Virus record (IMG/VR): IMGVR_UViG_3300008050_007455
Coordinates: 1 to 64,000 of that record
Length of the DNA stretch: 64,000 bases
Direction: 5' to 3' (one strand)
Source: a virus
Part shown: one piece after another, positions 1 through 64,000 of the stretch
Numbering within the stretch: the first letter of the stretch is position 1
How the letters are laid out: each line of letters begins with the position of its first letter
The notes under the pieces: generated by a model
Told to the model about the DNA's origin: nothing
The model's database searches: none
Seen by the model: only the letters and a program-made list of their open reading frames with translations
Translations under genes and position numbers: made by a program

Positions 1-732
1 TACAGTATCACTTCCTACTACTGCATAGTAATCATCTTTCATTACCATTAGTTCTTCAATAAATTTATTAATATCAGCTGGATTGCCAATATTCCAAATT
101 CCTTCTTTAACTTCTTCTTTATCCCCTTTAGCTTCATAAGCTGCCTTAACACTTTCTAATGTTGGTAAAGCACCACCAAATTTTCTAGTATCATATCCAG
201 GAGCACTTTCATTTAGTTGAGTTTTATTCAACTCCTTTGCTGCGGCAGCAGCATCTTTATTGAATTGTTTTAGATGTTTATCTGCTGATTTAATATACAT
301 GCGATATTCTTTATCATCTTCAACATTATTTACACCAGGAACACCTGCATCTTGTACGAGTTCTACTGCCATATATAATGGATCAACTAATTCATCATAC
401 TTGTCATCATTATCTACATTCCAAGCTTCCCAAGCTTGTGTAAGCTTGTATAATCTATCTTCACCATGATCAACGTGGGCTCCTATACTTAATCTAAATA
501 ACTTATCAAGTTGACTATCTACTTTACCCTCAGCTAATTTCAATTGATTCTCATCATACTCAACTTCTTCACCATCTGCTTTCTTAACTGTGTAAGCATT
601 TATATCGGATCCAAACATTCTACGTGTTTTAGTAATTTCCATATCTTCACCACCAGATGTCATAGTTACTTTATCTCCAACTTTAAATTGGGATTCGTAG
701 AGAAATTCTCTAAAATTATTTAATTCTTTCAT
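1..732 (-). CDS. Hypothetical protein, C-terminus beyond window edge
   Basis: An ATG at 732 opens a frame with no stop down to base 1, so 244 residues are visible and the C-terminus is missing. It starts MKELNNFREFL. Residues about 16-70 (KVGDKV, then YTVKKADGEEVEYDENQL) look like a small SH3/Tudor-type barrel. The rest is acidic, helical and Ala/Lys rich. It lies 1 base after the stop of the hydrolase at 734-1225 and probably shares its promoter at 1260-1292. I do not recognise a family and assign no function. Confidence 0.75.
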   Translation of the reverse strand, partial: MKELNNFREFLYESQFKVGDKVTMTSGGEDMEITKTRRMFGSDINAYTVKKADGEEVEYDENQLKLAEGKVDSQLDKLFRLSIGAHVDHGEDRLYKLTQAWEAWNVDNDDKYDELVDPLYMAVELVQDAGVPGVNNVEDDKEYRMYIKSADKHLKQFNKDAAAAAKELNKTQLNESAPGYDTRKFGGALPTLESVKAAYEAKGDKEEVKEGIWNIGNPADINKFIEELMVMKDDYYAVVGSDTV

Positions 733-733
733 C

Positions 734-1225
734 TTATTTGATTGTTTTATTATACATATCGGAAAATACATCAAGTGGCACTCTATGCCCCATTGTTTTA
801 ACATGATGTACCTCATACTTCACATACCTATCTCTAACATGATCTTTAAGCCAATCTAACGTTCGTTTACCACTAATAACGGTGTCTTTCTCACCAATTA
901 TAACATTAAGATCATCAGGAATGTGGGCATTTACAAATTCAGGGAAATTAGGCTCTAATGTTCTAGAATGTAAAGCAGGATTGAAAGCAACAACTGGAAT
1001 TTTATAAAGCGCACCTAAAACAAATGCTGAATATCCACCCATTGAAGATCCAACTATTACATCAGGTTTAAATTCCTCAACTGTGCTAATTAAAAATGAA
1101 AAGATATCGCTTCGTGTATAATCTAATTCAGGAGCATGAACAAATGAATTTCTTGCAAGGAAGTCAACTTTTTCTCCACCTTGACCACTTTCTAATCCAT
1201 GCAAATATAATATTTTTTTCTTCAT
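734..1225 (-). CDS. YqiA-like alpha/beta hydrolase (small esterase)
   Basis: 163 residues, the size of the YqiA/UPF0227 esterases. The oxyanion region LYLHGLESG is at residues 6-14, the nucleophile elbow GSSMGGY is near residue 60, a candidate acid Asp lies in GEKDTVI and a catalytic His in MGHRVP near the C-terminus, so the catalytic triad is in the expected order. The substrate is unknown; family members hydrolyse short acyl esters. It is the first gene after a strict-class promoter (1260-1292), with AACAGTT directly before the ATG. In a phage it could deacylate host envelope glycans or metabolites, but that is inference. Confidence 0.8.
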   Translation of the reverse strand: MKKKILYLHGLESGQGGEKVDFLARNSFVHAPELDYTRSDIFSFLISTVEEFKPDVIVGSSMGGYSAFVLGALYKIPVVAFNPALHSRTLEPNFPEFVNAHIPDDLNVIIGEKDTVISGKRTLDWLKDHVRDRYVKYEVHHVKTMGHRVPLDVFSDMYNKTIK

Positions 1226-1259
1226 AACTGTTTTATTGGGCTTGCACCCGATTTACGTC

Positions 1260-1292
1260 GTAAATATACGAATAATTTCCTGCTTTTCCAAA
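1260..1292 (-). promoter_or_regulatory. Strict-class promoter, TTTGG-N-TATATTTAC
   Basis: On the minus strand TTTGGAAAAGC is followed by TTCG and the -7 box TATATTTAC, with exactly 20 nt between the -33 TTG and the -7 box. This matches the Bacteroidota TTG/TAnnTTTG promoter type. It faces the hydrolase gene starting at 1225. Confidence 0.75.
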
Positions 1293-1308
1293 CTTCTTCG
1301 TAGGGATG

Positions 1309-2484
1309 TTACCAATGTGTTTTATATTGGCTATGATACCACAATATTTCAGCTTGAGTGGCATTCAAGTTACCATCCCATATTCTAAACATATTCATAT
1401 CCCCATCATAATGATATCCACTTGATCCTAATCCACCTATTGTAAAATCAGCACCAACCTCTCCATATATTGAGCTATTTATTCCATTACTCCATCCAGC
1501 CTGACTCCAACCACCACTATTTCCACACCACAAATATGCTGTTTGTGACTGATAATCTATGGCTAAGGTGGAGTGATTGGGAAGCATGCAATCTGGAGAT
1601 GTTGCTTGTATTTTAGAGGAAAAATCCCACTCAGTGCCTGCGGGGTTTTGTCTAAAAAACACACTATTTTCAGTTTGAAAGACATAATTATTATAATTAG
1701 TAGCATCTGTAACCTTACCAAGCCACTCATAAGTACATTTAGAATTAGTTGTTTCTATATCATTTTGAATCTGAATTTTATTTTGCTTCTGCATGGGAAA
1801 AACCCCACAATATGGTGCAGAAGCATCAGCATTCCAAGCAGTCCATGCAGGTTCAGTTACTGCACTTATTATTGTTCCAGTATTTCCATTTCCACTTAAA
1901 TCAAATACTTCTCCTTCTTCACTTGCCCAACATTCTTCCATTTCAAATTCATAACTTAAGAGACAACTTTGTGTAAGGGGAGGGAGATTATCTCTCCTCC
2001 AAATCCAAAATCCATTTTTATATGTCTCCTGTACTAGTTGATCTCTTGAGTATGTGTCAGAAGAATAGGAATTACCATTTATTTGATTAAATGGTAAAGA
2101 ATTAATAACTCCAAATAAATCATCATCATCTTCAAAATCCTGCCCACACCACCAAGCTGGATTTGTATTATCTAAACTAGCATCATTAGAAATCCCAAGT
2201 GTTTCAGTTGTTCCCATTACAGCCCAAGGAGAATCACCTCCTCCTCCATCAGCTGGAGTTGCCCACTGAAACTCTGGCTCACCTTCTGATAAGGAAATTG
2301 TATAAGCACCAGGTACTCTCCATCTAGAAGTAGATAAAGCAGAGTAAGAATCACCAGGATCCCCATTACTATTAACTACTTGACATATACGGAAGCCATC
2401 AAAATAATTATAATACCCGCTTCCAACTGTATCATCATACCACCCCATTCCATAAGTATAAAATCCTAAAGGTTTATTTATCAT
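1309..2484 (-). CDS. Tail fibre/adhesin with C-terminal LamG (concanavalin A-like) domain
   Basis: 391 residues, rich in Gly, Ser, Asn, Trp and Tyr as in virion surface proteins. Residues 1-170 form an unrecognised head with many aromatic residues. From about residue 180 a LamG/concanavalin A-like fold is suggested: LLSYEFEMEECW, VFDLSGNGNTGT, then the terminal signature DGDMNMFRIWDGNLNATQAE. The phrase D-S-G-N-G-N-G-T is typical of phage LamG domains that bind host surface sugars. It is far from the main tail cluster in this window but resembles the LamG protein at 36406-38055. It probably acts in receptor binding. The ATG context (ATATTTATAACCAAAATA) nearly matches that of the other LamG gene. 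Confidence 0.75.
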   Translation of the reverse strand: MINKPLGFYTYGMGWYDDTVGSGYYNYFDGFRICQVVNSNGDPGDSYSALSTSRWRVPGAYTISLSEGEPEFQWATPADGGGGDSPWAVMGTTETLGISNDASLDNTNPAWWCGQDFEDDDDLFGVINSLPFNQINGNSYSSDTYSRDQLVQETYKNGFWIWRRDNLPPLTQSCLLSYEFEMEECWASEEGEVFDLSGNGNTGTIISAVTEPAWTAWNADASAPYCGVFPMQKQNKIQIQNDIETTNSKCTYEWLGKVTDATNYNNYVFQTENSVFFRQNPAGTEWDFSSKIQATSPDCMLPNHSTLAIDYQSQTAYLWCGNSGGWSQAGWSNGINSSIYGEVGADFTIGGLGSSGYHYDGDMNMFRIWDGNLNATQAEILWYHSQYKTHW

Positions 2485-2492
2485 TATTTTGG

Positions 2493-2502
2493 TTATAAAT
2501 AT
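2493..2502 (-). promoter_or_regulatory. Candidate late promoter element ATATTTATAA
   Basis: ATATTTATAA on the minus strand, 8 nt before the LamG gene start. The same element precedes four other structural or lysis genes. So close to the ATG, transcription would start at or near the codon, so it may instead be part of the translation start context. Confidence 0.35.
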
Positions 2503-2516
2503 GGAGCCTACAAAAC

Positions 2517-2723
2517 TTACTCCCAGTCTTCCTCAAGACGTGGGCGCTTCTTCAGAAGCCTCTTCTTTTTTTGGGGTTCTTTTGGGGCTATCAAAGGCTC
2601 TCCACATTCTATGCATGTGTAGATATCAGTCTCCCAATTTAATTTAAATTCTTCAGCACCGCATTTAAGGCAGGGGTGGAAGGGATCCTCCGTCATCCAA
2701 TCCCGATAATCAACTTTCGACAT
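2517..2723 (-). CDS. Small zinc-ribbon protein
   Basis: Two CxxC pairs (HPCLKCG and YTCIECG), about 18 residues apart, form a zinc ribbon in residues about 18-42. A Lys/Arg-rich tail (KKKRLLKKR) follows, then an acidic end. I chose the ATG at 2723; the TTG three codons earlier is less likely. The 5' end overlaps the preceding gene by 14 bases. The basic tail suggests nucleic acid or polymerase binding, but no specific role can be given. Confidence 0.75.
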   Translation of the reverse strand: MSKVDYRDWMTEDPFHPCLKCGAEEFKLNWETDIYTCIECGEPLIAPKEPQKKKRLLKKRPRLEEDWE

Positions 2724-2937
2724 TTTCTTCAATTACTTCCGCTTCGGGAATGGTTTCACACATTAGAAAGTGTGTTGGGGTTCTTAAGACATGATCGCAT
2801 CCGAGGTAATCGCGGTATGCTTCTAGTAGTCTCATATTTAATCTATTTTCACCTTTTTGCTCAAAGGTATGAATAGGAGTCTCACGTTTAACAATGTAAG
2901 CTCTATCATTTACATATTTAATATAATCCAATATCAT
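2710..2937 (-). CDS. Hypothetical protein, 75 aa
   Basis: 75 residues without a recognised domain; acidic C-terminus (PEAEVIEENVES). It overlaps the zinc-ribbon gene by 14 bases, so the two are likely co-translated. The sequence upstream of its ATG contains TATATAC but no -33 TTG at 20 nt, so no promoter is assigned. Confidence 0.65.
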   Translation of the reverse strand: MILDYIKYVNDRAYIVKRETPIHTFEQKGENRLNMRLLEAYRDYLGCDHVLRTPTHFLMCETIPEAEVIEENVES

Positions 2938-2987
2938 TGTATATACGTATTAACTGGATATTATTTGTATAAAAGCCTTTTTGATTT

Positions 2988-3338
2988 TTATTTCCATAAT
3001 ACTTGGATGCAAATTAAGATTAATGATATACCTAAACTAATTATTGTTTTTGGAGATAATGTTTCACCGAAATAATAATTAACTCCAATAGCATAAATTA
3101 TCATTCCAACCCCAAATCCAACAAATCTAGCAGGCCAAAGCAAACCCTCAAATGCATTAACAGTATATTTAGTCCCCCAAATATAAAATAATGATAGAAT
3201 TATACCCGCTGCTGCTACTAGTAATTCATTTTTCCTAAACCAATCAATTTTAAAGAATTGACCATTTAATTGAAAGAATGTTAGTATGTGAGCCATACTA
3301 AACATAAATATCCCAATTAGCATATCCTTATACAACAT
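2988..3338 (-). CDS. Four-helix inner-membrane protein, SMR/EamA-like
   Basis: 116 residues with four predicted membrane helices (about 6-26, 40-56, 66-86 and 96-114). Helix 4 follows a GETLSPKTIISLGISLI segment that recalls the last helix of small multidrug resistance or EamA half transporters, and the length fits an SMR protein. The conserved SMR glutamate in helix 1 is not evident, so transport activity is uncertain. It may alter host membrane permeability, but this is inference. Confidence 0.65.
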   Translation of the reverse strand: MLYKDMLIGIFMFSMAHILTFFQLNGQFFKIDWFRKNELLVAAAGIILSLFYIWGTKYTVNAFEGLLWPARFVGFGVGMIIYAIGVNYYFGETLSPKTIISLGISLILICIQVLWK

Positions 3339-3341
3339 ATA

Positions 3342-3476
3342 TTAAATTTTATTGAATTGAATTCTATGAATTAATTCTTCAAGATGTTGCATTGCTTCAC
3401 GATTGCTATGATCTTCAACTAATTGAAGAATCAAACTTAACTTATTGTATAGTTTTTCTTTTTCGTTTTTATCCAT
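3342..3476 (-). CDS. Small helical protein, 44 aa
   Basis: An ATG at 3476 and TAA at 3342-3344 give 44 residues (MDKNEKEKLY start, HRIQFNKI end). It is predicted to be almost entirely helical, with a heptad-like pattern of Leu/Ile. Its ATG overlaps the stop of the preceding gene by one base, the tight spacing seen throughout this operon, which supports it as a real gene. No family recognised. Confidence 0.6.
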   Translation of the reverse strand: MDKNEKEKLYNKLSLILQLVEDHSNREAMQHLEELIHRIQFNKI

Positions 3477-3691
3477 TATAATTTATTATTAAAATAATCA
3501 ACTAAAAAGTCACTTGGGTAAGTGTAAATTTCACCCGTATAATAACTTTCATTTAATTGTCTAACTTTATTTTTAACTCCTGCTTTAAAAGCTGCATAGG
3601 CTACTTTTGTACCTAATTCACCACCTGCGGCATGACCTAAATGATCAAATAGTGAAATATACTCACCTGTGTATTGTTTTGTAGTTTCCAT
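3476..3691 (-). CDS. Hypothetical protein, 71 aa
   Basis: 71 residues, unrecognised. A Gly/Ala-rich centre (GHAAGGELGTKVAYAAFKAG) is followed by a basic stretch and an aromatic C-terminus. One base separates it from the gene upstream and it overlaps the next by one base, so it belongs to the small-gene operon running left from about 5.2 kb. Confidence 0.65.
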   Translation of the reverse strand: METTKQYTGEYISLFDHLGHAAGGELGTKVAYAAFKAGVKNKVRQLNESYYTGEIYTYPSDFLVDYFNNKL

Positions 3692-3692
3692 A

Positions 3693-4067
3693 TTATGAAT
3701 TATATATTTCTGCTTCTAGTTCGTCTAGATCCAATTCGTAAATATCTTCTTCAGCTTCTTCTTCAGCTAATCTATCTGCTTCTAAGTCATCTCTCCAAGC
3801 AATTTCAGGAAGTAAACCTGCATTTTCTACTAAGGACCATATTCGTTCTTTCCACAAATCCATCTTTACACCTTCAATAACACAATCCCAACCAAATTGG
3901 TGTGTATATTCACCAATAATATCAATAAATTCACGTGTTAACACGTCTAATTCACCATCAACTTGGAAATTGGTACCATACTTGTCAGAACCATTTGTGT
4001 CTTTTTCATACATTTCTTTAACTTCTAACCATTTAGGAGTTAAAAATGATTTTTTTACTTTTGCCAT
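3693..4067 (-). CDS. Hypothetical acidic protein, 124 aa
   Basis: 124 residues: a basic N-terminus (MAKVKKSFLTPKW), a mixed middle with conserved-looking WDCVIEG and WKERIWSLVENAG segments, and a strongly acidic tail from about residue 93 (EEEAEEDIYELDLDELEAE). The acidic tail could mimic nucleic acid or bind a basic partner. No family recognised. Confidence 0.7.
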   Translation of the reverse strand: MAKVKKSFLTPKWLEVKEMYEKDTNGSDKYGTNFQVDGELDVLTREFIDIIGEYTHQFGWDCVIEGVKMDLWKERIWSLVENAGLLPEIAWRDDLEADRLAEEEAEEDIYELDLDELEAEIYNS

Positions 4068-4081
4068 AAATTTTATTTATT

Positions 4082-4381
4082 TTAATTAATATATTCTGCT
4101 TCTCTTCCACAATCAGGACATTCTTCATCCCCATATAATTCCATCTCATCACAGTTGTTACAATCTACTGTTTCATATTCTTTACTGGTGTCAATATCGT
4201 CTAATGCTTCTATTGCTTCTTCCATTAATTCTTTCATCTCAACCACCATATTCTTTAATTCTGAGGATCTAACACAATTATTAATTTCGTATTTATAGCT
4301 ATCTAAAGATTCAATTTTACTAACCACATCTTTTAGTTCTGGGATACAACCCCAACCATCTTCTTTGGTTTTAATTATCAT
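4082..4381 (-). CDS. Protein with C-terminal zinc ribbon, 99 aa
   Basis: Residues 1-70 are helical and acidic. The C-terminus has two CxxC pairs (VDCNNCDEM and EECPDCGRE), making a rubredoxin-like zinc ribbon at about residues 73-93. It overlaps the upstream gene by 11 bases. Such short ribbons often bind host polymerase or other protein partners; the partner here is unknown. Confidence 0.7.
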   Translation of the reverse strand: MIIKTKEDGWGCIPELKDVVSKIESLDSYKYEINNCVRSSELKNMVVEMKELMEEAIEALDDIDTSKEYETVDCNNCDEMELYGDEECPDCGREAEYIN

Positions 4382-4568
4382 TGTCTTCTTTTTTAATTAT
4401 TACTTCTAGATTATTACCATCAAATTGAATACCAACAACTTCATGTCCGTTATCAATTTCTATTTTTTTAAGGAATTTATTTAAGTCAAATGACCTAAAC
4501 ATAAGACCACCTAATGCTTTACCATCAAATCCATCTTTCCAAAATACTTTTTCTTCAAATTTATTCAT
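4371..4568 (-). CDS. Hypothetical protein, 65 aa
   Basis: The ATG at 4568 (MNKFEEKVFW) is preceded by A-rich TTAAAAAATAATATT and is preferred; an in-frame ATG at 4589 would add seven residues and overlap the upstream gene. The protein is alpha/beta by composition (IDNGHEVVGIQFDGNNLEVII). No recognised family. Confidence 0.65.
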   Translation of the reverse strand: MNKFEEKVFWKDGFDGKALGGLMFRSFDLNKFLKKIEIDNGHEVVGIQFDGNNLEVIIKKEDNDN

Positions 4569-4579
4569 AATATTATTTT

Positions 4580-4837
4580 TTAATCCCATTCACTTAAATT
4601 AATATCTCTATTTTCAAGCCCACACCTTAATGCTGTAATGATATCACAATGGTAATTAATATGATTACCATCCTTAACCATTATAGTATTATGATCTAAA
4701 GCACCATCAAACTTTCCAACATTTATATCAGGAAATAGTTGAAGAATCTTATCAATTTCTTCAATTATAAAACCCTCCTCATATTTGGTTGGAAAATTAT
4801 TAACTAAACCTTCTAAACTTCCACTATAATTACTCAT
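4580..4837 (-). CDS. Hypothetical protein, 85 aa
   Basis: 85 residues, acidic, no known motif. It lies 7 bases after the small membrane protein gene at 4845-5030 and before the 65-aa gene, in the same operon. Function unknown. Confidence 0.65.
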   Translation of the reverse strand: MSNYSGSLEGLVNNFPTKYEEGFIIEEIDKILQLFPDINVGKFDGALDHNTIMVKDGNHINYHCDIITALRCGLENRDINLSEWD

Positions 4838-4844
4838 GATTATT

Positions 4845-5030
4845 TTATTTATTTTTTATACACATGAATGAACCAACACCCAAGAAAATAGCACACATAA
4901 ATGTACCCATTTCATTTAATGGATCTGAAAAGTGAATATATTGTTGGGCTATACCAGCTACAATAAGATATGCTACTCCTAATGACACCAAACCTCCAAT
5001 AACTGCTTTATAATTTATTGATTTTAACAT
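4845..5030 (-). CDS. Small two-helix membrane protein, 61 aa
   Basis: 61 residues with two hydrophobic helices (about 8-28 and 37-57) joined by a short polar loop (QQYIHFSDPLNEMG). The size and topology are those of many phage inner-membrane effectors and of small holins, but its place in an early-type operon argues against lysis. AATAAAAGTT directly precedes the ATG. Confidence 0.6.
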   Translation of the reverse strand: MLKSINYKAVIGGLVSLGVAYLIVAGIAQQYIHFSDPLNEMGTFMCAIFLGVGSFMCIKNK

Positions 5031-5041
5031 AACTTTTATTT

Positions 5042-5227
5042 TTATGAATTAGTTCTTGAAAACTTCCCATTATATTGATACATTATTCCTAATGTTGGGT
5101 GTTTAATATTATTACCATACTCTACAAGTTCTTCTAATTTTTTAGACATTGATTGAACTTTTAATGCTGTAACAAATACAACTTCATTTATTACTTTTGA
5201 ATTGGATGGATTTAAATTGATTTTCAT
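5042..5227 (-). CDS. Hypothetical protein, 61 aa, first gene of operon
   Basis: 61 residues, mostly helical, no recognised motif. It is the first gene after the strict-class promoter at 5281-5313, with AAAGGTTAT immediately before the ATG. It therefore leads the run of small genes that continues to about 2.5 kb. Confidence 0.65.
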   Translation of the reverse strand: MKINLNPSNSKVINEVVFVTALKVQSMSKKLEELVEYGNNIKHPTLGIMYQYNGKFSRTNS

Positions 5228-5280
5228 ATAACCTTTATTAATTTATTTGTGTTCTATTGGCTTCATGCCTCATTTACCCC

Positions 5281-5313
5281 GTAAATATACGAACTATTTT
5301 TTGCTTCTCCAAA
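5281..5313 (-). promoter_or_regulatory. Strict-class promoter
   Basis: TTTGGAGAAGC, then TTCG and TATATTTAC, with 20 nt between the -33 TTG and the -7 box. An A-tract (GTAAAAAT) lies directly upstream, like an UP element. It drives the small-gene operon starting at 5227. Confidence 0.8.
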
Positions 5314-5316
5314 TTT

Positions 5317-5715
5317 TTACGCAAATATCTTCCAATTTTCTTCTTCTTCTTTTGCTAGCACTTCATAGGGGTGGGTATTATAATCATATCCTATATTATA
5401 ATATCGTTTCATCCATGAGGGTGATTGTAAATAATGTTGGTATTCATGTATTAAAGACCTAATAATTGTTTCTTTATCAATCATTTTAGGCCAATAAATT
5501 ACAATAGTATTATCATCCTTATCATATTCAGCATCAGGGTTACATTCTGTTTCTGATAGAATATCTTGGTCATAATCAATACCGCTAAGTCTTATATAAA
5601 TGTTGTGGTGAAGTTCAATATAAGGAGTACAATTATGGTATTTTGAATTACCATAATATTTTTCTATTTTTGGGTAAGTTTTATTTATTATAGATTGTAT
5701 CCTCTCTTTATTCAT
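5317..5715 (-). CDS. Putative zinc metallopeptidase (HEYQH zincin)
   Basis: 132 residues. An HExxH zinc-binding motif (LIHEYQHYLQSP) lies at about residue 92, on a predicted helix. A downstream acidic stretch (HPYEVLAKEEEE) could supply the third ligand, as in minimal zincin/SprT- or ImmA-like peptidases. The N-terminal 80 residues are alpha/beta and unrecognised. The target is unknown; a host regulator or phage protein is possible. Its promoter (5719-5751) ends only about 3 bases before the ATG, so the mRNA may be leaderless. Confidence 0.7.
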   Translation of the reverse strand: MNKERIQSIINKTYPKIEKYYGNSKYHNCTPYIELHHNIYIRLSGIDYDQDILSETECNPDAEYDKDDNTIVIYWPKMIDKETIIRSLIHEYQHYLQSPSWMKRYYNIGYDYNTHPYEVLAKEEEENWKIFA

Positions 5716-5718
5716 GGT

Positions 5719-5751
5719 ATGAATATACGAATGATTTTTTGCTTCTCCAAA
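5719..5751 (-). promoter_or_regulatory. Strict-class promoter abutting the start codon
   Basis: TTTGGAGAAGC, 20 nt after TTG, then TATATTCAT. The ATG of the metallopeptidase lies 3 nt past the box, so transcription would begin at or within a few bases of the start codon. Confidence 0.75.
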
Positions 5752-5760
5752 TTTTTTACA

Positions 5761-5786
5761 TAAAAAAGAGGCACCGATGGTGCCTC
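5761..5786 (-). terminator. Rho-independent terminator
   Basis: A perfect 8-bp stem (GAGGCACC/GGTGCCTC) with a 3-nt loop is followed on the minus strand by TTTTTTA. It ends the transcript of the 5816-6442 gene. The next promoter begins just after the T-run. Confidence 0.9.
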
Positions 5787-5815
5787 AATTTTAGGATCAG
5801 GGGTGAAAAATAATA

Positions 5816-6442
5816 CTAGAGATCCATTTTATCTGCTATATAATTATTAAAATCTTCCTTAAAATCATCTTCACTAAAGTCAATATAATCATCAACTCCG
5901 TTTAATCTAATGGCATTAACTAATGATTTTACATACAATGTCCATTGGTCATCTATTGCACTGCTTTCAGTAATAAATTGATTCCATTTTGTATTATAGT
6001 TTTCATCTAATTCTCCTTTTTTACTTTCATCAATAGGACCAAACATGCCAGTAGCTGATGTCATTTGGTTTGCTATTTGATCCATCATACTTCTGATACC
6101 AGTATTTTTTATTTGGACCCAATCTCCATCACCTTCCCACCAAATATAACCATAATCACCACCATATTCATCTACTTTACCAGCCATTTCTTCTAATGCA
6201 TCTTCCCACTCACCATCTAATCTTATTTTATTAGCTGGTTCATCATATTTTGAATGTATTTCCCCATCTTCATCTACAGATGAGATATATCCTGTGTTTG
6301 CTATTTTTTTAGCTGTATCTTCAGTATCATAATGGTTAAGTAATGTTTTACCTAAACCTTCTGGGTAACCATCGTAGTGGTTGTATGTGCAAGTGAAGTT
6401 TCTATCTTCATCTAAATAGCCTATAAGTGCTCGAGTTGCCAT
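5816..6442 (-). CDS. Conserved phage protein, 208 aa
   Basis: 208 acidic residues. The start MATRALIGYLDE followed by YNHYDGYPEGLGKTLLNHY resembles a family of phage proteins beginning MATRS..., with a conserved HxDGYPE motif and no established function. Trp-rich segments (YIWWEGDGDW, QWTLYV) follow. It is the last gene before the terminator at 5761-5786, with a 30-base gap to the gene upstream. Confidence 0.75.
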   Translation of the reverse strand: MATRALIGYLDEDRNFTCTYNHYDGYPEGLGKTLLNHYDTEDTAKKIANTGYISSVDEDGEIHSKYDEPANKIRLDGEWEDALEEMAGKVDEYGGDYGYIWWEGDGDWVQIKNTGIRSMMDQIANQMTSATGMFGPIDESKKGELDENYNTKWNQFITESSAIDDQWTLYVKSLVNAIRLNGVDDYIDFSEDDFKEDFNNYIADKMDL

Positions 6443-6472
6443 TGTGTTTAATTTTTTATTCGTTGATAAATA

Positions 6473-6889
6473 TTACAAACTATATTCTAATTGCCATTTT
6501 TCAATAAAACTTTCACCTACCCCTAAATGTAGTATAATAGCCCGGTCAGGAACGCCTGGAAGTTTTTTAGCTGATATAATATAATCTACATTTTCATTCC
6601 TCCAAATTTTCATTTTGGTTTTAGCATTTGAACGTTTTGACGTTTTAAAAACCATAACTACTGGCATTTTATTGTATGACTTACCTTTTTGTGGTTTATC
6701 TATTTTTTGTTTTTTTTCATTAGGTCCTGGAAAATGTTCTACTTTAAAAGGTCCATTTTTATTTATGGATTCATCAAAATGCCACAATGCTCTACCACCT
6801 AATTCTGGTTTTGATGGCACATCGATAAATTCTAGAACATACTTTGTTTTACGTTCTGTTTGCTCTGATGGTCTACCCCTGTTGCTCAT
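6473..6889 (-). CDS. Hypothetical basic protein, 138 aa
   Basis: 138 residues, basic, starting with an Arg/Glu-rich segment (SNRGRPSEQTERKTK) and with a Lys-rich centre. A GRALWHFDES segment and the terminal IEKWQLEYSL are the only features that look conserved. It overlaps the SWIM-domain gene upstream by 17 bases, so the two are probably translated together and may act together on nucleic acid. Confidence 0.7.
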   Translation of the reverse strand: MSNRGRPSEQTERKTKYVLEFIDVPSKPELGGRALWHFDESINKNGPFKVEHFPGPNEKKQKIDKPQKGKSYNKMPVVMVFKTSKRSNAKTKMKIWRNENVDYIISAKKLPGVPDRAIILHLGVGESFIEKWQLEYSL

Positions 6890-7316
6890 TTCTCATTTGT
6901 TTTACATGTTTACAATTTCCTCTAGTCCTCCAAGTACCAGGACAATCACAATGACATCTACCTGAATCTGGGTAGTATTTTGTAGTATATTCATCGTCAC
7001 CACTACTACTTTTATTAATTTTAACTATAGTTTTAGATTTAGTTATTTTAACTTTTGGTCTAACCCATTGAATATCATTTAAAGTAGTATTTGGATCAAC
7101 TTCTTTCCATGTTGGTACAATATATTTTTTACCATTTGATACTATCAATGCCGGAGGAATTAATTCGTGTTTATGCTCATATCTAAACCTTTGAACATTA
7201 ACAAATGGACCAAAACCTTTAGGATTAAACCCAAAAGCTTCACCATCAGGTCTATAAATAATCCTAGATCTTGGGTTTCCGTATTTATTTAAATTTGTGA
7301 ATTTCCAGAGTGCCAT
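6873..7316 (-). CDS. SWIM zinc-finger protein
   Basis: 147 residues. The C-terminus carries CHCDCPGTWRTRGNCKH (about residues 122-138), the CxC...CxH pattern of a SWIM zinc finger, which binds DNA or protein. Residues 1-110 are basic and unrecognised. SWIM fingers are usually attached to helicases or transposases; here the finger stands almost alone. It is the first gene after the promoter at 7338-7370. Confidence 0.75.
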   Translation of the reverse strand: MALWKFTNLNKYGNPRSRIIYRPDGEAFGFNPKGFGPFVNVQRFRYEHKHELIPPALIVSNGKKYIVPTWKEVDPNTTLNDIQWVRPKVKITKSKTIVKINKSSSGDDEYTTKYYPDSGRCHCDCPGTWRTRGNCKHVKQMRNEQQG

Positions 7317-7337
7317 ATGCTTTACCTTTATTTATAC

Positions 7338-7370
7338 GTAAATATACGAATCCTCTCTCGCTTCTCCAAA
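7338..7370 (-). promoter_or_regulatory. Strict-class promoter
   Basis: TTTGGAGAAGC with 20 nt between TTG and TATATTTAC, 21 bases upstream of the SWIM gene start. Confidence 0.8.
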
Positions 7371-7373
7371 CAT

Positions 7374-8120
7374 CTATGCGGGAGTCTTTACTCCTCGTTT
7401 ACTAACGACTTTAGATGCTATTTTATTAGCATATCTAATAGCGTTTGGAACTGATGGGGATGTTGCATATGATATAGCAAATGCAGCTGTAAATGTATCT
7501 CCAGCACCACTAACATCAATTGTTTCTTGTGGATTATCAGATGGAAATCTTTCTCCCATATACATTGAGCCTTTAGATCCTAAAGTTACAATAATATTAC
7601 TGGGGTTTACTGTTGGTTGATTTTCCCATTCTTCTTCATTTAATTTAACAAAATTAAAAGAATTTATAATTCTATCTGTAAGTTTACGTTTGCTATCTAA
7701 GATTGATAATTTTGAATATGTAGCAATTTTTATTAAATCCCTGTCTGTTAAGTATCCTTTATCATAATCGCTTACAATAACAATATCAGCTTCTTTTAAA
7801 AAATAGATATAATCATCATTCCATTCAAAGCATTCAATATTATCATCACCTTCATCAACCCTTAAAAACATATGGTTTGTTTTCTTTTCTACATACCTTG
7901 TTTTTGTTATTTGTTTTAAATTTGAAAAGTGAATAACTTGTGAGTCTGGTGATAATGCTTTAATATTAGCACAAGTATTACCCGACATGCCCTGGTTTTT
8001 TTCAGTATGGGTTGGAATTAATACTGGGACTGGTGCTTCTGGGGATAATCTATTTATATTACAGTATATAAATTTATCAACACAAGTCTCCCCTATTATA
8101 ACGATTTTCATATTTTTCAT
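7374..8120 (-). CDS. PfkB-family sugar kinase, heptose-kinase (HldE-N/RfaE) like
   Basis: 248 residues. The N-terminal segment NRLSPEAPVPVL (about 22-33) is the signature of D-glycero-beta-D-manno-heptose 7-phosphate kinases, and DVSGAGDTFTAAFA (about 201-214) is PfkB signature 2 with its catalytic Asp. It is shorter than the ~310-residue bacterial domain and has no adenylyltransferase domain. It probably phosphorylates a sugar for nucleotide-sugar synthesis and may feed the glycan island at 11.4-23.4 kb, although it sits outside it. Its 5' end overlaps the upstream gene by 44 bases. Confidence 0.8.
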   Translation of the reverse strand: MKNMKIVIIGETCVDKFIYCNINRLSPEAPVPVLIPTHTEKNQGMSGNTCANIKALSPDSQVIHFSNLKQITKTRYVEKKTNHMFLRVDEGDDNIECFEWNDDYIYFLKEADIVIVSDYDKGYLTDRDLIKIATYSKLSILDSKRKLTDRIINSFNFVKLNEEEWENQPTVNPSNIIVTLGSKGSMYMGERFPSDNPQETIDVSGAGDTFTAAFAISYATSPSVPNAIRYANKIASKVVSKRGVKTPA

Positions 8121-8331
8121 AACGTTCTTTTTCTAATTGTTGATCTAAACTTATTAACATACACATTTTTCTAAGTTGATCAGGATAATATAAGGACATT
8201 TCTAATAAAACATCTTCATCAAAATGTTTAAAATGATCCATTTCTTTCTTCTTCTTTACTGTATTTTGTATAAAGGTTTGGTTTTCTTCTTTATCTTTAA
8301 ACTTCCTCTTTTTATCATCCATAGTCTCCAT
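8077..8331 (-). CDS. Hypothetical charged protein, 84 aa
   Basis: 84 residues, very rich in Lys, Glu and Asp, predicted helical with a coiled-coil tendency at both ends (METMDDKKRKFKDKEE; QQLEKERYEKYENRYN). Its last 44 bases overlap the sugar-kinase gene in another frame, an unusually long overlap for this genome. The true C-terminal extent therefore needs care. Function unknown. Confidence 0.55.
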   Translation of the reverse strand: METMDDKKRKFKDKEENQTFIQNTVKKKKEMDHFKHFDEDVLLEMSLYYPDQLRKMCMLISLDQQLEKERYEKYENRYNRGDLC

Positions 8332-8389
8332 TCTTTGGTTTGTTCTACCGTTTGTTGTATTGAATTCTTCGACATAATCTCACTTCATT

Positions 8390-8527
8390 TTAGGTTTTGC
8401 CTTGTCCTCTATAGGCTTTTTTATAATTAACACTGTTTTTCATTTTTGATGTTTTAGTTTTAGCGTGAACACCAGGACGCTTTTTTCTTCTACTCCCCTT
8501 GTGGGTAAAAGATGCCATTTTAGCCAT
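8390..8527 (-). CDS. Very small basic protein, 45 aa
   Basis: ATG at 8527 and TAA at 8390-8392 encode 45 residues with about 16 Lys/Arg (FTHKGSRRKKRPGVHAKTKT, then VNYKKAYRGQGKT). Similar short basic proteins with GVHxKxKxSK and YRGQG segments occur in marine T4-like phages. The charge suggests DNA or RNA binding. It starts 2 bases after the glucosaminidase gene. Confidence 0.7.
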   Translation of the reverse strand: MAKMASFTHKGSRRKKRPGVHAKTKTSKMKNSVNYKKAYRGQGKT

Positions 8528-8528
8528 T

Positions 8529-9098
8529 TTATTCGAATTTTTCTTTTAAGTTATTTATTTTAATTACATGCTGTAACGATGATACATATGCCGTGGCTTC
8601 AGCATATTGTTTATCTAACAACTTATATAACTGCTTTTCTGTTTTACACTTATAAGCATAGGTTGAATACCATAAAGCATAATCCATTACTGATTCTTCC
8701 CAGTTATTGTAATAAGCATGTCCATATTGAGTTCCTTCAGCTAAATTAAGTCTTACACGAGCTTCCTTCATACCAAATAAGTTATGATTTTCTACAAAAA
8801 TTTTAGACTCATAATGTCCTGTTTCTAAAATTGACTGAGCTAATATAATATGTGGAAATTTAAAATTTAATTTAGCAATTTTTTCTATTAATTTTTCCTC
8901 ACTAAATTCATTAGCTTCCTCTATAATTAATATTTTCTCTGTTTCAGTAATAATTTCAGGATCTCTAGGGGCATGCGTTAATCCTAAAAAGGAAATTGTT
9001 AAAAAAAATATTAATGCTATTTTTAAGAAAACTATCCCATAATCTCGGGTTAGAGGTTCAAATTGTAGTTTATTTGAATTGTATTTAAAAAGTTTCAT
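8529..9098 (-). CDS. Membrane-anchored glucosaminidase (peptidoglycan hydrolase)
   Basis: 189 residues. A single hydrophobic helix at about 22-43 acts as a signal anchor. A glucosaminidase domain (Bax/FlgJ type, lysozyme-like fold) spans about 70-180: ILAQSILETGHYES carries the catalytic Glu, followed by HNLFGMKE and the YNNWEESVMDYALW segment typical of the family. It cleaves the glycan strand of peptidoglycan in the periplasm. The genome also has an amidase endolysin (46264-47142) and a CHAP-like tail hydrolase, so this one may act in release, in entry or as a cell-wall remodelling enzyme. Confidence 0.85.
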   Translation of the reverse strand: MKLFKYNSNKLQFEPLTRDYGIVFLKIALIFFLTISFLGLTHAPRDPEIITETEKILIIEEANEFSEEKLIEKIAKLNFKFPHIILAQSILETGHYESKIFVENHNLFGMKEARVRLNLAEGTQYGHAYYNNWEESVMDYALWYSTYAYKCKTEKQLYKLLDKQYAEATAYVSSLQHVIKINNLKEKFE

Positions 9099-9101
9099 AT
9101 G

Positions 9102-9278
9102 TTAAAATTTATCTAAAAAGTTACCTTTAATGTGTTTTAATCTTAAATTATCTCTCTTTTCTTCATCTTTAAGAATTTTATTTGCTAATCTTTCCAAATG
9201 TTTTGATTTAATTTTATCATAATCATTTACTATTTGGTCGTGTTTTTTTCTCTTAATATTTCTGGTTTTTTTGCTCAT
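9102..9278 (-). CDS. Small basic helical protein, 58 aa
   Basis: ATG at 9278 and TAA at 9102-9104 give 58 residues with about 20 Lys/Arg, starting MSKKTRNIKRKKHD. Predicted to be a continuous charged helix. It ends 3 bases before the glucosaminidase start and follows the 83-aa gene by 18 bases. No family recognised. Confidence 0.6.
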   Translation of the reverse strand: MSKKTRNIKRKKHDQIVNDYDKIKSKHLERLANKILKDEEKRDNLRLKHIKGNFLDKF

Positions 9279-9296
9279 ATTGTTTAAATGGATTTA

Positions 9297-9548
9297 TCAA
9301 TCAAGTAATATTTTATATGCCTCAAGATTATTTTCTCTAAACCAATCTAACCCCGCTTTAAATTCTTTAATACCCTTTTCAGATATATTACCAGGCATCA
9401 TTTCAAACAATAACTGACTACCAACTATAAAATCATACATCGATAGCTCCTCAGCCGTTAATTCAAATTCCTCACCTGAAAATGGGTTTCTAACTGTATC
9501 ACCCTTATCATATAATATTCCATTAAACCAATCTGGTAATTTATTCAT
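9297..9548 (-). CDS. Hypothetical protein, 83 aa
   Basis: 83 acidic residues, unrecognised. A PDWFNGILYDKGDTVRNPFSG start suggests a short beta unit, followed by helices ending EAYKILLD. It lies 3 bases after the HNH gene. Confidence 0.65.
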   Translation of the reverse strand: MNKLPDWFNGILYDKGDTVRNPFSGEEFELTAEELSMYDFIVGSQLLFEMMPGNISEKGIKEFKAGLDWFRENNLEAYKILLD

Positions 9549-9551
9549 AAT

Positions 9552-10178
9552 TTATATTCTTGAGATTATATTTAATTCATCTTCACCATCATCACCCAAT
9601 CCTAATTCTTTTAAACGTTCAAGATGGTAATCATCAACTTCCCACTCTACTTTACCCTGATTTACTGGTTTATGATCCTCAATACCTTCAACTTGTTTTT
9701 CAGTAAAAATGTCACCTACTGTTAGAAAATAATGGTTATAACATAGTAGTTCTATATTATCTAATTTATAATTTTTTTTATTATTATCTTTGAAATGTAA
9801 CAATAAAGGCATTTTATAATCCAATACCCTACGTTCTTGAAACCCACACATAGTACATTTTTCTTCTAAATAACCCTCAGTTAAAAGTCTATATTTAATT
9901 TTAGCTGGTGTGAATGATGATGCATTAGCCCTACCTTCAATAATATCTAATAATGCAGGTTCCTTACCACCAGTTCTTAAAAACTTAGGTATTCCTTTAC
10001 CTGATTGGTTTTTATGCTGTGCAAATAAACTATCATGTGTATCACTTTCATAGAACTTAGCCCACTTTTTATAATGTTGATAAGAGCAATTCAAATATCT
10101 AGCTGCTGCCATATTTGATTTTGTCTTAGCCATTGCAGCTAAAATATGTTCTTTAGTAAGGGGTCTTGCTTTAGGCAT
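9552..10178 (-). CDS. HNH endonuclease-like protein with N-terminal helix-turn-helix
   Basis: 208 residues. Residues 1-45 (LTKEHILAAMAKTKSNMAAA, then CSYQHYKKW) resemble a helix-turn-helix. An HNH/zinc-finger core follows at about 105-155: CTMCGF, then LLHFKDNNKKNYKLDNIELL and CYNHYF, giving His, Asn and His in HNH order with Cys zinc ligands. It probably binds and nicks or cuts DNA. Free-standing HNH genes in T4-like phages are often homing endonucleases, but the HTH and operon position also fit packaging or regulatory roles. The start overlaps the upstream gene by 8 bases. Confidence 0.75.
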   Translation of the reverse strand: MPKARPLTKEHILAAMAKTKSNMAAARYLNCSYQHYKKWAKFYESDTHDSLFAQHKNQSGKGIPKFLRTGGKEPALLDIIEGRANASSFTPAKIKYRLLTEGYLEEKCTMCGFQERRVLDYKMPLLLHFKDNNKKNYKLDNIELLCYNHYFLTVGDIFTEKQVEGIEDHKPVNQGKVEWEVDDYHLERLKELGLGDDGEDELNIISRI

Positions 10179-10422
10179 CTAAGTTACTATATGAGTCTAA
10201 TTTTGGTTTTTTATTAATATTTTTATTGTATGACTCCATTTGTTCAGGCGTCATAATTTGAATATCATTCCATGTATGGTCACCTTCGCCATGTTGTGTA
10301 CTTACCGCTTTATATGTGCCTATAGTAGAGCAATCTACGCAGTTTTTATATCCAAATTTAGTTAATCTTAGTTCAGGCATAGGTTTTTTACATGCAATGC
10401 ATGGTATCATTTTCAACTTCAT
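10171..10422 (-). CDS. Small zinc-finger protein, DksA/TraR-like ribbon
   Basis: I chose the ATG at 10422 (MKLKMIPC); upstream in-frame TTG codons are unlikely. CIACKKPMP and later CVDCS give a four-Cys zinc site over about residues 8-30, with the RLTKFGYKNCVDC spacing seen in DksA/TraR C-terminal fingers. The rest is polar. It is the first gene after the promoter at 10473-10504 and its 3' end overlaps the HNH gene. It could act on host RNA polymerase, but that is inference from the finger type. Confidence 0.65.
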   Translation of the reverse strand: MKLKMIPCIACKKPMPELRLTKFGYKNCVDCSTIGTYKAVSTQHGEGDHTWNDIQIMTPEQMESYNKNINKKPKLDSYSNLDA

Positions 10423-10472
10423 CAATATCAAATTTAATTTACACTTACAACACAATTATAAACTATTTATGT

Positions 10473-10504
10473 GTAAATATACGAAAGGAATGTTAGATAC
10501 CCAA
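10473..10504 (-). promoter_or_regulatory. Promoter, TTG-N20-TATATTTAC
   Basis: TTTGGGTATC at -33, TTCG TATATTTAC at -7, spacing 20. It faces the zinc-finger/HNH operon and abuts the stop of the gene at 10506-10895. Confidence 0.75.
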
Positions 10505-10505
10505 A

Positions 10506-10895
10506 TTATTTTGTAAATTTAAATTTTATATAACTCCAAAGATCATTTGGATTTCTTAATATAAATAATTTACCATTAGGACCTTCTAGTGGAATGATGC
10601 TACCATCTGGGTTAAATCTATCATAAATGTACCATTGAATTAACTCTGATGATTCAGAACCATATAACATTCTCATTTGGTTTTCTATAACAAACCATAA
10701 CCCATCTGTTACTTTACTTAAATCAATACCACTAGTTTGAAACACTTTATGTTCCATTTGTTCAGATTCTTCAAGTCTTTTAATTAAACTTGCAAATATT
10801 ACTTCTTCTGTTTGATCAAAATTATCTTTAATATTTACATCAGCTCCAAGAACCATTTTAAATAATTGTTCCAAACCCTCATTTCTATTATTCAT
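10506..10895 (-). CDS. Hypothetical protein, 129 aa
   Basis: 129 residues, acidic N-terminal half and a C-terminal GPNGKLFILRNPNDLWSYIK segment. WFVIENQMRMLYGSESSELI near the middle looks like a conserved helix. No recognised family. It overlaps the 54-aa gene by 8 bases. Confidence 0.7.
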   Translation of the reverse strand: MNNRNEGLEQLFKMVLGADVNIKDNFDQTEEVIFASLIKRLEESEQMEHKVFQTSGIDLSKVTDGLWFVIENQMRMLYGSESSELIQWYIYDRFNPDGSIIPLEGPNGKLFILRNPNDLWSYIKFKFTK

Positions 10896-11052
10896 CCTTA
10901 ATTTCTTCTACTATGAATAATTTTTTGAATTGGGTTAAAGGTAGTTTTTTAGTTGAAGCTGATATTCGGTATGCTTCATATAATGAGGATGCCTTTACTA
11001 TCCCCATTGTTTCTTTATCTTTGTTTTTTGGACTGTAGAATTTATATTTCAT
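10888..11052 (-). CDS. Small hypothetical protein, 54 aa
   Basis: ATG at 11052, TAA at 10888-10890. The 54 residues (MKYKFYSPKNKDKETMG start, LFIVEEIKDE end) contain an alpha/beta pattern with SLYEAYRISASTKKLPL in the middle, reminiscent of short phage proteins that modify a single strand-helix-strand unit. It overlaps both neighbours by about 10 bases, as usual in this operon. Confidence 0.6.
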   Translation of the reverse strand: MKYKFYSPKNKDKETMGIVKASSLYEAYRISASTKKLPLTQFKKLFIVEEIKDE

Positions 11053-11377
11053 ATTTTTTAATTAATTTTTGTAATTCTGAGCATCTCTCATACTCTTCAT
11101 TCTTTATTAGCATTTCGGTAATTTTATTTAAAACAATTTTGAATTGAGATTTTTTTAATTCTATAATAACAGACATATTAAATATATTAAATAGCTCTGC
11201 TTTATTTTTATTATTCCTTAAAGCATCAACTATTGCTTTTAAACTTTCTTCTAGTATAAAATCAACAAATTCTTCATTATCACTTAATCCTATTAAATCT
11301 TCTTCATTCTCCCAATCTATTTCTATGTTTATAACCTCTCTCTTAGATACCTTATTCATTTTATCATTTTCTTCCAT
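11042..11377 (-). CDS. Hypothetical protein with UvrB/UVR-like C-terminal helix pair, 111 aa
   Basis: I prefer the ATG at 11377, which has the A-rich leader AAAAATATAATACAA; the ATG at 11407 adds ten residues. The protein is acidic and helical. The C-terminal LIKNEEYERCSELQKLIKKY matches the pattern of a UVR motif (a helical hairpin that mediates contacts in UvrB, UvrC and ClpC). It could bind a host Clp or Uvr partner; this is inference. Confidence 0.6.
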   Translation of the reverse strand: MEENDKMNKVSKREVINIEIDWENEEDLIGLSDNEEFVDFILEESLKAIVDALRNNKNKAELFNIFNMSVIIELKKSQFKIVLNKITEMLIKNEEYERCSELQKLIKKYEI

Positions 11378-11413
11378 TTGTATTATATTTTTGGGGGTTA
11401 TGGTCATAAATAT

Positions 11414-12211
11414 TTAAAAATTGATTCCTCTAATAATAGATCCTTTAGGTCTGTGGGAATTATTTTCAAATAGTTGAGGTGACATACCCCACTTATATAT
11501 AAACATCTCAGCTGCTGGTCCTTCTGTTGCTCTAAATTTAACCCCTTCCTTACCATTTTTAGTTGCGGTACTCCCAAAATGATATAAATGTGCTCTATGT
11601 GTTCTAATAAATCCAAGTCCTATTAAATCTAATTTTAAAAAGAAATCCCAATCACAAATAAAAGGTGATTGGTACATTGTATCAAACCCACCAACAGCCA
11701 TATAATATTTTTTATGCATTGCAAATGGGAAAATACCACCATCAATCGTTAATTCCTCTTTATTAATTGATTGCTCGTACTTAATAAATTCTTCATATTT
11801 AAATTCTTTAGGGTTACGTCCTAAATCCTTAACGGGGAAGTTGAATATACCTGGACCTGTTGGTTCTATTTGATTTAAAGTTAGTACTGTTCTTGGGAGA
11901 TGTTTTATCTCCTTTGATATTACTAAATCATAATCCTTACAAAACACATTATCATCATTTACTATAAAGATAATTTCATTTGTAGCATTCATAACCCCCA
12001 AATTAAGGGCCTGTTGCATTCCTTGATTTTCCCCTAAATCCAATACTTTAATATTATCTTTATACTTATCTAGTATTAATTGGCTTTCTTCAATAAAACC
12101 ATCTACAACAACTATAATTTCATTTGTAATTGACTGTTGATCAATTGCAGATTTTAAACATATGTCTAAATATTCGGGATTTCTATATGTTGGGATTATT
12201 ATACTAATCAT
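11414..12211 (-). CDS. Family 2-type glycosyltransferase
   Basis: 265 residues with a GT-A fold start MISIIIPTYRNPEYLDICLK, the substrate-binding EIIVVVDG, and a DxD-like NDDN near residue 95. GGFDTMYQSPFICDWDFFLK is the acceptor-side motif of GT2 enzymes. It transfers a sugar from a nucleotide donor to an unknown acceptor in the cytoplasm. It is the most downstream gene of a glycan island extending to about 23.4 kb and overlaps its neighbour by 4 bases. Confidence 0.85.
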   Translation of the reverse strand: MISIIIPTYRNPEYLDICLKSAIDQQSITNEIIVVVDGFIEESQLILDKYKDNIKVLDLGENQGMQQALNLGVMNATNEIIFIVNDDNVFCKDYDLVISKEIKHLPRTVLTLNQIEPTGPGIFNFPVKDLGRNPKEFKYEEFIKYEQSINKEELTIDGGIFPFAMHKKYYMAVGGFDTMYQSPFICDWDFFLKLDLIGLGFIRTHRAHLYHFGSTATKNGKEGVKFRATEGPAAEMFIYKWGMSPQLFENNSHRPKGSIIRGINF

Positions 12212-12900
12212 ATTTTACTCCATTTTGTTAAAGGTGATAACCAAGCAGTTTCTCCATGAGTAGCATAACCTGGTATGGGTGTTATTAATAATTCATTTTC
12301 TTCTCTTAATTCTAAAAACATATTAAAATCATTTGGGTGGGTAGTGGAAGTATGTTCACGAAGTATACTTTCATTAGCTCTTAAAGTAGATACTTTAGAT
12401 GCAAACGTCATTGTAGTTGAATTTGTAATTTTCCAATGACAACTATCAGTTAAATACACTCTAGTATCTTCAGCTCCCCCCTCACAAAATGGATTACCTC
12501 CTTTATTTGGGGATAAATACTTATCAGGGTGATCATATAATGATATGAAAGAGGCTCCTAATGTAAATCCTTCATTTAAAATTTTTAGTGAATTAGGTTT
12601 ATGTAAATAATCATTTTCTAAAAAATATACTATTTCATCACCATCATCCTCCATTATGGCCTCATCTAAAGCTAGATTAAATGTTCTAGCTCCATTCCCT
12701 TCATTAACATAATAAATATAATTACGTGGAATATACTTTTGAATCATATTATTGGTTTCTTCTGATATTCCATCAGCTATGATTGACCAATCAGCATCAT
12801 TAAATACCTTAAAAGCATTTGCCAAACACTTTTCATTATTTATATAATCTGGTTTTACTTTATTATAACCAGCATCTGATATTCTATATATTACTTTCAT
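12208..12900 (-). CDS. Putative GT-A glycosyltransferase-like protein
   Basis: 230 residues. MKVIYRISDAGYNKVKP and the ARTFNLALDEA... VYFLENDYLH segment (about 90-115) fit a GT-A nucleotide-sugar binding fold with an END motif in place of DxD. The C-terminus (PIPGYATHGETAWLSPLTKW) resembles small phage glycosyltransferase-like proteins. The specificity is unknown. ATGA overlaps of 4 bases on both sides place it firmly in the operon. Confidence 0.65.
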   Translation of the reverse strand: MKVIYRISDAGYNKVKPDYINNEKCLANAFKVFNDADWSIIADGISEETNNMIQKYIPRNYIYYVNEGNGARTFNLALDEAIMEDDGDEIVYFLENDYLHKPNSLKILNEGFTLGASFISLYDHPDKYLSPNKGGNPFCEGGAEDTRVYLTDSCHWKITNSTTMTFASKVSTLRANESILREHTSTTHPNDFNMFLELREENELLITPIPGYATHGETAWLSPLTKWSKI

Positions 12901-13496
12901 TTACGTTTAATAATTGTAAATCCATTATTATTTGTGTACCTTTTAAATAATTCCCATTTGTCATTATTTTCATCTAAAAACTCAGTAACAGCATCCCATA
13001 ATCCTTTATTTTTATTTAAATCATTTTCATTCCATTTATCCCCACCTTCAGAGCTCATTGCTTCCCCTCGATGTTCATAAGTTGTTGTGTCATGAAAACA
13101 AATATATTTTTTTGCTTTATCTGAGTGTCTTGCTAACTCTGATTTTAATTGGTCATAGTTATGCCAAGTGTCAATAAATAATAAATCAGTTTCTTCAATA
13201 TCAATTTTTAATACATCCGCTTCTGTAAATTTAAAAGGAATATTATAAGCTTCAGCAGTATCATAGACATCTTGAATGTTACCTTGCCATTTAATGGGAT
13301 TATGAAGATCATAACAATATAAACCATTCTTTGGGAAGCCTGCTAGCCATCCCCAAGTTGAAATGATTCCTCTTACACCCATTTCTGTAATATGGTCACA
13401 TTCTTGTGCTAAGTTAATTATTGTAGGGATATGTTCATTAATGTCTGTTGGAGTTCTGAATATATCATTTACTTTTCTTTCTAGGTCTACTTTCAT
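12897..13496 (-). CDS. Class I SAM methyltransferase-like protein
   Basis: 199 residues. ITEMGVRGIISTWGWLAG (about 36-53) occupies the SAM-binding motif I position, with YCYDLHNP as motif II and DLLFIDTWHNYDQLKSEL as the motif IV/V region of the CmcI/Methyltransf_24 group. The glycine pattern in motif I is imperfect, so binding needs checking. It probably methylates a sugar made by this island. Confidence 0.65.
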   Translation of the reverse strand: MKVDLERKVNDIFRTPTDINEHIPTIINLAQECDHITEMGVRGIISTWGWLAGFPKNGLYCYDLHNPIKWQGNIQDVYDTAEAYNIPFKFTEADVLKIDIEETDLLFIDTWHNYDQLKSELARHSDKAKKYICFHDTTTYEHRGEAMSSEGGDKWNENDLNKNKGLWDAVTEFLDENNDKWELFKRYTNNNGFTIIKRK

Positions 13497-14284
13497 ATAA
13501 TTAAAACGTTTTGATCAGGATGTTGGAAATGACATATTCCTTCTATCATGATATTTTTATGGCTACAATCGTGTATTTGTTGATGTTTTATTGTCTCCAA
13601 TAATATACGATATTTTTTATGGGAAACCAAATGATATTTGGAGAGATCATTTCTAATTACACATTTCTTCAAAAAATCTTCACAAGTCCATCCTTCAATA
13701 TGTTCCCAAACTCTACCACTATAAACTTCTAAATTTTGAATATAATCGTAAGTATCATTAACATATTTTTTGTCATAAAGATAATCAATTTTAGTTGTAT
13801 CTATAAAATAAAAATTAGTCTGTGGGTAAAAATCCTCCTTAGAGATTTTATCTAAATCAAAATTATATTTTTCCATCCCCCCAAAACCAATACCATTCAT
13901 GTAATAAAAATCACTATCATTGACTTTAATATCTAAAATTGTAGGTTGGAATACTATATCATGAGAGGATTTACATACCCAATCTATATCATTTTCATGA
14001 CAATAATCAATTATAGCATTTTCCTGATCGGCAATTCCAAATGAATGGCCTCTATTTTCCTCTAAATCTAAAATTACACAATTTGGAAAGTAGTGTCTCC
14101 ATAATTTAGTATTTTCTTGTTGAAGGGGTGTTGAGTAATTAACAACAATTATGTGTTGTTTAAATTCCTTTAGTACTGGGAGGTTATATAAAATATATCT
14201 TTCATGTAATTTTAAATCGCTTTCACTATTTACATGGCCTATAGTACAATAATAACTTTTATTTATTATGTTTTTTAGTTTCAT
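13493..14284 (-). CDS. Hypothetical glycan-island protein, possible glycosyltransferase
   Basis: 263 residues from the ATG at 14284 (MKLKNIINKSYYC); in-frame starts further upstream lie deep in the epimerase gene. ILYNLPVLKEFKQHIIVVNY followed by CVILDLEENRGHSFGIADQE and DIDWVCKSSHDIVF resembles the donor half of a GT-A enzyme with a divergent DxD (SHD). No firm family. It overlaps the upstream epimerase by 26 bases. Confidence 0.6.
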   Translation of the reverse strand: MKLKNIINKSYYCTIGHVNSESDLKLHERYILYNLPVLKEFKQHIIVVNYSTPLQQENTKLWRHYFPNCVILDLEENRGHSFGIADQENAIIDYCHENDIDWVCKSSHDIVFQPTILDIKVNDSDFYYMNGIGFGGMEKYNFDLDKISKEDFYPQTNFYFIDTTKIDYLYDKKYVNDTYDYIQNLEVYSGRVWEHIEGWTCEDFLKKCVIRNDLSKYHLVSHKKYRILLETIKHQQIHDCSHKNIMIEGICHFQHPDQNVLII

Positions 14285-15287
14285 TTTTCCAAAAACTATA
14301 AATTCCTTTTTCAACCTCATACTTAGGCCATACAAACCTATCTCTCATAGGTTGATTTTTAGCCCACTCCCACATTTGTTTTAAACCTGATTTCATATCA
14401 GTTTTATATTCAAATCCTAATAAATCAATTGATTTCTGATATGTTGGTATGGAGTGTTTAACTTCATGTCTGCCTTCTAAATATTGTATTTTAGCATCCT
14501 CACCTATTACATCTCTAAGAATTTTACACGCATCATTAATTGATATTTCTTCAATACCACCTAAATTAATAATTTCACAGCATGCTTCTTTTCTTACAGC
14601 AGCATTCCATAAAGGTTCTAATGAATCATCAATAAAACTAAATGCTCTGGTTTGTTCACCATCTCCAAATATTGTCATAGGCATGCCATTTAAATGTTGG
14701 TACATCCAAATACCTAATACATTTCTATATTTATCCCAAAAGTTTTGTTTAATACCATATACATTATGTGGTCTAATAATACACCAATCTAATCCATGCT
14801 GTTCACCAGCGATCTGAATATCCATTTCACAAGCATATTTAGCTACTCCATAAGGATCAATTGGTGATTGTTGTTGATCTTCATCAAATATTCCACCATT
14901 GCCATGTCCATATACTGCTAGAGTTGACGTGAATATCAGTCTTTTAACGTCGTGTTTTATACATTCATTAACTATGCGGGCTGTGGATTTTAAATTATTT
15001 TCATAGTTGTAACAACGAATGAATGGAGATAAACCTTCAGCAGCATAAGCAGCAAAGTGAAATACATAATCAAAATTATTTACTTCAAAACAATTTTCAA
15101 TTGGATGTTCTGTAAGATTCATTTGCCAAAAATCTACTTTTGGGTTAATGTTTTCTTCAAAACCACCACTTAAATCATCAATACCAACTACTTTATATTC
15201 TGGTTTGTTTTCAATAACCCAATCTGCTAATCTGCTTCCTAGTAGTCCTGCTACTCCCGTAATTAATATTGTTTTTTGTTTATTCAT
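14259..15287 (-). CDS. NAD-dependent nucleotide-sugar epimerase/dehydratase (GalE-like SDR)
   Basis: 342 residues. Rossmann motif GVAGLLGSRLADWV (about 11-24), HFAAYAAEG in the NAD region, catalytic YGVAKYACE (YxxxK, about 146-154), and the substrate-domain signature NLGGIEEISI. The extended SDR length fits UDP-glucose 4-epimerase or related dehydratases. It converts a nucleotide sugar used by the neighbouring glycosyltransferases. Exact substrate not determinable. Confidence 0.9.
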   Translation of the reverse strand: MNKQKTILITGVAGLLGSRLADWVIENKPEYKVVGIDDLSGGFEENINPKVDFWQMNLTEHPIENCFEVNNFDYVFHFAAYAAEGLSPFIRCYNYENNLKSTARIVNECIKHDVKRLIFTSTLAVYGHGNGGIFDEDQQQSPIDPYGVAKYACEMDIQIAGEQHGLDWCIIRPHNVYGIKQNFWDKYRNVLGIWMYQHLNGMPMTIFGDGEQTRAFSFIDDSLEPLWNAAVRKEACCEIINLGGIEEISINDACKILRDVIGEDAKIQYLEGRHEVKHSIPTYQKSIDLLGFEYKTDMKSGLKQMWEWAKNQPMRDRFVWPKYEVEKGIYSFWKNETKKHNK

Positions 15288-15299
15288 TTTTATTAATAA

Positions 15300-16124
15300 T
15301 TATAAAATTGCTCTTCCTTTCATATTTTCCCAATCTCTGTTTTCTCTTACTTGTCTATTTTTATCATCTGTTGCTATCAACATTTGAGGGAGTAAATCAT
15401 TATCTATAGCTACCTTAATTAATGCCTTTACATCTTTAGGAAAACAATGCCCCCCATATCCTCTATCTCCATCTGGGCCTGGAACTGCCCAATGTGATGT
15501 TCCTAATCTTTCATCATAACAAGCATATTCAATTACTTTATCATAATCCACACCTAACTCTCCACACACATCATACATTTCATTAGCAAATGAAACTTTA
15601 GTTGCTAAAAAACAATTAGTAACATATTTAATCATTTCAGCGTATGTTGAATCTGTTTTAATTATATGGGCTTTAGGAAATGCTTTAGAAAATAATGGTT
15701 TTAATTTTGTAGTTGATTTTCGGGGTCCACCCAATATAATTCGTTTTTGTCTATTATAATCATCTACAGCATTTGCTTCAGTTAGAAATTCAGGGTTAAA
15801 TACTATATCTAAATTATTATATAGTTTATTTAATTTTTCAGTAGTACCCGGAGGTACTGTTGATTTAATGACTACTATTTTAGATGTGCCAAGTTCAACT
15901 ACACGTTTGATTGCTTTTTCAACTATATCTGTGTGGCAACTCCCATCTTTATTCATTGGGGTTGGTAAACAAATAAATACAACTTCACTATTTAATACTT
16001 CTTGCTCATTGCTATTACAATGAATTTTACCTTTTATATCAAATGTTTTAACATTATAGTAATTTTTAAATTTTTGGTAAACTGCATTACCAACAAAACC
16101 TTGTCCTATTATTCCTATTTTCAT
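15300..16124 (-). CDS. UDP-glucose/GDP-mannose dehydrogenase family protein, shortened
   Basis: 274 residues: N-terminal NAD domain (IGIIGQGFVGNAVYQKF), VFNPEFLTEANAVDDY, and the central helical domain with the catalytic Cys in GYGGHCFPKDVKAL. The family is usually 390-450 residues; here the C-terminal UDP-binding domain is missing although the protein ends cleanly. It would oxidise a UDP-hexose to the uronate in two steps if it still binds nucleotide sugar, perhaps with a different donor. Confidence 0.85.
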   Translation of the reverse strand: MKIGIIGQGFVGNAVYQKFKNYYNVKTFDIKGKIHCNSNEQEVLNSEVVFICLPTPMNKDGSCHTDIVEKAIKRVVELGTSKIVVIKSTVPPGTTEKLNKLYNNLDIVFNPEFLTEANAVDDYNRQKRIILGGPRKSTTKLKPLFSKAFPKAHIIKTDSTYAEMIKYVTNCFLATKVSFANEMYDVCGELGVDYDKVIEYACYDERLGTSHWAVPGPDGDRGYGGHCFPKDVKALIKVAIDNDLLPQMLIATDDKNRQVRENRDWENMKGRAIL

Positions 16125-16126
16125 TT

Positions 16127-16747
16127 TTAAAGAGTATTATAATAATTATTTTGTGCTTCTTGTTTTTTAATATTTTTAGGATGATATAAAGAATATGCTT
16201 CATCCTCAGGTAGCTCAGCAAAAGTTTCATGCCCAATAATTTTTTCATGAACCTTTCCTTCCCATTTAATCTTAGGATTATTTTTATAAATCCTCCACTG
16301 TTTATCAGGCCAATTAACCCAATTATTTTCATTTACATTCCATCCCCATTCTTGTATGTGGTAGGATGTTAAACCTTTTACAGTATTAACTCTAGGAACC
16401 CTAATTAAATCTACAGGGTTTGATTCTAATATTATATGAAGAGATTTTAATAGATATAAATGTGGATATTCATCAGCATCAATTTGAAATATATAGTCTC
16501 CTGTACAGGCACTATTTAATTTATTTTTCCAATCAGCAAAGTGGTTATTAAATTTTCCTTGTATTAAAACTATTTCATTATTAGATTCTAATTTTGTTAA
16601 ATAATCTAATATTTTACTGTTTGATTTCGTAGTATCTAATAAAACAACTACCTCATCAATATTTCTTTTAGTATTTGATAATATTTCAAGTAATTTTTTA
16701 ATTTCTTCAAATTCATCACATACTGTTACAGCATAACTTATCTTCAT
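16127..16747 (-). CDS. Family 2-type glycosyltransferase
   Basis: 206 residues. MKISYAVTVCDEFEEIKKLL and FQIDADEYPH (DxD at about 93-95) are GT2 hallmarks. GKVHEKIIGHETFAELPEDE resembles the C-terminal segment of lipopolysaccharide core glycosyltransferases of the WaaE/KdtX type. It overlaps the epimerase upstream by 4 bases. Confidence 0.8.
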   Translation of the reverse strand: MKISYAVTVCDEFEEIKKLLEILSNTKRNIDEVVVLLDTTKSNSKILDYLTKLESNNEIVLIQGKFNNHFADWKNKLNSACTGDYIFQIDADEYPHLYLLKSLHIILESNPVDLIRVPRVNTVKGLTSYHIQEWGWNVNENNWVNWPDKQWRIYKNNPKIKWEGKVHEKIIGHETFAELPEDEAYSLYHPKNIKKQEAQNNYYNTL

Positions 16748-17628
16748 TTGATTTTTAAATTATTTATATAATGTAATAATTGATCTTTAGGTTCCCAACC
16801 CAAAATTTCCTGAGTGGTAGTATCGTTGCATAAAGTTAATCTGTAATTTCCTGGTTGGTCTGTAATGTATTTTATTTTACATCCTGATTTCTTTTGGAAC
16901 ATCTCAGCTAATTCCTTAATTGAATAATTAACTCCTGTTCCTAATTCCCAAGCATCAATTGATGATGGTCTTTGGAAATCTGCTTCTCCACTATAGAAAT
17001 TTGCAAAACCAATTCTATATAAACCATCCACAATATCATCAACATGAGTAAAATCTCTTCTTTGTAACCCATCACCGACTATTTCAATTGGAGCTTCTCT
17101 ATTAATTCTAGATCTCCAGATACCAACTACATTACCATTTTTCTCATCTAATGCTTCACCAGGTCCATATACATTATAAAATCTACAAATCTCAATATTT
17201 ACATCAAATGATTCTTTATATAAATTGCATATACCTTCACCTAAATATTTATACATTGCATAAGGGGAGGTAGAGGGATTGTGGTGTTTTGATGATGAAC
17301 CAGCATATACAACTTTTGCCCCTATATGATTTGCAAATTCACAAACTTCTTCTGTTCCCTTTACATTTACTCTAAATGATTCTGAAGGATCATTAAATGA
17401 AGGTTGTACTCTAGATTGAGCTGCTAAATGAAATATTAAATCATAATCTTTATCAATATCATCTATAGTTGAAATATCACCATGCCAATATTTACAACCC
17501 TCAACTTCATTTTCTACAGTACCTGTAGAGTAATTATCTAATGATTGAACTTCATGTCCTTCATCTAATAATCGTTTTACTAAGTTACTTCCTATAAATC
17601 CAGCTCCGCCGGTTACTAATACTTTCAT
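16744..17628 (-). CDS. NAD-dependent nucleotide-sugar epimerase (extended SDR)
   Basis: 294 residues. GGAGFIGSNLVKRLL (6-20), HLAAQSRVQPSF, catalytic YAMYKYLGE (YxxxK) and RFYNVYGPGEA are typical of GalE/WbpP/RmlB-like enzymes; RRDFTHVDDIVDG binds the sugar nucleotide. A second epimerase in the same island indicates that at least two activated sugars are made. One base overlaps the upstream gene. Confidence 0.9.
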   Translation of the reverse strand: MKVLVTGGAGFIGSNLVKRLLDEGHEVQSLDNYSTGTVENEVEGCKYWHGDISTIDDIDKDYDLIFHLAAQSRVQPSFNDPSESFRVNVKGTEEVCEFANHIGAKVVYAGSSSKHHNPSTSPYAMYKYLGEGICNLYKESFDVNIEICRFYNVYGPGEALDEKNGNVVGIWRSRINREAPIEIVGDGLQRRDFTHVDDIVDGLYRIGFANFYSGEADFQRPSSIDAWELGTGVNYSIKELAEMFQKKSGCKIKYITDQPGNYRLTLCNDTTTQEILGWEPKDQLLHYINNLKIK

Positions 17629-18089
17629 TAATTCTCAGGTTTAAATATTCCAATATAATCTAAAGCTTCAATATAATCTGTTTCGGGAAATTCTTTCATG
17701 TTTTCCATATCCATTCTCCATTCATAATATTCACCTTCTTTTCCTCGGATAGGATAATTTTCCTTTTCTTCATCTTTTACTTTAACTGCTAGTACTGCTG
17801 CCCATTTCCAATTTTCAGCATTTTTACCATTTGCAAATATCATTCCTTTAGTAGGCATATTTACAGTTGAAGGCATCCAAACTTTACCATCATCATCTTC
17901 CCCCATTAATTCTTTGTACAAGTTAGGAAGTAATTCCATTTGTTCTTCAAAAAATTGAGTATCTTTTACTAGTAAACTATTAGTAATAAAACCACAACCA
18001 TAGCATTGGTAATTTTTAATATTTTCATTTACTTCTTGAATATAGCAGGCATCTGATCCACATCTATCACATATTTTTAAATCATCCAT
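17628..18089 (-). CDS. Zinc-ribbon protein of marine-phage type, 153 aa
   Basis: From the ATG at 18089 (the in-frame TTG at 18113 is rejected). CDRCGSDACY and YQCYGCGF form a zinc ribbon in residues about 6-35. The rest (WMPSTVNMPTKGMIFANGK, then WKWAAVLAVKV) looks like a conserved alpha/beta unit known from marine T4-like phages without a function. It sits between glycosyltransferases, 1 base from each neighbour. Confidence 0.75.
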   Translation of the reverse strand: MDDLKICDRCGSDACYIQEVNENIKNYQCYGCGFITNSLLVKDTQFFEEQMELLPNLYKELMGEDDDGKVWMPSTVNMPTKGMIFANGKNAENWKWAAVLAVKVKDEEKENYPIRGKEGEYYEWRMDMENMKEFPETDYIEALDYIGIFKPEN

Positions 18090-18090
18090 T

Positions 18091-19380
18091 TTATTGTAGT
18101 TTTGGTAGTTCAACTCCTTTTATTTCTGGGAGTTTTAATTTTATTTGTGTTGGAACATCAACATTATTATCTAAAATATCAATTAATACCTTTTTCATAC
18201 CTTCATAGCTAAAGTTTTTTCTTAATCTACTACCTAATATTTTTGATTTCTTATTCCAATCTTTATAATTTTTCTTGACATCAACCATAAAATGACCCAA
18301 ATGACCATGGTCTACATCAAACCATTCTGCCCCTTCAATTAATACATCTTTTTGTATTGCAGATGGATCTAGTTTACCTAATTTACCCCCCATTATAGGT
18401 GCAAATTTAGGATTTAGAAAATCTATATGTCCACTCCACCCAGTTGCAATTGTTGGTTTGCCTGTTAATGCAAATTCTAATAATGGTCTACCAAATCCTT
18501 CTCCTTTAGTAGCACTAATCATAGCTTTAATCTTTGGGTGATTATATAATTCATTAATTTCCCCATCAGATAAATCACCATGAAGTAAATAAACATTTGG
18601 TAATTTGTTTGAAGGTGGAAGACTTTTTTTAATTGTATCAATCCTTTTCATTATTTCTCTCCGATCTATGTGAGATCCTTTTCCAATAGATGTTTTAAGA
18701 ACTAGTGCAGGTGCATTTGATTTATTTTTCCATACTTCAAAGAAAGCTTTAATTAATAAACCTACATTTTTTCTATCATGACCTAGTGCACCTTTTAACC
18801 AATGTCCAACAAATAAATAAGCAAATTTTTCAGGTATGTCATTTATGTGATTATATAATTTTTCATTAGTAAATTCTTTAATTCCTTTATAAACATCTAA
18901 ATTAGCGCCTTCAAATAATACTTTAACTGGTGTGGTTAATTTTAAAGGTTGCTTTTGACCTGTTTGTTTATTTTGCATCTCATAAGATGTATTTTCAAAT
19001 ACATTCTTAGAATGGTTAGATGAAGTTAAAATTAAATTCATCCTATTACAACCTTCAATCCATTGAGGGGCACATGCTGTAGTTTCGATACCTGCCGTTA
19101 AACCAATGTTATATTCGCCTACAGGTTGAAATTCATTGGGTACTGTGACTTGACACCAAATGTCTGGTTTTGACGTTAAATTAGGTATAAGATATTCTTT
19201 CATGAAATTCCATTCTGGGAAATCATCTAAAAATCCCTTTCTAGTATCACCCCATCTTTGTGATAGAATTTTAATATCATATTTATCTGATTCTATTAAA
19301 GCTTTTACAAAATCTCTAGCTCTTGCTCCATATCCTGAGTAAGTCTCAACTGGAGCGCTTATAACAAATGTATTTTTCAT
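18091..19380 (-). CDS. GT-B glycosyltransferase (GT4-like)
   Basis: 429 residues, two Rossmann domains. The C-terminal donor-binding signature EGFGRPLLEFALTGKPTIAT and GHIDFL lies at about 290-325; YLFVGHWLKGALGHDRKNVG starts the second domain. The N-terminus (MKNTFVISAPVETYSGYGAR) is acceptor-side. A retaining transferase of unknown sugar specificity. The upstream glycosyltransferase stops next to its ATG, so the two are likely partners. Confidence 0.85.
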   Translation of the reverse strand: MKNTFVISAPVETYSGYGARARDFVKALIESDKYDIKILSQRWGDTRKGFLDDFPEWNFMKEYLIPNLTSKPDIWCQVTVPNEFQPVGEYNIGLTAGIETTACAPQWIEGCNRMNLILTSSNHSKNVFENTSYEMQNKQTGQKQPLKLTTPVKVLFEGANLDVYKGIKEFTNEKLYNHINDIPEKFAYLFVGHWLKGALGHDRKNVGLLIKAFFEVWKNKSNAPALVLKTSIGKGSHIDRREIMKRIDTIKKSLPPSNKLPNVYLLHGDLSDGEINELYNHPKIKAMISATKGEGFGRPLLEFALTGKPTIATGWSGHIDFLNPKFAPIMGGKLGKLDPSAIQKDVLIEGAEWFDVDHGHLGHFMVDVKKNYKDWNKKSKILGSRLRKNFSYEGMKKVLIDILDNNVDVPTQIKLKLPEIKGVELPKLQ

Positions 19381-20811
19381 TTAGTATTCTAATTTATGAT
19401 TTAATGTTCTTACTTTGAAATCTGTATCTTTCCAAAATGTGAATCTTTCTCTAGGCATCCAAGTTGAAAATAATTTTTCCATCCCTTCAGTAAAAGTTTT
19501 ACCCATTTGTTCAGCAGTAAACCCAGCTTCATCTCCTTTAGCCCATTCTTTACCTAAATTACCTCTTCTTTTTCTCTCTTCATCACCCATCTTATATAAT
19601 TCAATGATTCTCCATTTAGCATCTCTAAAATCACATCTACTATCCCAAATATAAGGGGTTATTGGTGAACCTACCATCCCCATAGCTTTAGGATAAACCG
19701 GTAGTGCCCATTCTCCATGTTCTGTGTAAGTACCAAACTGGTTGGAAGGCATATCAATTGAATTAACATACCAATTACCTTTATGGTCTACAAATCTCAT
19801 TTGATCTTGCATTCCACCTGTTACATTAGCAATAAAAGGAGTTCCTGTAAGTAAGGATTCAGTTAATGCTAGTCCCCAACCTTCAGCAGATGATAATAAT
19901 ATAACTCCATCCGCCATATTATAAAGATAATTCATATGGGAGTGTGGTAATTTATTCTGAGAAATTACTACAGTTTCATCATCCTCTCCCATTAAATATT
20001 CTACTACTGCCGGTATATCTGTTCCTGCATCACTAACTATATCAGTATGTAAGATAAATAATACTTTCTTTTTTTCTTCTTCTGTTAATGTATCTGTAAA
20101 TAATTTCCAAGCAGAAATAGCATCTGGTATTGATTTTCTTCTAATATTTCTTGAATTAAAAAATAATATAAAGTCTCTTTCAACACCTTTAGTTATTTGT
20201 TTTTTAAAATTATCAAATTCTTCATTTGGATCTGTCATTGTGAAGAATTTTTTAGTATCTAAACCATGAGGAACATATTCAATGACCTTATTTTTAGCTT
20301 TATCACCTAAAACAATTTTATTAATTGCTACAGTTTGTTTGGAAATACCGAATAAGGCATCACAAGATTCATAAAATTCTTCATTATATTGAGGAGCTGG
20401 GAGGTCATCCCAAATGTTGAGGTATACTATTGGAATTTTTGTTCTGATTTCATCTTCCATTTGAAATACCCATTCAAAATATCTTGGGTCAGTAATTAAA
20501 AAAATTGCATCTGGTTTTTCAATTTTTAAAACCTCTCTTAAAATATCAGGATTACCATAACCATCTACAGGATATAGCTTTACATAAGCATCCTCAATCC
20601 CTTCTGATTTATTTACTTCTTCTGATAGATCTTGGACTTTTCCCTTGTCTGGGTGTTGGACAGAACCTGCTAATTGACACCAATTATAATGGTGTGAAGT
20701 ATTAGTAACAATTTCCCTACCAATTTGAGCAACCCCCGAATGTACTCTAATATCATCCGTTAATAATAGAATTTTCTTTCTATAACTTTGTTCAATATAA
20801 CCTTCTTTCAT
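19381..20811 (-). CDS. GT-B glycosyltransferase (GT4-like)
   Basis: 476 residues. LLLTDDIRVHSGVAQIGRE near the N-terminus, FNSRNIRRKSIPDAISAWKL at the start of the second domain, and the donor signature EGWGLALTESLLTGTPFIAN at about 315-335 place it in the GT4 group. It is directly followed by the other GT-B enzyme without spacing. Unknown acceptor; virion protein, host lipopolysaccharide or modified base are the candidates. Confidence 0.85.
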   Translation of the reverse strand: MKEGYIEQSYRKKILLLTDDIRVHSGVAQIGREIVTNTSHHYNWCQLAGSVQHPDKGKVQDLSEEVNKSEGIEDAYVKLYPVDGYGNPDILREVLKIEKPDAIFLITDPRYFEWVFQMEDEIRTKIPIVYLNIWDDLPAPQYNEEFYESCDALFGISKQTVAINKIVLGDKAKNKVIEYVPHGLDTKKFFTMTDPNEEFDNFKKQITKGVERDFILFFNSRNIRRKSIPDAISAWKLFTDTLTEEEKKKVLFILHTDIVSDAGTDIPAVVEYLMGEDDETVVISQNKLPHSHMNYLYNMADGVILLSSAEGWGLALTESLLTGTPFIANVTGGMQDQMRFVDHKGNWYVNSIDMPSNQFGTYTEHGEWALPVYPKAMGMVGSPITPYIWDSRCDFRDAKWRIIELYKMGDEERKRRGNLGKEWAKGDEAGFTAEQMGKTFTEGMEKLFSTWMPRERFTFWKDTDFKVRTLNHKLEY

Positions 20812-20818
20812 TTTTGTT

Positions 20819-21013
20819 TTAGTCTTTAATTTCTAAATTAATTTGATTGTTAATTTTTTTTCTAAAATCTTCATCTGTAAGATACAAATAAATTGATCGA
20901 TCAGCAAGTTTTTGAAAACTAAATTTTCTTTTTACACATTCTATTTTAAAATTTTCAAATAAATTGCTTTTTACTTTTACACTCGTAAGTGTCATTTCTT
21001 TTGTTTGTGACAT
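20819..21013 (-). CDS. Ribbon-helix-helix-like DNA-binding protein, 64 aa
   Basis: 64 residues. MTLTSVKVKSNLFENFKIEC then KFSFQKLADRSIYLYL fits a ribbon (TSVKV) followed by two helices, as in Arc/MetJ/CopG-type regulators. It could regulate the glycan operon just downstream (7 bases to the first glycosyltransferase). RHH assignment is from pattern only. Confidence 0.6.
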   Translation of the reverse strand: MSQTKEMTLTSVKVKSNLFENFKIECVKRKFSFQKLADRSIYLYLTDEDFRKKINNQINLEIKD

Positions 21014-21055
21014 AATTATTATTTTTTAATATATTTGTCTATACATATATGTAGA

Positions 21056-22012
21056 TTATAAAGATTTACCAACTGCACTACATAGTTCTTTATTTTCTTT
21101 ATAAGGACAAAATGTACAATTCCATTTGCCTGGTTTTGGCATAAATGTAGTATCTTTATATGAGCCATCCAAATTAAATGCTCTCTCTATAAAATCATCT
21201 AGATTTTTAGTAGCTTTGGATAATTTATTCCTACCAGAAGCAGGAACAAATGTTTGTATACGTTTTTGAGGATATTCACCATCTAAATAAACCTTCCTTC
21301 TAACAATAAAAAATTCAATTTCTATATTTTCAATTGGAATATTATACTGTTTACTGAAGAAGTACTTGTAAAGTATTAATTGGAATTGTTTGGATTCATC
21401 TTTTTTGGTGTATTTATTCCAACCTTTTGTACTTGTTTTTATATCGATTATTTTAAATGTATTCGTTGGTTCATGGTACATTACGATGTCCAAATAACCC
21501 ATATATTTAACGCGGTTAAGACGCAAATTAGGCGCCATAACTATTGGTATTTCACAACCCACCAAATACCATCCTTTTTTAGAAAAATAACCACTTTTTT
21601 TCTTTTTAAAGTTATCTAATATAGCTTTCCCATCTTCATAAAATTCCCTTAATTCCTCGGGTGTACTAAAGTGTTGGTTTTTGTTTTTTTTATAGTCTTT
21701 AGCGTAGCATTCTCTTAATGTTTCTTCAAATAATTCATTAATATCAATCCTATCTGCTTCAGCACCACTTTTAGCATACATTACATCTAAATAATGTTGT
21801 AATACCTCATGTAGGGCTGTACCAAAAGTCATATGAATACTTTGTTCACTAATTTTATGACCATCTCTATATTGGAGAGACCATTTTTTAGGACATTGAG
21901 TAAACATTGACAATTGGGAATATGAAATATTCTTTTCAACTGCAAAATTAACTGGTGAGGGGGGATTTTCCTTTATATCCCTAACTATTATAGGTAATTT
22001 CTTTTTTGCCAA
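21056..22012 (-). CDS. PD-(D/E)XK nuclease with Cys cluster (Cas4/AddB-like)
   Basis: 318 residues. N-terminal SYSQLSMFTQCPKKWSLQYR and FGTALHEVL (RecB-family motif with His), then YLDIVMYHEP...FKIIDIKTSTKGW (D...DxK core at about 168-190) and QFQLILYKYFF (the QxxxY helix). The C-terminal CTFCPYKENKELC with the N-terminal Cys gives four Cys positioned as in the Fe-S cluster of Cas4/AddB. It is probably a 5'-3' or recombination exonuclease. It interrupts the glycan genes and has its own start region. Confidence 0.85.
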   Translation of the reverse strand: MAKKKLPIIVRDIKENPPSPVNFAVEKNISYSQLSMFTQCPKKWSLQYRDGHKISEQSIHMTFGTALHEVLQHYLDVMYAKSGAEADRIDINELFEETLRECYAKDYKKNKNQHFSTPEELREFYEDGKAILDNFKKKKSGYFSKKGWYLVGCEIPIVMAPNLRLNRVKYMGYLDIVMYHEPTNTFKIIDIKTSTKGWNKYTKKDESKQFQLILYKYFFSKQYNIPIENIEIEFFIVRRKVYLDGEYPQKRIQTFVPASGRNKLSKATKNLDDFIERAFNLDGSYKDTTFMPKPGKWNCTFCPYKENKELCSAVGKSL

Positions 22013-22031
22013 AATAATGTATTTTATAGAC

Positions 22032-22044
22032 GTAAATATACGAA
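22032..22044 (-). promoter_or_regulatory. Promoter -7 box only
   Basis: TTCGTATATTTACG matches the -7 region of the other promoters, but no TTG lies 20 nt upstream. It may be a weak promoter or one that needs an activator; it faces the nuclease gene at 22012. Confidence 0.5.
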
Positions 22045-22064
22045 ATTGGTATGTGGTATCCTAA

Positions 22065-22778
22065 TTAATTATACCAAACATTATCAGGGTGGTACATTAA
22101 AAAATCTGCAGATTTGTGTGATTGATCATCTCTTATTAAATAAGAATCTAATATTTCATACCCTAAATTTTTTAAATATTTAATTGCAGCTCCATCACCT
22201 ATAGGTTTAGTATGATCTTCTAACCATATCAAAGGTTTATCTTTTGTTATCAATTTCTTAGCACCTTCAAAAGCTGAGTATTCATGACCCTCTATATCAA
22301 TTTTTATAAATTTAACAGCTTCATGGAAGATTATTGTGTCTAATGCTACTACCATATTTGAATAAGGTCTAGAAAAACTTTTTTCTTTATCTACTACCTT
22401 TGCAGACCCACAATTTTGAGACCATTCATTTCCAAAGTAAACCATAGAATTTCCACTACCAACTCCTAAATGAAAACCATGTACATTATCTAACATTTCT
22501 ATATTTTTAGATAATAATTCATAATTTGGGGGGAAAGGTTCAAAAGCCCATATTTTTATATTTGGGAAATGGTATTTGAATTGTATACAATGAGAACCTA
22601 TATTAGCCCCAATGTCTAACATTAATCCTTCTCTTGGAAAATGTTTTTCCCATTTATCAAATACTTCATATTCCCAAAAATTATTATACTTAACTATATC
22701 ATCTGATATGCATTCAGGTGCTTCATATATTACCATAGGACACCCTTTGATACTAATTAATCTTGTATTTCTAGCCAT
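22065..22778 (-). CDS. FkbM-type SAM methyltransferase
   Basis: 237 residues. Motif I LMLDIGANIGSHCIQF (about 51-66), WAFEPFPPNYELL as motif II, and the FkbM hallmark FIKIDIEGHEYSAFEGA (about 162-178). These enzymes O-methylate sugars or polyketides. It overlaps the glycosyltransferase-like gene upstream by 8 bases, which ties it to glycan modification. Confidence 0.85.
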   Translation of the reverse strand: MARNTRLISIKGCPMVIYEAPECISDDIVKYNNFWEYEVFDKWEKHFPREGLMLDIGANIGSHCIQFKYHFPNIKIWAFEPFPPNYELLSKNIEMLDNVHGFHLGVGSGNSMVYFGNEWSQNCGSAKVVDKEKSFSRPYSNMVVALDTIIFHEAVKFIKIDIEGHEYSAFEGAKKLITKDKPLIWLEDHTKPIGDGAAIKYLKNLGYEILDSYLIRDDQSHKSADFLMYHPDNVWYN

Positions 22779-23409
22779 GATGTTTTTTATATTTAGATTT
22801 CCAAATATTTCTATCTAAATCCATAGGAACATTTTTTAAAGTTGTACTCATTTCTGTTTCTATTTTATGGCCTATATAATCCCAATTTTGAAGTTTACTA
22901 TTTTCTCTATAGAAATTATCACCAAAATAATTTTTTAAATCGTCAGGGATGAAAACATTATTATTTTTATGGTTAAATATTAAACACCCCCAACCATAAT
23001 TTTCTGAATTTGGATTGTTTTTCTGAATAGCATACATTTCAGATTTCTGATAAATGTATGATGTGTGGTGCATACCTACAAAACCCATGTTTGGTTTTGA
23101 TTGGTAGAAATAAAGGACATCATCAATAATGTTGGTGTTAAAATTAATATCATCATTACATAAAGCATAAAAATGATTTTTAACTTTACTTACTCCAAAA
23201 TTCCACACCCCATTACAATATCTTTTTTTAGTAAAGGGATATATAATGGTTTTTGTAGTGGTAATATTATCTAACATCCCATCCATATAAATGGAGGGAG
23301 TATCCTCAATAAGAAGAATCTCACTAACTAAATTATGTTGCTCTAAATCCTGGATTAATTTTGGTAATCTCGGGGATTTGTACATTGTAGGGATGATAAT
23401 ACTAATCAT
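22771..23409 (-). CDS. GT-A glycosyltransferase-like protein
   Basis: I prefer the ATG at 23409 (MISIIIPTMYK), which forms a TAATG overlap with the upstream stop; the ATG at 23421 adds four residues. 212 residues with the GT2 start, EILLIED, and ALCNDDINF, which supplies a DD in the DxD position. The C-terminal LDRNIWKSKYKKHHG is basic. Donor and acceptor unknown. Confidence 0.75.
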   Translation of the reverse strand: MISIIIPTMYKSPRLPKLIQDLEQHNLVSEILLIEDTPSIYMDGMLDNITTTKTIIYPFTKKRYCNGVWNFGVSKVKNHFYALCNDDINFNTNIIDDVLYFYQSKPNMGFVGMHHTSYIYQKSEMYAIQKNNPNSENYGWGCLIFNHKNNNVFIPDDLKNYFGDNFYRENSKLQNWDYIGHKIETEMSTTLKNVPMDLDRNIWKSKYKKHHG

Positions 23410-23804
23410 TATTTTTTCCATTTATTACGTCCTACTAGCAAACCATTTATACCGTAATTAGCAATAGCAATAAAAGTATCGTCCATCCCTCCTCCTTTAA
23501 CAAAATTTCTACCATTAAACAAAAGATTTTTTAAACGAGATATTTTATCTGTAAGTCTAATAGCTAGACCTGTTAATGAAAATTTCTTATCATCTTCACT
23601 ATTTAATATATCACCTCCTAAAGTAATGTTGTTTAAACCATAATCCATATGTTTCCTGGCAAACATTTCATACATTTCTTCAGTAATTCTTTTAAATTCT
23701 TCAGATAATTCTGGGTATTCATTTTCAAATAACTCTACTGTACTTGATACAGTTGTACCTTCATTTGGGGGATTTTCATAATATTTTTCTACTGTACTAC
23801 TCAT
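23409..23804 (-). CDS. DUF1599-like (nucleotide-modification-associated) protein
   Basis: 131 residues. FARKHMDYGLNNI, IRLTDKISRLKNLL and DTFIAIANYGINGLL match the pattern of the DUF1599/Nmad group (Kh.DYG, R..DK..Rl..L, Dt..D.anY), helical proteins found with modified-nucleotide pathways and resembling MazG folds. Here the Asp before IANY is replaced by Ala. Given the 7-deazaguanine genes elsewhere, a role in nucleotide pool handling is possible. Overlaps both neighbours by 1-4 bases. Confidence 0.7.
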   Translation of the reverse strand: MSSTVEKYYENPPNEGTTVSSTVELFENEYPELSEEFKRITEEMYEMFARKHMDYGLNNITLGGDILNSEDDKKFSLTGLAIRLTDKISRLKNLLFNGRNFVKGGGMDDTFIAIANYGINGLLVGRNKWKK

Positions 23805-24025
23805 TTTATTACTTTTTTATAGTTAAAATAAATTTTTAATGTATTAAGTCTATCATCAGCATCTACTAACATTGAAAGTGCTTCTTCAGCATTTTTATAA
23901 AAATCTTCGGTTGAATGGTCTCCAATACCTACTGATTTATTTCCTAATAATTCTAATGATAATAATGCCTTAGCTTTATCAGCTTCTGCTGATGTTTTTA
24001 GCATTTTTAATAATTCTGGTGTCAT
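23801..24025 (-). CDS. Small helical protein, 74 aa
   Basis: 74 residues, all-helical, Ala/Leu rich, no recognised motif. It lies between the clamp-loader small subunit and the DUF1599-like gene, with ATGA overlaps of 4 bases on both sides. In cognate phages small genes here vary. Function unknown. Confidence 0.65.
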   Translation of the reverse strand: MTPELLKMLKTSAEADKAKALLSLELLGNKSVGIGDHSTEDFYKNAEEALSMLVDADDRLNTLKIYFNYKKVIK

Positions 24026-24435
24026 ATTTTTAATAATTGGGTTATTTCTTTTTTTTCTTTTCCTATAGATGATAAAATATTTTTTACTTCATTTTTACCT
24101 ATGATATCAATATAATGATCTGCTTCATAGGAACCACATTCAAAATAATTAGCTATTACTTCAACCAATTCCTTATTTTTTCCTTTAACGCTAGATTTAA
24201 TATATTTGTTCCATACCTTTTTTCTAGGAATCATATTACAATAAAAATTGTAAATTCCTATTTTATCTGTTGGTAAAAATCTTTGGGCCATATTAGATAT
24301 TTCTATATTATTTTTTCCCATAGACATAAACCTATGAACCATATAAGAATTCCAACTCTCCCAATCTTTTTCACTAAATTGAGAAGCTGGGGTTTTCTTA
24401 ACTGTTATTTCTTCTAACCAATCCCAGAGCTTCAT
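24022..24435 (-). CDS. 62: Clamp-loader small subunit, T4 gp62-like
   Basis: 137 residues (T4 gp62 is 187). MKLWDWLEEITVKK, then YMVHRFMSMG and IYNFYCNMIPRKKVWNKYIK, follow the conserved gp62 pattern (LxDWLxxIT, YMVNRFxS, YxxxxxxPKxxxxxKYIK). It lacks an ATPase core; with gp44 it loads the gp45 clamp on DNA. The gene order here (gp62 after gp44, with five genes between) differs from the adjacent T4 arrangement. Confidence 0.8.
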   Translation of the reverse strand: MKLWDWLEEITVKKTPASQFSEKDWESWNSYMVHRFMSMGKNNIEISNMAQRFLPTDKIGIYNFYCNMIPRKKVWNKYIKSSVKGKNKELVEVIANYFECGSYEADHYIDIIGKNEVKNILSSIGKEKKEITQLLKI

Positions 24436-24686
24436 TAGGCAATAGTATGATCTTTATACTCTTCTCTAAGTTCAGCTGGTATTGTAGCATTTAATATTTT
24501 ACCTGTTTTAGGGTCAAAAAATATAGGAATAGGCATTAATGCGTCTTCATCAGCACCTACTACAAATTTAGATACTTTACGAAGCAATACTCCTTGTTGA
24601 AAAACTACCCCACCATCTGGGGTTTCAATTTTTGTAGTGTTCTTAACATCTACATTCATGTTCATTTGTTGTTTTTGTTCACTCAT
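24435..24686 (-). CDS. Conserved hypothetical protein, 83 aa
   Basis: 83 residues. N-terminus Gln/Asn rich (SEQKQQMNMNVDVKNTTKI); the rest is beta-rich with IPIFFDPKTGKILNATIP, a segment also seen in marine T4-like phages near gp62. No function known. It ends one base into the gp62 start. Confidence 0.65.
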   Translation of the reverse strand: MSEQKQQMNMNVDVKNTTKIETPDGGVVFQQGVLLRKVSKFVVGADEDALMPIPIFFDPKTGKILNATIPAELREEYKDHTIA

Positions 24687-24706
24687 TTTTATTTAATTTA
24701 ATTAAT

Positions 24707-25090
24707 TTAAATCCATTTATGTTTTTTAAAATATAACCACATTCCTACTATTGTTCCTATTGTTAATGCAGCAAATATCCAAAAACCGTGATCATCTGTT
24801 ATTAAAGGTACGTCATCAAAATTCATTCCCCAAAGTCCAGTATAAAATGATAAGGGTAAAAATATTGTAGACCAAATAGTTAGTAAATTTATTCTACGAT
24901 TCATAAGATCGTTGTGTTTTTTTTCAATCATAGATTCTAATACTTCAAAAATTTGAATTAAGTCTAAATGTTCTTCTTTTAGTAATTCTTTTTTTAAATT
25001 ATAAAAGTCACTAACATTATAATCTTGATTTTCAAAAATTATAACCTCATAATTTTCTAATGTTTGTTTTAATTGTTTTCTTGTTGCCAT
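24707..25090 (-). CDS. CorA-like mini magnesium channel with GMN motif
   Basis: 127 residues from the ATG at 25090 (the TTG at 25105 is rejected). A long helix (KQTLENYEVIIF ... MIEKKHNDLMNRR) leads into TM1 LLTIWSTIFLPLSFYTGLWG and the GMN selectivity motif (WGMNF), then a short loop and TM2 (FWIFAALTIGTIVGMWLYF) with a basic end (KKHKWI). This is the C-terminal pore part of CorA (about 320 residues); the cytoplasmic sensor domain is missing. It may make a deregulated Mg2+ pore or combine with host CorA. Confidence 0.8.
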   Translation of the reverse strand: MATRKQLKQTLENYEVIIFENQDYNVSDFYNLKKELLKEEHLDLIQIFEVLESMIEKKHNDLMNRRINLLTIWSTIFLPLSFYTGLWGMNFDDVPLITDDHGFWIFAALTIGTIVGMWLYFKKHKWI

Positions 25091-25284
25091 AAGTCTAGGG
25101 TCCAAAGTAATGATTCAATAAAATATAAATAACCTACTAATATCATACCATAATGCGTCCAAACACCACTATGACCGTAAGTAAAATCTTGATAAATAGA
25201 AGGTATTGCTGATCCCATAATAGATATGCTGAATAATAGTTTTATATATTTATTATTTAAAAATTTTTTTATTTTAATTGACAT
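25069..25284 (-). CDS. Small membrane protein, 71 aa
   Basis: 71 residues with two hydrophobic stretches (about 16-30 and 44-64) and a basic N-terminus (IKIKKFLNNKYIK). It overlaps the mini-CorA start and the methyltransferase end by 16-22 bases, so it is probably translated with the channel and could be its partner. Unrecognised. Confidence 0.6.
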   Translation of the reverse strand: MSIKIKKFLNNKYIKLLFSISIMGSAIPSIYQDFTYGHSGVWTHYGMILVGYLYFIESLLWTLDLWQQENN

Positions 25285-25895
25285 TTAGGAATGAAATAGG
25301 TTTTAATATTAGTATCAAAATATTGATGTTTTAAATGTTGGTTATAATCATTTGACACTGGAATTTCTATGGGTGTTATATCGAATGATGGTTTTAAAAT
25401 GTCATAAGATTGTTTTGCTATATTATTAACTACCCCACCATTTGGGTTATTGAAAAATGAATATATTCCCTTAGGTTTTAATAAGTTTTTAACATTTACA
25501 TCAAATTCTTTTTGAGATTCTAACCAAGTATCAAAATAAATGCCATCAAATTTAGGTAAATATTTTATTACTTCCTGCCAAGGTTTAAATATAACCTTTA
25601 CATTTTCCTTTTTCAACCACCCATCTTTAATCATTTTTTCTTGTACATCAGGGTGTGATTCAATTATCCAATGGTTTTTAATAAGTGTATTATAATTTTG
25701 AATATAATTGTCAATAAAACCTAACCCAAACCCAATATTAAGAATATCTCCCCCATTTTTGCAAATTTCAATAGCACTATGTTTCATGATATTTTTTTCC
25801 CAACCCATCATAATGGCACTTCCATTAGAATCTAATAAAAGATTATCATCTGTATAGGTTAACTTTTCATTGTGATAATCAGGATTAATATTCAT
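25269..25895 (-). CDS. RMT2/guanidinoacetate N-methyltransferase-like enzyme
   Basis: 208 residues. MMGWEKNIMKHSAIEICKNG followed by GGDILNIGFGLGFID (SAM motif I, about 48-62), HWIIESHPDVQEKM and FDGIYFDTW is the typical order of guanidinoacetate N-methyltransferase and fungal/plant RMT2 arginine delta-N-methyltransferase. The substrate is probably a guanidino group (an arginine in a protein, or a small molecule). Tight overlap with the clamp-loader gene (1 base). Confidence 0.8.
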   Translation of the reverse strand: MNINPDYHNEKLTYTDDNLLLDSNGSAIMMGWEKNIMKHSAIEICKNGGDILNIGFGLGFIDNYIQNYNTLIKNHWIIESHPDVQEKMIKDGWLKKENVKVIFKPWQEVIKYLPKFDGIYFDTWLESQKEFDVNVKNLLKPKGIYSFFNNPNGGVVNNIAKQSYDILKPSFDITPIEIPVSNDYNQHLKHQYFDTNIKTYFIPKCQLK

Positions 25896-26815
25896 TATAA
25901 ACTAATTAATTGATTTATTAAAGCCATGCAATTTATTTCCTTATCAATTCTAAAATTAGATTGATATGAATATTCATTAATATAATATGCTACCATCCCT
26001 TCTTTACCAGGAGCAAATTTACTAGCATTATTATAAAGATAACGATATAACTCTTCAAAATCTTGAACATTAGCATCTGCTATAATTTGCCTAATACCTT
26101 TCCATGATTTTTTACCTACTAATTCCTTAAGCACTTGAGTCATATAATTAGATGATACAAGTACTGATTTGTCTATTTGAAGATATCTATCATTGGCTCC
26201 CCCATCTAAAATAGATAATTGAATTGTATTAAGACATTTACGTAAATCTGGGTAGAATTGATTAACTATAGTTTTTAAATCCTCTATTTCAAATGAACAA
26301 CTTTCTTCACCCATAACCCAAGCAAGGTGTTTTGCAACATCTGATTTTGTTGGGGGAATAACTTTTAATGTTTGACATCTTGACTGTAAAGGATCAATAA
26401 TACGTTCTACATAATTACAAGTTAAGATAAACCTAGTAGTACGTGAAAACGTTTCAATGACATTACGGAGAGAAGCTTGCGCTTGTATAGTAAGAAAATC
26501 AGCTTCATCCAAAATGACCACTTTAAGTGGTTTAAAACTAGCTGATGATGCAAATCCTGACACTTTATCTCTAATCGTTTCAATACCACGTTCATCTGAG
26601 GCATTAATATAAAGATGCTCACAATCAAGATTTTTTACTATTATTTTTGCTAGTGTAGTTTTTCCGGTTCCACTTGGACCATAGAAAATTAAATTTTGTA
26701 TATCATTTTGATCTAAATATTGAGTAATACTCTTCTTGATATGTTCATTCCCAACATACCCATCTAATGTATTTGGTCTATAACGCTCAACTAATAAACT
26801 ATGTTCCATAACCAT
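25895..26815 (-). CDS. 44: Clamp-loader large subunit, T4 gp44-like AAA+ ATPase
   Basis: 306 residues (T4 gp44 is 319). Walker A GPSGTGKTTLAK (about 45-56), Walker B VVILDEADFL (about 98-107), sensor 1 RFILTCNY and the arginine-finger motif LQSRCQ. With gp62 it forms the pentamer that opens and loads the gp45 clamp. ATG GTT ATG offers two starts; the first is kept. AAAAGTTAT lies upstream of the ATG. Confidence 0.95.
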   Translation of the reverse strand: MVMEHSLLVERYRPNTLDGYVGNEHIKKSITQYLDQNDIQNLIFYGPSGTGKTTLAKIIVKNLDCEHLYINASDERGIETIRDKVSGFASSASFKPLKVVILDEADFLTIQAQASLRNVIETFSRTTRFILTCNYVERIIDPLQSRCQTLKVIPPTKSDVAKHLAWVMGEESCSFEIEDLKTIVNQFYPDLRKCLNTIQLSILDGGANDRYLQIDKSVLVSSNYMTQVLKELVGKKSWKGIRQIIADANVQDFEELYRYLYNNASKFAPGKEGMVAYYINEYSYQSNFRIDKEINCMALINQLISL

Positions 26816-26845
26816 AATATAATAACTTTTATTTAAATAACCAAA

Positions 26846-27118
26846 TTAAATTCCTTGCCTAAATTCACCATACATACCATACATTTTAGGAGTATCTTTT
26901 TTAACTTCAATTTCAGAAGATTGAACAGCATATAATTTATTATCTAAAGGATCTAGTCTATAAGCCCCCTGGAATCCTGTTTGGTGGAAAAAGGCTTCTA
27001 AAGAATCTGTTAAATTTGTAAATACTTCTTTTTTAGGATCACCAACCAGAGTCCACCTATCTCCAGGTGGTACTCTAGTAGCAATTAATTCATTATGTTC
27101 TATAACTTTTTTTTCCAT
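26846..27118 (-). CDS. Hypothetical protein, 90 aa
   Basis: 90 residues. NELIATRVPPGDRWTLVGDP and a C-terminal PKMYGMYGEFRQGI look conserved but match no family I know. It starts 3 bases after GroEL, so it belongs to the chaperonin operon. Confidence 0.65.
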   Translation of the reverse strand: MEKKVIEHNELIATRVPPGDRWTLVGDPKKEVFTNLTDSLEAFFHQTGFQGAYRLDPLDNKLYAVQSSEIEVKKDTPKMYGMYGEFRQGI

Positions 27119-27121
27119 AGG

Positions 27122-28756
27122 TTAAAAATTAGTTACTCCATCTGGAGTTGGTTCTTTTTGTTCTGGGTGATCAACAACTACACATTCTGTTAAAAGTATA
27201 GTACCTGCTACGGATGCTGCATTTTGTAATGCTGTAATTGTAACTTTTGAAGGATCAATAATACCTTCTTCTTCCATATTAACAATTGATTCATTTTTAA
27301 CATCATAACCTGCCCAATAATCATCTCCAGATTCAATTAATTTATTTGCAATGATTTCTGCTTCTGTTTGTTCGTGGCCTGCATTAACTAAAATTTGAGT
27401 AAATGGTTTTCTACATGCTTTTTTAACAATTGAATTACCTAAATTATTATTATCTAATCCATTAGAAGCATAAAGTAATGCTGTTCCTCCTCCTGGTACT
27501 ACTCCAGCTTCTAAAGCCGCTTTTGTAGCATGAAGTGCATCATCAACTCTATCCTTCTTTTCTCTAGCTTCAGTTTCAGTAAATCCACCTACATGAATAA
27601 TAGACACTCCACCTACCATTTTAGCCAATCTATTTTGTAAATGTTCAATAATATAAGGTGTATCTTCTTTATCAATTTGAGATTGTAATTCAGATACTCT
27701 AGCTTCAATATCTTCAGCTACCCCTTTACCATCAACAATTGTAGTTTGTTCTTTAGTAATAGTAACAGTACGAGCTTCTCCAAACCAATCATAAGAGAAT
27801 TTATCAAGTTTCATTCCTTTATCTTTATCAAATACAGTACCACCTGTTAATGTAGCAATATCTTCTAATGATAATTTTTTTCTCTCTCCAAAATCAGGAG
27901 CTTTAATAGCACATACTTTAAGTATTCCTCTTGCTTTATTTACAATAAGGGTTGCTAACGCTTCACCATCAATATCATCAGTAATAAGAAGTAATGAACG
28001 ATTTTGGTTAGAAACACTTTCTAAAATAGGGAGTAATTCTTTTACTTGTGTAAATTTATGATCAGCAATTAATACAAAAGGATTATCTAATGTACAACTC
28101 ATATCTGAATTGTTAGTAACAAAGAAATGGGATTTATATCCTCTGTCAAATTGCATACCTTCAACAGTTTCAAGATAAGTATCTCCTGATTTTGATTCCT
28201 CAATATGAACTACTCCATCTTGTCCTACTTTTTCAATTGCAGTTGCAATAAGTTTTCCAATTTCAATATCATTGTTTGCTGATATTGTTGCTATTTGTTG
28301 CAGTTGTTCTTCAGATGAAATTTCTTTACTAATATTATTTTTAATAACAGAAACTACTTCGTTTACAGCTGCTTCAATATTTCTTTTAATTTCAACAGCA
28401 TTTTCACCATTATTAAGATGAGATAACCCAGCTTTTACTAATTCGCGAGCTAATAAAGTTGAAGTAGTAGTACCATCCCCAGCCTTATCAGCAGTTTTCG
28501 TAGCTGCTGTTTTAATCATTTGTGCTCCTAAATTAGGAACTAAACCATCAACAGTAATATTCTTAGCAACAGTTACACCATCTTTTGTGTGTGTTGGAGG
28601 AGCTTTTGCACCATAACCACTGTTATCAATTAATACATTTCTTCCATTAGGTCCTAATGTGCAGACAACAGCATCCGCTAAAATATTAATACCTTTCATT
28701 AACTCTTCCCTTGCTTCAGGGCCAAATTCAATTTGTTTTTTATAATCCATTCCCAT
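27122..28756 (-). CDS. groL: Chaperonin GroEL (60-kDa subunit)
   Basis: 544 residues, full bacterial length. The ATP-binding motif GDGTTTSTLLAREL (about 87-100), VTLGPNGRNVLID-like start (CTLGPNGRNVLIDNSG), apical-domain helix region, and the conserved AGVVPGGGTALLYA (about 410-423). The C-terminus ends DGVTNF without the GGM repeats of host GroEL. It should form a two-ring folding cage with the GroES encoded 4 bases upstream. Phages usually supply only a co-chaperonin (T4 gp31); a full GroEL suggests a substrate, such as the capsid protein, that the host chaperonin folds poorly. Confidence 0.97.
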   Translation of the reverse strand: MGMDYKKQIEFGPEAREELMKGINILADAVVCTLGPNGRNVLIDNSGYGAKAPPTHTKDGVTVAKNITVDGLVPNLGAQMIKTAATKTADKAGDGTTTSTLLARELVKAGLSHLNNGENAVEIKRNIEAAVNEVVSVIKNNISKEISSEEQLQQIATISANNDIEIGKLIATAIEKVGQDGVVHIEESKSGDTYLETVEGMQFDRGYKSHFFVTNNSDMSCTLDNPFVLIADHKFTQVKELLPILESVSNQNRSLLLITDDIDGEALATLIVNKARGILKVCAIKAPDFGERKKLSLEDIATLTGGTVFDKDKGMKLDKFSYDWFGEARTVTITKEQTTIVDGKGVAEDIEARVSELQSQIDKEDTPYIIEHLQNRLAKMVGGVSIIHVGGFTETEAREKKDRVDDALHATKAALEAGVVPGGGTALLYASNGLDNNNLGNSIVKKACRKPFTQILVNAGHEQTEAEIIANKLIESGDDYWAGYDVKNESIVNMEEEGIIDPSKVTITALQNAASVAGTILLTECVVVDHPEQKEPTPDGVTNF

Positions 28757-28760
28757 TTTT

Positions 28761-29051
28761 TTATTTATTAATTTTTGCTAAGATTTGATTTTCAGGACCA
28801 ACCCAATATTCCTCACCATCATGAGGTAATTTTGTAAAACCTTGGGTGGGTAATACCACTACATCACCTACCTTACTAATAGTTTTAATAAACTCACCAG
28901 TAATTGTGTTTTGTCCTGGGCCCACAGATATAATTTCTCCTGTTTGGTTTTTCTCATTTCCCATGTCAGGAACAATAATGTTACCTCGTTGGGTTTCTTC
29001 TGCTTCAATAGGTTTTACTATAACAGCATTAAATAGTGCTTCTAATTTCAT
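28761..29051 (-). CDS. groS: Co-chaperonin GroES
   Basis: 96 residues, normal GroES length. NAVIVKPIEAEETQRGNIIV includes the start of the mobile loop, followed by KTISKVGDVVVLPTQGFTKL (beta-barrel core) and EEYWVGPENQILA at the end. It caps the GroEL ring. It replaces the role of T4 gp31. Overlaps the upstream 98-aa gene by 4 bases. Confidence 0.93.
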   Translation of the reverse strand: MKLEALFNAVIVKPIEAEETQRGNIIVPDMGNEKNQTGEIISVGPGQNTITGEFIKTISKVGDVVVLPTQGFTKLPHDGEEYWVGPENQILAKINK

Positions 29052-29344
29052 ATTTTGTTGTAATTTAATATTTCACTTAATTCATTTTTAATTTTATCCC
29101 ATTCTTTAATATATTCTTTTATACTAGTATAATGTTCATCCTTACTATTAAGTTTTTCTTTCATAACTTTTTCAAGAGCATTAGAAAAATTAGTATAATG
29201 AGCTACTGGTTTTTCATAATCTTTACCTTCACTACCTTTTTCTAGATATTTTGCTTGTGGGGTTACTACTTCATACACTGTGTAACAGTGAGAATCTCTC
29301 CCTATATAGTAGGGATCCATCTTGGGGTCTGTGATTTTTGACAT
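29048..29344 (-). CDS. Hypothetical protein, 98 aa, first gene of chaperonin operon
   Basis: 98 residues. YTVYEVVTPQAKYLEKGSEG then a helical C-terminus (LEKVMKEKLNSKDEHYTSIK). No known family. It is the first gene after the promoter at 29369-29400, with AAAAAGTTAT immediately before the ATG, and overlaps groES by 4 bases. Confidence 0.65.
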   Translation of the reverse strand: MSKITDPKMDPYYIGRDSHCYTVYEVVTPQAKYLEKGSEGKDYEKPVAHYTNFSNALEKVMKEKLNSKDEHYTSIKEYIKEWDKIKNELSEILNYNKI

Positions 29345-29368
29345 ATAACTTTTTGTTTTTTATTATGC

Positions 29369-29400
29369 GTAAATATACGAAAATAATTCATATAAACCAA
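29369..29400 (-). promoter_or_regulatory. Promoter of the chaperonin operon
   Basis: TTAGGTTGG at the -33 (TTG), 20 nt spacer, TTCG TATATTTAC at -7. The -33 half overlaps the inverted repeat at 29399-29421. Confidence 0.75.
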
Positions 29401-29421
29401 CCTAAGGGCGCTTTTTAGGTT
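29399..29421. repeat. Inverted repeat AACCTAA/TTAGGTT after hsp20
   Basis: A perfect 7-bp stem with a 9-nt loop lies between the hsp20 stop and the -33 box of the next promoter. No T-run follows on the minus strand, so it is a weak terminator candidate or a regulatory site. The TTAGGTTGG sequence recurs at the promoters near 44650 and 55658. Confidence 0.5.
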
Positions 29422-29839
29422 ACTTAATTTTAATTGCTTTTGGTTTAGCTTCTTTAGAAAGAGGAATATTTATTTTTAATAATCCATTTTCCATTTCAGC
29501 ATTAACTTTAGTTAAGTCAAACTTAGGAGCAATTTTATATCCTAAGCTAAATGACTTTCTAGACAGACCATGGTAAATATACCCTGATAGGTCTTTTTTC
29601 TCCTCATCTTTAGGTTTAGCATAAGAAATACGTAAAACATCAGATTCAATCTCAATGTTAATATCTTCTTTTGTAAGACCTGTACATGCAATCTCGAAGT
29701 AAATGCCTTCTTGATCGTAATAAATGTCTAGAGGATGGGGTTGTTTGGAATTTAATGCAGGAGCAAATTGCTCATCTGATTTGAAAAGATTTCGATATAA
29801 AATATCGAATGGGGTGTGTTCATAAAATAATGTACTCAT
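29420..29839 (-). CDS. Small heat-shock protein (Hsp20/alpha-crystallin)
   Basis: 139 residues. The alpha-crystallin domain covers about 42-130: IYFEIACTGLTKEDINIEIE, RKSFSLGYKIAPKFDLTKVN and the terminal ENGLLKINIPLSKEAKP (the A-x-x-x-n-G-v-L-x-x-x-x-P pattern), with an IKIK C-terminal tail in place of the IxI motif. It holds unfolded proteins for the GroEL/ES pair encoded just downstream. Small Hsps are frequent in marine T4-like phages. Confidence 0.93.
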   Translation of the reverse strand: MSTLFYEHTPFDILYRNLFKSDEQFAPALNSKQPHPLDIYYDQEGIYFEIACTGLTKEDINIEIESDVLRISYAKPKDEEKKDLSGYIYHGLSRKSFSLGYKIAPKFDLTKVNAEMENGLLKINIPLSKEAKPKAIKIK

Positions 29840-29921
29840 ATCATTTGGTTTTGTGATGTCTTTCGATCATCGATTAATAAAAATAAAACGTGCGCCCTAG
29901 GGTCAATTTATTATACGTATG

Positions 29922-30656
29922 TTAAAATTCAGTTTCTGCTTTCCTTACCATGTAATATTTTGAAGAAATATCATCTAATTCAAAATCTAATCTTATTAAT
30001 CCCATACTACTTAGTAATAATTTACCACCATCCATATCTTTATTAGCTTGGAGAATGGTTTTAAATGTATCTGAATTAAATGGTAATTTTATATCTGTTT
30101 CTTTAATATCTCCTAATACTTGGTAGGTGATTTTATTATTGTGTCCTGATTCATCTCCAAAAACAAATTCAACAACATTCTCCCCATCTAAATTAGTTGT
30201 AGTTGTTACTAACATATTATCAATTTGGGCTAATGCACTTTTTGCTTTAATAATATTAACAACATCTTCTTGAGTTAAATTTAATTCAACAACCCACTCA
30301 GCTTCATTAACTTCTCCTACTTTATTTATAAGTAATGGGTCTGATAATGCATAATTAAGATTAAAATTAAGATCTGATATTTTTAGTTTTGTATAAATTG
30401 CATTATTTTTTTCTAATTCTAGAAGTAAATCACCATTACAAATACTAATTAAACTATTTAATTTTTTAGTATCATAAATAGCTAATTTACTATCTTCTAG
30501 TTGGAAATTATTGCAAGTTACATTACCAATAACATCTTTAGTAGGAGTCATAAAATCAATATTAAGGGTATTATTTTCAATATTCCATTTTACTGATTCA
30601 TTTGTTCCAAGATAGTATTTATCTATTATACTTTGTACCGTTAATTTATTTATCAT
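29922..30656 (-). CDS. 45: Sliding clamp, T4 gp45-like
   Basis: 244 residues (T4 gp45 is 228). Two-domain clamp pattern; LSSMGLIRLDFELDDISSKY YMVRK at the C-terminus is close to the gp45 C-terminal strand, and the mid-region KAKSALAQIDNMLV fits the second-domain helix. It forms a trimeric ring that holds the polymerase on DNA and in T4 also activates late transcription. It overlaps the carbamoyltransferase gene by 4 bases. Confidence 0.88.
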   Translation of the reverse strand: MINKLTVQSIIDKYYLGTNESVKWNIENNTLNIDFMTPTKDVIGNVTCNNFQLEDSKLAIYDTKKLNSLISICNGDLLLELEKNNAIYTKLKISDLNFNLNYALSDPLLINKVGEVNEAEWVVELNLTQEDVVNIIKAKSALAQIDNMLVTTTTNLDGENVVEFVFGDESGHNNKITYQVLGDIKETDIKLPFNSDTFKTILQANKDMDGGKLLLSSMGLIRLDFELDDISSKYYMVRKAETEF

Positions 30657-32254
30657 TTTTTAAAATATATTTTATCATTAATTACTAAGATATCCACTAT
30701 ATTGTTATCCAAATGTACGAAAGCTTCTTTGGGGTGACAAACTATAGGTTCACCATGTATATTAAAACTTGTATTTAATAAAACAGGGATATTAGTAATA
30801 TCATTAAACTTATTTATTAAATTATAGAACTTAGGATTACTATTTTCAGTTACAATTTGAATTCTTGCTGTTTTATCAATTGGGTGAACCACTGCTGGTA
30901 TTTTATTAATCCATTCTTCCCTAGTATCATAAAGCATGGTCATAAACTCAGCTGTGTATTTAGATTTATTTACATTAAACACTTTATCAGCGTATTCATC
31001 AATAACAACGGGGGCAAAGGGCATAAAATCATTCCGTTGTAATCTATCATTTATTTTTTTGTAGGTGCCTGGTATACTAGGGTCTGCTATAATACTTCTA
31101 TTACATAAAGCTCTAGGACCATGCTCGTACCTTCCTTGAAACCATCCTACTACTTTTCCCTCTTTTAATTCATAAGCTATTTGATTTGGGGAGTAAGGTC
31201 TTATATTATATTTACTTTCATCTATATCAAATTCATCATCAGTATAAGAAGTACCTAAAAAAACATTATCTAATTTAAAAGGTTTAAAGGATGGATTTTT
31301 TAATTTATGGGCTGCTAAGGCTGATCCCAAAGGTAAGCCTTCATCCCCCATTGGAGGGGCAATAAATACTTCTTCTACCCATGAAAGATCATTAATTTTT
31401 TTATTAAGTTTAACATTAGCAAATACCCCACCAGCTGCTGCTACATTTTTCACAGTTGGGTATGTTAGGTGCATATTATTAATTAATTGAAGTATTTTTT
31501 CTTCAAATACTAATTGTCCATTAAATGCTATATCATCTTCTTTATGCTTACAATATTCACTTCCAAATTCTTTAAACCAGAGACTATAAAACTCTTCATA
31601 TACCCCTCCTAATATCTTATTTCCATTATCTCTATCAGTTTTTAATCCTTCAATTGTAATACATTTATTAAAAATATTATATATTTTTTCATTATAAACC
31701 CCATGTGAAGCTCTACCAACAACCTTACCTTCATCTTTTAGTCTTTTAAAACCTAAAAACTCAGTAAGCATAGCATAATAATGTCCTAAAGATTTGTATT
31801 CCAAAGAAATATTTGAAATTTCCTTAAGATCCCCCTCAATTCCTACATACACCCTGCAAGAATATTCTTCACCTGATGCATCAATAGATATTACAAAGGT
31901 ATCTTCTTTAAACCCACTACAATAATAAGCTAAAGCACAATGGCCTAAGTGATGATTTATTTTAATATATTTTTCTTCAGGTAGAGGACCTAACCCAGTA
32001 CCCCTCCAAATTGCATCCATCTGTTTTATGGTGAAATGGGAGGTGATAAAATCAATTCCCTCCCAACTAAACTCTTTAAACCTTAAAACATTTTTTGCAG
32101 AATTATAAGGGAATCTAAAGAAGTCCTGTTGGAAGTCTTTATATGTTCTAATTCTATTAAATCTTTCTTCTTCAAATGCAAATATAGGTTGTCCATCTTC
32201 TAAATAAGCTAAACCACAACTATGCATTCCTCCTGTTATTCCTAGTATTTTCAT
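30653..32254 (-). CDS. NodU/CmcH-family carbamoyltransferase
   Basis: 533 residues, full family length. N-terminal Kae1-like domain: MKILGITGGMHSCGLAYLED and the HHLGHCALAYYCSGF metal/ATP motif. C-terminal domain: GPRALCNRSIIADP and DFMPFAPVV, which bind carbamoyl phosphate. These enzymes transfer carbamoyl to a sugar or antibiotic hydroxyl using carbamoyl phosphate and ATP. It is placed between gp45 and gp43, an odd site for a tailoring enzyme. The likely acceptor is a sugar made by the glycan island, or possibly a modified base. Confidence 0.92.
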   Translation of the reverse strand: MKILGITGGMHSCGLAYLEDGQPIFAFEEERFNRIRTYKDFQQDFFRFPYNSAKNVLRFKEFSWEGIDFITSHFTIKQMDAIWRGTGLGPLPEEKYIKINHHLGHCALAYYCSGFKEDTFVISIDASGEEYSCRVYVGIEGDLKEISNISLEYKSLGHYYAMLTEFLGFKRLKDEGKVVGRASHGVYNEKIYNIFNKCITIEGLKTDRDNGNKILGGVYEEFYSLWFKEFGSEYCKHKEDDIAFNGQLVFEEKILQLINNMHLTYPTVKNVAAAGGVFANVKLNKKINDLSWVEEVFIAPPMGDEGLPLGSALAAHKLKNPSFKPFKLDNVFLGTSYTDDEFDIDESKYNIRPYSPNQIAYELKEGKVVGWFQGRYEHGPRALCNRSIIADPSIPGTYKKINDRLQRNDFMPFAPVVIDEYADKVFNVNKSKYTAEFMTMLYDTREEWINKIPAVVHPIDKTARIQIVTENSNPKFYNLINKFNDITNIPVLLNTSFNIHGEPIVCHPKEAFVHLDNNIVDILVINDKIYFKK

Positions 32255-32258
32255 ATAT

Positions 32259-33191
32259 TTAAAATTTAAAAAACATTTCTTTATAAGGGTTTAAATTTAA
32301 AGTCCACCCTAAATCATTATAAAATCCTTCTAGTTTATTAAGTAATATTGATTCAAAAATCTTCTTCCTATCTGCGTTTTGCTCAATGAATTTGTGGATT
32401 TTTTCAGGTAAATCCCACTCTAAAAAAGCAAGGGCATCAATTTGATATGGGTTAGGTTTCAAATAAATCCATTTAATTTTATCACCTTGACCAATTTGAC
32501 TGTGTGATTTATTTAAACCCCAAAAATTAAGTAAATCATTATATCTAATAACTGCTCTTACAGCTGCTGGGGCTCCTTTAGCTACTACAGTAAACATTTC
32601 ACCCGCTCTTGCTTTTCGTTCAGTATATTTATTTAATGTTTTTACTGATGTTGGATTACCTAATTCTGTAAGAGGAATAGTACCATCTAATATCTGAGTT
32701 TTAAATTCCTTTAATCTTTTATCTATTTCACTTTGTTCTTCTCCTTTTAAAACATCAACTAAAGTTTTATGAAAAAACTTACCTAACACAGGTGGAAAAT
32801 TTGCTTTTTTAAATTCAAGACCTTTAACATCAAGTGATTCTTTTACAATTCCTTCCTGTTTAGTAATCCATTGGGCATATCTTCTTGTTGCTCTAAAATA
32901 AGCTGATCTAATAACACATTCAGTTTTCATTTCTAATCTATGTTGGCCCTTAGCATTAAAACAATCTGTAGCTAAATCACTATAGGAATCAGTAATAATA
33001 TCTTGATACTTTAAAGCAGCTTCTTCTAAAATATTATCCTTTTCCTCACTTGACATTTCTTCAAAGTTAGGGTATAAATGTCTAAGTAAAGGTTCAGCAT
33101 GTATATAAATTGAATCTGTGTCAGAATAAGCTACATAATTTGTATCTTCAGGATCACAAATCCACCAAGGAGTATCTTCTAAATGTTTCAT
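32259..33191 (-). CDS. 43: DNA polymerase family B, C-terminal part (T4 gp43-like)
   Basis: 310 residues. The catalytic motif C VAYSDTDSIYIHAE lies at about residues 17-30, so this ORF has the second catalytic Asp pair and the thumb. The thumb region ends with WTLNLNPYKEMFFKF, and LEWDLPEKIHKFIEQNADRK resembles the clamp-binding end of gp43. It continues the ORF 33188-34870, overlapping it by 4 bases (ATGA). The two must associate to form a working polymerase, unless the split is a sequencing frameshift. Confidence 0.9.
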   Translation of the reverse strand: MKHLEDTPWWICDPEDTNYVAYSDTDSIYIHAEPLLRHLYPNFEEMSSEEKDNILEEAALKYQDIITDSYSDLATDCFNAKGQHRLEMKTECVIRSAYFRATRRYAQWITKQEGIVKESLDVKGLEFKKANFPPVLGKFFHKTLVDVLKGEEQSEIDKRLKEFKTQILDGTIPLTELGNPTSVKTLNKYTERKARAGEMFTVVAKGAPAAVRAVIRYNDLLNFWGLNKSHSQIGQGDKIKWIYLKPNPYQIDALAFLEWDLPEKIHKFIEQNADRKKIFESILLNKLEGFYNDLGWTLNLNPYKEMFFKF

Positions 33192-34870
33192 AATTCTACT
33201 TCATTTTTCATTACTTTATTCATGTGTCTGTTAGCAGCCAATGCAGATTCTTGTATAATACGTTGTCCACTAAGCGTTATAGCTTCAGATAATATAACAT
33301 TCCCATAACGGAATGATCCCAGTGCTGTTGCACCATACAACGAATTAAGTAAAATCTTCATTGTATATTGTTTCATGTGAAATGTAGCACCTAATTCATC
33401 ATTCCCGGATTTAAATGCTTTTTTCATTTCATTTTTATATAAAACTCTTTCATCAAACCACTTTTTTAATATAGTTGATAATACTGATTCACGATTTGTA
33501 TTAAATAAAACCCCATTAGCTGATATAGATAATTCATTTTGTTCTACCATAGCTACTAATCTACCAGCATTAACTTTAGTTCTACTGCGTTTGATATTTT
33601 CAACTATAAATTCTTCATCAGGATCTTTACGTTTTAAATCATTTAATCCTAAACGATTATTTCTATCATCAGCATCTATAATTCTTCCAACCATAGTTTC
33701 TTTACCAATGTTAATAGTCATAATAATTGAAGGATATAGTGAAGTTAAATCCTCATCAAATACATAATTATAAATTCCAGCTTTAGGGCAGAATAAATAA
33801 CCACCAGCATAATTCTTTTTAGATAAAGGATTACGATCTTTAGCAGGTGGTACTATTTTTTTACTTAATAAATAAGCTGAAATAGCTCCATCTTGAGTTT
33901 TAGTATTTGCATATACTTCACTATAATTGTGTTTACCTTTGTGAGCCAAATTCTTTACTAGTGATAGATACTCTAACTTTTCATCTAATACTTTTAAAAT
34001 CTCAACATCCCTAAAGTTATACTGAATGAATTTAAGAGGATCATCATCAAATAATTTATCTAAATTACCATCATATTCAATTTTATTTAATCCAGCATAT
34101 TTTTCACCAATAGCATCTAGTTTAAATGAAGGTTCATCTTTCCAACTAAATTTCTTATGCAATCTCATATAATCTAAAGACTCAACTCCTGCAATTTGTA
34201 TATATTGATCTTTAAACCAAGGTGTTTCTCGAACATAACCTATTGGAGATAAATAACGTGCAACCTCTTGTCCTAACACATTACACATTCTGTAATATAA
34301 GTAGGGAATATCAAAATAATCACTATTCCACCCTACTACAATGTCAGGATCAATTTCTCTAAATCGTTCTAGAAATTTAAGTAATAATTCTTCCTCAGTT
34401 TTACAAGGAATAATTTCTTTAGTTTTTGCTTTTGTTCTTTTAAGGTTAGATTTAGGATCTAAAATTAAAATAGCCCATTCATCTACTTGTTTATCATACC
34501 AAGCAATTGATGTTACTTTTTTAGGGGCTGATTTGATATAATCTTCTGTAAGAGCATCCCCCATTTCAGTCTCAATATCAAAAAATAATTCTCTTTGAGT
34601 CTGTGAGGGTTCATCATTTATCCCATATTTTTCAACTAGAAATTTTTGATATGGAGTCATATCATGGAAATGAAGATTGTAATTATCTGATTTCCAATTA
34701 GATACTTTCTTTAAAGACTCTCCATTTAGGCCAATATGTGTAGCTTGTGAGTCATCACATTCAATATAAGCTTGATTAACCCATTCAACTTTTTGATAAC
34801 CCTCATCATCCCAAAGGTGAATTAGGAATTCATTTCCTTTTTTCCTTTGTGCAAAACATTTTTTATACAA
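33188..34870 (-). CDS. 43: DNA polymerase family B, N-terminal part (T4 gp43-like)
   Basis: 560 residues. Exonuclease motifs: FFDIETEMG (ExoI), VVGWNSDYFDIPY (ExoII) and a YNFRDVEILKVLDEK ExoIII region. Polymerase motif A is DEDLTSLYPSIIMTINIG and motif B is KILLNSLYGATA. The ORF stops shortly after motif B; motif C is in the next ORF. The only plausible start is a TTG at 34868-34870 (no in-frame ATG nearby), preceded by AAAAGTT. Together the two ORFs total about 870 residues, like T4 gp43. Confidence 0.93.
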   Translation of the reverse strand: MYKKCFAQRKKGNEFLIHLWDDEGYQKVEWVNQAYIECDDSQATHIGLNGESLKKVSNWKSDNYNLHFHDMTPYQKFLVEKYGINDEPSQTQRELFFDIETEMGDALTEDYIKSAPKKVTSIAWYDKQVDEWAILILDPKSNLKRTKAKTKEIIPCKTEEELLLKFLERFREIDPDIVVGWNSDYFDIPYLYYRMCNVLGQEVARYLSPIGYVRETPWFKDQYIQIAGVESLDYMRLHKKFSWKDEPSFKLDAIGEKYAGLNKIEYDGNLDKLFDDDPLKFIQYNFRDVEILKVLDEKLEYLSLVKNLAHKGKHNYSEVYANTKTQDGAISAYLLSKKIVPPAKDRNPLSKKNYAGGYLFCPKAGIYNYVFDEDLTSLYPSIIMTINIGKETMVGRIIDADDRNNRLGLNDLKRKDPDEEFIVENIKRSRTKVNAGRLVAMVEQNELSISANGVLFNTNRESVLSTILKKWFDERVLYKNEMKKAFKSGNDELGATFHMKQYTMKILLNSLYGATALGSFRYGNVILSEAITLSGQRIIQESALAANRHMNKVMKNEVEL

Positions 34871-34875
34871 AACTT

Positions 34876-35391
34876 TTATTTATTTTTATTGTTTTTAATT
34901 TCCTCTTCTGTAAAAAACTGCTTAAGATCAGGTCTATAGTAATTAATATTTTTCATTACTTTCCTATCACGTGTTCTATAGACAATATAATACTCACCAA
35001 CCTTCTCATAATGACACGGTTCTTTTTGTTCGGCGGAGCGTTTTTCCACGGTTGCTTGTGCATCCTCTTCGCTTGAACAAGCCTTCGACATATTCGAACC
35101 TTGTACTTCTTGATAGGCTGGCCATATCTTATCCTTAAGACCATGTAACATAGTTCCGTTACCCAACGAAACATAGGCAATGTCACATAAAGCATCAAGA
35201 ACCTCAACAATATCTCCTCTTTCACAGGCATGTTTATACTCCTCAAGTTCTTCGAGGATGAAATCATAAACAAACTGCCATTCTTTCTTTTCGGGAATTG
35301 TAGGTTCATAATTATTTGGTTTACCCATAGTGGAATTAAATTCCTCTACTTCATTTACAAATGGTACATTAAAATCTTTTTCTCTACTCAT
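34876..35391 (-). CDS. MazG-like nucleotide pyrophosphohydrolase
   Basis: 171 residues. FNSTMGKPNNYEP, then FILEELEEYKHACERGDIVE and VLDALCDIAYVSLG (EExxE...ExxD pattern, about 45-80) match the all-alpha NTP-PPase group (MazG/HisE-like). SNMSKACSSEEDAQATVEKR is the conserved C-terminal segment of the phage branch. It probably hydrolyses noncanonical or unwanted dNTPs or (p)ppGpp-related nucleotides. The gene lies next to polymerase and FolE, which suits nucleotide-pool control. Confidence 0.82.
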   Translation of the reverse strand: MSREKDFNVPFVNEVEEFNSTMGKPNNYEPTIPEKKEWQFVYDFILEELEEYKHACERGDIVEVLDALCDIAYVSLGNGTMLHGLKDKIWPAYQEVQGSNMSKACSSEEDAQATVEKRSAEQKEPCHYEKVGEYYIVYRTRDRKVMKNINYYRPDLKQFFTEEEIKNNKNK

Positions 35392-35404
35392 AACTATTAT
35401 TTAT

Positions 35405-36100
35405 TTAAATATTATGTCCTCCGTTATTAATCTTCAGACTATCAAAAAATTCTACTCTTGCTAAATTATCATTATCTCTAAATACTCCTGATGCTTTAGT
35501 TGTTACCATAGCTGCTCCTTCATGTTTTACACCTCTACAGCTTACACAATTATGAGTTCCAACAATAGTAACAATTACACCTCTATTACCTTCAGTAATT
35601 TTACATACTGCATTATGTATTGCTGATGTTAATTGCTCTTGGATAGCTCCTCTACGACCAAATAATTCAACAATTCTATTTAATTTAGATAATCCAATTA
35701 CTTGACCCTCTTCTCCTGCAACATAACCAATATGAACTACTCCTCCAATTGTTTGGTGGTGATGTGAACACATTGATGTTAATGGAATATTTCTTTCAAT
35801 TATAATACCATCATAACCATCGGAAGGAAATGAAGTAATAGGGGACATTGCTGTGTATCTACCAGCCCATAAATCATTTACATATGCTTTAGCTACACGA
35901 CGTGGTGTTTCCATTGAATTGGGATCATTTCTCCAATCGCATTTTAAAGCATCTAAAAACTTACCATAAGCTTCTTCTGCTTCGTCTATCATTTTATCTT
36001 TATCTACTTGTTCTAGGGGGAATCCTTCAGCAACTCCATTTGCATAACCTGTTTGTACTACTTCTAATTCTTTGTGAATTTTTCTTCGTTTATTTTCCAT
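35405..36100 (-). CDS. folE: GTP cyclohydrolase I
   Basis: 231 residues. Zinc site: TSMCSHHHQTIGGVVHIGYV (Cys and His of the CxxH pair) and HNCVSCRGV (second Cys). IGLSKLNRIVELFGRRGAIQEQL is the conserved helix of the family. Most FolE proteins have CEHH; here Ser replaces the Glu. It makes 7,8-dihydroneopterin triphosphate from GTP, the first step to both folate and 7-deazaguanines. With QueD, QueE and QueC nearby it serves preQ0 synthesis. Confidence 0.92.
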   Translation of the reverse strand: MENKRRKIHKELEVVQTGYANGVAEGFPLEQVDKDKMIDEAEEAYGKFLDALKCDWRNDPNSMETPRRVAKAYVNDLWAGRYTAMSPITSFPSDGYDGIIIERNIPLTSMCSHHHQTIGGVVHIGYVAGEEGQVIGLSKLNRIVELFGRRGAIQEQLTSAIHNAVCKITEGNRGVIVTIVGTHNCVSCRGVKHEGAAMVTTKASGVFRDNDNLARVEFFDSLKINNGGHNI

Positions 36101-36121
36101 TTATTATAACTTTTTATTTGA

Positions 36122-36154
36122 TTCAATATACTAATTAATTTGGATAACTCCAAA
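36122..36154 (-). promoter_or_regulatory. Promoter of folE
   Basis: TTTGG at -33 and TATATTGAA at -7 with 20 nt between TTG and the box; ATAAAAAGTTAT lies between it and the folE ATG. Confidence 0.75.
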
Positions 36155-36166
36155 CTAAATTTAAAT

Positions 36167-36409
36167 TTATGCATGAGGATCTGGATCAGTCCACTCTGGT
36201 GTAGCCATTATTGTTAATATTTCTGAATGTGTATAAGGCCCATCGTATGAACTTAAATTAGCAACAAATGAAGGTTCACTACCATCCCATTTAATAACGG
36301 TTTGGGTTTCATCAAGTGACAATCTTAGTGTTTCTTCGGATGTTTCTAAAACTTCATTGAAGTCAACTAATCCTACTTCTGCTATGTTTATAATAATATA
36401 TGTTTTCAT
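36167..36409 (-). CDS. Hypothetical protein, 80 aa, next to LamG tail gene
   Basis: 80 acidic residues: MKTYIIINIAEVGLVDFNEV, then GSEPSFVANLSSYDGPYTHS and a WTDPDPHA end. Beta-rich. It overlaps the LamG gene upstream by 4 bases and is probably a fibre accessory or chaperone, judged only by position. Confidence 0.65.
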   Translation of the reverse strand: MKTYIIINIAEVGLVDFNEVLETSEETLRLSLDETQTVIKWDGSEPSFVANLSSYDGPYTHSEILTIMATPEWTDPDPHA

Positions 36410-38055
36410 AATCCAAATCTTGTTTTTTGTGCGTTGTAGTTTTGGAGGACTTCTGAATCGGATAATGTTTTATTATAGGCCTTAACATTAGCTATTTTCC
36501 CAGGAAAGTATTGTGAATTAGCATCCCTACCTATATAAACCTTTGTGTTATTACTTGCTGGGTTGGTGGTTTGGGATTTTGTGTTTACTTGGACCCCATT
36601 TTCATAAAGCTTCATTGTACTTCCATCTAAAGTTGCAACTATATGTAAGTATTCATCTGTAGCTCTATTGGCAATATAAACAGTTCTGACTGTTGAACCA
36701 TTTCTTATACCAAATCCCCAGCTTTTATTTCCAGCAGAAGGCCAGTCTCTAAAACCAAACAGTGCCCAACCATCCGAATCCCAGCCTGCTGTAGCACCCT
36801 TACTTACTAGGTTAGGGTACTTGGACCCTCCGGTCCAACTACTTGGGAAGTATACCCAACATTCTATGGAGAATACCCCATTTGTAAAATCTAAAGATGA
36901 TTGGTCTCCTAAATCTATATGATCATCACTACCATCAAAATCCCAAATACCACCATAGTTACTATTAAACCCAACCCCATTATTTAAAGCTCCCTCTAAA
37001 GATCCTGTCATTGAATAAGTAGTAGTAGAACCACTTTCATATGATACTAAATTACCAGGATCAAAAGCTCCAACTAAACCATCTGTTACAATATTACTAC
37101 CATAGTAATTTTGATTAACATTTTCTTGAGAATATTCCCCATAAGAAAGTCTAGCTAAAGCTATACTACCTGAAAAGAAATCATTGGGGTTATTACTTTT
37201 ATAATCAAACCCTAAACTAAAAGGTTGATCATTCATACCATTTCCAGTATTAGCATTATTTTCTCCTATAAATTGACCATTAACATAAAACTGTAAATAA
37301 GTTTGATCTGTTGAAGATTTATTTTCCCCCGGTTGGACATTTAATACTGCATAATACCATCTTCCTACTTCTATATTACTTGTTTGTACACTAGTATATG
37401 CTGCTCCTCTTAAAGTATTATCACTATAAATCCATATACCATATTCAGGACCCCAATTATCTGAAAATATGGCTTGTTGGCGACTACCAAGATCCATAGG
37501 TTTAAATAAAACTTCCATTACATTAGGGGCACTATCAGGATTAAAACTACTAACAGTATCTTGCATATATGAAGTAGTCCCATTAAATTCAAAGGATTGT
37601 CCATTAAAGGTTACATCAGTAAGAGGAGTCCAATTATTATTATAACCACTTAAATCATAAAAAGTATTTCCTGTTGTTGGGTATGAACTTACCACCCCGG
37701 CGTTTAATACAAGTCTTAAACCCTCTGTAATCCTATTCCTGGGGGTATTATGTAATATCCAAGTACTAGTACGACCCGCTAAATAATTTAAAGCATCACT
37801 TTTAGTTGAAACACTTCCTCCTAAAGTATTGGCTGCTCTAATTACTTCATCATCAGTAGTAACAATCATAGCAATTGGTCTATTATTTAATCCTAAGGAA
37901 TAAATAGCATATCCACCTGCTGGGGGTTTAATAGTATTATAATATCCAGTTTCAGATGTAGGTCCTAGATTTTCAGTAGGATTTACAGCAAGTGCTAAAT
38001 CACCTCTTCTTAAAGCATCTTTAGTAGGTTGTGAAGTTTTATAAGCGTAGGGCAT
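36406..38055 (-). CDS. Tail fibre/adhesin with two LamG (concanavalin A-like) domains
   Basis: 549 residues from the ATG at 38055 (MPYAYKTSQPTKDALRRG); upstream in-frame starts lie in the phosphoribosyltransferase gene. N-terminal head about 1-130. LamG 1 at about 135-315 (FYDLSGYNNNWTPLTDVTFN; MEVLFKPMDLGSRQQAIFSD). LamG 2 at about 320-549 (WDFDGSDDHIDLGDQSSLDF; FSIECWVYFPSS; KIANVKAYNKTLSDSEVLQN). Such domains bind host glycans. The stop overlaps the 80-aa gene. It sits among nucleotide-metabolism genes, away from other tail genes. Confidence 0.85.
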   Translation of the reverse strand: MPYAYKTSQPTKDALRRGDLALAVNPTENLGPTSETGYYNTIKPPAGGYAIYSLGLNNRPIAMIVTTDDEVIRAANTLGGSVSTKSDALNYLAGRTSTWILHNTPRNRITEGLRLVLNAGVVSSYPTTGNTFYDLSGYNNNWTPLTDVTFNGQSFEFNGTTSYMQDTVSSFNPDSAPNVMEVLFKPMDLGSRQQAIFSDNWGPEYGIWIYSDNTLRGAAYTSVQTSNIEVGRWYYAVLNVQPGENKSSTDQTYLQFYVNGQFIGENNANTGNGMNDQPFSLGFDYKSNNPNDFFSGSIALARLSYGEYSQENVNQNYYGSNIVTDGLVGAFDPGNLVSYESGSTTTYSMTGSLEGALNNGVGFNSNYGGIWDFDGSDDHIDLGDQSSLDFTNGVFSIECWVYFPSSWTGGSKYPNLVSKGATAGWDSDGWALFGFRDWPSAGNKSWGFGIRNGSTVRTVYIANRATDEYLHIVATLDGSTMKLYENGVQVNTKSQTTNPASNNTKVYIGRDANSQYFPGKIANVKAYNKTLSDSEVLQNYNAQKTRFGL

Positions 38056-38062
38056 TTTTTGA

Positions 38063-38072
38063 TTATAAATAT
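38063..38072 (-). promoter_or_regulatory. Candidate late promoter element ATATTTATAA
   Basis: ATATTTATAA, 7 nt before the ATG of the LamG gene; the context ATATTTATAATCAAAAA closely matches the other LamG gene at 2484. Confidence 0.35.
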
Positions 38073-38578
38073 TAGAGGGAATAGATAGCAGGCAAATTTC
38101 TACAATAGCCTTTATCATTATCCATTCCAAACCCAACTAACCACTCATCCCCAATTTCAAAAGCATTAAAAAATGGTGCTTTTGGTTTTGGGCTTGTTTT
38201 TCTAGTAATTAAACTTACAATTGAAATTGACTTTGGATGTTTTACCTCTAAATATTCTATAACAGCCGCCATAGTATTTCCTGTGTCGTAAATATCATCT
38301 ACAATATAAACATGCTTACCTTTTATTGGGGTTTCTAAATCTTTAGTGATTTGGATATCACCCTGTTTATTCTTGCTTAAATACGATTTAACGCGCATAA
38401 AATCACACTCCACATCAATTGGCATAGCCCGCACTAAATCGCTGTAAAATGCAAAACAACCATTAAGTAAGCCAACCATTACCACGGGGGTACGGTCATC
38501 TCTATGCTCAGCTGATATTTGTTTTGCTACTATTTTTGTTTGGATATCTATATCCCTAGATCCTATTAACTCTATCAT
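38072..38578 (-). CDS. Purine phosphoribosyltransferase (HPRT-like)
   Basis: 168 residues from the ATG at 38578; an ATG at 38590 is also possible. VVMVGLLNGCFAFYSDLVRA (pyrophosphate loop region) and the PRPP motif VYIVDDIYDTGNTM at about 92-105 are as in hypoxanthine/guanine phosphoribosyltransferases; LVGFGMDNDKGYCRNLPAIY is the typical C-terminal dimer/base-binding end. It makes a nucleoside monophosphate from a purine-type base and PRPP. In this cluster it could salvage guanine, or act on a 7-deazaguanine base, which would be new. Confidence 0.87.
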   Translation of the reverse strand: MIELIGSRDIDIQTKIVAKQISAEHRDDRTPVVMVGLLNGCFAFYSDLVRAMPIDVECDFMRVKSYLSKNKQGDIQITKDLETPIKGKHVYIVDDIYDTGNTMAAVIEYLEVKHPKSISIVSLITRKTSPKPKAPFFNAFEIGDEWLVGFGMDNDKGYCRNLPAIYSL

Positions 38579-38580
38579 AT

Positions 38581-39426
38581 TTAAACACATCTTTCTGTAT
38601 TAAAAGCCATAATGTGGCTTCTACCTGTAAATCTCCATCCTTTATCTCTTACAAAATTCATTACTACCGGATAAGATTCCATTAAACTTTCTCTATCATC
38701 CCCAGCAGGCATAGCCCATATTTTAGTTGGAAGATAATTCATTAATTCTTCTTTTGTAGGTTGGTCTAAACCATAAAAATTACAAAAACCCTTTTCAAGT
38801 AATTTATCTGCGAGTTGGTCAATAAATTCTTCTACTTCTTCTACCATAGATAATTTATTATCTAATACAGGTTTAAGATGAAAATCAGAGTGATGTATAA
38901 TTGAATCTGCAATAGCTTCAACATTTAACCTTAAACGATTATGAGTTTTAACCATTTTTTCATCTGTTACCTTTCCCGAAGGAGTGAGAGCACCCACAAC
39001 GGGGACACTATTACTAAACTTAGGACTAATGCTAAGCAAATTAATAGGATAATCGGTAGGAAGAAAATGAGATCCCTCAGTTTCAATAGTAATAAAGATA
39101 TTGTTTTCATAGGCAAAGTGTGTTAACTCATTAACTAATTTAGGATGCATTGTTGGTGATCCCCCAGTTAACATCATTTCCTTAATATGAGGATTTTCCT
39201 CATACATTTTGACAATATCATTAAAATTAAATATTCCCTTTTCTGGGTGGATACTAGTGTACCAACTATCGCACCATCCTCCCTCACCAAAATAACATCT
39301 ATGGGTGCAACCTGTTGTTCTAACTACAATAGTAGGGTAACCTTGACGGCTACCCTCACTTTGTACTGCAGTATAAATTTCTAATACTGGTAGTCTTTTA
39401 CTATAATCTTCTATTCTTTTTAACAT
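38581..39426 (-). CDS. queE: 7-carboxy-7-deazaguanine synthase (QueE), radical SAM
   Basis: 281 residues. LEIYTAVQSEGSRQGYPTIV is the QueE start; GCTHRCYFGEGGWCDSWYTS holds three Cys for the Fe-S cluster, but spaced Cx3Cx7C and not Cx3Cx2C. MLTGGSPTMHPKLVNELTHF is the SAM-binding GGxP segment. It converts 6-carboxytetrahydropterin to 7-carboxy-7-deazaguanine. Longer than common QueE (about 210-250), with a C-terminal extension of about 50 residues. Separated by 2 bases from the phosphoribosyltransferase. Confidence 0.9.
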   Translation of the reverse strand: MLKRIEDYSKRLPVLEIYTAVQSEGSRQGYPTIVVRTTGCTHRCYFGEGGWCDSWYTSIHPEKGIFNFNDIVKMYEENPHIKEMMLTGGSPTMHPKLVNELTHFAYENNIFITIETEGSHFLPTDYPINLLSISPKFSNSVPVVGALTPSGKVTDEKMVKTHNRLRLNVEAIADSIIHHSDFHLKPVLDNKLSMVEEVEEFIDQLADKLLEKGFCNFYGLDQPTKEELMNYLPTKIWAMPAGDDRESLMESYPVVMNFVRDKGWRFTGRSHIMAFNTERCV

Positions 39427-39486
39427 ATAATTTTTTTAAGTGGTTTTTTATTCACTATAATACGCAGCATTTTCCAATGCTCCATA

Positions 39487-39978
39487 TTATTCTTCGTATA
39501 TTGATGAATTTTTGTCAGCTTCCCAACATTCTACTTTTACACATTTACATCTACCTCCATCGGTAAGTGCTAAACGTTCATTAAATTTATCATAGACTAA
39601 TTTAGCACATGATTCTGCTCCCATTTTATCCATAATTCTTAAAGCACAAAGTCCTTCCATAGCAGCTCCCTCGAAAAAATCTAAATATGGATCATCTTTT
39701 TCAATTAATAATGTATGATCCCACATAAAATCCATCCATGTTTTTAAACCATTACCAGGTGTAGGTTCTGCATTTATTGCTTTAAATCCTCCATAATCAA
39801 CAATCCAATTCATATCATCCAAACCATCATTGTCATCTAAAGGAGTGTTTGATTCAAACCATACTTTAAATTTTAGAGCATATCCATGTAAAAGTTTACA
39901 ATGTGAGTGTTGTGCTTTGTGCTGTCTAAGAGCTACCGAGTAGTTATCGAATACTTTTGTTGATTTATATTTACCCAT
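39487..39978 (-). CDS. queD: 6-carboxytetrahydropterin synthase (QueD)
   Basis: 163 residues. HSHCKLLHGYALKFKVWFE (about 22-40) has the catalytic Cys and His zinc ligands in the HGY variant found in one QueD subfamily; FMWDHTLLIEKDDP carries the catalytic Asp-His pair; CVKVECWEADKNSSIYE is the terminal segment with the catalytic Glu. It turns dihydroneopterin triphosphate (from FolE) into 6-carboxytetrahydropterin. Overlaps thioredoxin by 8 bases. Confidence 0.9.
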   Translation of the reverse strand: MGKYKSTKVFDNYSVALRQHKAQHSHCKLLHGYALKFKVWFESNTPLDDNDGLDDMNWIVDYGGFKAINAEPTPGNGLKTWMDFMWDHTLLIEKDDPYLDFFEGAAMEGLCALRIMDKMGAESCAKLVYDKFNERLALTDGGRCKCVKVECWEADKNSSIYEE

Positions 39979-40228
39979 TGTACCAATCTAAAATTTGTTG
40001 TTCTGAAAGTTGTCCTACTTTTCTTGAAATTTCCTTACCATCTAAATCTGTTAAGACCATAGTAGGAACACTTTTAATATTATACTGTTGAGGTAGTTGA
40101 GCATCATAATCAACATTTACTTTTCTAACATTAATTCTACCTTGTTTCCCCATTTGCTCAATTAGGGGAGTCATTACTTTACAAGGCCCACACCAAGGAG
40201 CGCTGAAATATAAAATTCCTTTATTCAT
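39971..40228 (-). CDS. Thioredoxin
   Basis: 85 residues, a minimal thioredoxin. Active site APWCGPCKVM at about 9-18, cis-Pro in SVPTMVL at about 52-58, and the usual C-terminal helix. It reduces disulfides in the cytoplasm; the ribonucleotide reductase NrdA of this phage ends CVSCEG and needs such a donor. Slightly shorter than host thioredoxins (about 105). Confidence 0.93.
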   Translation of the reverse strand: MNKGILYFSAPWCGPCKVMTPLIEQMGKQGRINVRKVNVDYDAQLPQQYNIKSVPTMVLTDLDGKEISRKVGQLSEQQILDWYNG

Positions 40229-40245
40229 ATTTTATTATTTTTAAT

Positions 40246-40524
40246 TTATACTAATTCTTCGATTATACCTATTACTTCACTCAATATAAGTAAAATAGTT
40301 GCAAAAACCAAATTAAAGGGAAGGAAGATGTATCCTAATATCCTAACCCCAGATTTGATAAAACTTATTTTTTGATGTAAGTAAGCATCAGGTAATTCTT
40401 TAATATTAGCCCCTGCTAATTGACTAACTATCTTATTTACTTCTTTTTCCACTTTTGGATCATTTAATGGTACAGAAGTGTTAATTGTGGATCTTTTAGC
40501 GTCCATTATTTCTCTATCACTCAT
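40246..40524 (-). CDS. Small membrane-associated protein, 92 aa
   Basis: 92 residues. A polar N-terminal 55 residues is followed by a hydrophobic C-terminal hairpin (about 58-88: SGVRILGYIFLPFNLVFATI, then LLILSEVIGIIEEL). Unrecognised. It lies between queC and thioredoxin, 2 bases after queC. Confidence 0.6.
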   Translation of the reverse strand: MSDREIMDAKRSTINTSVPLNDPKVEKEVNKIVSQLAGANIKELPDAYLHQKISFIKSGVRILGYIFLPFNLVFATILLILSEVIGIIEELV

Positions 40525-40526
40525 AA

Positions 40527-41375
40527 TTATTTAATATTTAATTGTTCCTTCTCATATTCTGAAAGAACTTGTTCGACATATATTTTAGCTGTTTCAAAAT
40601 CAACAGGACCTGTTTCATCAGCATATTGTACTGGGTCAGGTCTACCCAATTTTATAAAGGCTTCAACACGTTCTACAGATGATGCTGATTTATAATCAGA
40701 CCACCCTTCAGGTGTTGGTTTATATGAAGTATTTGTTCTAGCATAAACTTCGTCAAAATCTATTTTTAATTTTTCACATAATTTTTCCCCATCTTGTAAA
40801 ATAGTAAATTTATCACCTTTAAGATAAGGTGTATAGTACCCTACTCTTTCAGCATCCCAATTACCCTCTCTAAAAGCATGATCATCGGCATCTCTAAATT
40901 CTTGCCTACAATCAGGATAGATATCATGATCACCTGCATGAATCCCTAAAGCAATTGATGTTGATTCTTCTGTTCTATTTGCTACGGATAATGCTACTGC
41001 TTGAGTAATTGATGAGAATATTTTATTTCTATTAGGCACTACTGTGGCTTTCATATTTTCAGCAGCATAATGTCCTTCTGGGACTTCATCTCCCCCTTCA
41101 ACTAAAGCTGAGTCGAGAAGTTCTACTAGACCATATAATGTAATTACTTGAAAAGTTACATTATGACCATTTCTTTTTAAATAATCTACTAATGCTCTTG
41201 CTCTTTTGAGTTCAACCTTATGTTTTTGGCCATAATCAAAAGACAAAGCTGTTACAGTTTGAAATTTATCAAGACATTTAAGTAATAATGTACTTGAATC
41301 CATACCACCTGAAAGTGATACTACTGCATGTTTTGGACGTTGTGAGTCTTTAAAATTTAATTCCAATTGTGTCAT
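40527..41375 (-). CDS. queC: QueC-like 7-cyano-7-deazaguanine synthase lacking the zinc cysteines
   Basis: 282 residues. PP-loop VVSLSGGMDSSTLL (about 19-32), LSFDYGQKHKVEL, VVPNRNKIFSSI and IALGIHAGDHDIYPDCR, all QueC hallmarks. The C-terminal region, usually WSCY...CGxCxxC, reads NTSYKPTPEGWSDYKSASS followed by VERVEAFIKLGRPDP: all four zinc-binding Cys are absent. It should adenylate 7-carboxy-7-deazaguanine and give preQ0, or stop at the amide. Longer than bacterial QueC (about 230). Confidence 0.9.
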   Translation of the reverse strand: MTQLELNFKDSQRPKHAVVSLSGGMDSSTLLLKCLDKFQTVTALSFDYGQKHKVELKRARALVDYLKRNGHNVTFQVITLYGLVELLDSALVEGGDEVPEGHYAAENMKATVVPNRNKIFSSITQAVALSVANRTEESTSIALGIHAGDHDIYPDCRQEFRDADDHAFREGNWDAERVGYYTPYLKGDKFTILQDGEKLCEKLKIDFDEVYARTNTSYKPTPEGWSDYKSASSVERVEAFIKLGRPDPVQYADETGPVDFETAKIYVEQVLSEYEKEQLNIK

Positions 41376-41406
41376 TTTTATTTATTTATATTTGCCAGGT
41401 ATTTTA

Positions 41407-41424
41407 AGCGTATAGGCTAACGCT
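41407..41424. repeat. Inverted repeat AGCGT/ACGCT upstream of queC
   Basis: A 5-bp stem with an 8-nt loop in the 50-base queC leader. No T-run. It does not match the preQ1 riboswitch classes I can recall. Possibly part of a leader structure; weak evidence. Confidence 0.3.
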
Positions 41425-41425
41425 A

Positions 41426-41647
41426 TTACATATCAATTAATCTATGTTGTTTTTGTTCAGTAACCACATCAAAATGAGTACCTTGTATTTTTACACTTCC
41501 TCCCTGTTTGAGAATTTTTCTAAATAATCCTTCTTCTCTATCAGTCCAAAATTCACTAAGGGCAATAACTTCATCTTTACTTGCAGGTCTTTTATTTTTA
41601 TTAATAAATATTTTTTGGTTAGACCTTATTGATTGTTTTTTTAACAT
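41426..41647 (-). CDS. Hypothetical basic protein, 73 aa
   Basis: 73 residues, basic (LKKQSIRSNQKIFINKNKRP), then EVIALSEFWTDREEGLFRKI and a beta end (GTHFDVVTEQKQHR). No family recognised. It lies between queC and the dpdA-like gene in the presumed modification operon. Confidence 0.65.
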   Translation of the reverse strand: MLKKQSIRSNQKIFINKNKRPASKDEVIALSEFWTDREEGLFRKILKQGGSVKIQGTHFDVVTEQKQHRLIDM

Positions 41648-41651
41648 ATCT

Positions 41652-41846
41652 TTATTCTTCTACAAATTCAACATCACCATAATCATCAATTGGTTTATCT
41701 CTTACTAATTCCCAATCGGCATCATCTATAATTTCTTGTTGGATATCTTCATCGCCTGTTTTCCATTGTGCTAGTTGTTCATCTGTTAACACATACTCTT
41801 CCCATCTGTAGTTTGCGTAATTTACTGTTCTTGTTAATTTTGCCAT
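41652..41846 (-). CDS. Hypothetical acidic protein, 64 aa
   Basis: 64 residues, acidic, Trp/Tyr rich at the start (MAKLTRTVNYANYRWEEYVL), with EIIDDADWELV in the middle. No recognised family. Separated by 4 bases from the gene downstream and 1 base from that upstream. Confidence 0.65.
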   Translation of the reverse strand: MAKLTRTVNYANYRWEEYVLTDEQLAQWKTGDEDIQQEIIDDADWELVRDKPIDDYGDVEFVEE

Positions 41847-41847
41847 A

Positions 41848-42027
41848 TTACATGAATTTTGGTATTCTAAATTTTAAAATTGGAGTACCATTAATGGTGG
41901 GTTGACCCATTTCATCAATTCCAATTTCTTTTACTTTTACTGGTTTGTTCCTAAATCTTCCAGTCATTATAGTATCACCTATTTTTATGGGGATTTTGAA
42001 ATAATCTTCTATATATGTTGCTTTCAT
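41848..42027 (-). CDS. Conserved small protein, 59 aa
   Basis: From the ATG at 42027 (an in-frame TTG two codons earlier is rejected). 59 residues: KIPIKIGDTIMTGRFRNKPV, then KVKEIGIDEMGQPTINGTPI. The pattern is a short SH3-like barrel seen in T4-like phage proteins of unknown role. Overlaps the dpdA-like stop. Confidence 0.7.
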   Translation of the reverse strand: MKATYIEDYFKIPIKIGDTIMTGRFRNKPVKVKEIGIDEMGQPTINGTPILKFRIPKFM

Positions 42028-42815
42028 ATGCAATTAATTTTTCTAAATTTATCAATATTATATTCTAATAGATCATAATCAACCTGGCTATCTAACATAT
42101 AGAAATAATCATTCATATTTGCTTTTGGTTTTTTAAATAAACCTGAGTGAGTATATTGAATGTTTTCTAAAGTTGCCATTACGGGGTTTGATGTGTCAAT
42201 TGATTCAATACAATTTATATCTTTATACCACCCAAATTCTTGGGGAACCGCACAACCTAATAAATGAACTCTATCATCTTGTTTTAATTCTCCAGTTTTA
42301 AGTAAAGTAGATATTACAAATAATCTTCCTAAAGCTTTTCCTAAATCTTTGTTGGGGTGAGTACAAATATCATTATAATAATTAGCTCCATAAGAAAAAC
42401 ATATTTTACCATACCCCAAATTTTTATAAGCTTTAACACATTGAGCTGCTTCATGTAGTGTTTTTGCTTGAACTACTGCTACTTTTTCTGTATTTTTGGG
42501 GAAATCATATAAATTCCAAATTTCAGCATTTTGAATTGACTCTATACAGTTTTCCCAAACATCAGGTACTATAAATTCATTAGGTTCTAATTCATTAACC
42601 CAATGTATAAGACGTTCATGTGTATAAGCTTCACCCAATTCATGAAGTGAATTATCCATTATAATATAACGACCCTGTCTTTTAGATTCTAAAAAATATT
42701 CTAAATAACCAGGTTCTTCATCCAATAAATGAGGAAGACAGTAGTCATAATCATTAAAACGTCTACTATCGTTTAGGAGGCATAAGGGTGTTTCATGACT
42801 TATTTTTATTACCAT
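42024..42815 (-). CDS. DpdA/tRNA-guanine transglycosylase-like base-exchange protein
   Basis: 263 residues with a TIM-barrel-like pattern. YIIMDNSLHELGEAYTHERL (about 51-70), EFIVPDVWEN, VAVVQAKTLHEAAQCVKAY, ICFSYG, HLLGCAVPQEFGWY and ESIDTSNPV follow the order of TGT/DpdA enzymes, with candidate catalytic Asp in MDN, PDV and IDTSNP. It lacks the TGT C-terminal zinc site. DpdA exchanges guanine in DNA for a 7-deazaguanine. The context (FolE, QueD, QueE, QueC in the same 7 kb) supports this more than the sequence alone. Confidence 0.65.
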   Translation of the reverse strand: MVIKISHETPLCLLNDSRRFNDYDYCLPHLLDEEPGYLEYFLESKRQGRYIIMDNSLHELGEAYTHERLIHWVNELEPNEFIVPDVWENCIESIQNAEIWNLYDFPKNTEKVAVVQAKTLHEAAQCVKAYKNLGYGKICFSYGANYYNDICTHPNKDLGKALGRLFVISTLLKTGELKQDDRVHLLGCAVPQEFGWYKDINCIESIDTSNPVMATLENIQYTHSGLFKKPKANMNDYFYMLDSQVDYDLLEYNIDKFRKINCI

Positions 42816-42831
42816 AACTGTTTAATTTGTA

Positions 42832-42864
42832 TTTAATATATGAAAGGGGAGCTGATAATCCAAG
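42832..42864 (-). promoter_or_regulatory. Promoter of the dpdA-like operon
   Basis: TTGG, 20 nt spacer, TATATTAAA on the minus strand, 16 bases upstream of the ATG at 42815. Confidence 0.7.
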
Positions 42865-42881
42865 CCCACCTAAAAACCATT

Positions 42882-43283
42882 TTAAAAATTAATTACTTCC
42901 GAGTGTTTTTTTGTTGGCCAATAATCATCCCCATAGTTGGTGCATATTTCTTCTCCAACTCTAATATCTTTTAAAGCAATAAAATCAAAATGATATGGAA
43001 TATCTTCTGTATTATACCAAGTTGCATTATCATTTCTATCGTGATTGTATATACATCCAAAACCTAAAGGTAATACATGCTCTGCCCCATCTTCCATTGA
43101 AACTCCTCTAGGATAATTAAATACATAATCCTGTAATTCAAAACTAACATGATTTTTTGGGCTACCGGTTTTTATACAATAACACCTTTCAATAAGTTCT
43201 CCCTTTTTAATAGGTTTATCTGTGAAAACCCCATAACCTTTTTCACCAGTCCACTTTACATATAAATTATTTGGAACTTTCAT
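42882..43283 (-). CDS. SET-domain protein (lysine methyltransferase-like)
   Basis: 133 residues, a minimal SET domain. GYGVFTDKPIKKGELIE at the N-terminus, GFGCIYNHDRNDNATW (the NHxxxxN-type SAM-binding core) at about 74-89 and FDFIALKDIRVGEEICTNYG with DDYW at the end (the GExxxxxY motif). Close in size to the PBCV-1 viral SET protein. It would methylate lysine residues on a host or phage protein. It has no pre- or post-SET zinc clusters. Confidence 0.87.
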   Translation of the reverse strand: MKVPNNLYVKWTGEKGYGVFTDKPIKKGELIERCYCIKTGSPKNHVSFELQDYVFNYPRGVSMEDGAEHVLPLGFGCIYNHDRNDNATWYNTEDIPYHFDFIALKDIRVGEEICTNYGDDYWPTKKHSEVINF

Positions 43284-43284
43284 A

Positions 43285-43422
43285 TTAAAATGGTAGACCG
43301 TCTTCTTCTTCTTCTTCAGAGATAATAATACCTGGGTTTTCTAATAATTCTTCTTGTAATTCAGCAAGTAATTCTTGCTCTAATTCCCACTGATCTGCTA
43401 ATACTTCAATGTCTATAAACAT
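43285..43422 (-). CDS. Small acidic protein, 45 aa
   Basis: ATG at 43422, TAA at 43285-43287. 45 residues, about 18 of them Glu/Asp, including a run of five Glu encoded by a GAA repeat, and ending GLPF. Helical. The gene lies 4 bases from the 91-aa gene upstream and 1 base from the SET gene. Possible DNA mimic; unproven. Confidence 0.55.
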   Translation of the reverse strand: MFIDIEVLADQWELEQELLAELQEELLENPGIIISEEEEEDGLPF

Positions 43423-43426
43423 ATCT

Positions 43427-43702
43427 TTATTTATTTTGATTAATAATTTCTATTTCCTTATAATTAATTTTACCTACTGATTTTTTACCTAACATATTAA
43501 ATGTATATAATGTAACACAGGTAGGACCCCATTTTTTAACATTCATCCCTCCATACTCAGCATTAATAGCTCCAGCATCTGTACTTACTTTAAATATTTT
43601 AGGATAATCACCCCAAACACCTTTTTCATTATAACTGTAGGTTGTTAGACCTTTAACTGTGAATTTAACATCACCTTTTTGTAATTGTTCTTTAATATTC
43701 AT
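43427..43702 (-). CDS. Hypothetical protein, 91 aa, first gene after promoter
   Basis: I chose the ATG at 43702 (MNIKEQLQKG), which has AAAGGTTAT before it, like the gene at 5227. 91 residues, beta-rich (VKFTVKGLTTYSYNEKGVWG; TCVTLYTFNMLGKKSVGKIN). Unrecognised. Confidence 0.65.
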   Translation of the reverse strand: MNIKEQLQKGDVKFTVKGLTTYSYNEKGVWGDYPKIFKVSTDAGAINAEYGGMNVKKWGPTCVTLYTFNMLGKKSVGKINYKEIEIINQNK

Positions 43703-43736
43703 ATAACCTTTATTTGTTTTTAACCTCATTTACGTC

Positions 43737-43769
43737 GTAAATATACGAACCCTCTTTCGCTTCTCCAAA
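43737..43769 (-). promoter_or_regulatory. Strict-class promoter
   Basis: TTTGGAGAAGC, 20 nt between TTG and TATATTTAC, with an A-tract (TAAAAAAA) just upstream. The terminator at 43787-43811 lies right behind it, the same arrangement as at 5719-5786. Confidence 0.82.
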
Positions 43770-43786
43770 TTTTTTTACATAGAAAT

Positions 43787-43811
43787 AAAAAAGACGCCGA
43801 TTAAGGCGCCT
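43787..43811 (-). terminator. Rho-independent terminator of the lysis block
   Basis: AGGCGCC and GGCGTCT pair with one G-U; the loop is about 6 nt and TTTTTTA follows on the minus strand. It closes the transcript of the 43834-44061 gene. Confidence 0.85.
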
Positions 43812-43833
43812 TTCTCACTTATATAGCTTGAGC

Positions 43834-44061
43834 TTATTTCTTATTAATAAAGAATTGAGCTAAAATAACCAGTGCTACTAAACCAACAAATCCACCCTCA
43901 CCAAAGCTTGAGATTAAACTTGTTAAGTTACCAACTACATCCATTCCGAATATAGTTTGACCAGTTAAAACATTCCATAGGATCGCTACTGGAAGTACTG
44001 CCATCATAATTGATAACAAACCTCCAAAAAATCCAGTTACATACTTAATTGCATTTTCCAT
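43834..44061 (-). CDS. Small two-helix membrane protein, holin-like
   Basis: 75 residues with two membrane helices (about 6-30 and 53-71) and a C-terminal charged end (FFINKK). Size and topology of a class II holin or antiholin, and it lies in the block that also holds the amidase and a larger holin. No sequence-level family match. Last gene before the terminator. Confidence 0.65.
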   Translation of the reverse strand: MENAIKYVTGFFGGLLSIMMAVLPVAILWNVLTGQTIFGMDVVGNLTSLISSFGEGGFVGLVALVILAQFFINKK

Positions 44062-44089
44062 TTTTAAATAATTTTTAGTTAAACAATAA

Positions 44090-44515
44090 TTAAAACTTCA
44101 GCCCAAACCCTAACTGTAAGTTAGTTGTTTTAGCTTCTGTATCGTATACAACTTTTGGATCAAGGAACATTCCTCCTTTATGAAAGGAAAACATTCTACC
44201 AACTCCTAATTTCATACCATCTGTGTTTAGTCCGTTTGTAGCTACATATGCGAAATATCCATTATAGAAATATCTTGCATGTAGATCAAAACTTAAGTCC
44301 TCAGAAGAATCTGCTTGAGAAACATTTGTCCCTATCATAAGGTCATCTGTTACAGCATACCCTACTGTTGGGCTTAAAGACCATTCAGTCCATGATACAT
44401 TTGCAATGTTACCAGTACCTACGTACCAGTCACCTTTTGCGTTTTGCACTTCTTGTGCGTTAGCTCCAACCGTAATAAACAGTCCCAAAGCTAGTGTTAA
44501 AATCACTTTTTTCAT
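44090..44515 (-). CDS. Outer-membrane beta-barrel protein with signal peptide
   Basis: 141 residues. Signal peptide MKKVILTLALGLFITVGANAQ with cleavage at about 19-20. The mature part has alternating amphipathic strands (WYVGTGN; LSPTVGYAVTDDLMIGTNVS; LHARYFYNGYFAYVATNG; TTNLQLGFGLKF) and a C-terminal Phe for BAM assembly. It resembles small 8-stranded OMPs of Bacteroidota. A phage protein placed in the host outer membrane may block re-infection or change permeability; this role is inferred. Confidence 0.82.
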   Translation of the reverse strand: MKKVILTLALGLFITVGANAQEVQNAKGDWYVGTGNIANVSWTEWSLSPTVGYAVTDDLMIGTNVSQADSSEDLSFDLHARYFYNGYFAYVATNGLNTDGMKLGVGRMFSFHKGGMFLDPKVVYDTEAKTTNLQLGFGLKF

Positions 44516-44674
44516 TTTTTTGATTTTGGTTAATAAATAATTTAATTTGAAAACGTAGTGGCCAGCTACTTTGGATAACTTATCGTGACCATTCCTACAT
44601 TTTGCAAATGTCGAACCGGAACGATAATAAAATTGACCAGTATATCCAACCTAAAGTAAATATTTGGATATTTT
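44516..44674. other. Structured leader region of the outer-membrane protein gene
   Basis: A 159-base non-coding gap. It contains an 8-bp inverted repeat (ATATCCAA/TTGGATAT at 44642-44671, with a T-run on the plus side), a stem ACATTT/AAATGT at 44597-44611, and TAGGTTGG at the -33 position of a possible promoter whose -7 (TATCGTTCC near 44618-44626) is weak. No ORF or tRNA seen. Confidence 0.5.
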
Positions 44675-45835
44675 TTAATAACGAATAACTAAATCGTCAT
44701 CATTATTATTTTTTCCTTTTAGTTCTTTCAACTTTTTATTTAAAGCTACTAAACCTCTAGGACCTCTTTTGTTTGCTTTTGAGGTATTTTTTATTCTTTC
44801 TTCTATTTCTCTAACCTCAGATGAGTACCCTTCAGGTAACCCGCGTTCTTCTTTGATAGGAGATTTATAAGCGTGTTCATACATATTAGATGATTCTTCC
44901 TCATCGATAATAGATTTGTCCCAAGATTCTGGTTTATCCCAAAGATTTTCCTCTATTTCTTCTTTAATGCTATCCCCCGCATCTTCTTCAATTTTTACTT
45001 TTTCCCCGTAAAGGTTTTTTTTTGTATTTGGTCTTATTTTTTCAAAAGCATAATTAGCGGCTATTACAAGTGCTATTGCTAGAGGATCAAATACAAATAT
45101 AATAGTTAATAATAAATAGTTAATAATTCTATCCATTGGGATTCCTGTTAATCCTGATAGATATTTTAAGGGTCCTAATTCACTTGTTATAGCATCACTT
45201 GTTTTTATTTCTACTATTTCCGTTTCATATTTAAATAAATCTTCATTTAAATCATCTACTTTAGAATTTATCTCAGTTTGTCTTCCAATAGCTTGATCTA
45301 ATTGTTTTTCTAAAGCTCTACGTGTTGATGAAGATGTTGTTGTAATTACATTACCTAATGTGTCTGTATATTGTATTTTATTCGTAGATAAACCATTTCG
45401 CAAACTAGCCACAGCCTCATTAATAGATGATTTCTCTTCATTATATATAAGTAATTGACCTTTAACATTATCTCTTTTTACTTCTACTAATGCAATTTGG
45501 GCATCAATTGTTCCTGCTTTAGCTGCTGTTTCCTGGTATGCTGCTGATAAAAAACCATAAATCCCCATTGACGTTATTAATATTAAAATAACACAAGCTA
45601 TAGATAAATAATATTTTAGAAATTTTGGTAATCCTTTTCGGTATTGATATAGAAGAGATGCTATTACTAACTTTGCAATCTCTAATGAAGCAGCCATTAT
45701 AATAACTGCAAAGGCAGCTCCTGCAAATAGTTTACTAAGGCCACTTATTGAATAAAAAGCAGCAGAGGCACTTACTGACAAAGCAGAAAATGCAATTAAT
45801 AATGGAAATAATTTTTGTTGGAAGTTCTTGAACAT
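44675..45835 (-). CDS. Large membrane protein with periplasmic coiled coil
   Basis: 386 residues. Helices at about 10-27, 32-56, 72-95 and 236-262. Between helices 3 and 4 (about 100-225) is a long coiled-coil segment (KRDNVKGQLLIYNEEKSSIN; QLDQAIGRQTEINSKVDDLN). The cytoplasmic tail from about 265 is charged and ends KELKGKNNNDDDLVIRY. Similar proteins occur in T4-like phages of marine bacteria, with no known role. It may span or brace the envelope during lysis or alter phage entry. Confidence 0.75.
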   Translation of the reverse strand: MFKNFQQKLFPLLIAFSALSVSASAAFYSISGLSKLFAGAAFAVIIMAASLEIAKLVIASLLYQYRKGLPKFLKYYLSIACVILILITSMGIYGFLSAAYQETAAKAGTIDAQIALVEVKRDNVKGQLLIYNEEKSSINEAVASLRNGLSTNKIQYTDTLGNVITTTSSSTRRALEKQLDQAIGRQTEINSKVDDLNEDLFKYETEIVEIKTSDAITSELGPLKYLSGLTGIPMDRIINYLLLTIIFVFDPLAIALVIAANYAFEKIRPNTKKNLYGEKVKIEEDAGDSIKEEIEENLWDKPESWDKSIIDEEESSNMYEHAYKSPIKEERGLPEGYSSEVREIEERIKNTSKANKRGPRGLVALNKKLKELKGKNNNDDDLVIRY

Positions 45836-45845
45836 ATTTTGGGGT

Positions 45846-46259
45846 TTAGTTTCTAAATCCCTTGTGCTTATCTATTCGGTCTAATATTTTATTTAAGAGT
45901 TCGTTGTGAATCAAACCCGCCATAGATGCATTTTTAAGGGCACTTATCAACTGCATTATCATAAACGGTACAATAATTACCTCTGATAGCCAACCTGATC
46001 CTGTAAATCCTTTTTCTATCATTAGGATAACAGTAAGAATTGCTAACCACACGAATGTGTTTCTTGTTATTCTTAACGCTTTATAAGTTTTAAATCCTTC
46101 TCTTTTTACTCCGGCCCAAATGCCGAAAATCCCGTCTAACCATAATACAGCTACAACCGCTAAGTATTGTTCTGCATTGTCCATTGATAGATTTAGAAAA
46201 TATGTACATAGGTATGTACAAAATGATGTTATTCCCACTATTGTAATTTTTGTTTGCAT
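45846..46259 (-). CDS. Phage holin (toxin secretion/lysis holin family)
   Basis: 137 residues with three to four hydrophobic helices (about 6-26, 34-50, 68-84, 92-112). The pattern LWLDGIFGIWAGVKREGFKT, then ALRITRNTFVWLAILT, follows the Phage_holin_4 family (a D..fG..ag.k..f core). It forms the inner-membrane lesion that lets the endolysin out. Adjacent to the amidase gene. Confidence 0.78.
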   Translation of the reverse strand: MQTKITIVGITSFCTYLCTYFLNLSMDNAEQYLAVVAVLWLDGIFGIWAGVKREGFKTYKALRITRNTFVWLAILTVILMIEKGFTGSGWLSEVIIVPFMIMQLISALKNASMAGLIHNELLNKILDRIDKHKGFRN

Positions 46260-46263
46260 TTAT

Positions 46264-47142
46264 TTATAAATTTATCAACATTTCTAATAATTCTGGTTGA
46301 GGGGACATATCAAATTTATCTTTTCTAGTATTTGTGTGTGTCCATAAACCTTTTACCCTACCATAATAAGCATCAGAATTAAATTCAAAAGCCTTTGCGC
46401 CATATTGTTTAATTAATGATGGTAGACCTGCTCTAACATCAATATTATCTCTATTGGCAATATATATGATGAGTTTTCGTAAAGATTCAATTTGTTCACT
46501 TGAGTACTTATGCCACGTTTTATATCCTCTAAACTCTTCATCTAACTCAATAATTTGAGACTCATCAGCTATTGTTCCCGCATAAGTTTTACCATCTTTT
46601 AAATAACCAAAATTGTTAACTTCAATACCTACAGAATTTACATGCATAGATCTTGAACCATTTTTACCTAAATGCCAACCAAAATTTCCTTCAGGAAAAG
46701 CTTGAACTACTTCACCATCATATTGGTTGTCATTACCTTTAATTGATTGTCCACCTACTACAAATTCTGTAGCTACACAACCCCTATTATCTCGTCCCCA
46801 ATGTTCAATTGTTCTATAAGGATTATTCCATCCTGCAGTGTGATGTAAAAATAAATATTCTGGGTGGACTGGGCCTTCTTTATACTCTCCTTTTGGTAAA
46901 TAGAATTTATTAATTGTTAAGTCAGATTCACTATATATTGTTTCTGAATTATCGGTACTAATTAGACCTATAAATTCTAAAGTGATAGGACCTACTACCC
47001 CATCAATAACTAACTTATTTTCTTTTTGAAATTTTTTAACTGCTTTTTCTGTTCCTTTACCAAAAATACCATCAGCTCCAATTTTTAAAAATTCTTGTAA
47101 ATCTTTAACATCTCTTCCTTTTGAACCTAGCCTTAATACCAT
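46264..47142 (-). CDS. Endolysin: peptidoglycan-binding domain plus N-acetylmuramoyl-L-alanine amidase
   Basis: 292 residues from the ATG at 47142, directly after the upstream stop. PGB_1 domain at about 1-52 (LRLGSKGRDVKDLQEFLKIG; DGIFGKGTEKAVKKFQKEN; IDGVVGPITL). Amidase_2 domain at about 85-285: LFLHHTAGW (zinc His), FGWHLGKNGS, and LWTHTNTRKDKFDMSP (second zinc His and the Lys/Asp of the active site). It cleaves the bond between muramic acid and the peptide. No signal peptide, so export needs the holin. Confidence 0.92.
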   Translation of the reverse strand: MVLRLGSKGRDVKDLQEFLKIGADGIFGKGTEKAVKKFQKENKLVIDGVVGPITLEFIGLISTDNSETIYSESDLTINKFYLPKGEYKEGPVHPEYLFLHHTAGWNNPYRTIEHWGRDNRGCVATEFVVGGQSIKGNDNQYDGEVVQAFPEGNFGWHLGKNGSRSMHVNSVGIEVNNFGYLKDGKTYAGTIADESQIIELDEEFRGYKTWHKYSSEQIESLRKLIIYIANRDNIDVRAGLPSLIKQYGAKAFEFNSDAYYGRVKGLWTHTNTRKDKFDMSPQPELLEMLINL

Positions 47143-47143
47143 C

Positions 47144-47377
47144 CTATTTTGTTTCAGTTTTTTTGAAAATTTTAGTGGCCCCATCAATTCCAAAACTTCC
47201 TAAAGTCATTATTAAAAAGGAATTGAAGATTGTATCACTAATAATTAATTCTTTACCCCACACACCTGTTATAATATCTACAATCGCAAAAACTGTCATT
47301 ACTGCGAATGAAGAAAAACCTACAATTGTTTTTTCATTGTAAGTATTATCATCTTTAAATATTTTTGTAAAAGACAT
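47144..47377 (-). CDS. Small membrane protein, 77 aa, holin-like
   Basis: From the ATG at 47377 (MSFTKIFKDDNTYNEK). Two helices (about 18-38 and 46-64), C-terminal charged end (KIFKKTETK). Resembles the small class II holins or holin-associated proteins next to endolysins. Upstream in-frame starts are less likely because a candidate late promoter lies within them. Confidence 0.68.
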   Translation of the reverse strand: MSFTKIFKDDNTYNEKTIVGFSSFAVMTVFAIVDIITGVWGKELIISDTIFNSFLIMTLGSFGIDGATKIFKKTETK

Positions 47378-47432
47378 AATCTGATTTTTTAATTTTTGCA
47401 CCATTTTGCAACATTTTAGGGAAACTATTCGT

Positions 47433-47442
47433 GTATAAATAT
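47433..47442 (-). promoter_or_regulatory. Candidate late promoter element ATATTTATAC
   Basis: ATATTTATAC on the minus strand, 55 nt upstream of the membrane-protein gene that leads the endolysin/holin block. Confidence 0.4.
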
Positions 47443-47498
47443 AGAGGGATACATTAATATGCACCCCTCTTTTAATTGTTTTTATTGTAAAAATTACA

Positions 47499-47729
47499 CT
47501 ACTTAATTAATTTTAAAATTGATGATTTAGCTAGATCCCAATTTCGTGTAGCAAATACACCAAACGCGAATCCTGCGTATACTTTGTATCCAAAAGACCA
47601 AAGTAATAATCCTAAAACTAATCCTAAGATTCCTTCAATTCCATTTCCAACAATCCAATCTTTAATTACATTGAATGTTCTTTTTAACCAACTTGGAGAG
47701 GGTTTTGCTGTTTTTGTTTTTTTTGCCAT
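47499..47729 (-). CDS. Small membrane protein, 76 aa
   Basis: 76 residues. A basic start (MAKKTKTAKPSPSWLKRTF) and a hydrophobic middle (IEGILGLVLGLLLWSFGYKV, about 34-53), with a second weak helix. Single or double-span. Could be a further lysis factor; unrecognised. Confidence 0.65.
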   Translation of the reverse strand: MAKKTKTAKPSPSWLKRTFNVIKDWIVGNGIEGILGLVLGLLLWSFGYKVYAGFAFGVFATRNWDLAKSSILKLIK

Positions 47730-47755
47730 TTTTTATTTAATTTTTATGGGTTTTG

Positions 47756-47765
47756 TTATAAATAT
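47756..47765 (-). promoter_or_regulatory. Candidate late promoter element ATATTTATAA
   Basis: ATATTTATAA, 26 nt upstream of the 76-aa membrane-protein ATG. Confidence 0.4.
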
Positions 47766-47782
47766 GTATTAAAATTCTCTAT

Positions 47783-48475
47783 TTAATGAGCTTGGGTTAA
47801 AATATCAAATTCTTCCTCTTCTAGGTCTTTATTATTCATTTTTAATTTTTCTTCCCATGCATATAACATCATTATATTACGTTGTTTATGAATATGCTCT
47901 AATGCTATACTAAATCCATTTGTTGAAAATTTATCCATTATATAAAGTAATTTGCTGGTATTATGATGATGAAAATCTGGGCCATGTTCCCAAATCTTAC
48001 CATCCCTTAACCAATTTAAATGGATTTCTATAGCCCATTTTTTAACTTTATTTAATGTTGAATCTTTCATGTTCATTAAAACAGGATACTCCGCCCATTC
48101 TATATCCATTTTAACAAAATCAACATATTTAAGATTATTATCTTCTATAATTCCTTCTACACTATATAAATTTTTGCCATTATGTCTATCAGATACTTCC
48201 CCTAAAAACGTTTTAATTTCTGGGGTTGTATTAGTATTTTCTACTAAGCACTTATAATGTTCAGGATTAATTTCTACACTGTATATTTTAGATGCTCCTC
48301 TTGTTAAAGCAAAATGTGAAAACATCCCAACAAAAGCACCTAAATCTATACAAATATCACCAGCTTGAACTTTAGCACCATGTCTATTGTATTCATTATC
48401 ATAAAAAATCTCTTTATAGAAATCATCGATAACTCCCTCTTCAACTTTTGGGTATTTAAATAATTCTTTTTTCAT
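47783..48475 (-). CDS. FkbM-type SAM methyltransferase
   Basis: 230 residues. Motif I CIDLGAFVGMFSHFAL (about 47-62), YSVEINPEHYKCLVEN as motif II and DFVKMDIEWAEYPVLM as the FkbM motif, with EW in place of EG. A second FkbM enzyme in the window (the other at 22065-22778), here outside the glycan island and next to nrdA. Substrate unknown; glycan O-methylation is the family norm. Confidence 0.8.
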   Translation of the reverse strand: MKKELFKYPKVEEGVIDDFYKEIFYDNEYNRHGAKVQAGDICIDLGAFVGMFSHFALTRGASKIYSVEINPEHYKCLVENTNTTPEIKTFLGEVSDRHNGKNLYSVEGIIEDNNLKYVDFVKMDIEWAEYPVLMNMKDSTLNKVKKWAIEIHLNWLRDGKIWEHGPDFHHHNTSKLLYIMDKFSTNGFSIALEHIHKQRNIMMLYAWEEKLKMNNKDLEEEEFDILTQAH

Positions 48476-48478
48476 TTT

Positions 48479-50194
48479 TTATCCTTCACAACTTACACAC
48501 TCAGCCATTCTACTTCCTAAATCACCTTTAATTACTGAGTCAGTTCTTAGGTAATAAAATGTTTTGATTCCTAATTTCCATCCTTCTAAATGTACTTGAT
48601 TAATCCATTTTGGAGAATCATTCACATCAAAAGATAAATTCAATGATTGGGTTTGATCTATGTATCTTTGTCTAATAGCTGCTTGTCTAACTAATTCTAA
48701 TTGGTTTACCTCAGGAAATGTTAAAAATAATTCTTTTTCATCTGGGTTTAAAACACTATCAGGTAAGCCTTGTACTGATCCATCATCTTGAAGCATTTGC
48801 TCCCACCATTTATCTTTATCTTCACCTTTTTCTTTTAATATAGTTTGTAGTGATTTATTTTTTCTAATAAATGTACCTTTTGCCCCATTAAAAGTGTAAA
48901 TATTTGCTGGTAAGGGTTCAATACCTGCACTAATACCACCTACAATAACTGAATTTGATACTGTTGGTGCTACTGCTAATAAATGGGTATTTCTCATTCC
49001 TGTTCCTTTACACCAAAGTGGCTCTCCATATTCTTTAGCTAAATCCATAGAAGCTTTTTCAGCTTTTCCTCTAATATTACTAAAAATTGTATGTGTCCAA
49101 GCTGTTGAAGCAATTGAGTTAAATGGTAATCCTTTTTGTTGTAAAAAAGTATGCCAACCCATTACACCTAAACCTAATGCTCTACCTTTTTTAGCATGGA
49201 AGTGAGTTCTTCTTAATGAATCTTTACCATTTGATTTATCAATAAATTCTTGCATTACACCATCTAAAAACCAAGTTGCTAATTCAACAGCATCTGTGTC
49301 TTTCCATTCATCATATTTTGCTAAATTCATTGATGATAAACAACAAATAAATGAATGTTCTTCATCTGTAAATAATGTAATTTCAGAGCAAATGTTTGTC
49401 ATACTTACATCTAAATTATTTAATCTATAGGCAATAGGATTATCTTTATTAACATTATCCTTATACATTATATAAGGTTCTCCAGTTTCCATTCTTGCTT
49501 TTAAAACTGTAGCCCACCTATTCATTGCATCTGAATCTCTAGCTTCTAATTTTCTCATAAATGAATCTCCTACAACTACACATTGGTGTAAGTTTAAACA
49601 TTGTCTGTTTGGATCACCTTTAGGTCTACGAATTTGTAAAAATTCATCTATATCTCCATGTTCAATATCTAAGTTAACGGATGCTGCTCCTCTTCTAACA
49701 TTTCCTTGATTAGTAGCAATAATTGATGAATCATAAATTTTAGCCCAAGGAACTACACCTTCAGATTTACCATTTCCTGCTATTTCTTCACCACGTTGTC
49801 TAATGCGATTTAATGAAATCCCTACACCTCCACCGGATGCTGTTAACTTCATTAGTTCTGCGTTTGTTAGACCTATACCACGTATAGAATCCGGTGTATC
49901 TATACCAAAGCATGATATAGGTAAGCCTCTATCAGTACCCATATTTGATATTACAGGTGAAGCTAAACCTAACCAACCATTCCACATAAGTCTCATGAAT
50001 TTAGGTCCTAATTCTGGCTTTTTTAATCTTATAGCAGATGCATTTGCAACTCTTCTATAAGCTGATTTAACTGTTTCTCCAGGAAGTAAATATCCTTTAG
50101 AGATTGTTGCTAATGAAATTTCATCCATCCATTCTGGGTATTGTTTACCAGCTTCCCAATTGCTGTAGTCTACTTGTAATGCGTTATTTTCCAT
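48479..50194 (-). CDS. nrdA: Ribonucleoside-diphosphate reductase, large subunit (class Ia)
   Basis: 571 residues from the ATG at 50194, 1 base after the nrdB stop; starts further upstream overlap nrdB. ISCFGIDTPDS (first redox Cys), TNICSEITL (active-site Asn, Cys, Glu), FICCLSSMNLAKY (second redox Cys), FYYLRT (radical-transfer Tyr pair) and C-terminal CVSCEG for thioredoxin. It has no ATP-cone, so overall activity control by dATP is lost, as in other phage enzymes. It reduces ribonucleoside diphosphates to dNDPs. Confidence 0.96.
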   Translation of the reverse strand: MENNALQVDYSNWEAGKQYPEWMDEISLATISKGYLLPGETVKSAYRRVANASAIRLKKPELGPKFMRLMWNGWLGLASPVISNMGTDRGLPISCFGIDTPDSIRGIGLTNAELMKLTASGGGVGISLNRIRQRGEEIAGNGKSEGVVPWAKIYDSSIIATNQGNVRRGAASVNLDIEHGDIDEFLQIRRPKGDPNRQCLNLHQCVVVGDSFMRKLEARDSDAMNRWATVLKARMETGEPYIMYKDNVNKDNPIAYRLNNLDVSMTNICSEITLFTDEEHSFICCLSSMNLAKYDEWKDTDAVELATWFLDGVMQEFIDKSNGKDSLRRTHFHAKKGRALGLGVMGWHTFLQQKGLPFNSIASTAWTHTIFSNIRGKAEKASMDLAKEYGEPLWCKGTGMRNTHLLAVAPTVSNSVIVGGISAGIEPLPANIYTFNGAKGTFIRKNKSLQTILKEKGEDKDKWWEQMLQDDGSVQGLPDSVLNPDEKELFLTFPEVNQLELVRQAAIRQRYIDQTQSLNLSFDVNDSPKWINQVHLEGWKLGIKTFYYLRTDSVIKGDLGSRMAECVSCEG

Positions 50195-50195
50195 A

Positions 50196-51188
50196 TTAAA
50201 ATAATTCTGCAGCATCCCAATTTTGAACGCCTTTGCTATAATTAGTAACTCTATTTGCGAAGAAGTCTGTATGTTGTTTACCTGCTGATAAACTATCAAA
50301 CCATTTCATTCTTTGAACTGCATCTTCATCAATACCATTCACTATTGGGTCATAACCTAAATCACTCATTTTAGTATTAACCCTATTTTTAATAAATGAT
50401 ACTAAATCATATTTGTTGCATGTATCTAAATCACCTAACTCATATACTTTATCAATAAAATCTAATTCTAATTTTAATGAAAGTAAAGCTGCTTTCTTAA
50501 CATCTTCTTCTAACTCCGGTGTATTAATTTCAGGATTTTCGGCTACTAAAGTTCTAAATAACCAACATCCAGCATCTGAGTGCATTGATTCGTCTCTAAT
50601 ACTCCATTCAACAATTTGACCTACTCCTTTTAATTTATTTTCTAATTTAAAAGATAATAAAATAGCAAATGATGAGAATAAATTAACACCTTCTGTAAAT
50701 GCAGAGAAAATAGCTAATGATCTTGCTATTTCATGGAGTGAATGGTCTCCAGTTTGCATGTCAGCATTTACTTCCATTAGACCTCCAATTTTAGCCATTG
50801 TAGTTTCATCTTCTAGAAACTCACTAAAATCATCTAAACCTAATTCTTCATTAAGTAAAGAATAAGCTTCAGCATGAATTGTTTCATTAGCACCAAAACC
50901 AATAGCCATCATTTTTACTTCTGGTTTTGGAAACCATTTTGTTACTAATGTCGACCAATATTCCTCTACTACAGTTTCAGTTTGGGCAAATCCTTTCAGG
51001 ATAGATCCAATTATATTTTTTTCTGTTTCTGATAAGTTTTGCTTCCAATCATTAACATCAGACATCATTGGTACTTCTGTATGTAACCAATGAGCTTGTT
51101 GTTGTGCTAACCAAAAGTCAAATGCTGTTTGGTATTCGAAAGGTTTGTAAACTATCCTTTCTTCAAGGAGGGAGGTCTTTTTTGCCAT
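50196..51188 (-). CDS. nrdB: Ribonucleoside-diphosphate reductase, small subunit
   Basis: 330 residues. Iron ligands: Glu in QTETVVEEYW, ANETIHAEAYSLL (Glu, His, and the radical Tyr four residues after the His), FTEGVNLF and RDESMHSDAG. So all six ligands and the tyrosine are present. C-terminus NWDAAELF binds NrdA. It generates the tyrosyl radical that starts catalysis. It has AT-rich DNA before the ATG and is cotranscribed with nrdA. Confidence 0.96.
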   Translation of the reverse strand: MAKKTSLLEERIVYKPFEYQTAFDFWLAQQQAHWLHTEVPMMSDVNDWKQNLSETEKNIIGSILKGFAQTETVVEEYWSTLVTKWFPKPEVKMMAIGFGANETIHAEAYSLLNEELGLDDFSEFLEDETTMAKIGGLMEVNADMQTGDHSLHEIARSLAIFSAFTEGVNLFSSFAILLSFKLENKLKGVGQIVEWSIRDESMHSDAGCWLFRTLVAENPEINTPELEEDVKKAALLSLKLELDFIDKVYELGDLDTCNKYDLVSFIKNRVNTKMSDLGYDPIVNGIDEDAVQRMKWFDSLSAGKQHTDFFANRVTNYSKGVQNWDAAELF

Positions 51189-51207
51189 ATTATTTTTTTA
51201 TTATTAA

Positions 51208-52572
51208 TTAAGAATTTAGTTCGAAAAATTTATTTTTCAACATTTTTTTATCAAATGTATCAAAATCACTATAACCTTGATTTTGTTGAGGTTGTGAATC
51301 ATCCTCATAATCCTCAGCATTATAATCATGTACCTCAAAATGACCTGTTGCGGTATCTGCTTTTACCCCAAATGTTAAACCATCCATCCCGTATCTATTT
51401 TTCATAATGTGAAATCTACCTGTACCATTAACTTTATCTTTTGCTTTTCTTGAAAGAGATAGACAAAAATCTGTAATCATAATTTTATCATATGATCCAG
51501 CAGCTTTGTCTCCTTCAATTACATTATCTTTTGCACCTGCACGATTTACTTGAGAAACTGACCAAATAGGTACATTTAATTCACGAGCAAGTCCTTTAGT
51601 GCTTGTATAAATATCATCAATTTCTCCCTTGCGATCAGCTGTTCGTTTTTTTGTTGAAAGAAGATCTACATAATCAATTATAATTAAATCTGCTTTAATC
51701 CCTAAATCTTCTACTTTACGGATATGTGATTCTACTGTTGAGATTGTAGCTCTTCCTGTAGGAAATTCTTTAATAATTAATTCACCAGGTAATTCCGGAA
51801 TAATATCTTCAATTTTATCTCTATTTTTTAATATTTTATCAACTGGTATCTTACTAAAGAAAGCATCATATCTTCTCCCTACATACTGTTCACCTAATTC
51901 TAATGTATAATGTAAAACATTATAACCCATTCTTACAGCATAACCCCCCAAAGCAACTAAACTCCATGATTTACCACCTCCTGGATTACCAAATATAAGA
52001 CCAAAATCTCCATTTCCGAGGCCTCCTTGCAGTATATCATTAACTCTCTCCCAAGGAGTAGCAATAGTTGATCTTGCATCTTCTCTAAACCTTGATTCAA
52101 TATCTTTATTATATTCATGCCCTACATTTTTATCATTTCCTGCTTTTAATGCTGATTCTACCAAATGTTTAATACCATCAAAATCACCAGCTTTAAGTAA
52201 GTCTACACTATTGAGTAGTGCTCTTTTAAGTTGTTGATTTTTACAAAATGTTGAAAACTCTTCTTGAACATACTCTAAATCTTCATCTGATGATTCATAT
52301 GCTGATTTTAATTGTTCTCTTACTGAAAGTTTTAGTACTTCATTTTCTATTTTTTGGAGTTCTACTTTAAGAGTATCCATTGAAGGTGTAGTATGATATT
52401 TGTCATAGTACCTAAGAATTTCTTTGATAATCCATTGGTGGGCTTGGTTATCAAAATATTCATCACTTAAAATATCATGGATATTAGTTAAAAACTCTTT
52501 ATGTGTTAAAAGAGATGATAATATTTTAATTTGGAAATGGTTTCCATATTGGTTTAAACTTGTTAACGTCAT
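51208..52572 (-). CDS. 41: Replicative DNA helicase, T4 gp41/DnaB-like
   Basis: 454 residues. N-terminal helical domain about 1-150, then RecA fold: Walker A FGNPGGGKSWSLVAL (about 194-208), LHYTLELGEQYVGRR, Walker B ADLIIIDYVDLLST (about 290-303) and the VSQVNRAG motif with sensor Gln. It unwinds DNA 5'-3' ahead of the polymerase as a hexamer. The C-terminal 30 residues are acidic (EDYEDDSQPQQNQ). AAAAAGTTAT precedes the ATG. Confidence 0.93.
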   Translation of the reverse strand: MTLTSLNQYGNHFQIKILSSLLTHKEFLTNIHDILSDEYFDNQAHQWIIKEILRYYDKYHTTPSMDTLKVELQKIENEVLKLSVREQLKSAYESSDEDLEYVQEEFSTFCKNQQLKRALLNSVDLLKAGDFDGIKHLVESALKAGNDKNVGHEYNKDIESRFREDARSTIATPWERVNDILQGGLGNGDFGLIFGNPGGGKSWSLVALGGYAVRMGYNVLHYTLELGEQYVGRRYDAFFSKIPVDKILKNRDKIEDIIPELPGELIIKEFPTGRATISTVESHIRKVEDLGIKADLIIIDYVDLLSTKKRTADRKGEIDDIYTSTKGLARELNVPIWSVSQVNRAGAKDNVIEGDKAAGSYDKIMITDFCLSLSRKAKDKVNGTGRFHIMKNRYGMDGLTFGVKADTATGHFEVHDYNAEDYEDDSQPQQNQGYSDFDTFDKKMLKNKFFELNS

Positions 52573-52584
52573 ATAACTTTTTAT

Positions 52585-53610
52585 TTATAACTTGAATTTT
52601 TCAAAAATATCTTTTACCCAAAAATTTACATTGCGTATCATTCCTCCTAATTTATCTTCATTATAGAATGCCACGAATTGATCAGGAAGATAATTATAAT
52701 CATTAGTATTAACAACCTGAGTTAGATATTTTTTATCATTTTCATCTAGCATAGGATTAGATAAATCCATTATTTTGTAATTTTTTTCTAAATCATCTAT
52801 ATGTTGGATTACTCTGGCATATATAACATTCTCTTTGAATTTAGATTCACAAATACTATAGATATCATCTAATGACATATCTTTCTTACTTAATTCTGGG
52901 AATAGTTTATATAATTTTTTCTCTCCTAATCCTTTTATACCCTTAACACTATCCGAGTTATCACCCATTAATGTTTTATAAAGGATGAAATTGTGAGGTG
53001 ACATTTTAAATTTTTCAGCTACCGTTTCTTTAGTATAAAATTCTTTTTCCATAGGACGATATACAATAACATTGTCATTTATTAGTTGTAAAAAATCTTT
53101 ATCAGAAGAAACAATAAATACTTTATCTTTGGGGGATTGTGGAATAATATCTGATAGGTACGCAATAACATCATCTGCTTCAACTTTAGGGATCCCTATA
53201 GTTTTTACAGGCAATGTTTTTAAATATTGAATAATTCTTACTATTTGATCAACTTTAGCATCATCTTCATCTTCCTTATTATCGAAAGCATCCCAATTAG
53301 TGATTCGTTGTAGATCTCTCCCTGATTTATATTCTGGTAGGAGATTTTTTCTAGCATTAGCTGATCCGGCTCCATCAAATACTATATAAACTTGAGTAGG
53401 ATCAACCCTACGAATCTCAGCACCTAAAGAACGAAAAAAACCACCTAAACCCCCAATATGAACCCCATCTGGATTTACCATATTCATCATTGCGAAGTTT
53501 CTAAAAAATAGATTTAAACCATCTATTACTAGTATTCTTTCTCCTTCTACAGTCTCTTCTCCATGCTCATCAAGATTATTGAGGAGACTTAATAATTCCT
53601 TTTGTTTCAT
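52585..53610 (-). CDS. rnh: RNase H / 5'-3' exonuclease (FEN-1 family, T4 rnh-like)
   Basis: 341 residues. VIDGLNLFFRNF (about 28-39) and YIVFDGAGSANARKNLLPEY (about 81-100), then VEADDVIAYL and IVSSDKDFLQL supply the acidic metal ligands; LMGDNSDSVKGIKGLGEKKL is the helix-hairpin-helix DNA-binding part. It removes RNA primers and 5' flaps at Okazaki fragments. T4 RNase H is 305 residues. Its own promoter lies at 53629-53659. Confidence 0.93.
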   Translation of the reverse strand: MKQKELLSLLNNLDEHGEETVEGERILVIDGLNLFFRNFAMMNMVNPDGVHIGGLGGFFRSLGAEIRRVDPTQVYIVFDGAGSANARKNLLPEYKSGRDLQRITNWDAFDNKEDEDDAKVDQIVRIIQYLKTLPVKTIGIPKVEADDVIAYLSDIIPQSPKDKVFIVSSDKDFLQLINDNVIVYRPMEKEFYTKETVAEKFKMSPHNFILYKTLMGDNSDSVKGIKGLGEKKLYKLFPELSKKDMSLDDIYSICESKFKENVIYARVIQHIDDLEKNYKIMDLSNPMLDENDKKYLTQVVNTNDYNYLPDQFVAFYNEDKLGGMIRNVNFWVKDIFEKFKL

Positions 53611-53623
53611 CTTGTTTGGTTTT

Positions 53624-53657
53624 ATACCCGGAATATACGAAAGATACTTCGGGTATC
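53624..53657. repeat. Nested inverted repeats at the exonuclease promoter
   Basis: ATACCCG (53624-53630) pairs with CGGGTAT (53650-53656), enclosing the -7 box. GATAC/GTATC with loop TTCGG (53643-53657) is an alternative. The two stems share bases and exclude each other. Could be a regulator site or a terminator part of the uvsX transcript. Confidence 0.45.
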
Positions 53658-53659
53658 AA
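53629..53659 (-). promoter_or_regulatory. Promoter of the exonuclease gene
   Basis: TTTTG, 19 nt, then TTCG TATATTCCG; 18 bases upstream of the ATG at 53610. The spacing is one base shorter than in the other promoters. Confidence 0.65.
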
Positions 53660-53662
53660 AAT

Positions 53663-54739
53663 TTATTGTGGCTCGTCTGTATGGGTTGTGATGTCTGTAT
53701 ATGCTTGATCTTCCTCAGCAATTATAAAATCACCACCACCTAGAATTTTTTTCCATTCATCCTTCATTTCTTCTTTATAAGATTTTAATGATTTATCATT
53801 ATCAAGTATAAAGCCATGAGGAGTCATTACAATTTTACCTCTAGTGGTAACACCATTAATATGGTTTTTATCAACTTGTAAATTTACTCTTTTAGCAAAT
53901 TCAACTTGTTTACCATCCTTAATTGCCTTAATTTTTGAAGTTCCAGCTGACATAATATTACCAAATGTTACTACAAATGTAGAATCAAACCACATAGCAT
54001 ATCCTCCTTTATTCATTAATTTAGGTTTACCCATTGGTGATTCTGCTTTTAAAGTCCAAACTTTATTAATACACACAAGTGTATTAGTATATGGGCTGCT
54101 TTCTTTACGTGATAATACTATGCGTTGGTTTACATTATTACCAAATTGGGTGGCCATAGCACCTGCATTCCATTCGTTATTATTTTTATTGGATTTAAGA
54201 GACATTTCACAAGGTATTGACCCTATTGAATCCCATAGGAATAATAAATCATAAGGTAAATTACCTCCTTTTTGCTCATCAACCAAATCTAAAATAAATC
54301 CAGCTACATCTTCAATTGAATTAATTGATTCTCTATCAACATAAATAAAATTACCCTTATAATCTAGAACTTCACCTGTTTCTTCATCAATAACTTCCTC
54401 AACTTCTAATCCCATTTGAATAGCATGCTCCCAATTCCATTTCATCTCTGTAATAATAAATACAGGAAGTACTTTACGTTTTTGGGCTTCAACTGCTGCT
54501 TCTAATAGGGCTGTTGTTTTACCTGTATCTGAGTGGCCTCTAAGTAAAACAATATGTCCCATTGGAATTCCTGGCACTGATGTAATCTCTTGATAAGCTT
54601 TAGAAAGGGGTATCCATTCTTGTTCTTTAAATTTAGCTTTGGATGTTAAACCTTTTTTCTGTTTAAAACCATCTAAATTAAATTTTGATTTTATTTCTGA
54701 GGAGACTGCCTCCGATAGTGATTTTTTCTTTCTGGCCAT
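53663..54739 (-). CDS. uvsX: RecA-like recombinase, T4 UvsX
   Basis: 358 residues (T4 UvsX is 391). Walker A LRGHSDTGKTTALLEAA (about 67-83), FIYVDRESI and PYDLLFLWDSIGSI (Walker B, about 163-176), then the loop region NNEWNAGAMATQFGNNVNQR. It coats ssDNA and drives strand exchange and recombination-dependent replication. The basic N-terminus (MARKKKSLSEAVSSEIKSK) is typical. Directly downstream of gp32. Confidence 0.94.
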   Translation of the reverse strand: MARKKKSLSEAVSSEIKSKFNLDGFKQKKGLTSKAKFKEQEWIPLSKAYQEITSVPGIPMGHIVLLRGHSDTGKTTALLEAAVEAQKRKVLPVFIITEMKWNWEHAIQMGLEVEEVIDEETGEVLDYKGNFIYVDRESINSIEDVAGFILDLVDEQKGGNLPYDLLFLWDSIGSIPCEMSLKSNKNNNEWNAGAMATQFGNNVNQRIVLSRKESSPYTNTLVCINKVWTLKAESPMGKPKLMNKGGYAMWFDSTFVVTFGNIMSAGTSKIKAIKDGKQVEFAKRVNLQVDKNHINGVTTRGKIVMTPHGFILDNDKSLKSYKEEMKDEWKKILGGGDFIIAEEDQAYTDITTHTDEPQ

Positions 54740-54749
54740 ATAATTTTAA

Positions 54750-55592
54750 TTAAAATGGTAAATCATCATCTGATTTTTTATCATCAGAAAATAAATCATC
54801 AAATTGAGCTGCTTTTGTCTTTTTTACATTAGTTGATGTTGTATCTAATGAATAATTAGACTTTTTTTCATCACTATCAAATGCAACCGCAGGCTCTGAA
54901 GAAATAGATCCTTCTTCACCTTCACCCTCTGGTGTTAGAAATTCTTGAAGAGCTTCCTTCATTTCATCATAAGAAAGTGGTTTAAATACCTTCATTGGGT
55001 CAGCTTGATCATTTATTAGTTTTTCAACTAATGCTGCATCTTTATGAATTGGAGATGTTTTAAGTGATGGACCAATTGATGTTTTATTATATGGTGTTCC
55101 AGTTGTTTCTGGTCCTACCGTAGATAATTTAATATCTCTACCACCAGCAATGTCTGTAAAATCACCAATTTCATCATCAGCAGCCATATTTAAAAATTCT
55201 TGATAAACTTCTTTACCAAACTGCCATAATTTAACTCCTTCATCTTCTTGACCACGAACTACTACAGGTGCAAAAATACGAGTTTTTGGGTCTAATTTCT
55301 TAGCTAATCTCCAATTTTCTCTATCATTAGTACCACGAAGTTGTTTAGCAAATTCCATAATTGGATCTTTCTCACCCCAATTTGAAGGAGAAGCCATTAC
55401 TCGTTTACTACCAATTCCATAATAGAATCTCATTTCTGTAAATGGGAAGTCTTTGTTGTATTTGTTAGGTACAACTCTAATTAGTTGTTTACCTACTGAG
55501 GGTTTCCAGAATAGTTGTCTTTGACCACTTCCTGAATTGTTGGCCTGTTTTTGAAAATCATTCAGGCGCTTTTTAATTGCGTTTAAATCCAT
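54750..55592 (-). CDS. 32: Single-stranded DNA-binding protein, T4 gp32-like
   Basis: 280 residues (T4 gp32 is 301). Basic N-terminus for cooperativity (LNAIKKRLNDFQKQANN), OB-fold core with FWKPSVGKQLIRVVPNK and FPFTEMRFYYGIG, and a long acidic C-terminal tail ending FDDLFSDDKKSDDDLPF for protein contacts. The Cys ligands of the T4 gp32 zinc site are not found, as in many marine relatives. It covers ssDNA at forks. Its own promoter is at 55627-55658. Confidence 0.9.
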   Translation of the reverse strand: MDLNAIKKRLNDFQKQANNSGSGQRQLFWKPSVGKQLIRVVPNKYNKDFPFTEMRFYYGIGSKRVMASPSNWGEKDPIMEFAKQLRGTNDRENWRLAKKLDPKTRIFAPVVVRGQEDEGVKLWQFGKEVYQEFLNMAADDEIGDFTDIAGGRDIKLSTVGPETTGTPYNKTSIGPSLKTSPIHKDAALVEKLINDQADPMKVFKPLSYDEMKEALQEFLTPEGEGEEGSISSEPAVAFDSDEKKSNYSLDTTSTNVKKTKAAQFDDLFSDDKKSDDDLPF

Positions 55593-55626
55593 GTTTTATA
55601 ACTTTTAATTTTAATTTAATAACTGT

Positions 55627-55658
55627 GTTAATATAAGAACTAATTTTCAGATTACCAA
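55627..55658 (-). promoter_or_regulatory. Promoter of the gp32-uvsX operon
   Basis: TTTAGGTTGG holds the -33 TTG, 20 nt spacer, TATATTAAC as -7 box, 35 bases before the gp32 ATG. The TTAGGTTGG is shared with the chaperonin promoter. Confidence 0.75.
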
Positions 55659-55659
55659 C

Positions 55660-56148
55660 CTAAAGTTCAATAATCTTGAAAATCTTTGTTTTGAGTTGCT
55701 TTAACTCATCATGTTGTGTCAACAAAACTGTATTTTTGTAATGCTGCCAATCAATAGGAAATTTAGTATCAACTACTCCCCCATTTAATTTTTTAATTAA
55801 TTCATTTAAGGCATTAATAGTATATAAAGTATTAGTATCTTTTTTCCTATGTACCATTATAGTATTAGTAGGTAAAGTATCTCTATCTAAGTATGCTGTG
55901 TTGCCTTGATCTATGTTGTATGTACAAACATACTCATCATTACTTTTAATATGTAAAACAAATATTTTGTTATACATTATAGAGTAGCTAGATGTTATGT
56001 GGTCTAAAAGGCCATCTAATTCTGCTAAAGTTGTAAATGTGCAAAATAATTTATTGTTCAAATCGCTTATCTTTAAGTTATTCAACTCCTGGAAGTCGTC
56101 TATCTTATACATATTAGCAGATTTATTTAAAATTGTATGTGTTGCCAT
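55660..56148 (-). CDS. Hypothetical protein, 162 aa
   Basis: 162 residues. LFCTFTTLAELDGLLDHITS, IMYNKIFVLHIKSNDEYVCT and TLYTINALNELIKKLNG suggest alternating strands and helices. Similar short proteins lie beside gp32 or UvsX genes in phages of this group, but I know no function. Its 5' end overlaps the family A polymerase gene by 26 bases; an ATG at 56112 would avoid this, but the first ATG has the better A-rich leader. Confidence 0.65.
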   Translation of the reverse strand: MATHTILNKSANMYKIDDFQELNNLKISDLNNKLFCTFTTLAELDGLLDHITSSYSIMYNKIFVLHIKSNDEYVCTYNIDQGNTAYLDRDTLPTNTIMVHRKKDTNTLYTINALNELIKKLNGGVVDTKFPIDWQHYKNTVLLTQHDELKQLKTKIFKIIEL

Positions 56149-57382
56149 AATTGAATTTTATGTTTAATTTATAATCTTTAAATATATTTAATATCTCCTC
56201 AATTTTTCCCCTTTCACTTCTATCTAAATCAAACAAAAAAGAATCATAAGTATATAGTATTAGTTTAGTTTTTGCATTATTTAATATCTTAAATATTTCC
56301 CACAATATACAAATATTATATGAGGTCTCCAAGTTTTGGAGTAAATAATTCAATAGCTTTTGGGGTTTCATATCTTCCAACTCACCCCTATAAAATATTT
56401 TTTTAGAAATAGGACATTCGATGTAACCTTCACTTTGGAAGCGAGCCCACAAGTCATCAGTATATATTTGGACTTTTTTAAAGAACTCTAAATCTTTATA
56501 CTTATCAAATACTCCTCCATATAGTTGTTTAAATGTCAGCTCCTTAGCTTTTTGGTAATCCACACCATACATTTCTGCAAAGGCAGTATGAATATCTTCA
56601 TCACCAAAATCATAGTCGACCAACTTAGCCAAAAGAGTAGGATGATAAGCACCAATGTCAAGCTCAAGCAAGCAATCATTACTTGCGATAAAACTTTCTC
56701 TACTGCCGTTGTCTTTAGGTATTGCGGCATAATTTACTCCTTTGAATTTATTACTTGGTCTTCCTGTGAGGGTTTTGAAGTTGAATTGGGTGTAGACGTA
56801 ATCTCCATCGACATCGTGAAAGTGCGATTGGAATTTTTCTCTATCAATTCGTAAACCACTTCGCTCCACGGCGTTGAATACCACTGAGGCTTTTGTGTTG
56901 TAAAAGTCGTTGATTGGCTCATTTATTTTTAATTTTAAGTTATTAAATAGATTTTCACAATACTCATAATGTTTAACTATAGGTATTATTCTGTTTATAT
57001 CTTTTTTATCACCCATCTTGCTGTAGAAGTAAGAGTGGGTTTGTGTTGTCTCGCGTATATACGTATGAGAATTAAGTGTTATGTCATAAAGAGTTTTTAG
57101 TGGAAAATAATGTAAGAATTCTTTCTTATCACGCACATACAACGCATCATAATTTGATAATATGTGTTTTATATTGTCAATACTAGCATTAATCGTTTCA
57201 CTATGCGAAATGGGCAACATAAATCCTTTCGTTGATACTAACGGACGAATATAAATAGCACAAACTTTATTTTGGGTAGGGTGAATAGTATCATTATATG
57301 GAATTACTTCTACAAATGCTTCCTTATAACCACTTTGCCAAAACCTTTTTATTTGATCCTCAGATTCTACTAACCAAAACAT
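56123..57382 (-). CDS. Compact family A DNA polymerase-like protein
   Basis: 419 residues. N-terminal ~120 residues may be a degenerate exonuclease fold. SVVFNAVERSGLRIDREKF (about 165-183) is the PolA thumb-palm link. LTGRPSNKFKGVNYAAIPK (about 205-223), then LLELDIGAYHPTLLAKL (motif A, catalytic Asp kept), AKELTFKQLYGG (motif B, Lys and Tyr-Gly kept) and LILYTYDSFLFDL (motif C; HDE is replaced by YDS). The order and spacing are those of Pol I/T7 polymerases in a shortened form. It coexists with a complete family B polymerase; a role in repair, priming or lesion bypass is possible. Confidence 0.82.
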   Translation of the reverse strand: MFWLVESEDQIKRFWQSGYKEAFVEVIPYNDTIHPTQNKVCAIYIRPLVSTKGFMLPISHSETINASIDNIKHILSNYDALYVRDKKEFLHYFPLKTLYDITLNSHTYIRETTQTHSYFYSKMGDKKDINRIIPIVKHYEYCENLFNNLKLKINEPINDFYNTKASVVFNAVERSGLRIDREKFQSHFHDVDGDYVYTQFNFKTLTGRPSNKFKGVNYAAIPKDNGSRESFIASNDCLLELDIGAYHPTLLAKLVDYDFGDEDIHTAFAEMYGVDYQKAKELTFKQLYGGVFDKYKDLEFFKKVQIYTDDLWARFQSEGYIECPISKKIFYRGELEDMKPQKLLNYLLQNLETSYNICILWEIFKILNNAKTKLILYTYDSFLFDLDRSERGKIEEILNIFKDYKLNIKFNYGNTYNFK

Positions 57383-57395
57383 AACTTTATTTTTG

Positions 57396-57428
57396 ATTAA
57401 TATACAAACTAAAAATCAAACAACCAAA
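57396..57428 (-). promoter_or_regulatory. Promoter of the family A polymerase-like gene
   Basis: TTTGG at -33, 20 nt spacer, TATATTAAT at -7, about 13 bases from the ATG at 57382. Confidence 0.75.
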
Positions 57429-57435
57429 TTGTAAT

Positions 57436-58095
57436 TTAAACTTCTTTGTAAAACTTTAACCAATTGCCTCTTAGAAATTTATTTAGGCCTACTACTTTAT
57501 TTCTTTTTTCAGCTAATAATATAATATTTCTATTTGTATTAGCTACATATTTTTTTTCTCCTACTAAAACCCACTGTAAAGTTACTAGTTGGTAAGGTTG
57601 CCACAACCACTCACCACTTCTACTATCTAATTTCATAAAAGTTTCAGGTGAAATTTCAAGCCAAATTGGTTGGTTGATTTTAACACAAAAATATCTAGTA
57701 AAACTACCAATAGCATACTCCTCTTCCCCTGGATTAGGGTGAAATTGGGTCGGCATATTAATTAATGTGGATTGGGTTAAATCTACTTCTTGTAAAGTAG
57801 CATATTTTACTACCATTCTTTCTGAATATCCTGGAGTGTTTATGTCATCAAAAATAGTTGGTGCATCACTATAGGCTATTGAGTTTTGGGGAGTTTCAGT
57901 TGATGGAAGAGAATTTATATCTTCTACTTCTATTAATTCTTCATTTGGGGGATCATTTTGGGTTTTACCTGTAAAATATTTACCTTCAAAAGTTTTATAG
58001 TAAAAACCGGTATAACTTTCCTCATTGCTTTTATACACTAATTTATTATCGTTAGTATATTGGTTTGTTAGTATTCTACTTTTTGGAATATACAT
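57436..58095 (-). CDS. Tail/baseplate structural protein
   Basis: 219 residues from the ATG at 58095 (MYIPKSRILTNQYTNDNKLV), 2 bases after the stop of the hub gene; a start at 58137 would overlap it. SYTGFYYKTFEGKYFTGKTQ is a segment common in phage structural proteins of this group; the rest is beta-rich (WLWQPYQLVTLQWVLVGEKK). Position directly after the hub suggests a baseplate or tail part. Confidence 0.72.
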   Translation of the reverse strand: MYIPKSRILTNQYTNDNKLVYKSNEESYTGFYYKTFEGKYFTGKTQNDPPNEELIEVEDINSLPSTETPQNSIAYSDAPTIFDDINTPGYSERMVVKYATLQEVDLTQSTLINMPTQFHPNPGEEEYAIGSFTRYFCVKINQPIWLEISPETFMKLDSRSGEWLWQPYQLVTLQWVLVGEKKYVANTNRNIILLAEKRNKVVGLNKFLRGNWLKFYKEV

Positions 58096-58097
58096 AA

Positions 58098-61049
58098 TTA
58101 TGATGTTGAGGGTGCTGTAAATATTAAATACGTCCAATTATCTCCCACCCTTGATCTATAAGGGAAATCAGTATTATAGTTGGTTTGGGTTGATGTTGTC
58201 CATTTAGTAGAATTAATATCCCCTACATAAACTTGTGTGTGGCCATATTTTACATGACTCATATTTGTAGGACCATCATTACAATAATAAGCTACTATAT
58301 CTCCATAACCCCAAGTACGAGTAGCTAATGAATTTAATAATTGTGATTTAGTTACAACTGATTGAGTTTTAGTATATCCTAAAGCTGTTAAATTATTATA
58401 ATATTCTTGATTATTATTAGCATTACCACCAGCTGCTAGTTGTCTTTTTTCAGGGTTGTAACCTTTTAAATATTTTACATAGTTTAAAGCTAAATTATAA
58501 GACCATCTAGCACACATCGATTTAACTTCACCATCTCTACTAAATACCCAATTATATGATGACTGCATTGCATTAAATCTTGTAATTGATTCCGGATCTT
58601 GGGAAGCTGGGGCTTCTGTGTTTGATAAAGGTAAAGAATTAGATAGGTTAGATGATTGTTGGGTTGTAGCAGTTGATACCAATTCAGCTGGTCTTGCTAC
58701 GGTTGTCATAGTTTCAGCTGCTACACTTTGTGTGGTTAATTCTGTAATCCAAGCATCTTTATCTATCTTATGGTTTATACCTGTAATTTGTAAATCAACC
58801 CCATCATTAGCATATGTTGTGGGTAAAATATCATTAGTCATTAAAAACTTTTGATATAATTTCATACCTGAAAGTCCATCCATTTCTAATGAAAAGTTAA
58901 AAGGTAAAAAGAATGGGGATTGGATCTGGTTTTCTTTAGTTAATTTTCCTACAATTAAACTAGCATGAGTTTTATTGTGGTTTATTAAAGAATCTATATT
59001 TTCTGAAAGGAATCTTTTCTTTCCGTAAATTGTTATAAATAAACTATTTTCTTTACTTGTATTTATATTATCTTCAAAATTGGTTTTAATTGTTATTTCT
59101 TCTTCTTCTTCTACCCCGTTCGCATTTGGTTTTGGGTAAACACTTTCTTTTACTTCAATAATTCTATCTTTTAACCCCATATTATAATTTGAAAAGGAAG
59201 TTGCGTTTTCAGAAATTTGATTTGCGTTATTTTGGGCTCCAATAGATATCATAGAGGCAAAATTTGATGGAATTGAAGCATTTAAATTTACACTCCTAAT
59301 AAAACTACCCTCAATCCCAGGTTTTACCCCATATACATTAAACCTAGTATATTCAGATATAGAAAACACCTTTTCTCTTCTTTGGGGGATATTTTCATTA
59401 AATATCATTTTAGTACCATCATCGGATAGCTTAATTGTAAATTCATTTATATCACCTAAGGCTTTTATTATTCCTGAGTTGATAATTTTAAGGTAATTAA
59501 TAATGTTAATATTACCTTTATCATCTTCCCCATCTATTAAACAAGTAGCTAAATAATTAATATTAACCATAATGTTACCTATTCTACCTAAATATGTTTC
59601 ATAATCCCACTTAGTTCTAGATAAAACTTTATTAAGACCTGTGTTAGGAAGTTTTACATTTTCGTCAGATAAACCACTAAGGGTATTGTGGTCTTTAAAA
59701 TTAGTATTTGTATAAGGGATTAAACAAACTCTAGGATCAGAAGAAAATTGTCCCGGGACCTTTAATATGACATTTTCATCTTCGTCAAGATTGAAAAAAT
59801 CCATATCAAAAACAACATAGGGAGTTGATTTTTTATTATTATATAGTAAAACTTTTGATTGTAAATAAGCTAAAAAGGCTCCGTATTTTATATAAACTTG
59901 AGGTGATTCATTTTCCTTTAAATCTGTTACAGTTGAAGGAATAGCAAGTAATCCTTTTTTAAACATTAGATATCCTGGTTTGGTTGGTTTTCCTGTTTTT
60001 TTATTTACTCCCATAAAATCTAAAAGTTTATAATCTATAAGAGTGGGTATTTCAAGTTCTGTAGGATGCCCTTTGCAACAAAATTGAGCTGTTTGGTAGA
60101 TACCATATAACTCTCTATTTATTACTGTTTTATTTGCATTTGCTACTAATGGGGGTTGTTGGGCAGGGTCTGGATCTGTTGTCCATAATTTTTGCCACCA
60201 TCCTCTGTCATCTGTTTTAATATCAACTAAACTAGGATCAGTAATATTACATTTTAAAGATGAAATAACATCACCTATAGAAGTTAATTGAACTTGACAA
60301 TCATAACTACCATCACTATTGAATTGCCAATTAAAATTACTTATTTTACCATAAACAGCTTCATAATTATAATCATATTCTTTTCTTGCTTCTTCAATGG
60401 CTTTATATATCTGATATTGATTTGCTCCATTAGGATTAAGGAATTTAGACATGGGTTCTGTTAGAAAGTTATCCATAGATTGGAGCTTCTCCTCATTATC
60501 TAACCATACAGAATGTCCAAATTCTAATAATAAAGTATAACCTGGTCTTAAGTAAAGTATATCTATTAATTGGAATTGAGCTTTATTATAACATTTTATA
60601 TTTATAGTAGTTTTTGATAAAGCCCCATTATTATAATAAGTTACATCAGCATTTGTAATACCCGGCATAGGAACATATCCTCTTTCTGATGTTCCTCCCC
60701 ACCCATAAGCGCCATTAAATATACTACTACCATTATTTAAACCAGCTTGTAAACCAAAACTATCATTTTCACTGACTACTCCTCCTTGTAAAATAACATT
60801 TTTTGCTAAATAATCTCCATCCCATGTTCCAACATCATATCCTAAATTTTTTAATTGTTTAGGGACTCCTTTTAATGGGTTATAAAATTCTAAATCAACT
60901 GAGCTTGCTAATCTTAAGAATGGGGTTTTAGTAGTGTAGTATTGAAGATCTTTAGAAGGAATATTAGTATACTTTCCTAATGAATTTTGTCTTACTTCTA
61001 CTTGTTTTTTTACCTCTGGATCAAAGGGAGTTCCTAAAAAATTACTCAT
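58098..61049 (-). CDS. Baseplate hub-like protein with C-terminal CHAP-like peptidoglycan hydrolase
   Basis: 983 residues. The long N-terminal part (about 1-800) is a beta-rich structural region with YNNGALSKTTINIKCYNKAQ and LLEFGHSVWLDNEEKLQS, resembling tail hub proteins. The last 138 residues form a CHAP/NlpC-type domain: CARWSYNLALNY with Cys at 846 as nucleophile, WGYGDIVAYYCND, and YGHTQVYVG with His at 937. It would cut peptidoglycan during injection, as T4 gp5 does with another fold. A Ser/Thr-rich linker separates the two parts. Confidence 0.85.
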   Translation of the reverse strand: MSNFLGTPFDPEVKKQVEVRQNSLGKYTNIPSKDLQYYTTKTPFLRLASSVDLEFYNPLKGVPKQLKNLGYDVGTWDGDYLAKNVILQGGVVSENDSFGLQAGLNNGSSIFNGAYGWGGTSERGYVPMPGITNADVTYYNNGALSKTTINIKCYNKAQFQLIDILYLRPGYTLLLEFGHSVWLDNEEKLQSMDNFLTEPMSKFLNPNGANQYQIYKAIEEARKEYDYNYEAVYGKISNFNWQFNSDGSYDCQVQLTSIGDVISSLKCNITDPSLVDIKTDDRGWWQKLWTTDPDPAQQPPLVANANKTVINRELYGIYQTAQFCCKGHPTELEIPTLIDYKLLDFMGVNKKTGKPTKPGYLMFKKGLLAIPSTVTDLKENESPQVYIKYGAFLAYLQSKVLLYNNKKSTPYVVFDMDFFNLDEDENVILKVPGQFSSDPRVCLIPYTNTNFKDHNTLSGLSDENVKLPNTGLNKVLSRTKWDYETYLGRIGNIMVNINYLATCLIDGEDDKGNINIINYLKIINSGIIKALGDINEFTIKLSDDGTKMIFNENIPQRREKVFSISEYTRFNVYGVKPGIEGSFIRSVNLNASIPSNFASMISIGAQNNANQISENATSFSNYNMGLKDRIIEVKESVYPKPNANGVEEEEEITIKTNFEDNINTSKENSLFITIYGKKRFLSENIDSLINHNKTHASLIVGKLTKENQIQSPFFLPFNFSLEMDGLSGMKLYQKFLMTNDILPTTYANDGVDLQITGINHKIDKDAWITELTTQSVAAETMTTVARPAELVSTATTQQSSNLSNSLPLSNTEAPASQDPESITRFNAMQSSYNWVFSRDGEVKSMCARWSYNLALNYVKYLKGYNPEKRQLAAGGNANNNQEYYNNLTALGYTKTQSVVTKSQLLNSLATRTWGYGDIVAYYCNDGPTNMSHVKYGHTQVYVGDINSTKWTTSTQTNYNTDFPYRSRVGDNWTYLIFTAPSTS

Positions 61050-61053
61050 AACT

Positions 61054-61374
61054 TTACCTATTTAATACATTATAACTATCTACTATTTGAACTATGTTTG
61101 TTGGGATTCTTATTTGAGTGCCTGGGTTTAAGTATAAAGAGCCCATATTTATTTTATTTGGATTTGCAATAGATATTACCCAATATAAAGTAACATCATT
61201 ATAAAATTGAAATGCTAATGAATCTAACCTATCCCCAAATTCAGTTTCAACCCAAATATCATTTTCATTTGGTAGAACTTCAGGATAAGTGTTGTTAGTA
61301 TAATATAGAGTACCAATAGTACCCACAAACTCATTTGTATTTCTTATTTCTTTTACGTTAGAATATCTATTCAT
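61054..61374 (-). CDS. Baseplate wedge-like protein with LysM-type motif (T4 gp53-like)
   Basis: 106 residues. EFGDRLDSLAFQFYNDVTLY, then WVISIANPNKINMGSLYLNP and GTQIRIP follow the LysM-like pattern found in gp53 and small tail proteins (GDRLDSLA...YW.I..aN...). T4 gp53 is 196 residues, so this is a short version. It connects tail parts in the virion. Overlaps the upstream gene by 1 base. Confidence 0.8.
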   Translation of the reverse strand: MNRYSNVKEIRNTNEFVGTIGTLYYTNNTYPEVLPNENDIWVETEFGDRLDSLAFQFYNDVTLYWVISIANPNKINMGSLYLNPGTQIRIPTNIVQIVDSYNVLNR

Positions 61375-63494
61375 TAGGTTTGATTATTGTTATCTCCACC
61401 ACTTCCTTTTGTTGGTTGATATGTTAAATACTCATCATTGTAATTATTATTTACACCATTACTTAATGCAATAAATTTACTATTTGGATTATTTGATTTG
61501 TTTGGCTTTTCAGGTAGGAATGTATGAATAGGAGTAAACTGAAACCCGCTTACTTTAATAACATGCGGAAGTTCTTTAACACTACCATCTGATCCTCCTT
61601 CTGCATCAATAGCTATTTCCCAAGGAGTATCTTCACCAATATCATATGTTAAGGATGTTATAAAACCTGGTTGTTCATATAAATAACCTCCTATAGTTAG
61701 TCTTACTAAATTACCTCGCATAAATCCAGCTGCTGTATAATCTGGTGCTAGGGTTGAAGCTAGATAATTTAATTTCTTATACATAGGAATAAGTTCTGCT
61801 TTTGATTGGGCAGCAACTGTGAATCCCAAACTAATAGTTCTATCAAACCCTCCATAATTATGTAATGTATCTCCTCTTCCTACATAATTAACAGCATTCC
61901 AAGTAGCGCTATAATTATCTGTTATATTATCTAAAAAAGCTCTAAAATGCATATAAACAGCTTCACCATTGGTTTTATCATTATTTATAGCTGCTATTCT
62001 AAATTTAACTAAATCATTAATGGGTTGGTTTGTATCTGGCCCTGTACCATCGTACATAGGCATTGATGTTATTTTATCTAATGCTTGTAATTTATTTGCT
62101 GGTAAGCCATAATTCCATATATTTTTCTTCCCTAAGTAATTTTCTCTTAATTCTCCTCCTTCTTTTCCAGGCATCCCCATATTAAGTCTTTCGTCTCTGT
62201 TTTTATCTCTATAATTAGGAGATAAACTTATTACTGATGATTGTTTTGTTTGTTCTAAATTAGTACCATTAACATCATATAATTCTTTTCTAAAATCTGT
62301 GGGGTATAAACCTGTTTGTTGTCCCTCAATTATATTATCTTTACCTATTATTTGTGGTAGTGTAAATGTTCTTGAATTATTTTTATATAATACATTACTA
62401 TTTACAATAAATTTTTGGGAAACCCATGTTGTTACTTTTCCAGTTTCATCATCAGTAAATGAATTTATTTCATCTATTAACCCATCTACTTTATAATTAA
62501 AAGTTTGATAAGGACCATTTATTCCCTTTTCAATAGCTTTGGGTGCTGTTGAGAATGGATCCTCAAATAAAAATTCTCTATCCCTTTGATATTTGAATTT
62601 TTCGGGGGAGGATGTTAAGTATAATTGACCATATTTAGAGGTTGCATTATTTTGTATTGATAGTTGGTATTGGAATTTGGATGAATCATCAGTTTGGTAT
62701 GCTCTATTACTAATACCTCCTAAATAAAATTGTCCTGGGTTTGAAACAGATTGGGCATTCGCAACTCCTGTTCTTTGATCTGCAAATCTAATATTTGTTG
62801 AACCTATTCCTAATACAGCTCCAGGACCCCCACTATAAGAAAATATGTTTTGATCTTCATTAGTTCCTACCTCTGTAGCTCTATTATAGAAATTAACTAA
62901 TCTATTACCATCAGAAGTTTCATTAAATACTTTAGTAGCAGCTTCATAAGTATTTAAACCTAAATCACCCCCAAATAACGATCCTTCTACTACACCACTC
63001 ATAGGTGAAAAAGGATCTAAACCTAATAAATTAGCATGTAATCCTAAACCATTACCTAAAGCTGTTGCTAAAGTTCCTATAGGTGTATAAACTCCCTGAT
63101 TAATATTTCCACCCCCAGCCGCTTTCAATCCTCCTGGTCCTTCTTCCCATTTATAAGGTGTTGCCCCTGCATATCCTAAACCAAATGAAGCTGGGGTTTT
63201 AACTGATGTTCTAGATAATATATTTTGTTTAGCTATAAATCCTAAACCTGCTGATGGATTTTTAGTATCGATAAACATTTGTGTTAATCGACTTACATCA
63301 TCTAAAGCATTTGAAACTGATTTTAATCCTCCTCTAACAATAAAATCAGGGCCTGATCTTACAGGAAGGTCATCAGATTCTAACCCTGATGGAATTTCAG
63401 AAGTAATGTAGGGTTGATTGCTATCAGCCCCATCACGTCTATCTCTTCCCCAAGGCAGATTAGTTAAATCTGTTTGGAAATTTATTAGAGGCAT
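61374..63494 (-). CDS. Large tail/baseplate structural protein
   Basis: 706 residues, rich in Asn, Gly and Tyr, mostly beta, with no enzyme motif. A flexible N-terminal part (about 1-120) precedes Gly-rich segments (FGLGYAGATPYKWEEGPGGL), and the C-terminal 200 residues (YVGRGDTLHNYGGFDRTISL; GFTVAAQSKAELIPMYKKLN; GGYLYEQPGFITSLTYDIGE) look like a tail-tube or LysM-contact domain. Its place between the tape-measure end and gp53-like gene fits a baseplate or tail-tip protein. Confidence 0.78.
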   Translation of the reverse strand: MPLINFQTDLTNLPWGRDRRDGADSNQPYITSEIPSGLESDDLPVRSGPDFIVRGGLKSVSNALDDVSRLTQMFIDTKNPSAGLGFIAKQNILSRTSVKTPASFGLGYAGATPYKWEEGPGGLKAAGGGNINQGVYTPIGTLATALGNGLGLHANLLGLDPFSPMSGVVEGSLFGGDLGLNTYEAATKVFNETSDGNRLVNFYNRATEVGTNEDQNIFSYSGGPGAVLGIGSTNIRFADQRTGVANAQSVSNPGQFYLGGISNRAYQTDDSSKFQYQLSIQNNATSKYGQLYLTSSPEKFKYQRDREFLFEDPFSTAPKAIEKGINGPYQTFNYKVDGLIDEINSFTDDETGKVTTWVSQKFIVNSNVLYKNNSRTFTLPQIIGKDNIIEGQQTGLYPTDFRKELYDVNGTNLEQTKQSSVISLSPNYRDKNRDERLNMGMPGKEGGELRENYLGKKNIWNYGLPANKLQALDKITSMPMYDGTGPDTNQPINDLVKFRIAAINNDKTNGEAVYMHFRAFLDNITDNYSATWNAVNYVGRGDTLHNYGGFDRTISLGFTVAAQSKAELIPMYKKLNYLASTLAPDYTAAGFMRGNLVRLTIGGYLYEQPGFITSLTYDIGEDTPWEIAIDAEGGSDGSVKELPHVIKVSGFQFTPIHTFLPEKPNKSNNPNSKFIALSNGVNNNYNDEYLTYQPTKGSGGDNNNQT

Positions 63495-63503
63495 AGTTTA
63501 TTT

Positions 63504-63803
63504 TTAGATTCCTGCTGCTCCGTCAGGTAATTTATTTGCGTATCTGTTTACTGGTTCTTGGTATGCTTGAGTTTGTTCACCTAATTGTGATGTTGATGGG
63601 TTTGTGTACCCCATAGCTCCTGCTCCAAAATTATCATACGCCGGGTTAGTTAGAGTAGGATCACCTAAATTAGAATATTGATTGTGGAGTAATGAATTAC
63701 CTACAACACTAACAGCATCTGGTGCTTGTGGACTCGCTGGTGATACTGGAACTCCTAAAGCCGAACCGTCTGTTTTAAACATTTTTTCAATTGAATTTGC
63801 CAT
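63504..63803 (-). CDS. Small tail-associated protein, 99 aa
   Basis: 99 residues, low complexity, rich in Ala, Pro, Asn and Ser (VPVSPASPQAPDAVSVVGNS; NLGDPTLTNPAYDNFGAGAM). Probably disordered. Between the tape-measure end and the 706-aa protein, so likely a virion or assembly part. Confidence 0.65.
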   Translation of the reverse strand: MANSIEKMFKTDGSALGVPVSPASPQAPDAVSVVGNSLLHNQYSNLGDPTLTNPAYDNFGAGAMGYTNPSTSQLGEQTQAYQEPVNRYANKLPDGAAGI

Positions 63804-63832
63804 AATTTTTAAATTTTTAAGTTGTTGTTTTA

Positions 63833-63842
63833 TTATAAATAT
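63833..63842 (-). promoter_or_regulatory. Candidate late promoter element ATATTTATAA
   Basis: ATATTTATAA, 29 nt upstream of the 99-aa tail gene, inside the short gap after the probable tape-measure gene. Confidence 0.4.
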
Positions 63843-63844
63843 TA

Positions 63845-64000
63845 TTAAATATTGGAAGTCGCCATAACCATAGATTTACCTGCCTTAGCTCCATCAATAT
63901 AAACGTCCCCACCACTTTTAACGGCTGTTATTAATTCTTTTAATAGAGTTACTACTTGAGTATTATCACCACCTCCTGTAAGGTTAGTTCCTCCCATTAT
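63845..64000 (-). CDS. C-terminus of a probable tail tape-measure protein (partial)
   Basis: An open frame enters at the right edge and stops at 63845-63847; 51 residues are visible. The end reads VVTLLKELITAVKSGGDVYI then DGAKAGKSMVMATSNI. A strand of the form GGDVYIDGxKxGKxxxxxTS near the end is typical of tail tape-measure proteins of this phage group. Assignment rests on that signature and on gene order (tail genes follow). Confidence 0.6.
   Translation of the reverse strand: MMGGTNLTGGGDNTQVVTLLKELITAVKSGGDVYIDGAKAGKSMVMATSNI

What the first reader, a model, noticed from the sequence alone, without database searches (positions are those of the whole stretch)
35405..42815. Nearly complete 7-deazaguanine DNA modification cassette in a T4-like phage
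FolE, QueE, QueD, QueC and a DpdA/TGT-like base-exchange protein lie within 7.4 kb, all on the minus strand. Known pathway: FolE, QueD, QueE and QueC make preQ0 from GTP, and DpdA places a 7-deazaguanine in DNA. The phage could thus replace some of its guanines and evade host restriction. A phosphoribosyltransferase, a thioredoxin and four small unknown genes are interleaved and may add steps. No QueF or other tailoring enzyme was seen in the window.
Basis: partly seen in the sequence, partly recalled or inferred. Interest (0 to 1): 0.85.

Follow-up and report, generated by a model that had tools for sequence, protein, structure and literature searches.

The report
Phage guanine-swapping cassette with guanine recycling
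This marine phage carries the genes to make a modified guanine and swap it into its own DNA, probably to hide from host defences, and the cassette also holds an enzyme that probably recycles the ordinary guanine pulled out; related cassettes are common in aquatic viruses, but the recycling step seems not to have been described.

Summary
The finding is real. FolE, QueE, QueD, QueC and a TGT/DpdA-fold protein lie at the stated places, all on the minus strand. The last, unnamed by Pfam and NCBIfam, gives a confident AlphaFold2 model (pLDDT 93, pTM 0.90); its 50 best PDB matches are all tRNA-guanine transglycosylases, and Asp54, Asp85 and Asp207 are invariant in 34 relatives. Its closest relatives in isolates are the 'DNA guanine transglycosylase' of Flavobacterium phage immuto and a protein of Campylobacter phages CP220/CPt10, whose dG is reported 100% replaced by dADG. 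As a cassette it belongs to a known kind, with several hundred relatives in IMG/VR.

(1) The 'phosphoribosyltransferase' is an HGPRT; the same slot holds HGPRT or a Gpt-type enzyme in 53 of 59 distinct cassettes, never both. In unrelated 7-deazaguanine phages a Gpt-type domain is fused to FolE, or lies beside FolE or QueE. Best inference: it recycles the guanine that DpdA ejects. (2) QueC has lost all four zinc cysteines in nearly all of this branch but keeps its catalytic motifs; zinc-less QueC also occurs in marine archaea and planctomycetes.

Predicted base: dPreQ0, possibly dADG. No chemistry was tested.

The parts
42024..42815 (-). DpdA-like DNA-guanine transglycosylase (263 aa)
   Evidence: AF2 pLDDT 93.4, pTM 0.90; top 50 PDB matches all TGT; D54, D85, H184, E193, D207 invariant; 38% to immuto 'DNA guanine transglycosylase', 37% to CP220/CPt10
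40527..41375 (-). QueC-type enzyme (282 aa) without the four zinc cysteines; expected to make preQ0 from CDG
   Evidence: PF06508 5e-37; catalytic motifs kept, zinc motif lost; fold nearest 2pg3/3bl5 QueC
39487..39978 (-). QueD-like 6-carboxytetrahydropterin synthase with an atypical metal site
   Evidence: phrog_2389 2e-31; alignment
38581..39426 (-). QueE-like radical SAM enzyme
   Evidence: phrog_2076 1e-44; TIGR03365 4e-14, below cut-off
38072..38590 (-). HGPRT-type guanine/hypoxanthine phosphoribosyltransferase, proposed guanine salvage enzyme
   Evidence: TIGR01203 6e-44; slot held by HGPRT or a Gpt-type enzyme in 53 of 59 cassettes
35405..36100 (-). FolE, GTP cyclohydrolase I
   Evidence: PF01227 9e-41, phrog_2197 3e-56
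39971..40228 (-). Thioredoxin, next to QueD in nearly all relatives (48 of 51 loci have one)
   Evidence: PF00085 2e-17
40246..40524 (-). Small protein of unknown function, conserved in many relatives (34 of 51 loci)
34876..35391 (-). MazG/PRA-PH-like nucleotide pyrophosphohydrolase beside FolE; PRA-PH also near FolE in immuto, an annotated MazG-like protein beside FolE in phiST
   Evidence: PF01503 4e-10
41426..41647 (-). Small unknown ORF between QueC and DpdA
   Evidence: kept in close relatives
41652..41846 (-). Small unknown ORF between QueC and DpdA
   Evidence: kept in close relatives
41848..42033 (-). Small unknown ORF overlapping the end of the DpdA-like gene
   Evidence: found in some close relatives
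36406..38136 (-). Lectin-like (Laminin_G_3) ORF inside the cassette, probably an unrelated passenger
   Evidence: PF13385 2e-31; absent or divergent in relatives
36167..36409 (-). Small unknown ORF next to the lectin-like gene
   Evidence: a homologue lies beside lectin-like ORFs in L186, outside any cassette

Best explanation
A phage-encoded 7-deazaguanine DNA-modification pathway with a built-in guanine salvage step. GTP goes by FolE, QueD and QueE to CDG and by QueC to preQ0. The DpdA-like enzyme then opens the glycosidic bond of a guanine already in the phage DNA, with Asp207 as nucleophile by analogy to TGT, and puts preQ0 (or ADG) in its place, releasing free guanine. The HGPRT, or in sister phages a Gpt-type enzyme, joins that guanine to PRPP to give GMP. 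This removes a competing product and returns guanine to the GTP pool that feeds FolE. The modified DNA resists host nucleases. Shown here: genes, fold, conserved residues, conserved order, alternation of the two guanine PRTs in one slot, and PRT-FolE fusions in other phages. Inferred: DNA as substrate, the exact base, the extent of replacement, the salvage role, protection.
For: TGT fold and invariant aspartates. All four preQ0 enzymes present. Conserved order in dozens of contigs. Relatives in CP220/CPt10, reported as fully dADG-modified, and in immuto. HGPRT or Gpt type in 53 of 59 distinct cassettes, never both, at least 7 changes of label on the DpdA tree. Que genes within 10 kb of 71 of 80 HGPRT loci and 69 of 80 Gpt-type loci, most exceptions being cut at the contig edge. 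Gpt-type domain fused to FolE in QueE-QueC-QueD cassettes of Vibrio, Sphingomonas, Stenotrophomonas and Pseudomonas phages, and beside queE or folE in others.
Against: No chemical or biochemical data for this phage. Six of 59 cassettes lack a recognisable PRT, and three contigs (156, 161 and 122 kb) have the cassette but no PRT domain at all. Three contigs, one of 173 kb, carry HGPRT without a detectable DpdA. No Gpt-type domain was detected in CP220, which is fully modified. Substrate specificity of the PRTs is read from family membership only; the Gpt-type and fused domains are short and score below the curated cut-off. QueD and QueC have atypical metal sites.
Confidence: 0.68

Rival explanations
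1. The PRT is a general purine scavenger of these phages that happens to sit in the same neighbourhood; [quoted passage not shown]
For: HGPRT occurs without DpdA in three contigs of a related phage group; some cassettes have no PRT.
Against: Two different guanine PRTs replace each other in one slot; fusion of a Gpt-type domain to FolE inside que cassettes of unrelated phages; 34 of 40 phage records with the Gpt-type domain belong to groups that carry que genes.
Confidence: 0.28
2. The inserted base is ADG (dADG) and not preQ0, either because this QueC stops at the amide or because the enzyme prefers ADG, as reported for Campylobacter CP220.
For: Nearest characterised relatives CP220/CPt10 carry dADG; QueC lacks the zinc motif.
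Against: CP220 QueC keeps its zinc motif, so zinc loss does not explain dADG there. Immuto has a 67%-identical zinc-less QueC together with QueF, which needs preQ0. Zinc-less QueC sits near FolE and QueD in marine archaea.
Confidence: 0.27
3. Nucleotide route: the PRT turns preQ0 or ADG into a nucleotide, ribonucleotide reductase and kinases make the deoxy-triphosphate, and the polymerase inserts it, as once proposed for Campylobacter phages.
For: A PRT and a ribonucleotide reductase are encoded; the route was proposed before a DpdA was recognised there (PMC6884629).
Against: A conserved TGT-fold enzyme is present in all the cassettes and in CP220, which makes the route unnecessary. HGPRT-type catalysis uses the purine N7, which 7-deazaguanines lack (own knowledge).
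Confidence: 0.06
4. The cassette raises queuosine in host tRNA during infection; the TGT-like protein acts on tRNA.
For: Same pathway up to preQ0; the fold is that of tRNA-TGT.
Against: Homologues occur in phages with fully modified DNA; the protein is 263 aa against 375 for E. coli TGT; no QueF, which queuosine needs, in near relatives.
Confidence: 0.05

Closest known systems
Flavobacterium phage vB_FspM_immuto_2-6A deazaguanine genes (NC_055915)
   Same: DpdA homologue (38%), zinc-less QueC (67%), QueD-QueE-PRT-FolE-PRA-PH-DpdA block, Gpt-type PRT in the same slot
   Different: Has QueF and a formyltransferase, so probably a preQ1-type product; QueC lies apart; family A polymerase; Gpt type instead of HGPRT
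Campylobacter phages CP220/CPt10 (Firehammervirus), dADG in place of all dG; 'DpdA3' in Cui et al. 2023 (from memory, paper not held)
   Same: DpdA homologue over full length (37%), QueD and QueC present
   Different: Genes scattered; QueC keeps its zinc motif; no Gpt-type domain detected
Queuovirinae-type cassettes (CAjan group, Vibrio VpKK5, Sphingomonas MMDA13) with DpdA1
   Same: FolE-QueD-QueE-QueC-DpdA; dPreQ0 or dG+ type products known in the group (PMC6884629); VpKK5 and MMDA13 also carry a guanine-PRT-like domain, fused to FolE
   Different: DpdA1 is a different subfamily not matched by sequence; the CAjan-type FolE (KurtStettler) has no PRT domain
Cellulophaga phage phiST
   Same: Distant DpdA homologue (24%), QueD-QueE-FolE-MazG order, Gpt-type PRT elsewhere in the genome
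   Different: No QueC in the block

Membership tests
DpdA (DNA-guanine transglycosylase, TGT superfamily) | TGT-type TIM barrel | tested here: met
DpdA (DNA-guanine transglycosylase, TGT superfamily) | Catalytic aspartates in the TGT order | tested here: met
   D54, D85, D207 invariant in 34 sequences; correspondence to TGT residues by motif order, not by superposition
DpdA (DNA-guanine transglycosylase, TGT superfamily) | Exchanges guanine in DNA for a 7-deazaguanine | not testable with these tools
   needs biochemistry
DpdA3 subfamily (CP220 type) | Closest relatives in phages with complete dG replacement | tested here: met
   37-39% over the full length to CP220/CPt10 and relatives; the subfamily name is from memory (paper not held)
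DpdA3 subfamily (CP220 type) | Complete replacement of dG in virion DNA | not testable with these tools
   needs LC-MS of virion DNA
Phage preQ0 group (PMC6884629 group 2) | DpdA + FolE + QueD + QueE + QueC, no amidotransferase or QueF | tested here: met
Canonical QueC (PF06508 cluster 1 of PMC13329287) | SGGxDS, YxQxHxxE, VPxRN, YPDC motifs | tested here: met
   kept in 103-105 of 105 zinc-less QueC
Canonical QueC (PF06508 cluster 1 of PMC13329287) | C(x)8CxxCxxC zinc motif | tested here: not met
   all four cysteines lost; so not filed as canonical QueC but as a zinc-less QueC-type enzyme
HGPRT (TIGR01203) | Curated score cut-off | tested here: inconclusive
   149.7 bits against 150
HGPRT (TIGR01203) | PRPP motif DD..D[ST]G and KSY loop | tested here: met
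HGPRT (TIGR01203) | Uses guanine as substrate | not testable with these tools
   needs an assay

The most novel reading that the evidence does not exclude
Phage base-exchange DNA modification has a dedicated salvage step: a guanine phosphoribosyltransferase (HGPRT, a Gpt-type enzyme, or a Gpt-type domain fused to FolE) captures the guanine expelled by DpdA and returns it to the GTP pool from which preQ0 is made, which drives the exchange forward and makes modification of large parts of a genome affordable.
Probability: 0.55. Interest if true: 0.68.

Novelty: new variant of a known kind. Interest (0 to 1): 0.52.

Why it matters
If exchange were complete in a phage like this, about 50,000 guanines would be expelled per genome copy (about 164 kb at 30.5% GC). 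Where they go is not addressed in the papers I could search. The repeated pairing of a guanine PRT with FolE and DpdA in unrelated phages makes that question testable with knock-outs and LC-MS. The zinc-less QueC bears on which QueC residues are really needed, since the 2026 family paper treats the zinc motif as a hallmark.

Tried and rejected
Idea that zinc loss in QueC explains an ADG end product: rejected as a general rule, because CP220 (dADG) keeps zinc, immuto combines the zinc-less QueC with QueF, and zinc-less QueC sits near FolE and QueD in marine archaea. Idea that HGPRT is exclusive to the cassette: rejected, three contigs have it without DpdA. Sequence comparison of the DpdA-like profile with E. 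coli TGT and with CAjan-type DpdA was uninformative, so the fold carries the argument. Search for tailoring enzymes (QueF, formyltransferase): none found in the own record or near relatives; the weak QueF hit in G005 is below cut-off, and FolE proteins give similar weak QueF hits. The NodU-like carbamoyltransferase 30653-32254 as a base-tailoring enzyme: no thymidylate-synthase-type hydroxymethylase in the own record or the closest relatives, so not adopted. Counts of 4-bp palindromes show no strong avoidance and were not used. The papers that define DpdA3 and the CP220 chemistry are not held; PMC8306585 and PMC6884629 were used for the reported facts.

Full report
OBSERVATION. Profile scans identify FolE, QueE, QueD, QueC, thioredoxin and a phosphoribosyltransferase. 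The source record is a 64,045-bp viral contig, so the window is essentially all that is held of this phage. Relatives of 158-164 kb exist. The replication genes are T4-like: family B polymerase, gp32, DnaB-type helicase, RecA-like protein, ribonucleotide reductase. GroEL, QueC and QueD point to Flavobacterium phage immuto as the nearest isolate, so a Bacteroidota host is likely (inference).

THE BASE-EXCHANGE ENZYME. 42024-42815 has no Pfam or NCBIfam name. A 30-sequence alignment gave an AlphaFold2 model with pLDDT 93.4 and pTM 0.90. Foldseek against the PDB lists TGTs for all 50 top places, E 3e-8 to 5e-7. The sequence profile also touches PDB 7ui4, a DNA-guanine transglycosylase, at E 0.0047. 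Asp54, Asp85, His184, Glu193 and Asp207 are invariant even when CP220, CC_R7 and phiST are included. By motif order Asp54 and Asp207 correspond to the general base and the nucleophile of TGT; this assignment is inference. Best relatives in isolates: immuto (38%, annotated DNA guanine transglycosylase) and Campylobacter CP220/CPt10 (37%). The literature held here reports that CP220 and CPt10 have 100% of dG replaced by dADG (PMC8306585), and that in 2019 no DpdA was recognised in Campylobacter phages (PMC6884629). From memory, Cui et al. 2023 later named such proteins DpdA3; that paper is not held.

CONSERVED CASSETTE. In 51 loci of at least 15 kb around DpdA relatives, QueC and QueD are present in all, QueE and thioredoxin in 48, FolE in 43. 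The order DpdA-QueC-small-Trx-QueD-QueE-PRT-FolE-MazG-polymerase is kept over wide divergence.

THE PHOSPHORIBOSYLTRANSFERASE. The window's enzyme is an HGPRT by NCBIfam (149.7 bits, cut-off 150). In other cassettes the same slot holds a different enzyme, best matched by xanthine phosphoribosyltransferase PRK09177, the Gpt type. On 59 distinct cassettes, 36 have HGPRT, 17 the Gpt type, none both, 6 neither. Exclusion by Fisher test is 4e-10, not corrected for descent. On the DpdA tree the HGPRT label needs at least 7 changes, at least 6 of them forced by well-supported branches, so the swap happened repeatedly. Starting from the PRTs, 71 of 80 HGPRT loci and 69 of 80 Gpt-type loci have que genes within 10 kb. 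All 11 Gpt-type exceptions and six of nine HGPRT exceptions lie near the contig edge on the QueE side. Three HGPRT exceptions are real (G014-G016).

FUSIONS IN UNRELATED PHAGES. A tblastn of the immuto Gpt-type enzyme against 50,697 phage records found 40. Thirty-four belong to groups in which a representative carries que genes; I did not check every record. In Vibrio VpKK5, Sphingomonas MMDA13, Stenotrophomonas ply2008005c and Pseudomonas Baskent_P4_1 the match is the first ~115 residues of a ~300-residue FolE ORF inside a QueE-QueC-QueD-FolE cassette, followed by an annotated DpdA/TGT gene in the first three. That domain keeps RGG, DD..D[ST]G and the W..PWE motif and matches the Gpt-type profile at 98% probability, E 1.6e-14. 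In Callisto gpt is next to queE, in MaInes next to folE. The MMDA13 paper has no mention of a phosphoribosyl domain, and three literature searches found no paper on this pairing; the library lacks most subscription papers.

INTERPRETATION. DpdA-type exchange releases one guanine per modified base. HGPRT and Gpt-type enzymes both turn guanine and PRPP into GMP. Two different guanine PRTs replacing each other in one slot, and a fusion to FolE, the enzyme that consumes GTP for this pathway, are best explained by recycling of expelled guanine. Against it: some cassettes lack the PRT, some phages have HGPRT without DpdA, and no assay exists. I put the salvage role at 0.55-0.6 and the DNA modification itself near 0.9.

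ZINC-LESS QUEC. The window's QueC keeps SGGMDS, YGQKHKVE, VPNRN and YPDC, and the Tyr equivalent to E. coli Y189, but all four zinc cysteines are gone; the segment reads NTSYKPTPEGWSDYKSASSVER. Of 120 distinct QueC in the fetched loci, 105 match this pattern, 14 are near variants or truncated ends, and 1 has zinc. Among isolates only immuto shows this C-terminus. The fold is QueC (2pg3, 3bl5; model pLDDT 78). Zinc-less QueC also occurs in Poseidoniales/Thalassarchaeaceae archaea near FolE and QueD, in Pirellulaceae and in a Thiotrichales genome, so it is probably active. The passages I read of the 2026 QueC family paper list the zinc motif as a hallmark and do not describe this branch.

PRODUCT. 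No QueF or formyltransferase was found in the own record or in near relatives. The simplest prediction is dPreQ0, as in CAjan and Rosebush (PMC6884629). dADG, as in CP220, is the main alternative.

VERDICT. As a cassette it is a further member of a known kind. The guanine-PRT link and the zinc-less QueC are the parts that a specialist would find new and testable.

Noticed in passing
32259-34870 (-): Family B DNA polymerase split into two ORFs with an ATGA overlap; the split is shared by near relatives (some with 200-640 bp between the halves), while far relatives have one fused gene.
   Followed up: partly
42882-43283 (-): SET-domain protein (PF00856, 1e-12) next to the DpdA-like gene; present in only a few relatives.
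   Followed up: no
39487-39978 (-): QueD looks swapped: 39-45% to close relatives whose other cassette genes are 80-95% identical, but 69-76% to distant loci such as L050, L053, L096, L109. This QueD type lacks two of the three zinc histidines seen in CAjan-type QueD.
   Followed up: partly
30653-32254 (-): NodU-like carbamoyltransferase (phrog_1601, 1e-90) just downstream of the polymerase; related enzymes carbamoylate hydroxymethylcytosine in phages (PMC8670742), but no thymidylate-synthase homologue was found in the own record or the closest relatives.
   Followed up: partly
L298 to L311 (genome contigs): Zinc-less QueC in Poseidoniales/Thalassarchaeaceae archaea (near FolE and QueD), Pirellulaceae planctomycetes and a Thiotrichales genome that also has phage-like QueD and QueE.
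   Followed up: partly
L186, L188, L191: Related marine phages with an HGPRT in another gene context and no DpdA found in up to 173 kb.
   Followed up: partly
11414-20811 (-): Island of glycosyltransferase, epimerase and UDP-sugar dehydrogenase genes, unusual in size for a phage.
   Followed up: no
36406-38136 (-): Lectin-like (Laminin_G_3) 576-codon ORF inside the metabolic cassette; its TTG start overlaps the HGPRT gene, so the true start is probably further downstream.
   Followed up: no
27122-28756 (-): Phage-encoded GroEL, 58% identical to that of Flavobacterium phage immuto.
   Followed up: no

What the first reader, a model, noticed from the sequence alone, without database searches (positions are those of the whole stretch)
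56123..57382. Compact family A polymerase beside a family B replicase
T4-like phages normally carry only gp43. Here a 419-residue protein has PolA motifs A and B and an altered motif C (YDS in place of HDE), next to gp32 and UvsX and with its own promoter. Asp residues for both metals appear to be kept. A second polymerase of this type may serve recombination-dependent synthesis, repair or incorporation of modified bases.
Basis: partly seen in the sequence, partly recalled or inferred. Interest (0 to 1): 0.75.

Follow-up and report, generated by a model that had tools for sequence, protein, structure and literature searches.

The report
Phage's second, stripped-down DNA polymerase
A marine bacterial virus carries, beside its main copying enzyme, a small second DNA polymerase related to bacterial Pol I; this enzyme type was first described from genomes in 2024, has never been tested at the bench as far as the papers searched show, and is almost always found with the same small partner gene and the virus's DNA-repair genes.

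Summary
Window 56123-57382, on the MINUS strand, encodes a 419-aa family A (Pol I/Klenow) fold polymerase: AlphaFold2 pLDDT 91.8, VIA Z about 26 to Klenow-type chains over the whole length. Both metal-binding Asp (D242, D380) are invariant in 123 distinct relatives. The phage also has a family B replicase, split into two ORFs. The protein belongs to divPolA1, a family published in 2024 (Yutin et al., PMC11348598), which includes the Flavobacterium phage immuto homologue matched here at 41% identity. So it is a new member of a known kind. Added here: (1) the sugar-gate Glu710 is His in 123/123 and the triphosphate-binding Arg754 is Tyr in 122/123; (2) 165/166 divPolA1 loci have the same small ORF (orf162) just downstream; (3) in a UvsX-anchored survey 66 of 69 usable loci have divPolA1, and no clear absence was shown in the other 3; (4) a conserved TTTGG-N19-TATATT promoter-like element precedes it and other replication genes; (5) divPolA1 is kept whichever replicase is present. 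Most likely role (inferred): a short-patch, non-proofreading gap-filling polymerase that with the separate 5' nuclease does the job of Pol I. No activity was tested.

The parts
56123..57382 (-). divPolA1: 419-aa compact family A (Klenow-like) DNA polymerase; degenerate exonuclease-like N-terminus, short thumb, intact palm Asp pair
57399..57428 (-). Promoter-like element TTTGG-N19-TATATT upstream of divPolA1, conserved among marine relatives
   Evidence: computational only
55660..56148 (-). orf162: 162-aa protein of unknown function whose start overlaps the divPolA1 3' end by 26 nt; directly downstream in 165 of 166 divPolA1 loci
   Evidence: AF2 model pLDDT 81 with no confident fold match
54750..55592 (-). 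gp32-type single-strand DNA binding protein
   Evidence: (PF08804 3.6e-15)
53663..54739 (-). UvsX/RecA-type recombinase
52585..53610 (-). 5'-3' exonuclease/flap endonuclease of the Pol I N-terminal type
   Evidence: (PF02739 9.7e-34)
51208..52572 (-). DnaB-like replicative helicase (gp41 type)
   Evidence: PF03796; phrog_19 5.9e-84
33188..34870 (-). Family B replicase gp43, first part (560 aa; exonuclease, motif A, fingers)
   Evidence: phrog_262 9e-115
32259..33191 (-). Family B replicase gp43, second part (310 aa, begins just before motif C); ATGA overlap with the first part
   Evidence: phrog_262 3.8e-49
25895..26815 (-). Clamp loader (gp44 type), preceded by the same promoter-like element

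Best explanation
The gene encodes a member of the divPolA1 family: a miniaturised Klenow-like polymerase that has lost proofreading and most of the thumb but keeps the two-metal palm. Shown here by computation: fold, invariant catalytic Asp pair, loss of exonuclease I and II residues, near-universal position at the head of a replication/recombination block, constant association with orf162, coexistence with an independent replicase. Inferred: it is an active, template-dependent DNA polymerase of low processivity. It fills the short gaps left when the phage's separate 5'-3' nuclease removes RNA primers or flaps, so that divPolA1 plus that nuclease together do what bacterial Pol I does in one chain. 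gp32 and perhaps orf162 would bring it to DNA and compensate for the short thumb. The replicase (family B here, family A in immuto) copies the genome.
For: Fold: AF2 pLDDT 91.8, pTM 0.90; Foldseek top hits all Pol I type, best E 1.6e-16; VIA Z 26.3, 386 residues, rmsd 3.3 to M. smegmatis Pol I. Residues in 123 distinct sequences: D242, D380, K280, F284, Y288, Q349 and R208 invariant, N345 in 122. Purifying selection. Exonuclease I and II acidic positions mostly replaced. Synteny polA-orf162-gp32-UvsX-5'nuclease-DnaB across marine, freshwater and jumbo-phage relatives. UvsX-anchored survey: 66 of 69 usable loci have it; in L155, one of the other three, the gene was found elsewhere on its contig. 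Same promoter-like element before divPolA1, gp32, the 5' nuclease and the clamp loader. Replicase differs (split B, intact B, or full-length A in immuto) while divPolA1 stays, which fits a task independent of the replicase.
Against: No biochemical evidence for any activity. Arg754, Glu710 and Glu883 equivalents are all replaced, which in E. coli Pol I would impair or alter nucleotide selection (own knowledge). T4 uses a similar nuclease with gp43 alone, so a second polymerase is not needed for gap filling in principle. A DNA ligase (PF01068) was found in only 1 of 9 relatives searched. Synteny does not separate gap filling from recombination-primed synthesis, because both sets of genes are adjacent.
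Confidence: 0.5

Rival explanations
2. It is a translesion or damage-repair polymerase: non-proofreading, with a remodelled nucleotide-binding pocket that tolerates lesions.
For: Exonuclease loss, His at the Glu710 position and Tyr at the Arg754 position in essentially all members.
Against: Presence in 66 of 69 usable loci of a UvsX-anchored survey with no clear absence shown, and a promoter-like element shared with core replication genes, fit a core replication role better than an optional repair gene.
Confidence: 0.13
3. It is a catalytically weak or inactive scaffold (for example a DNA-end or gp32-binding factor) that keeps the polymerase fold.
For: Three active-site positions important in Pol I are changed.
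Against: D242, D380, K280, F284, Y288 and Q349 are all invariant in 123 sequences, with members down to about 23% identity to the window protein, which a scaffold would not need.
Confidence: 0.08
4. It is a single-subunit RNA polymerase or primer-making enzyme, as proposed by Yutin et al. for the other family, divPolA2.
For: Motif C YDS/YDA resembles T7 RNA polymerase HDS (own knowledge); the Glu710 gate against ribonucleotides is replaced.
Against: The listed Foldseek and VIA matches are Pol I-type DNA polymerases; the N-terminus aligns with the Klenow exonuclease domain, not a promoter-binding domain; position 762 is Phe, not the Tyr of T7 RNA polymerase (own knowledge).
Confidence: 0.05

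Closest known systems
divPolA1 family (Yutin et al. 2024, Virol J 21:200, PMC11348598)
   Same: Homologous over full length to the named members in Flavobacterium phages immuto (41%, E 8e-89); same gene block; conserved palm residues, truncated thumb, inactivated exonuclease; encoded besides a regular polymerase.
   Different: An uncultured marine member with a split family B replicase. The Glu710 to His and Arg754 to Tyr replacements and the orf162 linkage are not mentioned in the text of the paper's section on divPolA1 (its figures could not be seen).
E. coli DNA polymerase I (Klenow fragment)
   Same: Same fold over the whole chain; D705, D882, K758, F762, Y766, N845, Q849 and R668 equivalents.
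   Different: 419 vs 605 aa; exonuclease residues lost; distance from the exonuclease end (E140/D501) to the TGR motif (R208/R668) is 68 vs 167 residues; E710, R754, H881 and E883 replaced; the 5' nuclease is a separate gene.
divPolA2 of barbaviruses (same paper)
   Same: A second, divergent PolA beside a family B replicase.
   Different: divPolA2 has an unrelated N-terminal domain and a variable gene neighbourhood.
T4 gp43/gp32/UvsX/RNase H/gp41 replication set
   Same: All these functions are present around or elsewhere in the window.
   Different: T4 has no family A polymerase (own knowledge); here gp43 is split in two.

Membership tests
divPolA1 (Yutin et al. 2024) | Sequence homology to the published members (MW353175-MW353177) | tested here: met
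   tblastn 40.6% over 99% of the query, E 8e-89
divPolA1 (Yutin et al. 2024) | Palm catalytic residues conserved | tested here: met
   D242 and D380 in 123/123
divPolA1 (Yutin et al. 2024) | 3'-5' exonuclease inactivated, all three catalytic Asp replaced | tested here: inconclusive
   Exo I position 27 never acidic and exo II position Lys/Arg in all; but position 25 is Glu in half of the sequences and exo III has an acidic E140, with alignment uncertain without coordinates
divPolA1 (Yutin et al. 2024) | Truncated thumb | tested here: met
   68 residues between E140 and R208 vs 167 between D501 and R668 in E. coli (E140/D501 pairing approximate); two long helices only in the model there
divPolA1 (Yutin et al. 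2024) | Encoded besides a regular DNA polymerase | tested here: met
   Split family B polymerase at 32259-34870
divPolA1 (Yutin et al. 2024) | Conserved replication genes downstream | tested here: met
   gp32, UvsX, 5' nuclease, DnaB
Family A DNA polymerases | Significant profile match | tested here: met
   None for the window protein in Pfam; PHROG DNA polymerase I 1.4e-5; immuto homologue PF00476 4.6e-11, over the cut-off
Family A DNA polymerases | Klenow-type fold | tested here: met
   VIA Z 26.3 over 386 residues; Foldseek E 1.6e-16; on a predicted model
Family A DNA polymerases | Motif A Asp plus Glu710 gate | tested here: inconclusive
   Asp 123/123, but Glu is His in 123/123
Family A DNA polymerases | Motif B RxxxKxxxF | tested here: inconclusive
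   K and F 123/123, but Arg is Tyr in 122/123
Family A DNA polymerases | DNA polymerase activity | not testable with these tools
   Needs purified protein

The most novel reading that the evidence does not exclude
divPolA1 and orf162 form a dedicated two-subunit polymerase whose remodelled pocket (His for Glu710, Tyr for Arg754) gives it unusual nucleotide choice, for example tolerance of ribonucleotides or of modified or damaged templates, with orf162 standing in for the missing thumb.
Probability: 0.17. Interest if true: 0.68.

Novelty: new member of a known kind. Interest (0 to 1): 0.42.

Why it matters
A large, mostly uncultured phage lineage, partly of Bacteroidota, keeps a second polymerase as a core gene while its main replicase differs between members, so the second enzyme probably does something every replicase needs. 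If it works with the separate 5' nuclease as a taken-apart Pol I, it shows a different division of labour at the phage fork from T4's. The invariant active-site replacements and the near-inseparable partner give two clear bench tests. Isolated members exist (Flavobacterium phages immuto; Microcystis phage Mel-JY01), so these can be done.

Tried and rejected
Plus-strand reading of the interval: full of stops. Direct Pfam and PDB sequence matches: none for the window protein, only marginal with the profile (Taq 0.25), so the fold was used. Generic sigma-70 and terminator scan: no excess over shuffles. Modified-base incorporation: less likely, because the deazaguanine pathway of this phage group includes DpdA, a base-exchange enzyme. 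Dependence on the split gp43: rejected, as relatives with intact gp43 or a family A replicase also carry divPolA1. Loss of divPolA1 in L155: rejected, because its C-terminal part is at the contig start; L149 is cut off by its contig end; L156 was not checked on its whole contig. Function of orf162 by fold: no confident match (best Foldseek E 0.075, VIA Z 6.5 over about half the chain), no PDB sequence match and only one weak PHROG match in one member. The paper's other members LR796625 and MK892584 are not in the collections, so comparison used the immuto phages.

Full report
What is there. The interval 56123-57382 holds one open frame on the minus strand, 419 aa. The opposite strand is full of stops. 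In close relatives the frame evolves under purifying selection (dN/dS 0.11-0.24 in six pairs).

Is it a family A polymerase? Sequence alone is weak: no Pfam or PDB match, PHROG 'DNA polymerase I' at 1.4e-5. Homologues were gathered from phages, viral contigs and genome contigs, and some of these match Pfam DNA_pol_A clearly (immuto 4.6e-11). AlphaFold2 with 50 aligned sequences gave pLDDT 91.8 and pTM 0.90. Foldseek best hits are Pol I-type polymerases (E 1.6e-16). VIA-align 2 gives Z 26.3, rmsd 3.3 over 386 residues against M. smegmatis Pol I, and Z about 26 with 389-393 residues against several chains of Bacillus Pol I large fragment. The whole chain, N-terminus included, aligns with the Klenow architecture.

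Active site. Profile alignment to E. coli Pol I gives R208=R668, D242=D705, H247=E710, Y276=R754, K280=K758, F284=F762, Y288=Y766, N345=N845, Q349=Q849, Y379=H881, D380=D882, S381=E883. Over 123 distinct sequences D242, D380, K280, F284, Y288, Q349 and R208 never vary. H247 is His in all, Y276 is Tyr in 122, position 379 is Tyr or Phe, position 381 is Ala or Ser. The exonuclease I and II positions carry non-acidic residues or Lys/Arg (Glu at position 25 in about half), so proofreading is most likely lost; exonuclease III could not be placed with confidence. The stretch between the exonuclease end and the TGR motif is 68 residues against 167 in E. coli, i.e. a short thumb.

It is already a named family. 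Yutin et al. 2024 (PMC11348598) describe divPolA1 in 14 phages, naming the immuto phages, always in addition to a 'regular' polymerase of family A, B or C, with conserved replication genes downstream, palm residues kept, thumb truncated and exonuclease inactivated. The window protein matches the immuto divPolA1 at 41% over full length and shows the same context. No other paper using the name was found besides its preprint. The finding is therefore a new member of a known family for which no biochemistry was found.

Neighbourhood. In 112 loci found through the polymerase (108 from the viral-contig and phage sets plus 4 from the genome set) the order is a structural gene, a small gene, polA, orf162, gp32, UvsX, 5' nuclease, DnaB, as far as each contig reaches, in some with extra genes between. 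To avoid anchoring on the polymerase itself, 80 loci were fetched with UvsX: 66 carry the polymerase upstream, 3 do not show it within the stretch, 11 are too short. Of the 3, L155 has the polymerase at its contig start, L149 is cut at its end, and L156 shows the same gene layout as L155 but was not checked further. orf162 follows the polymerase in 165 of 166 loci (L186 is the exception) and is seen without it only where the contig begins inside or at orf162. In 50,697 phage records, the same six records carry both. orf162 has no confident structural match.

Replicase. The window's family B polymerase is two ORFs with an ATGA overlap, 560 and 310 aa, split about 20 residues before motif C. The same split is found in several relatives; others have an intact gene. 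Immuto has none detectable, but a full-length 777-aa family A enzyme near FolE and GroEL, as in the window. divPolA1 is present in every case, so its task does not seem to depend on which replicase is used.

Regulation. The generic promoter scan is uninformative. Aligned upstream regions of 18 relatives share only a TGG and a TATATT block. In the window the exact pair TTTGG/TATATT with a free gap of 14-24 occurs 13 times on the coding strand, 12 of them with gap 19, against 5 with other gaps on the other strand. Near matches lie before gp32 and the 5' nuclease, exact ones before the clamp loader and FolE. Upstream of divPolA1 in all loci, 41 of 116 have at most one mismatch against 7 of 580 random stretches. 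It is probably a phage promoter class, not yet tested, and the signal is clearest in the marine clade.

Mechanism (inferred). No proofreading, a short thumb and a position at the head of the ssDNA-binding, recombinase and nuclease block suggest short-patch synthesis. Because the 5' nuclease of the block is the Pol I N-terminal type, the simplest reading is a taken-apart Pol I that finishes lagging-strand fragments (confidence 0.5). D-loop extension with UvsX is the main rival. The active-site replacements keep open an enzyme with unusual nucleotide choice. None of this has been assayed.

Noticed in passing
32259-34870 (-): The family B replicase gp43 is split into two overlapping ORFs (ATGA) about 20 residues before motif C; the same split occurs in several relatives, while in G020 and G021 a single 1087-aa ORF carries an insert of about 200 aa at that point (intein-like, not examined).
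   Followed up: partly
minus strand, e.g. 57399-57428, 43740-43769, 36125-36154, 26816-26845, 10476-10505, 5284-5313: A phage-wide promoter-like element TTTGG-N19-TATATT: 12 exact copies with a 19-base gap on the coding strand.
   Followed up: partly
55660-56148 (-): orf162, a conserved 162-aa protein of unknown function, follows divPolA1 in 165 of 166 loci and is better conserved than the polymerase (53% vs 41% to immuto).
   Followed up: partly
35405-42815 (-): Genes resembling the 7-deazaguanine pathway (GTP cyclohydrolase by Pfam; QueD, QueE, QueC and a DpdA-like protein by resemblance to immuto's annotation), suggesting base-modified phage DNA.
   Followed up: no
L028 20360-21400 (Microcystis phage Mel-JY01): The separate 5' nuclease is annotated 'DNA polymerase I' in this record while the true family A polymerase nearby is 'hypothetical protein'.
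   Followed up: no
L128, L130, L131, L133: Phage contigs of this lineage are binned in Flavobacteriales, Winogradskyella and Flavobacteriaceae metagenome genomes, pointing to Bacteroidota hosts for the marine clade.
   Followed up: no
30653-32254 (-): A Nol-like carbamoyltransferase gene sits directly downstream of the split replicase.
   Followed up: no
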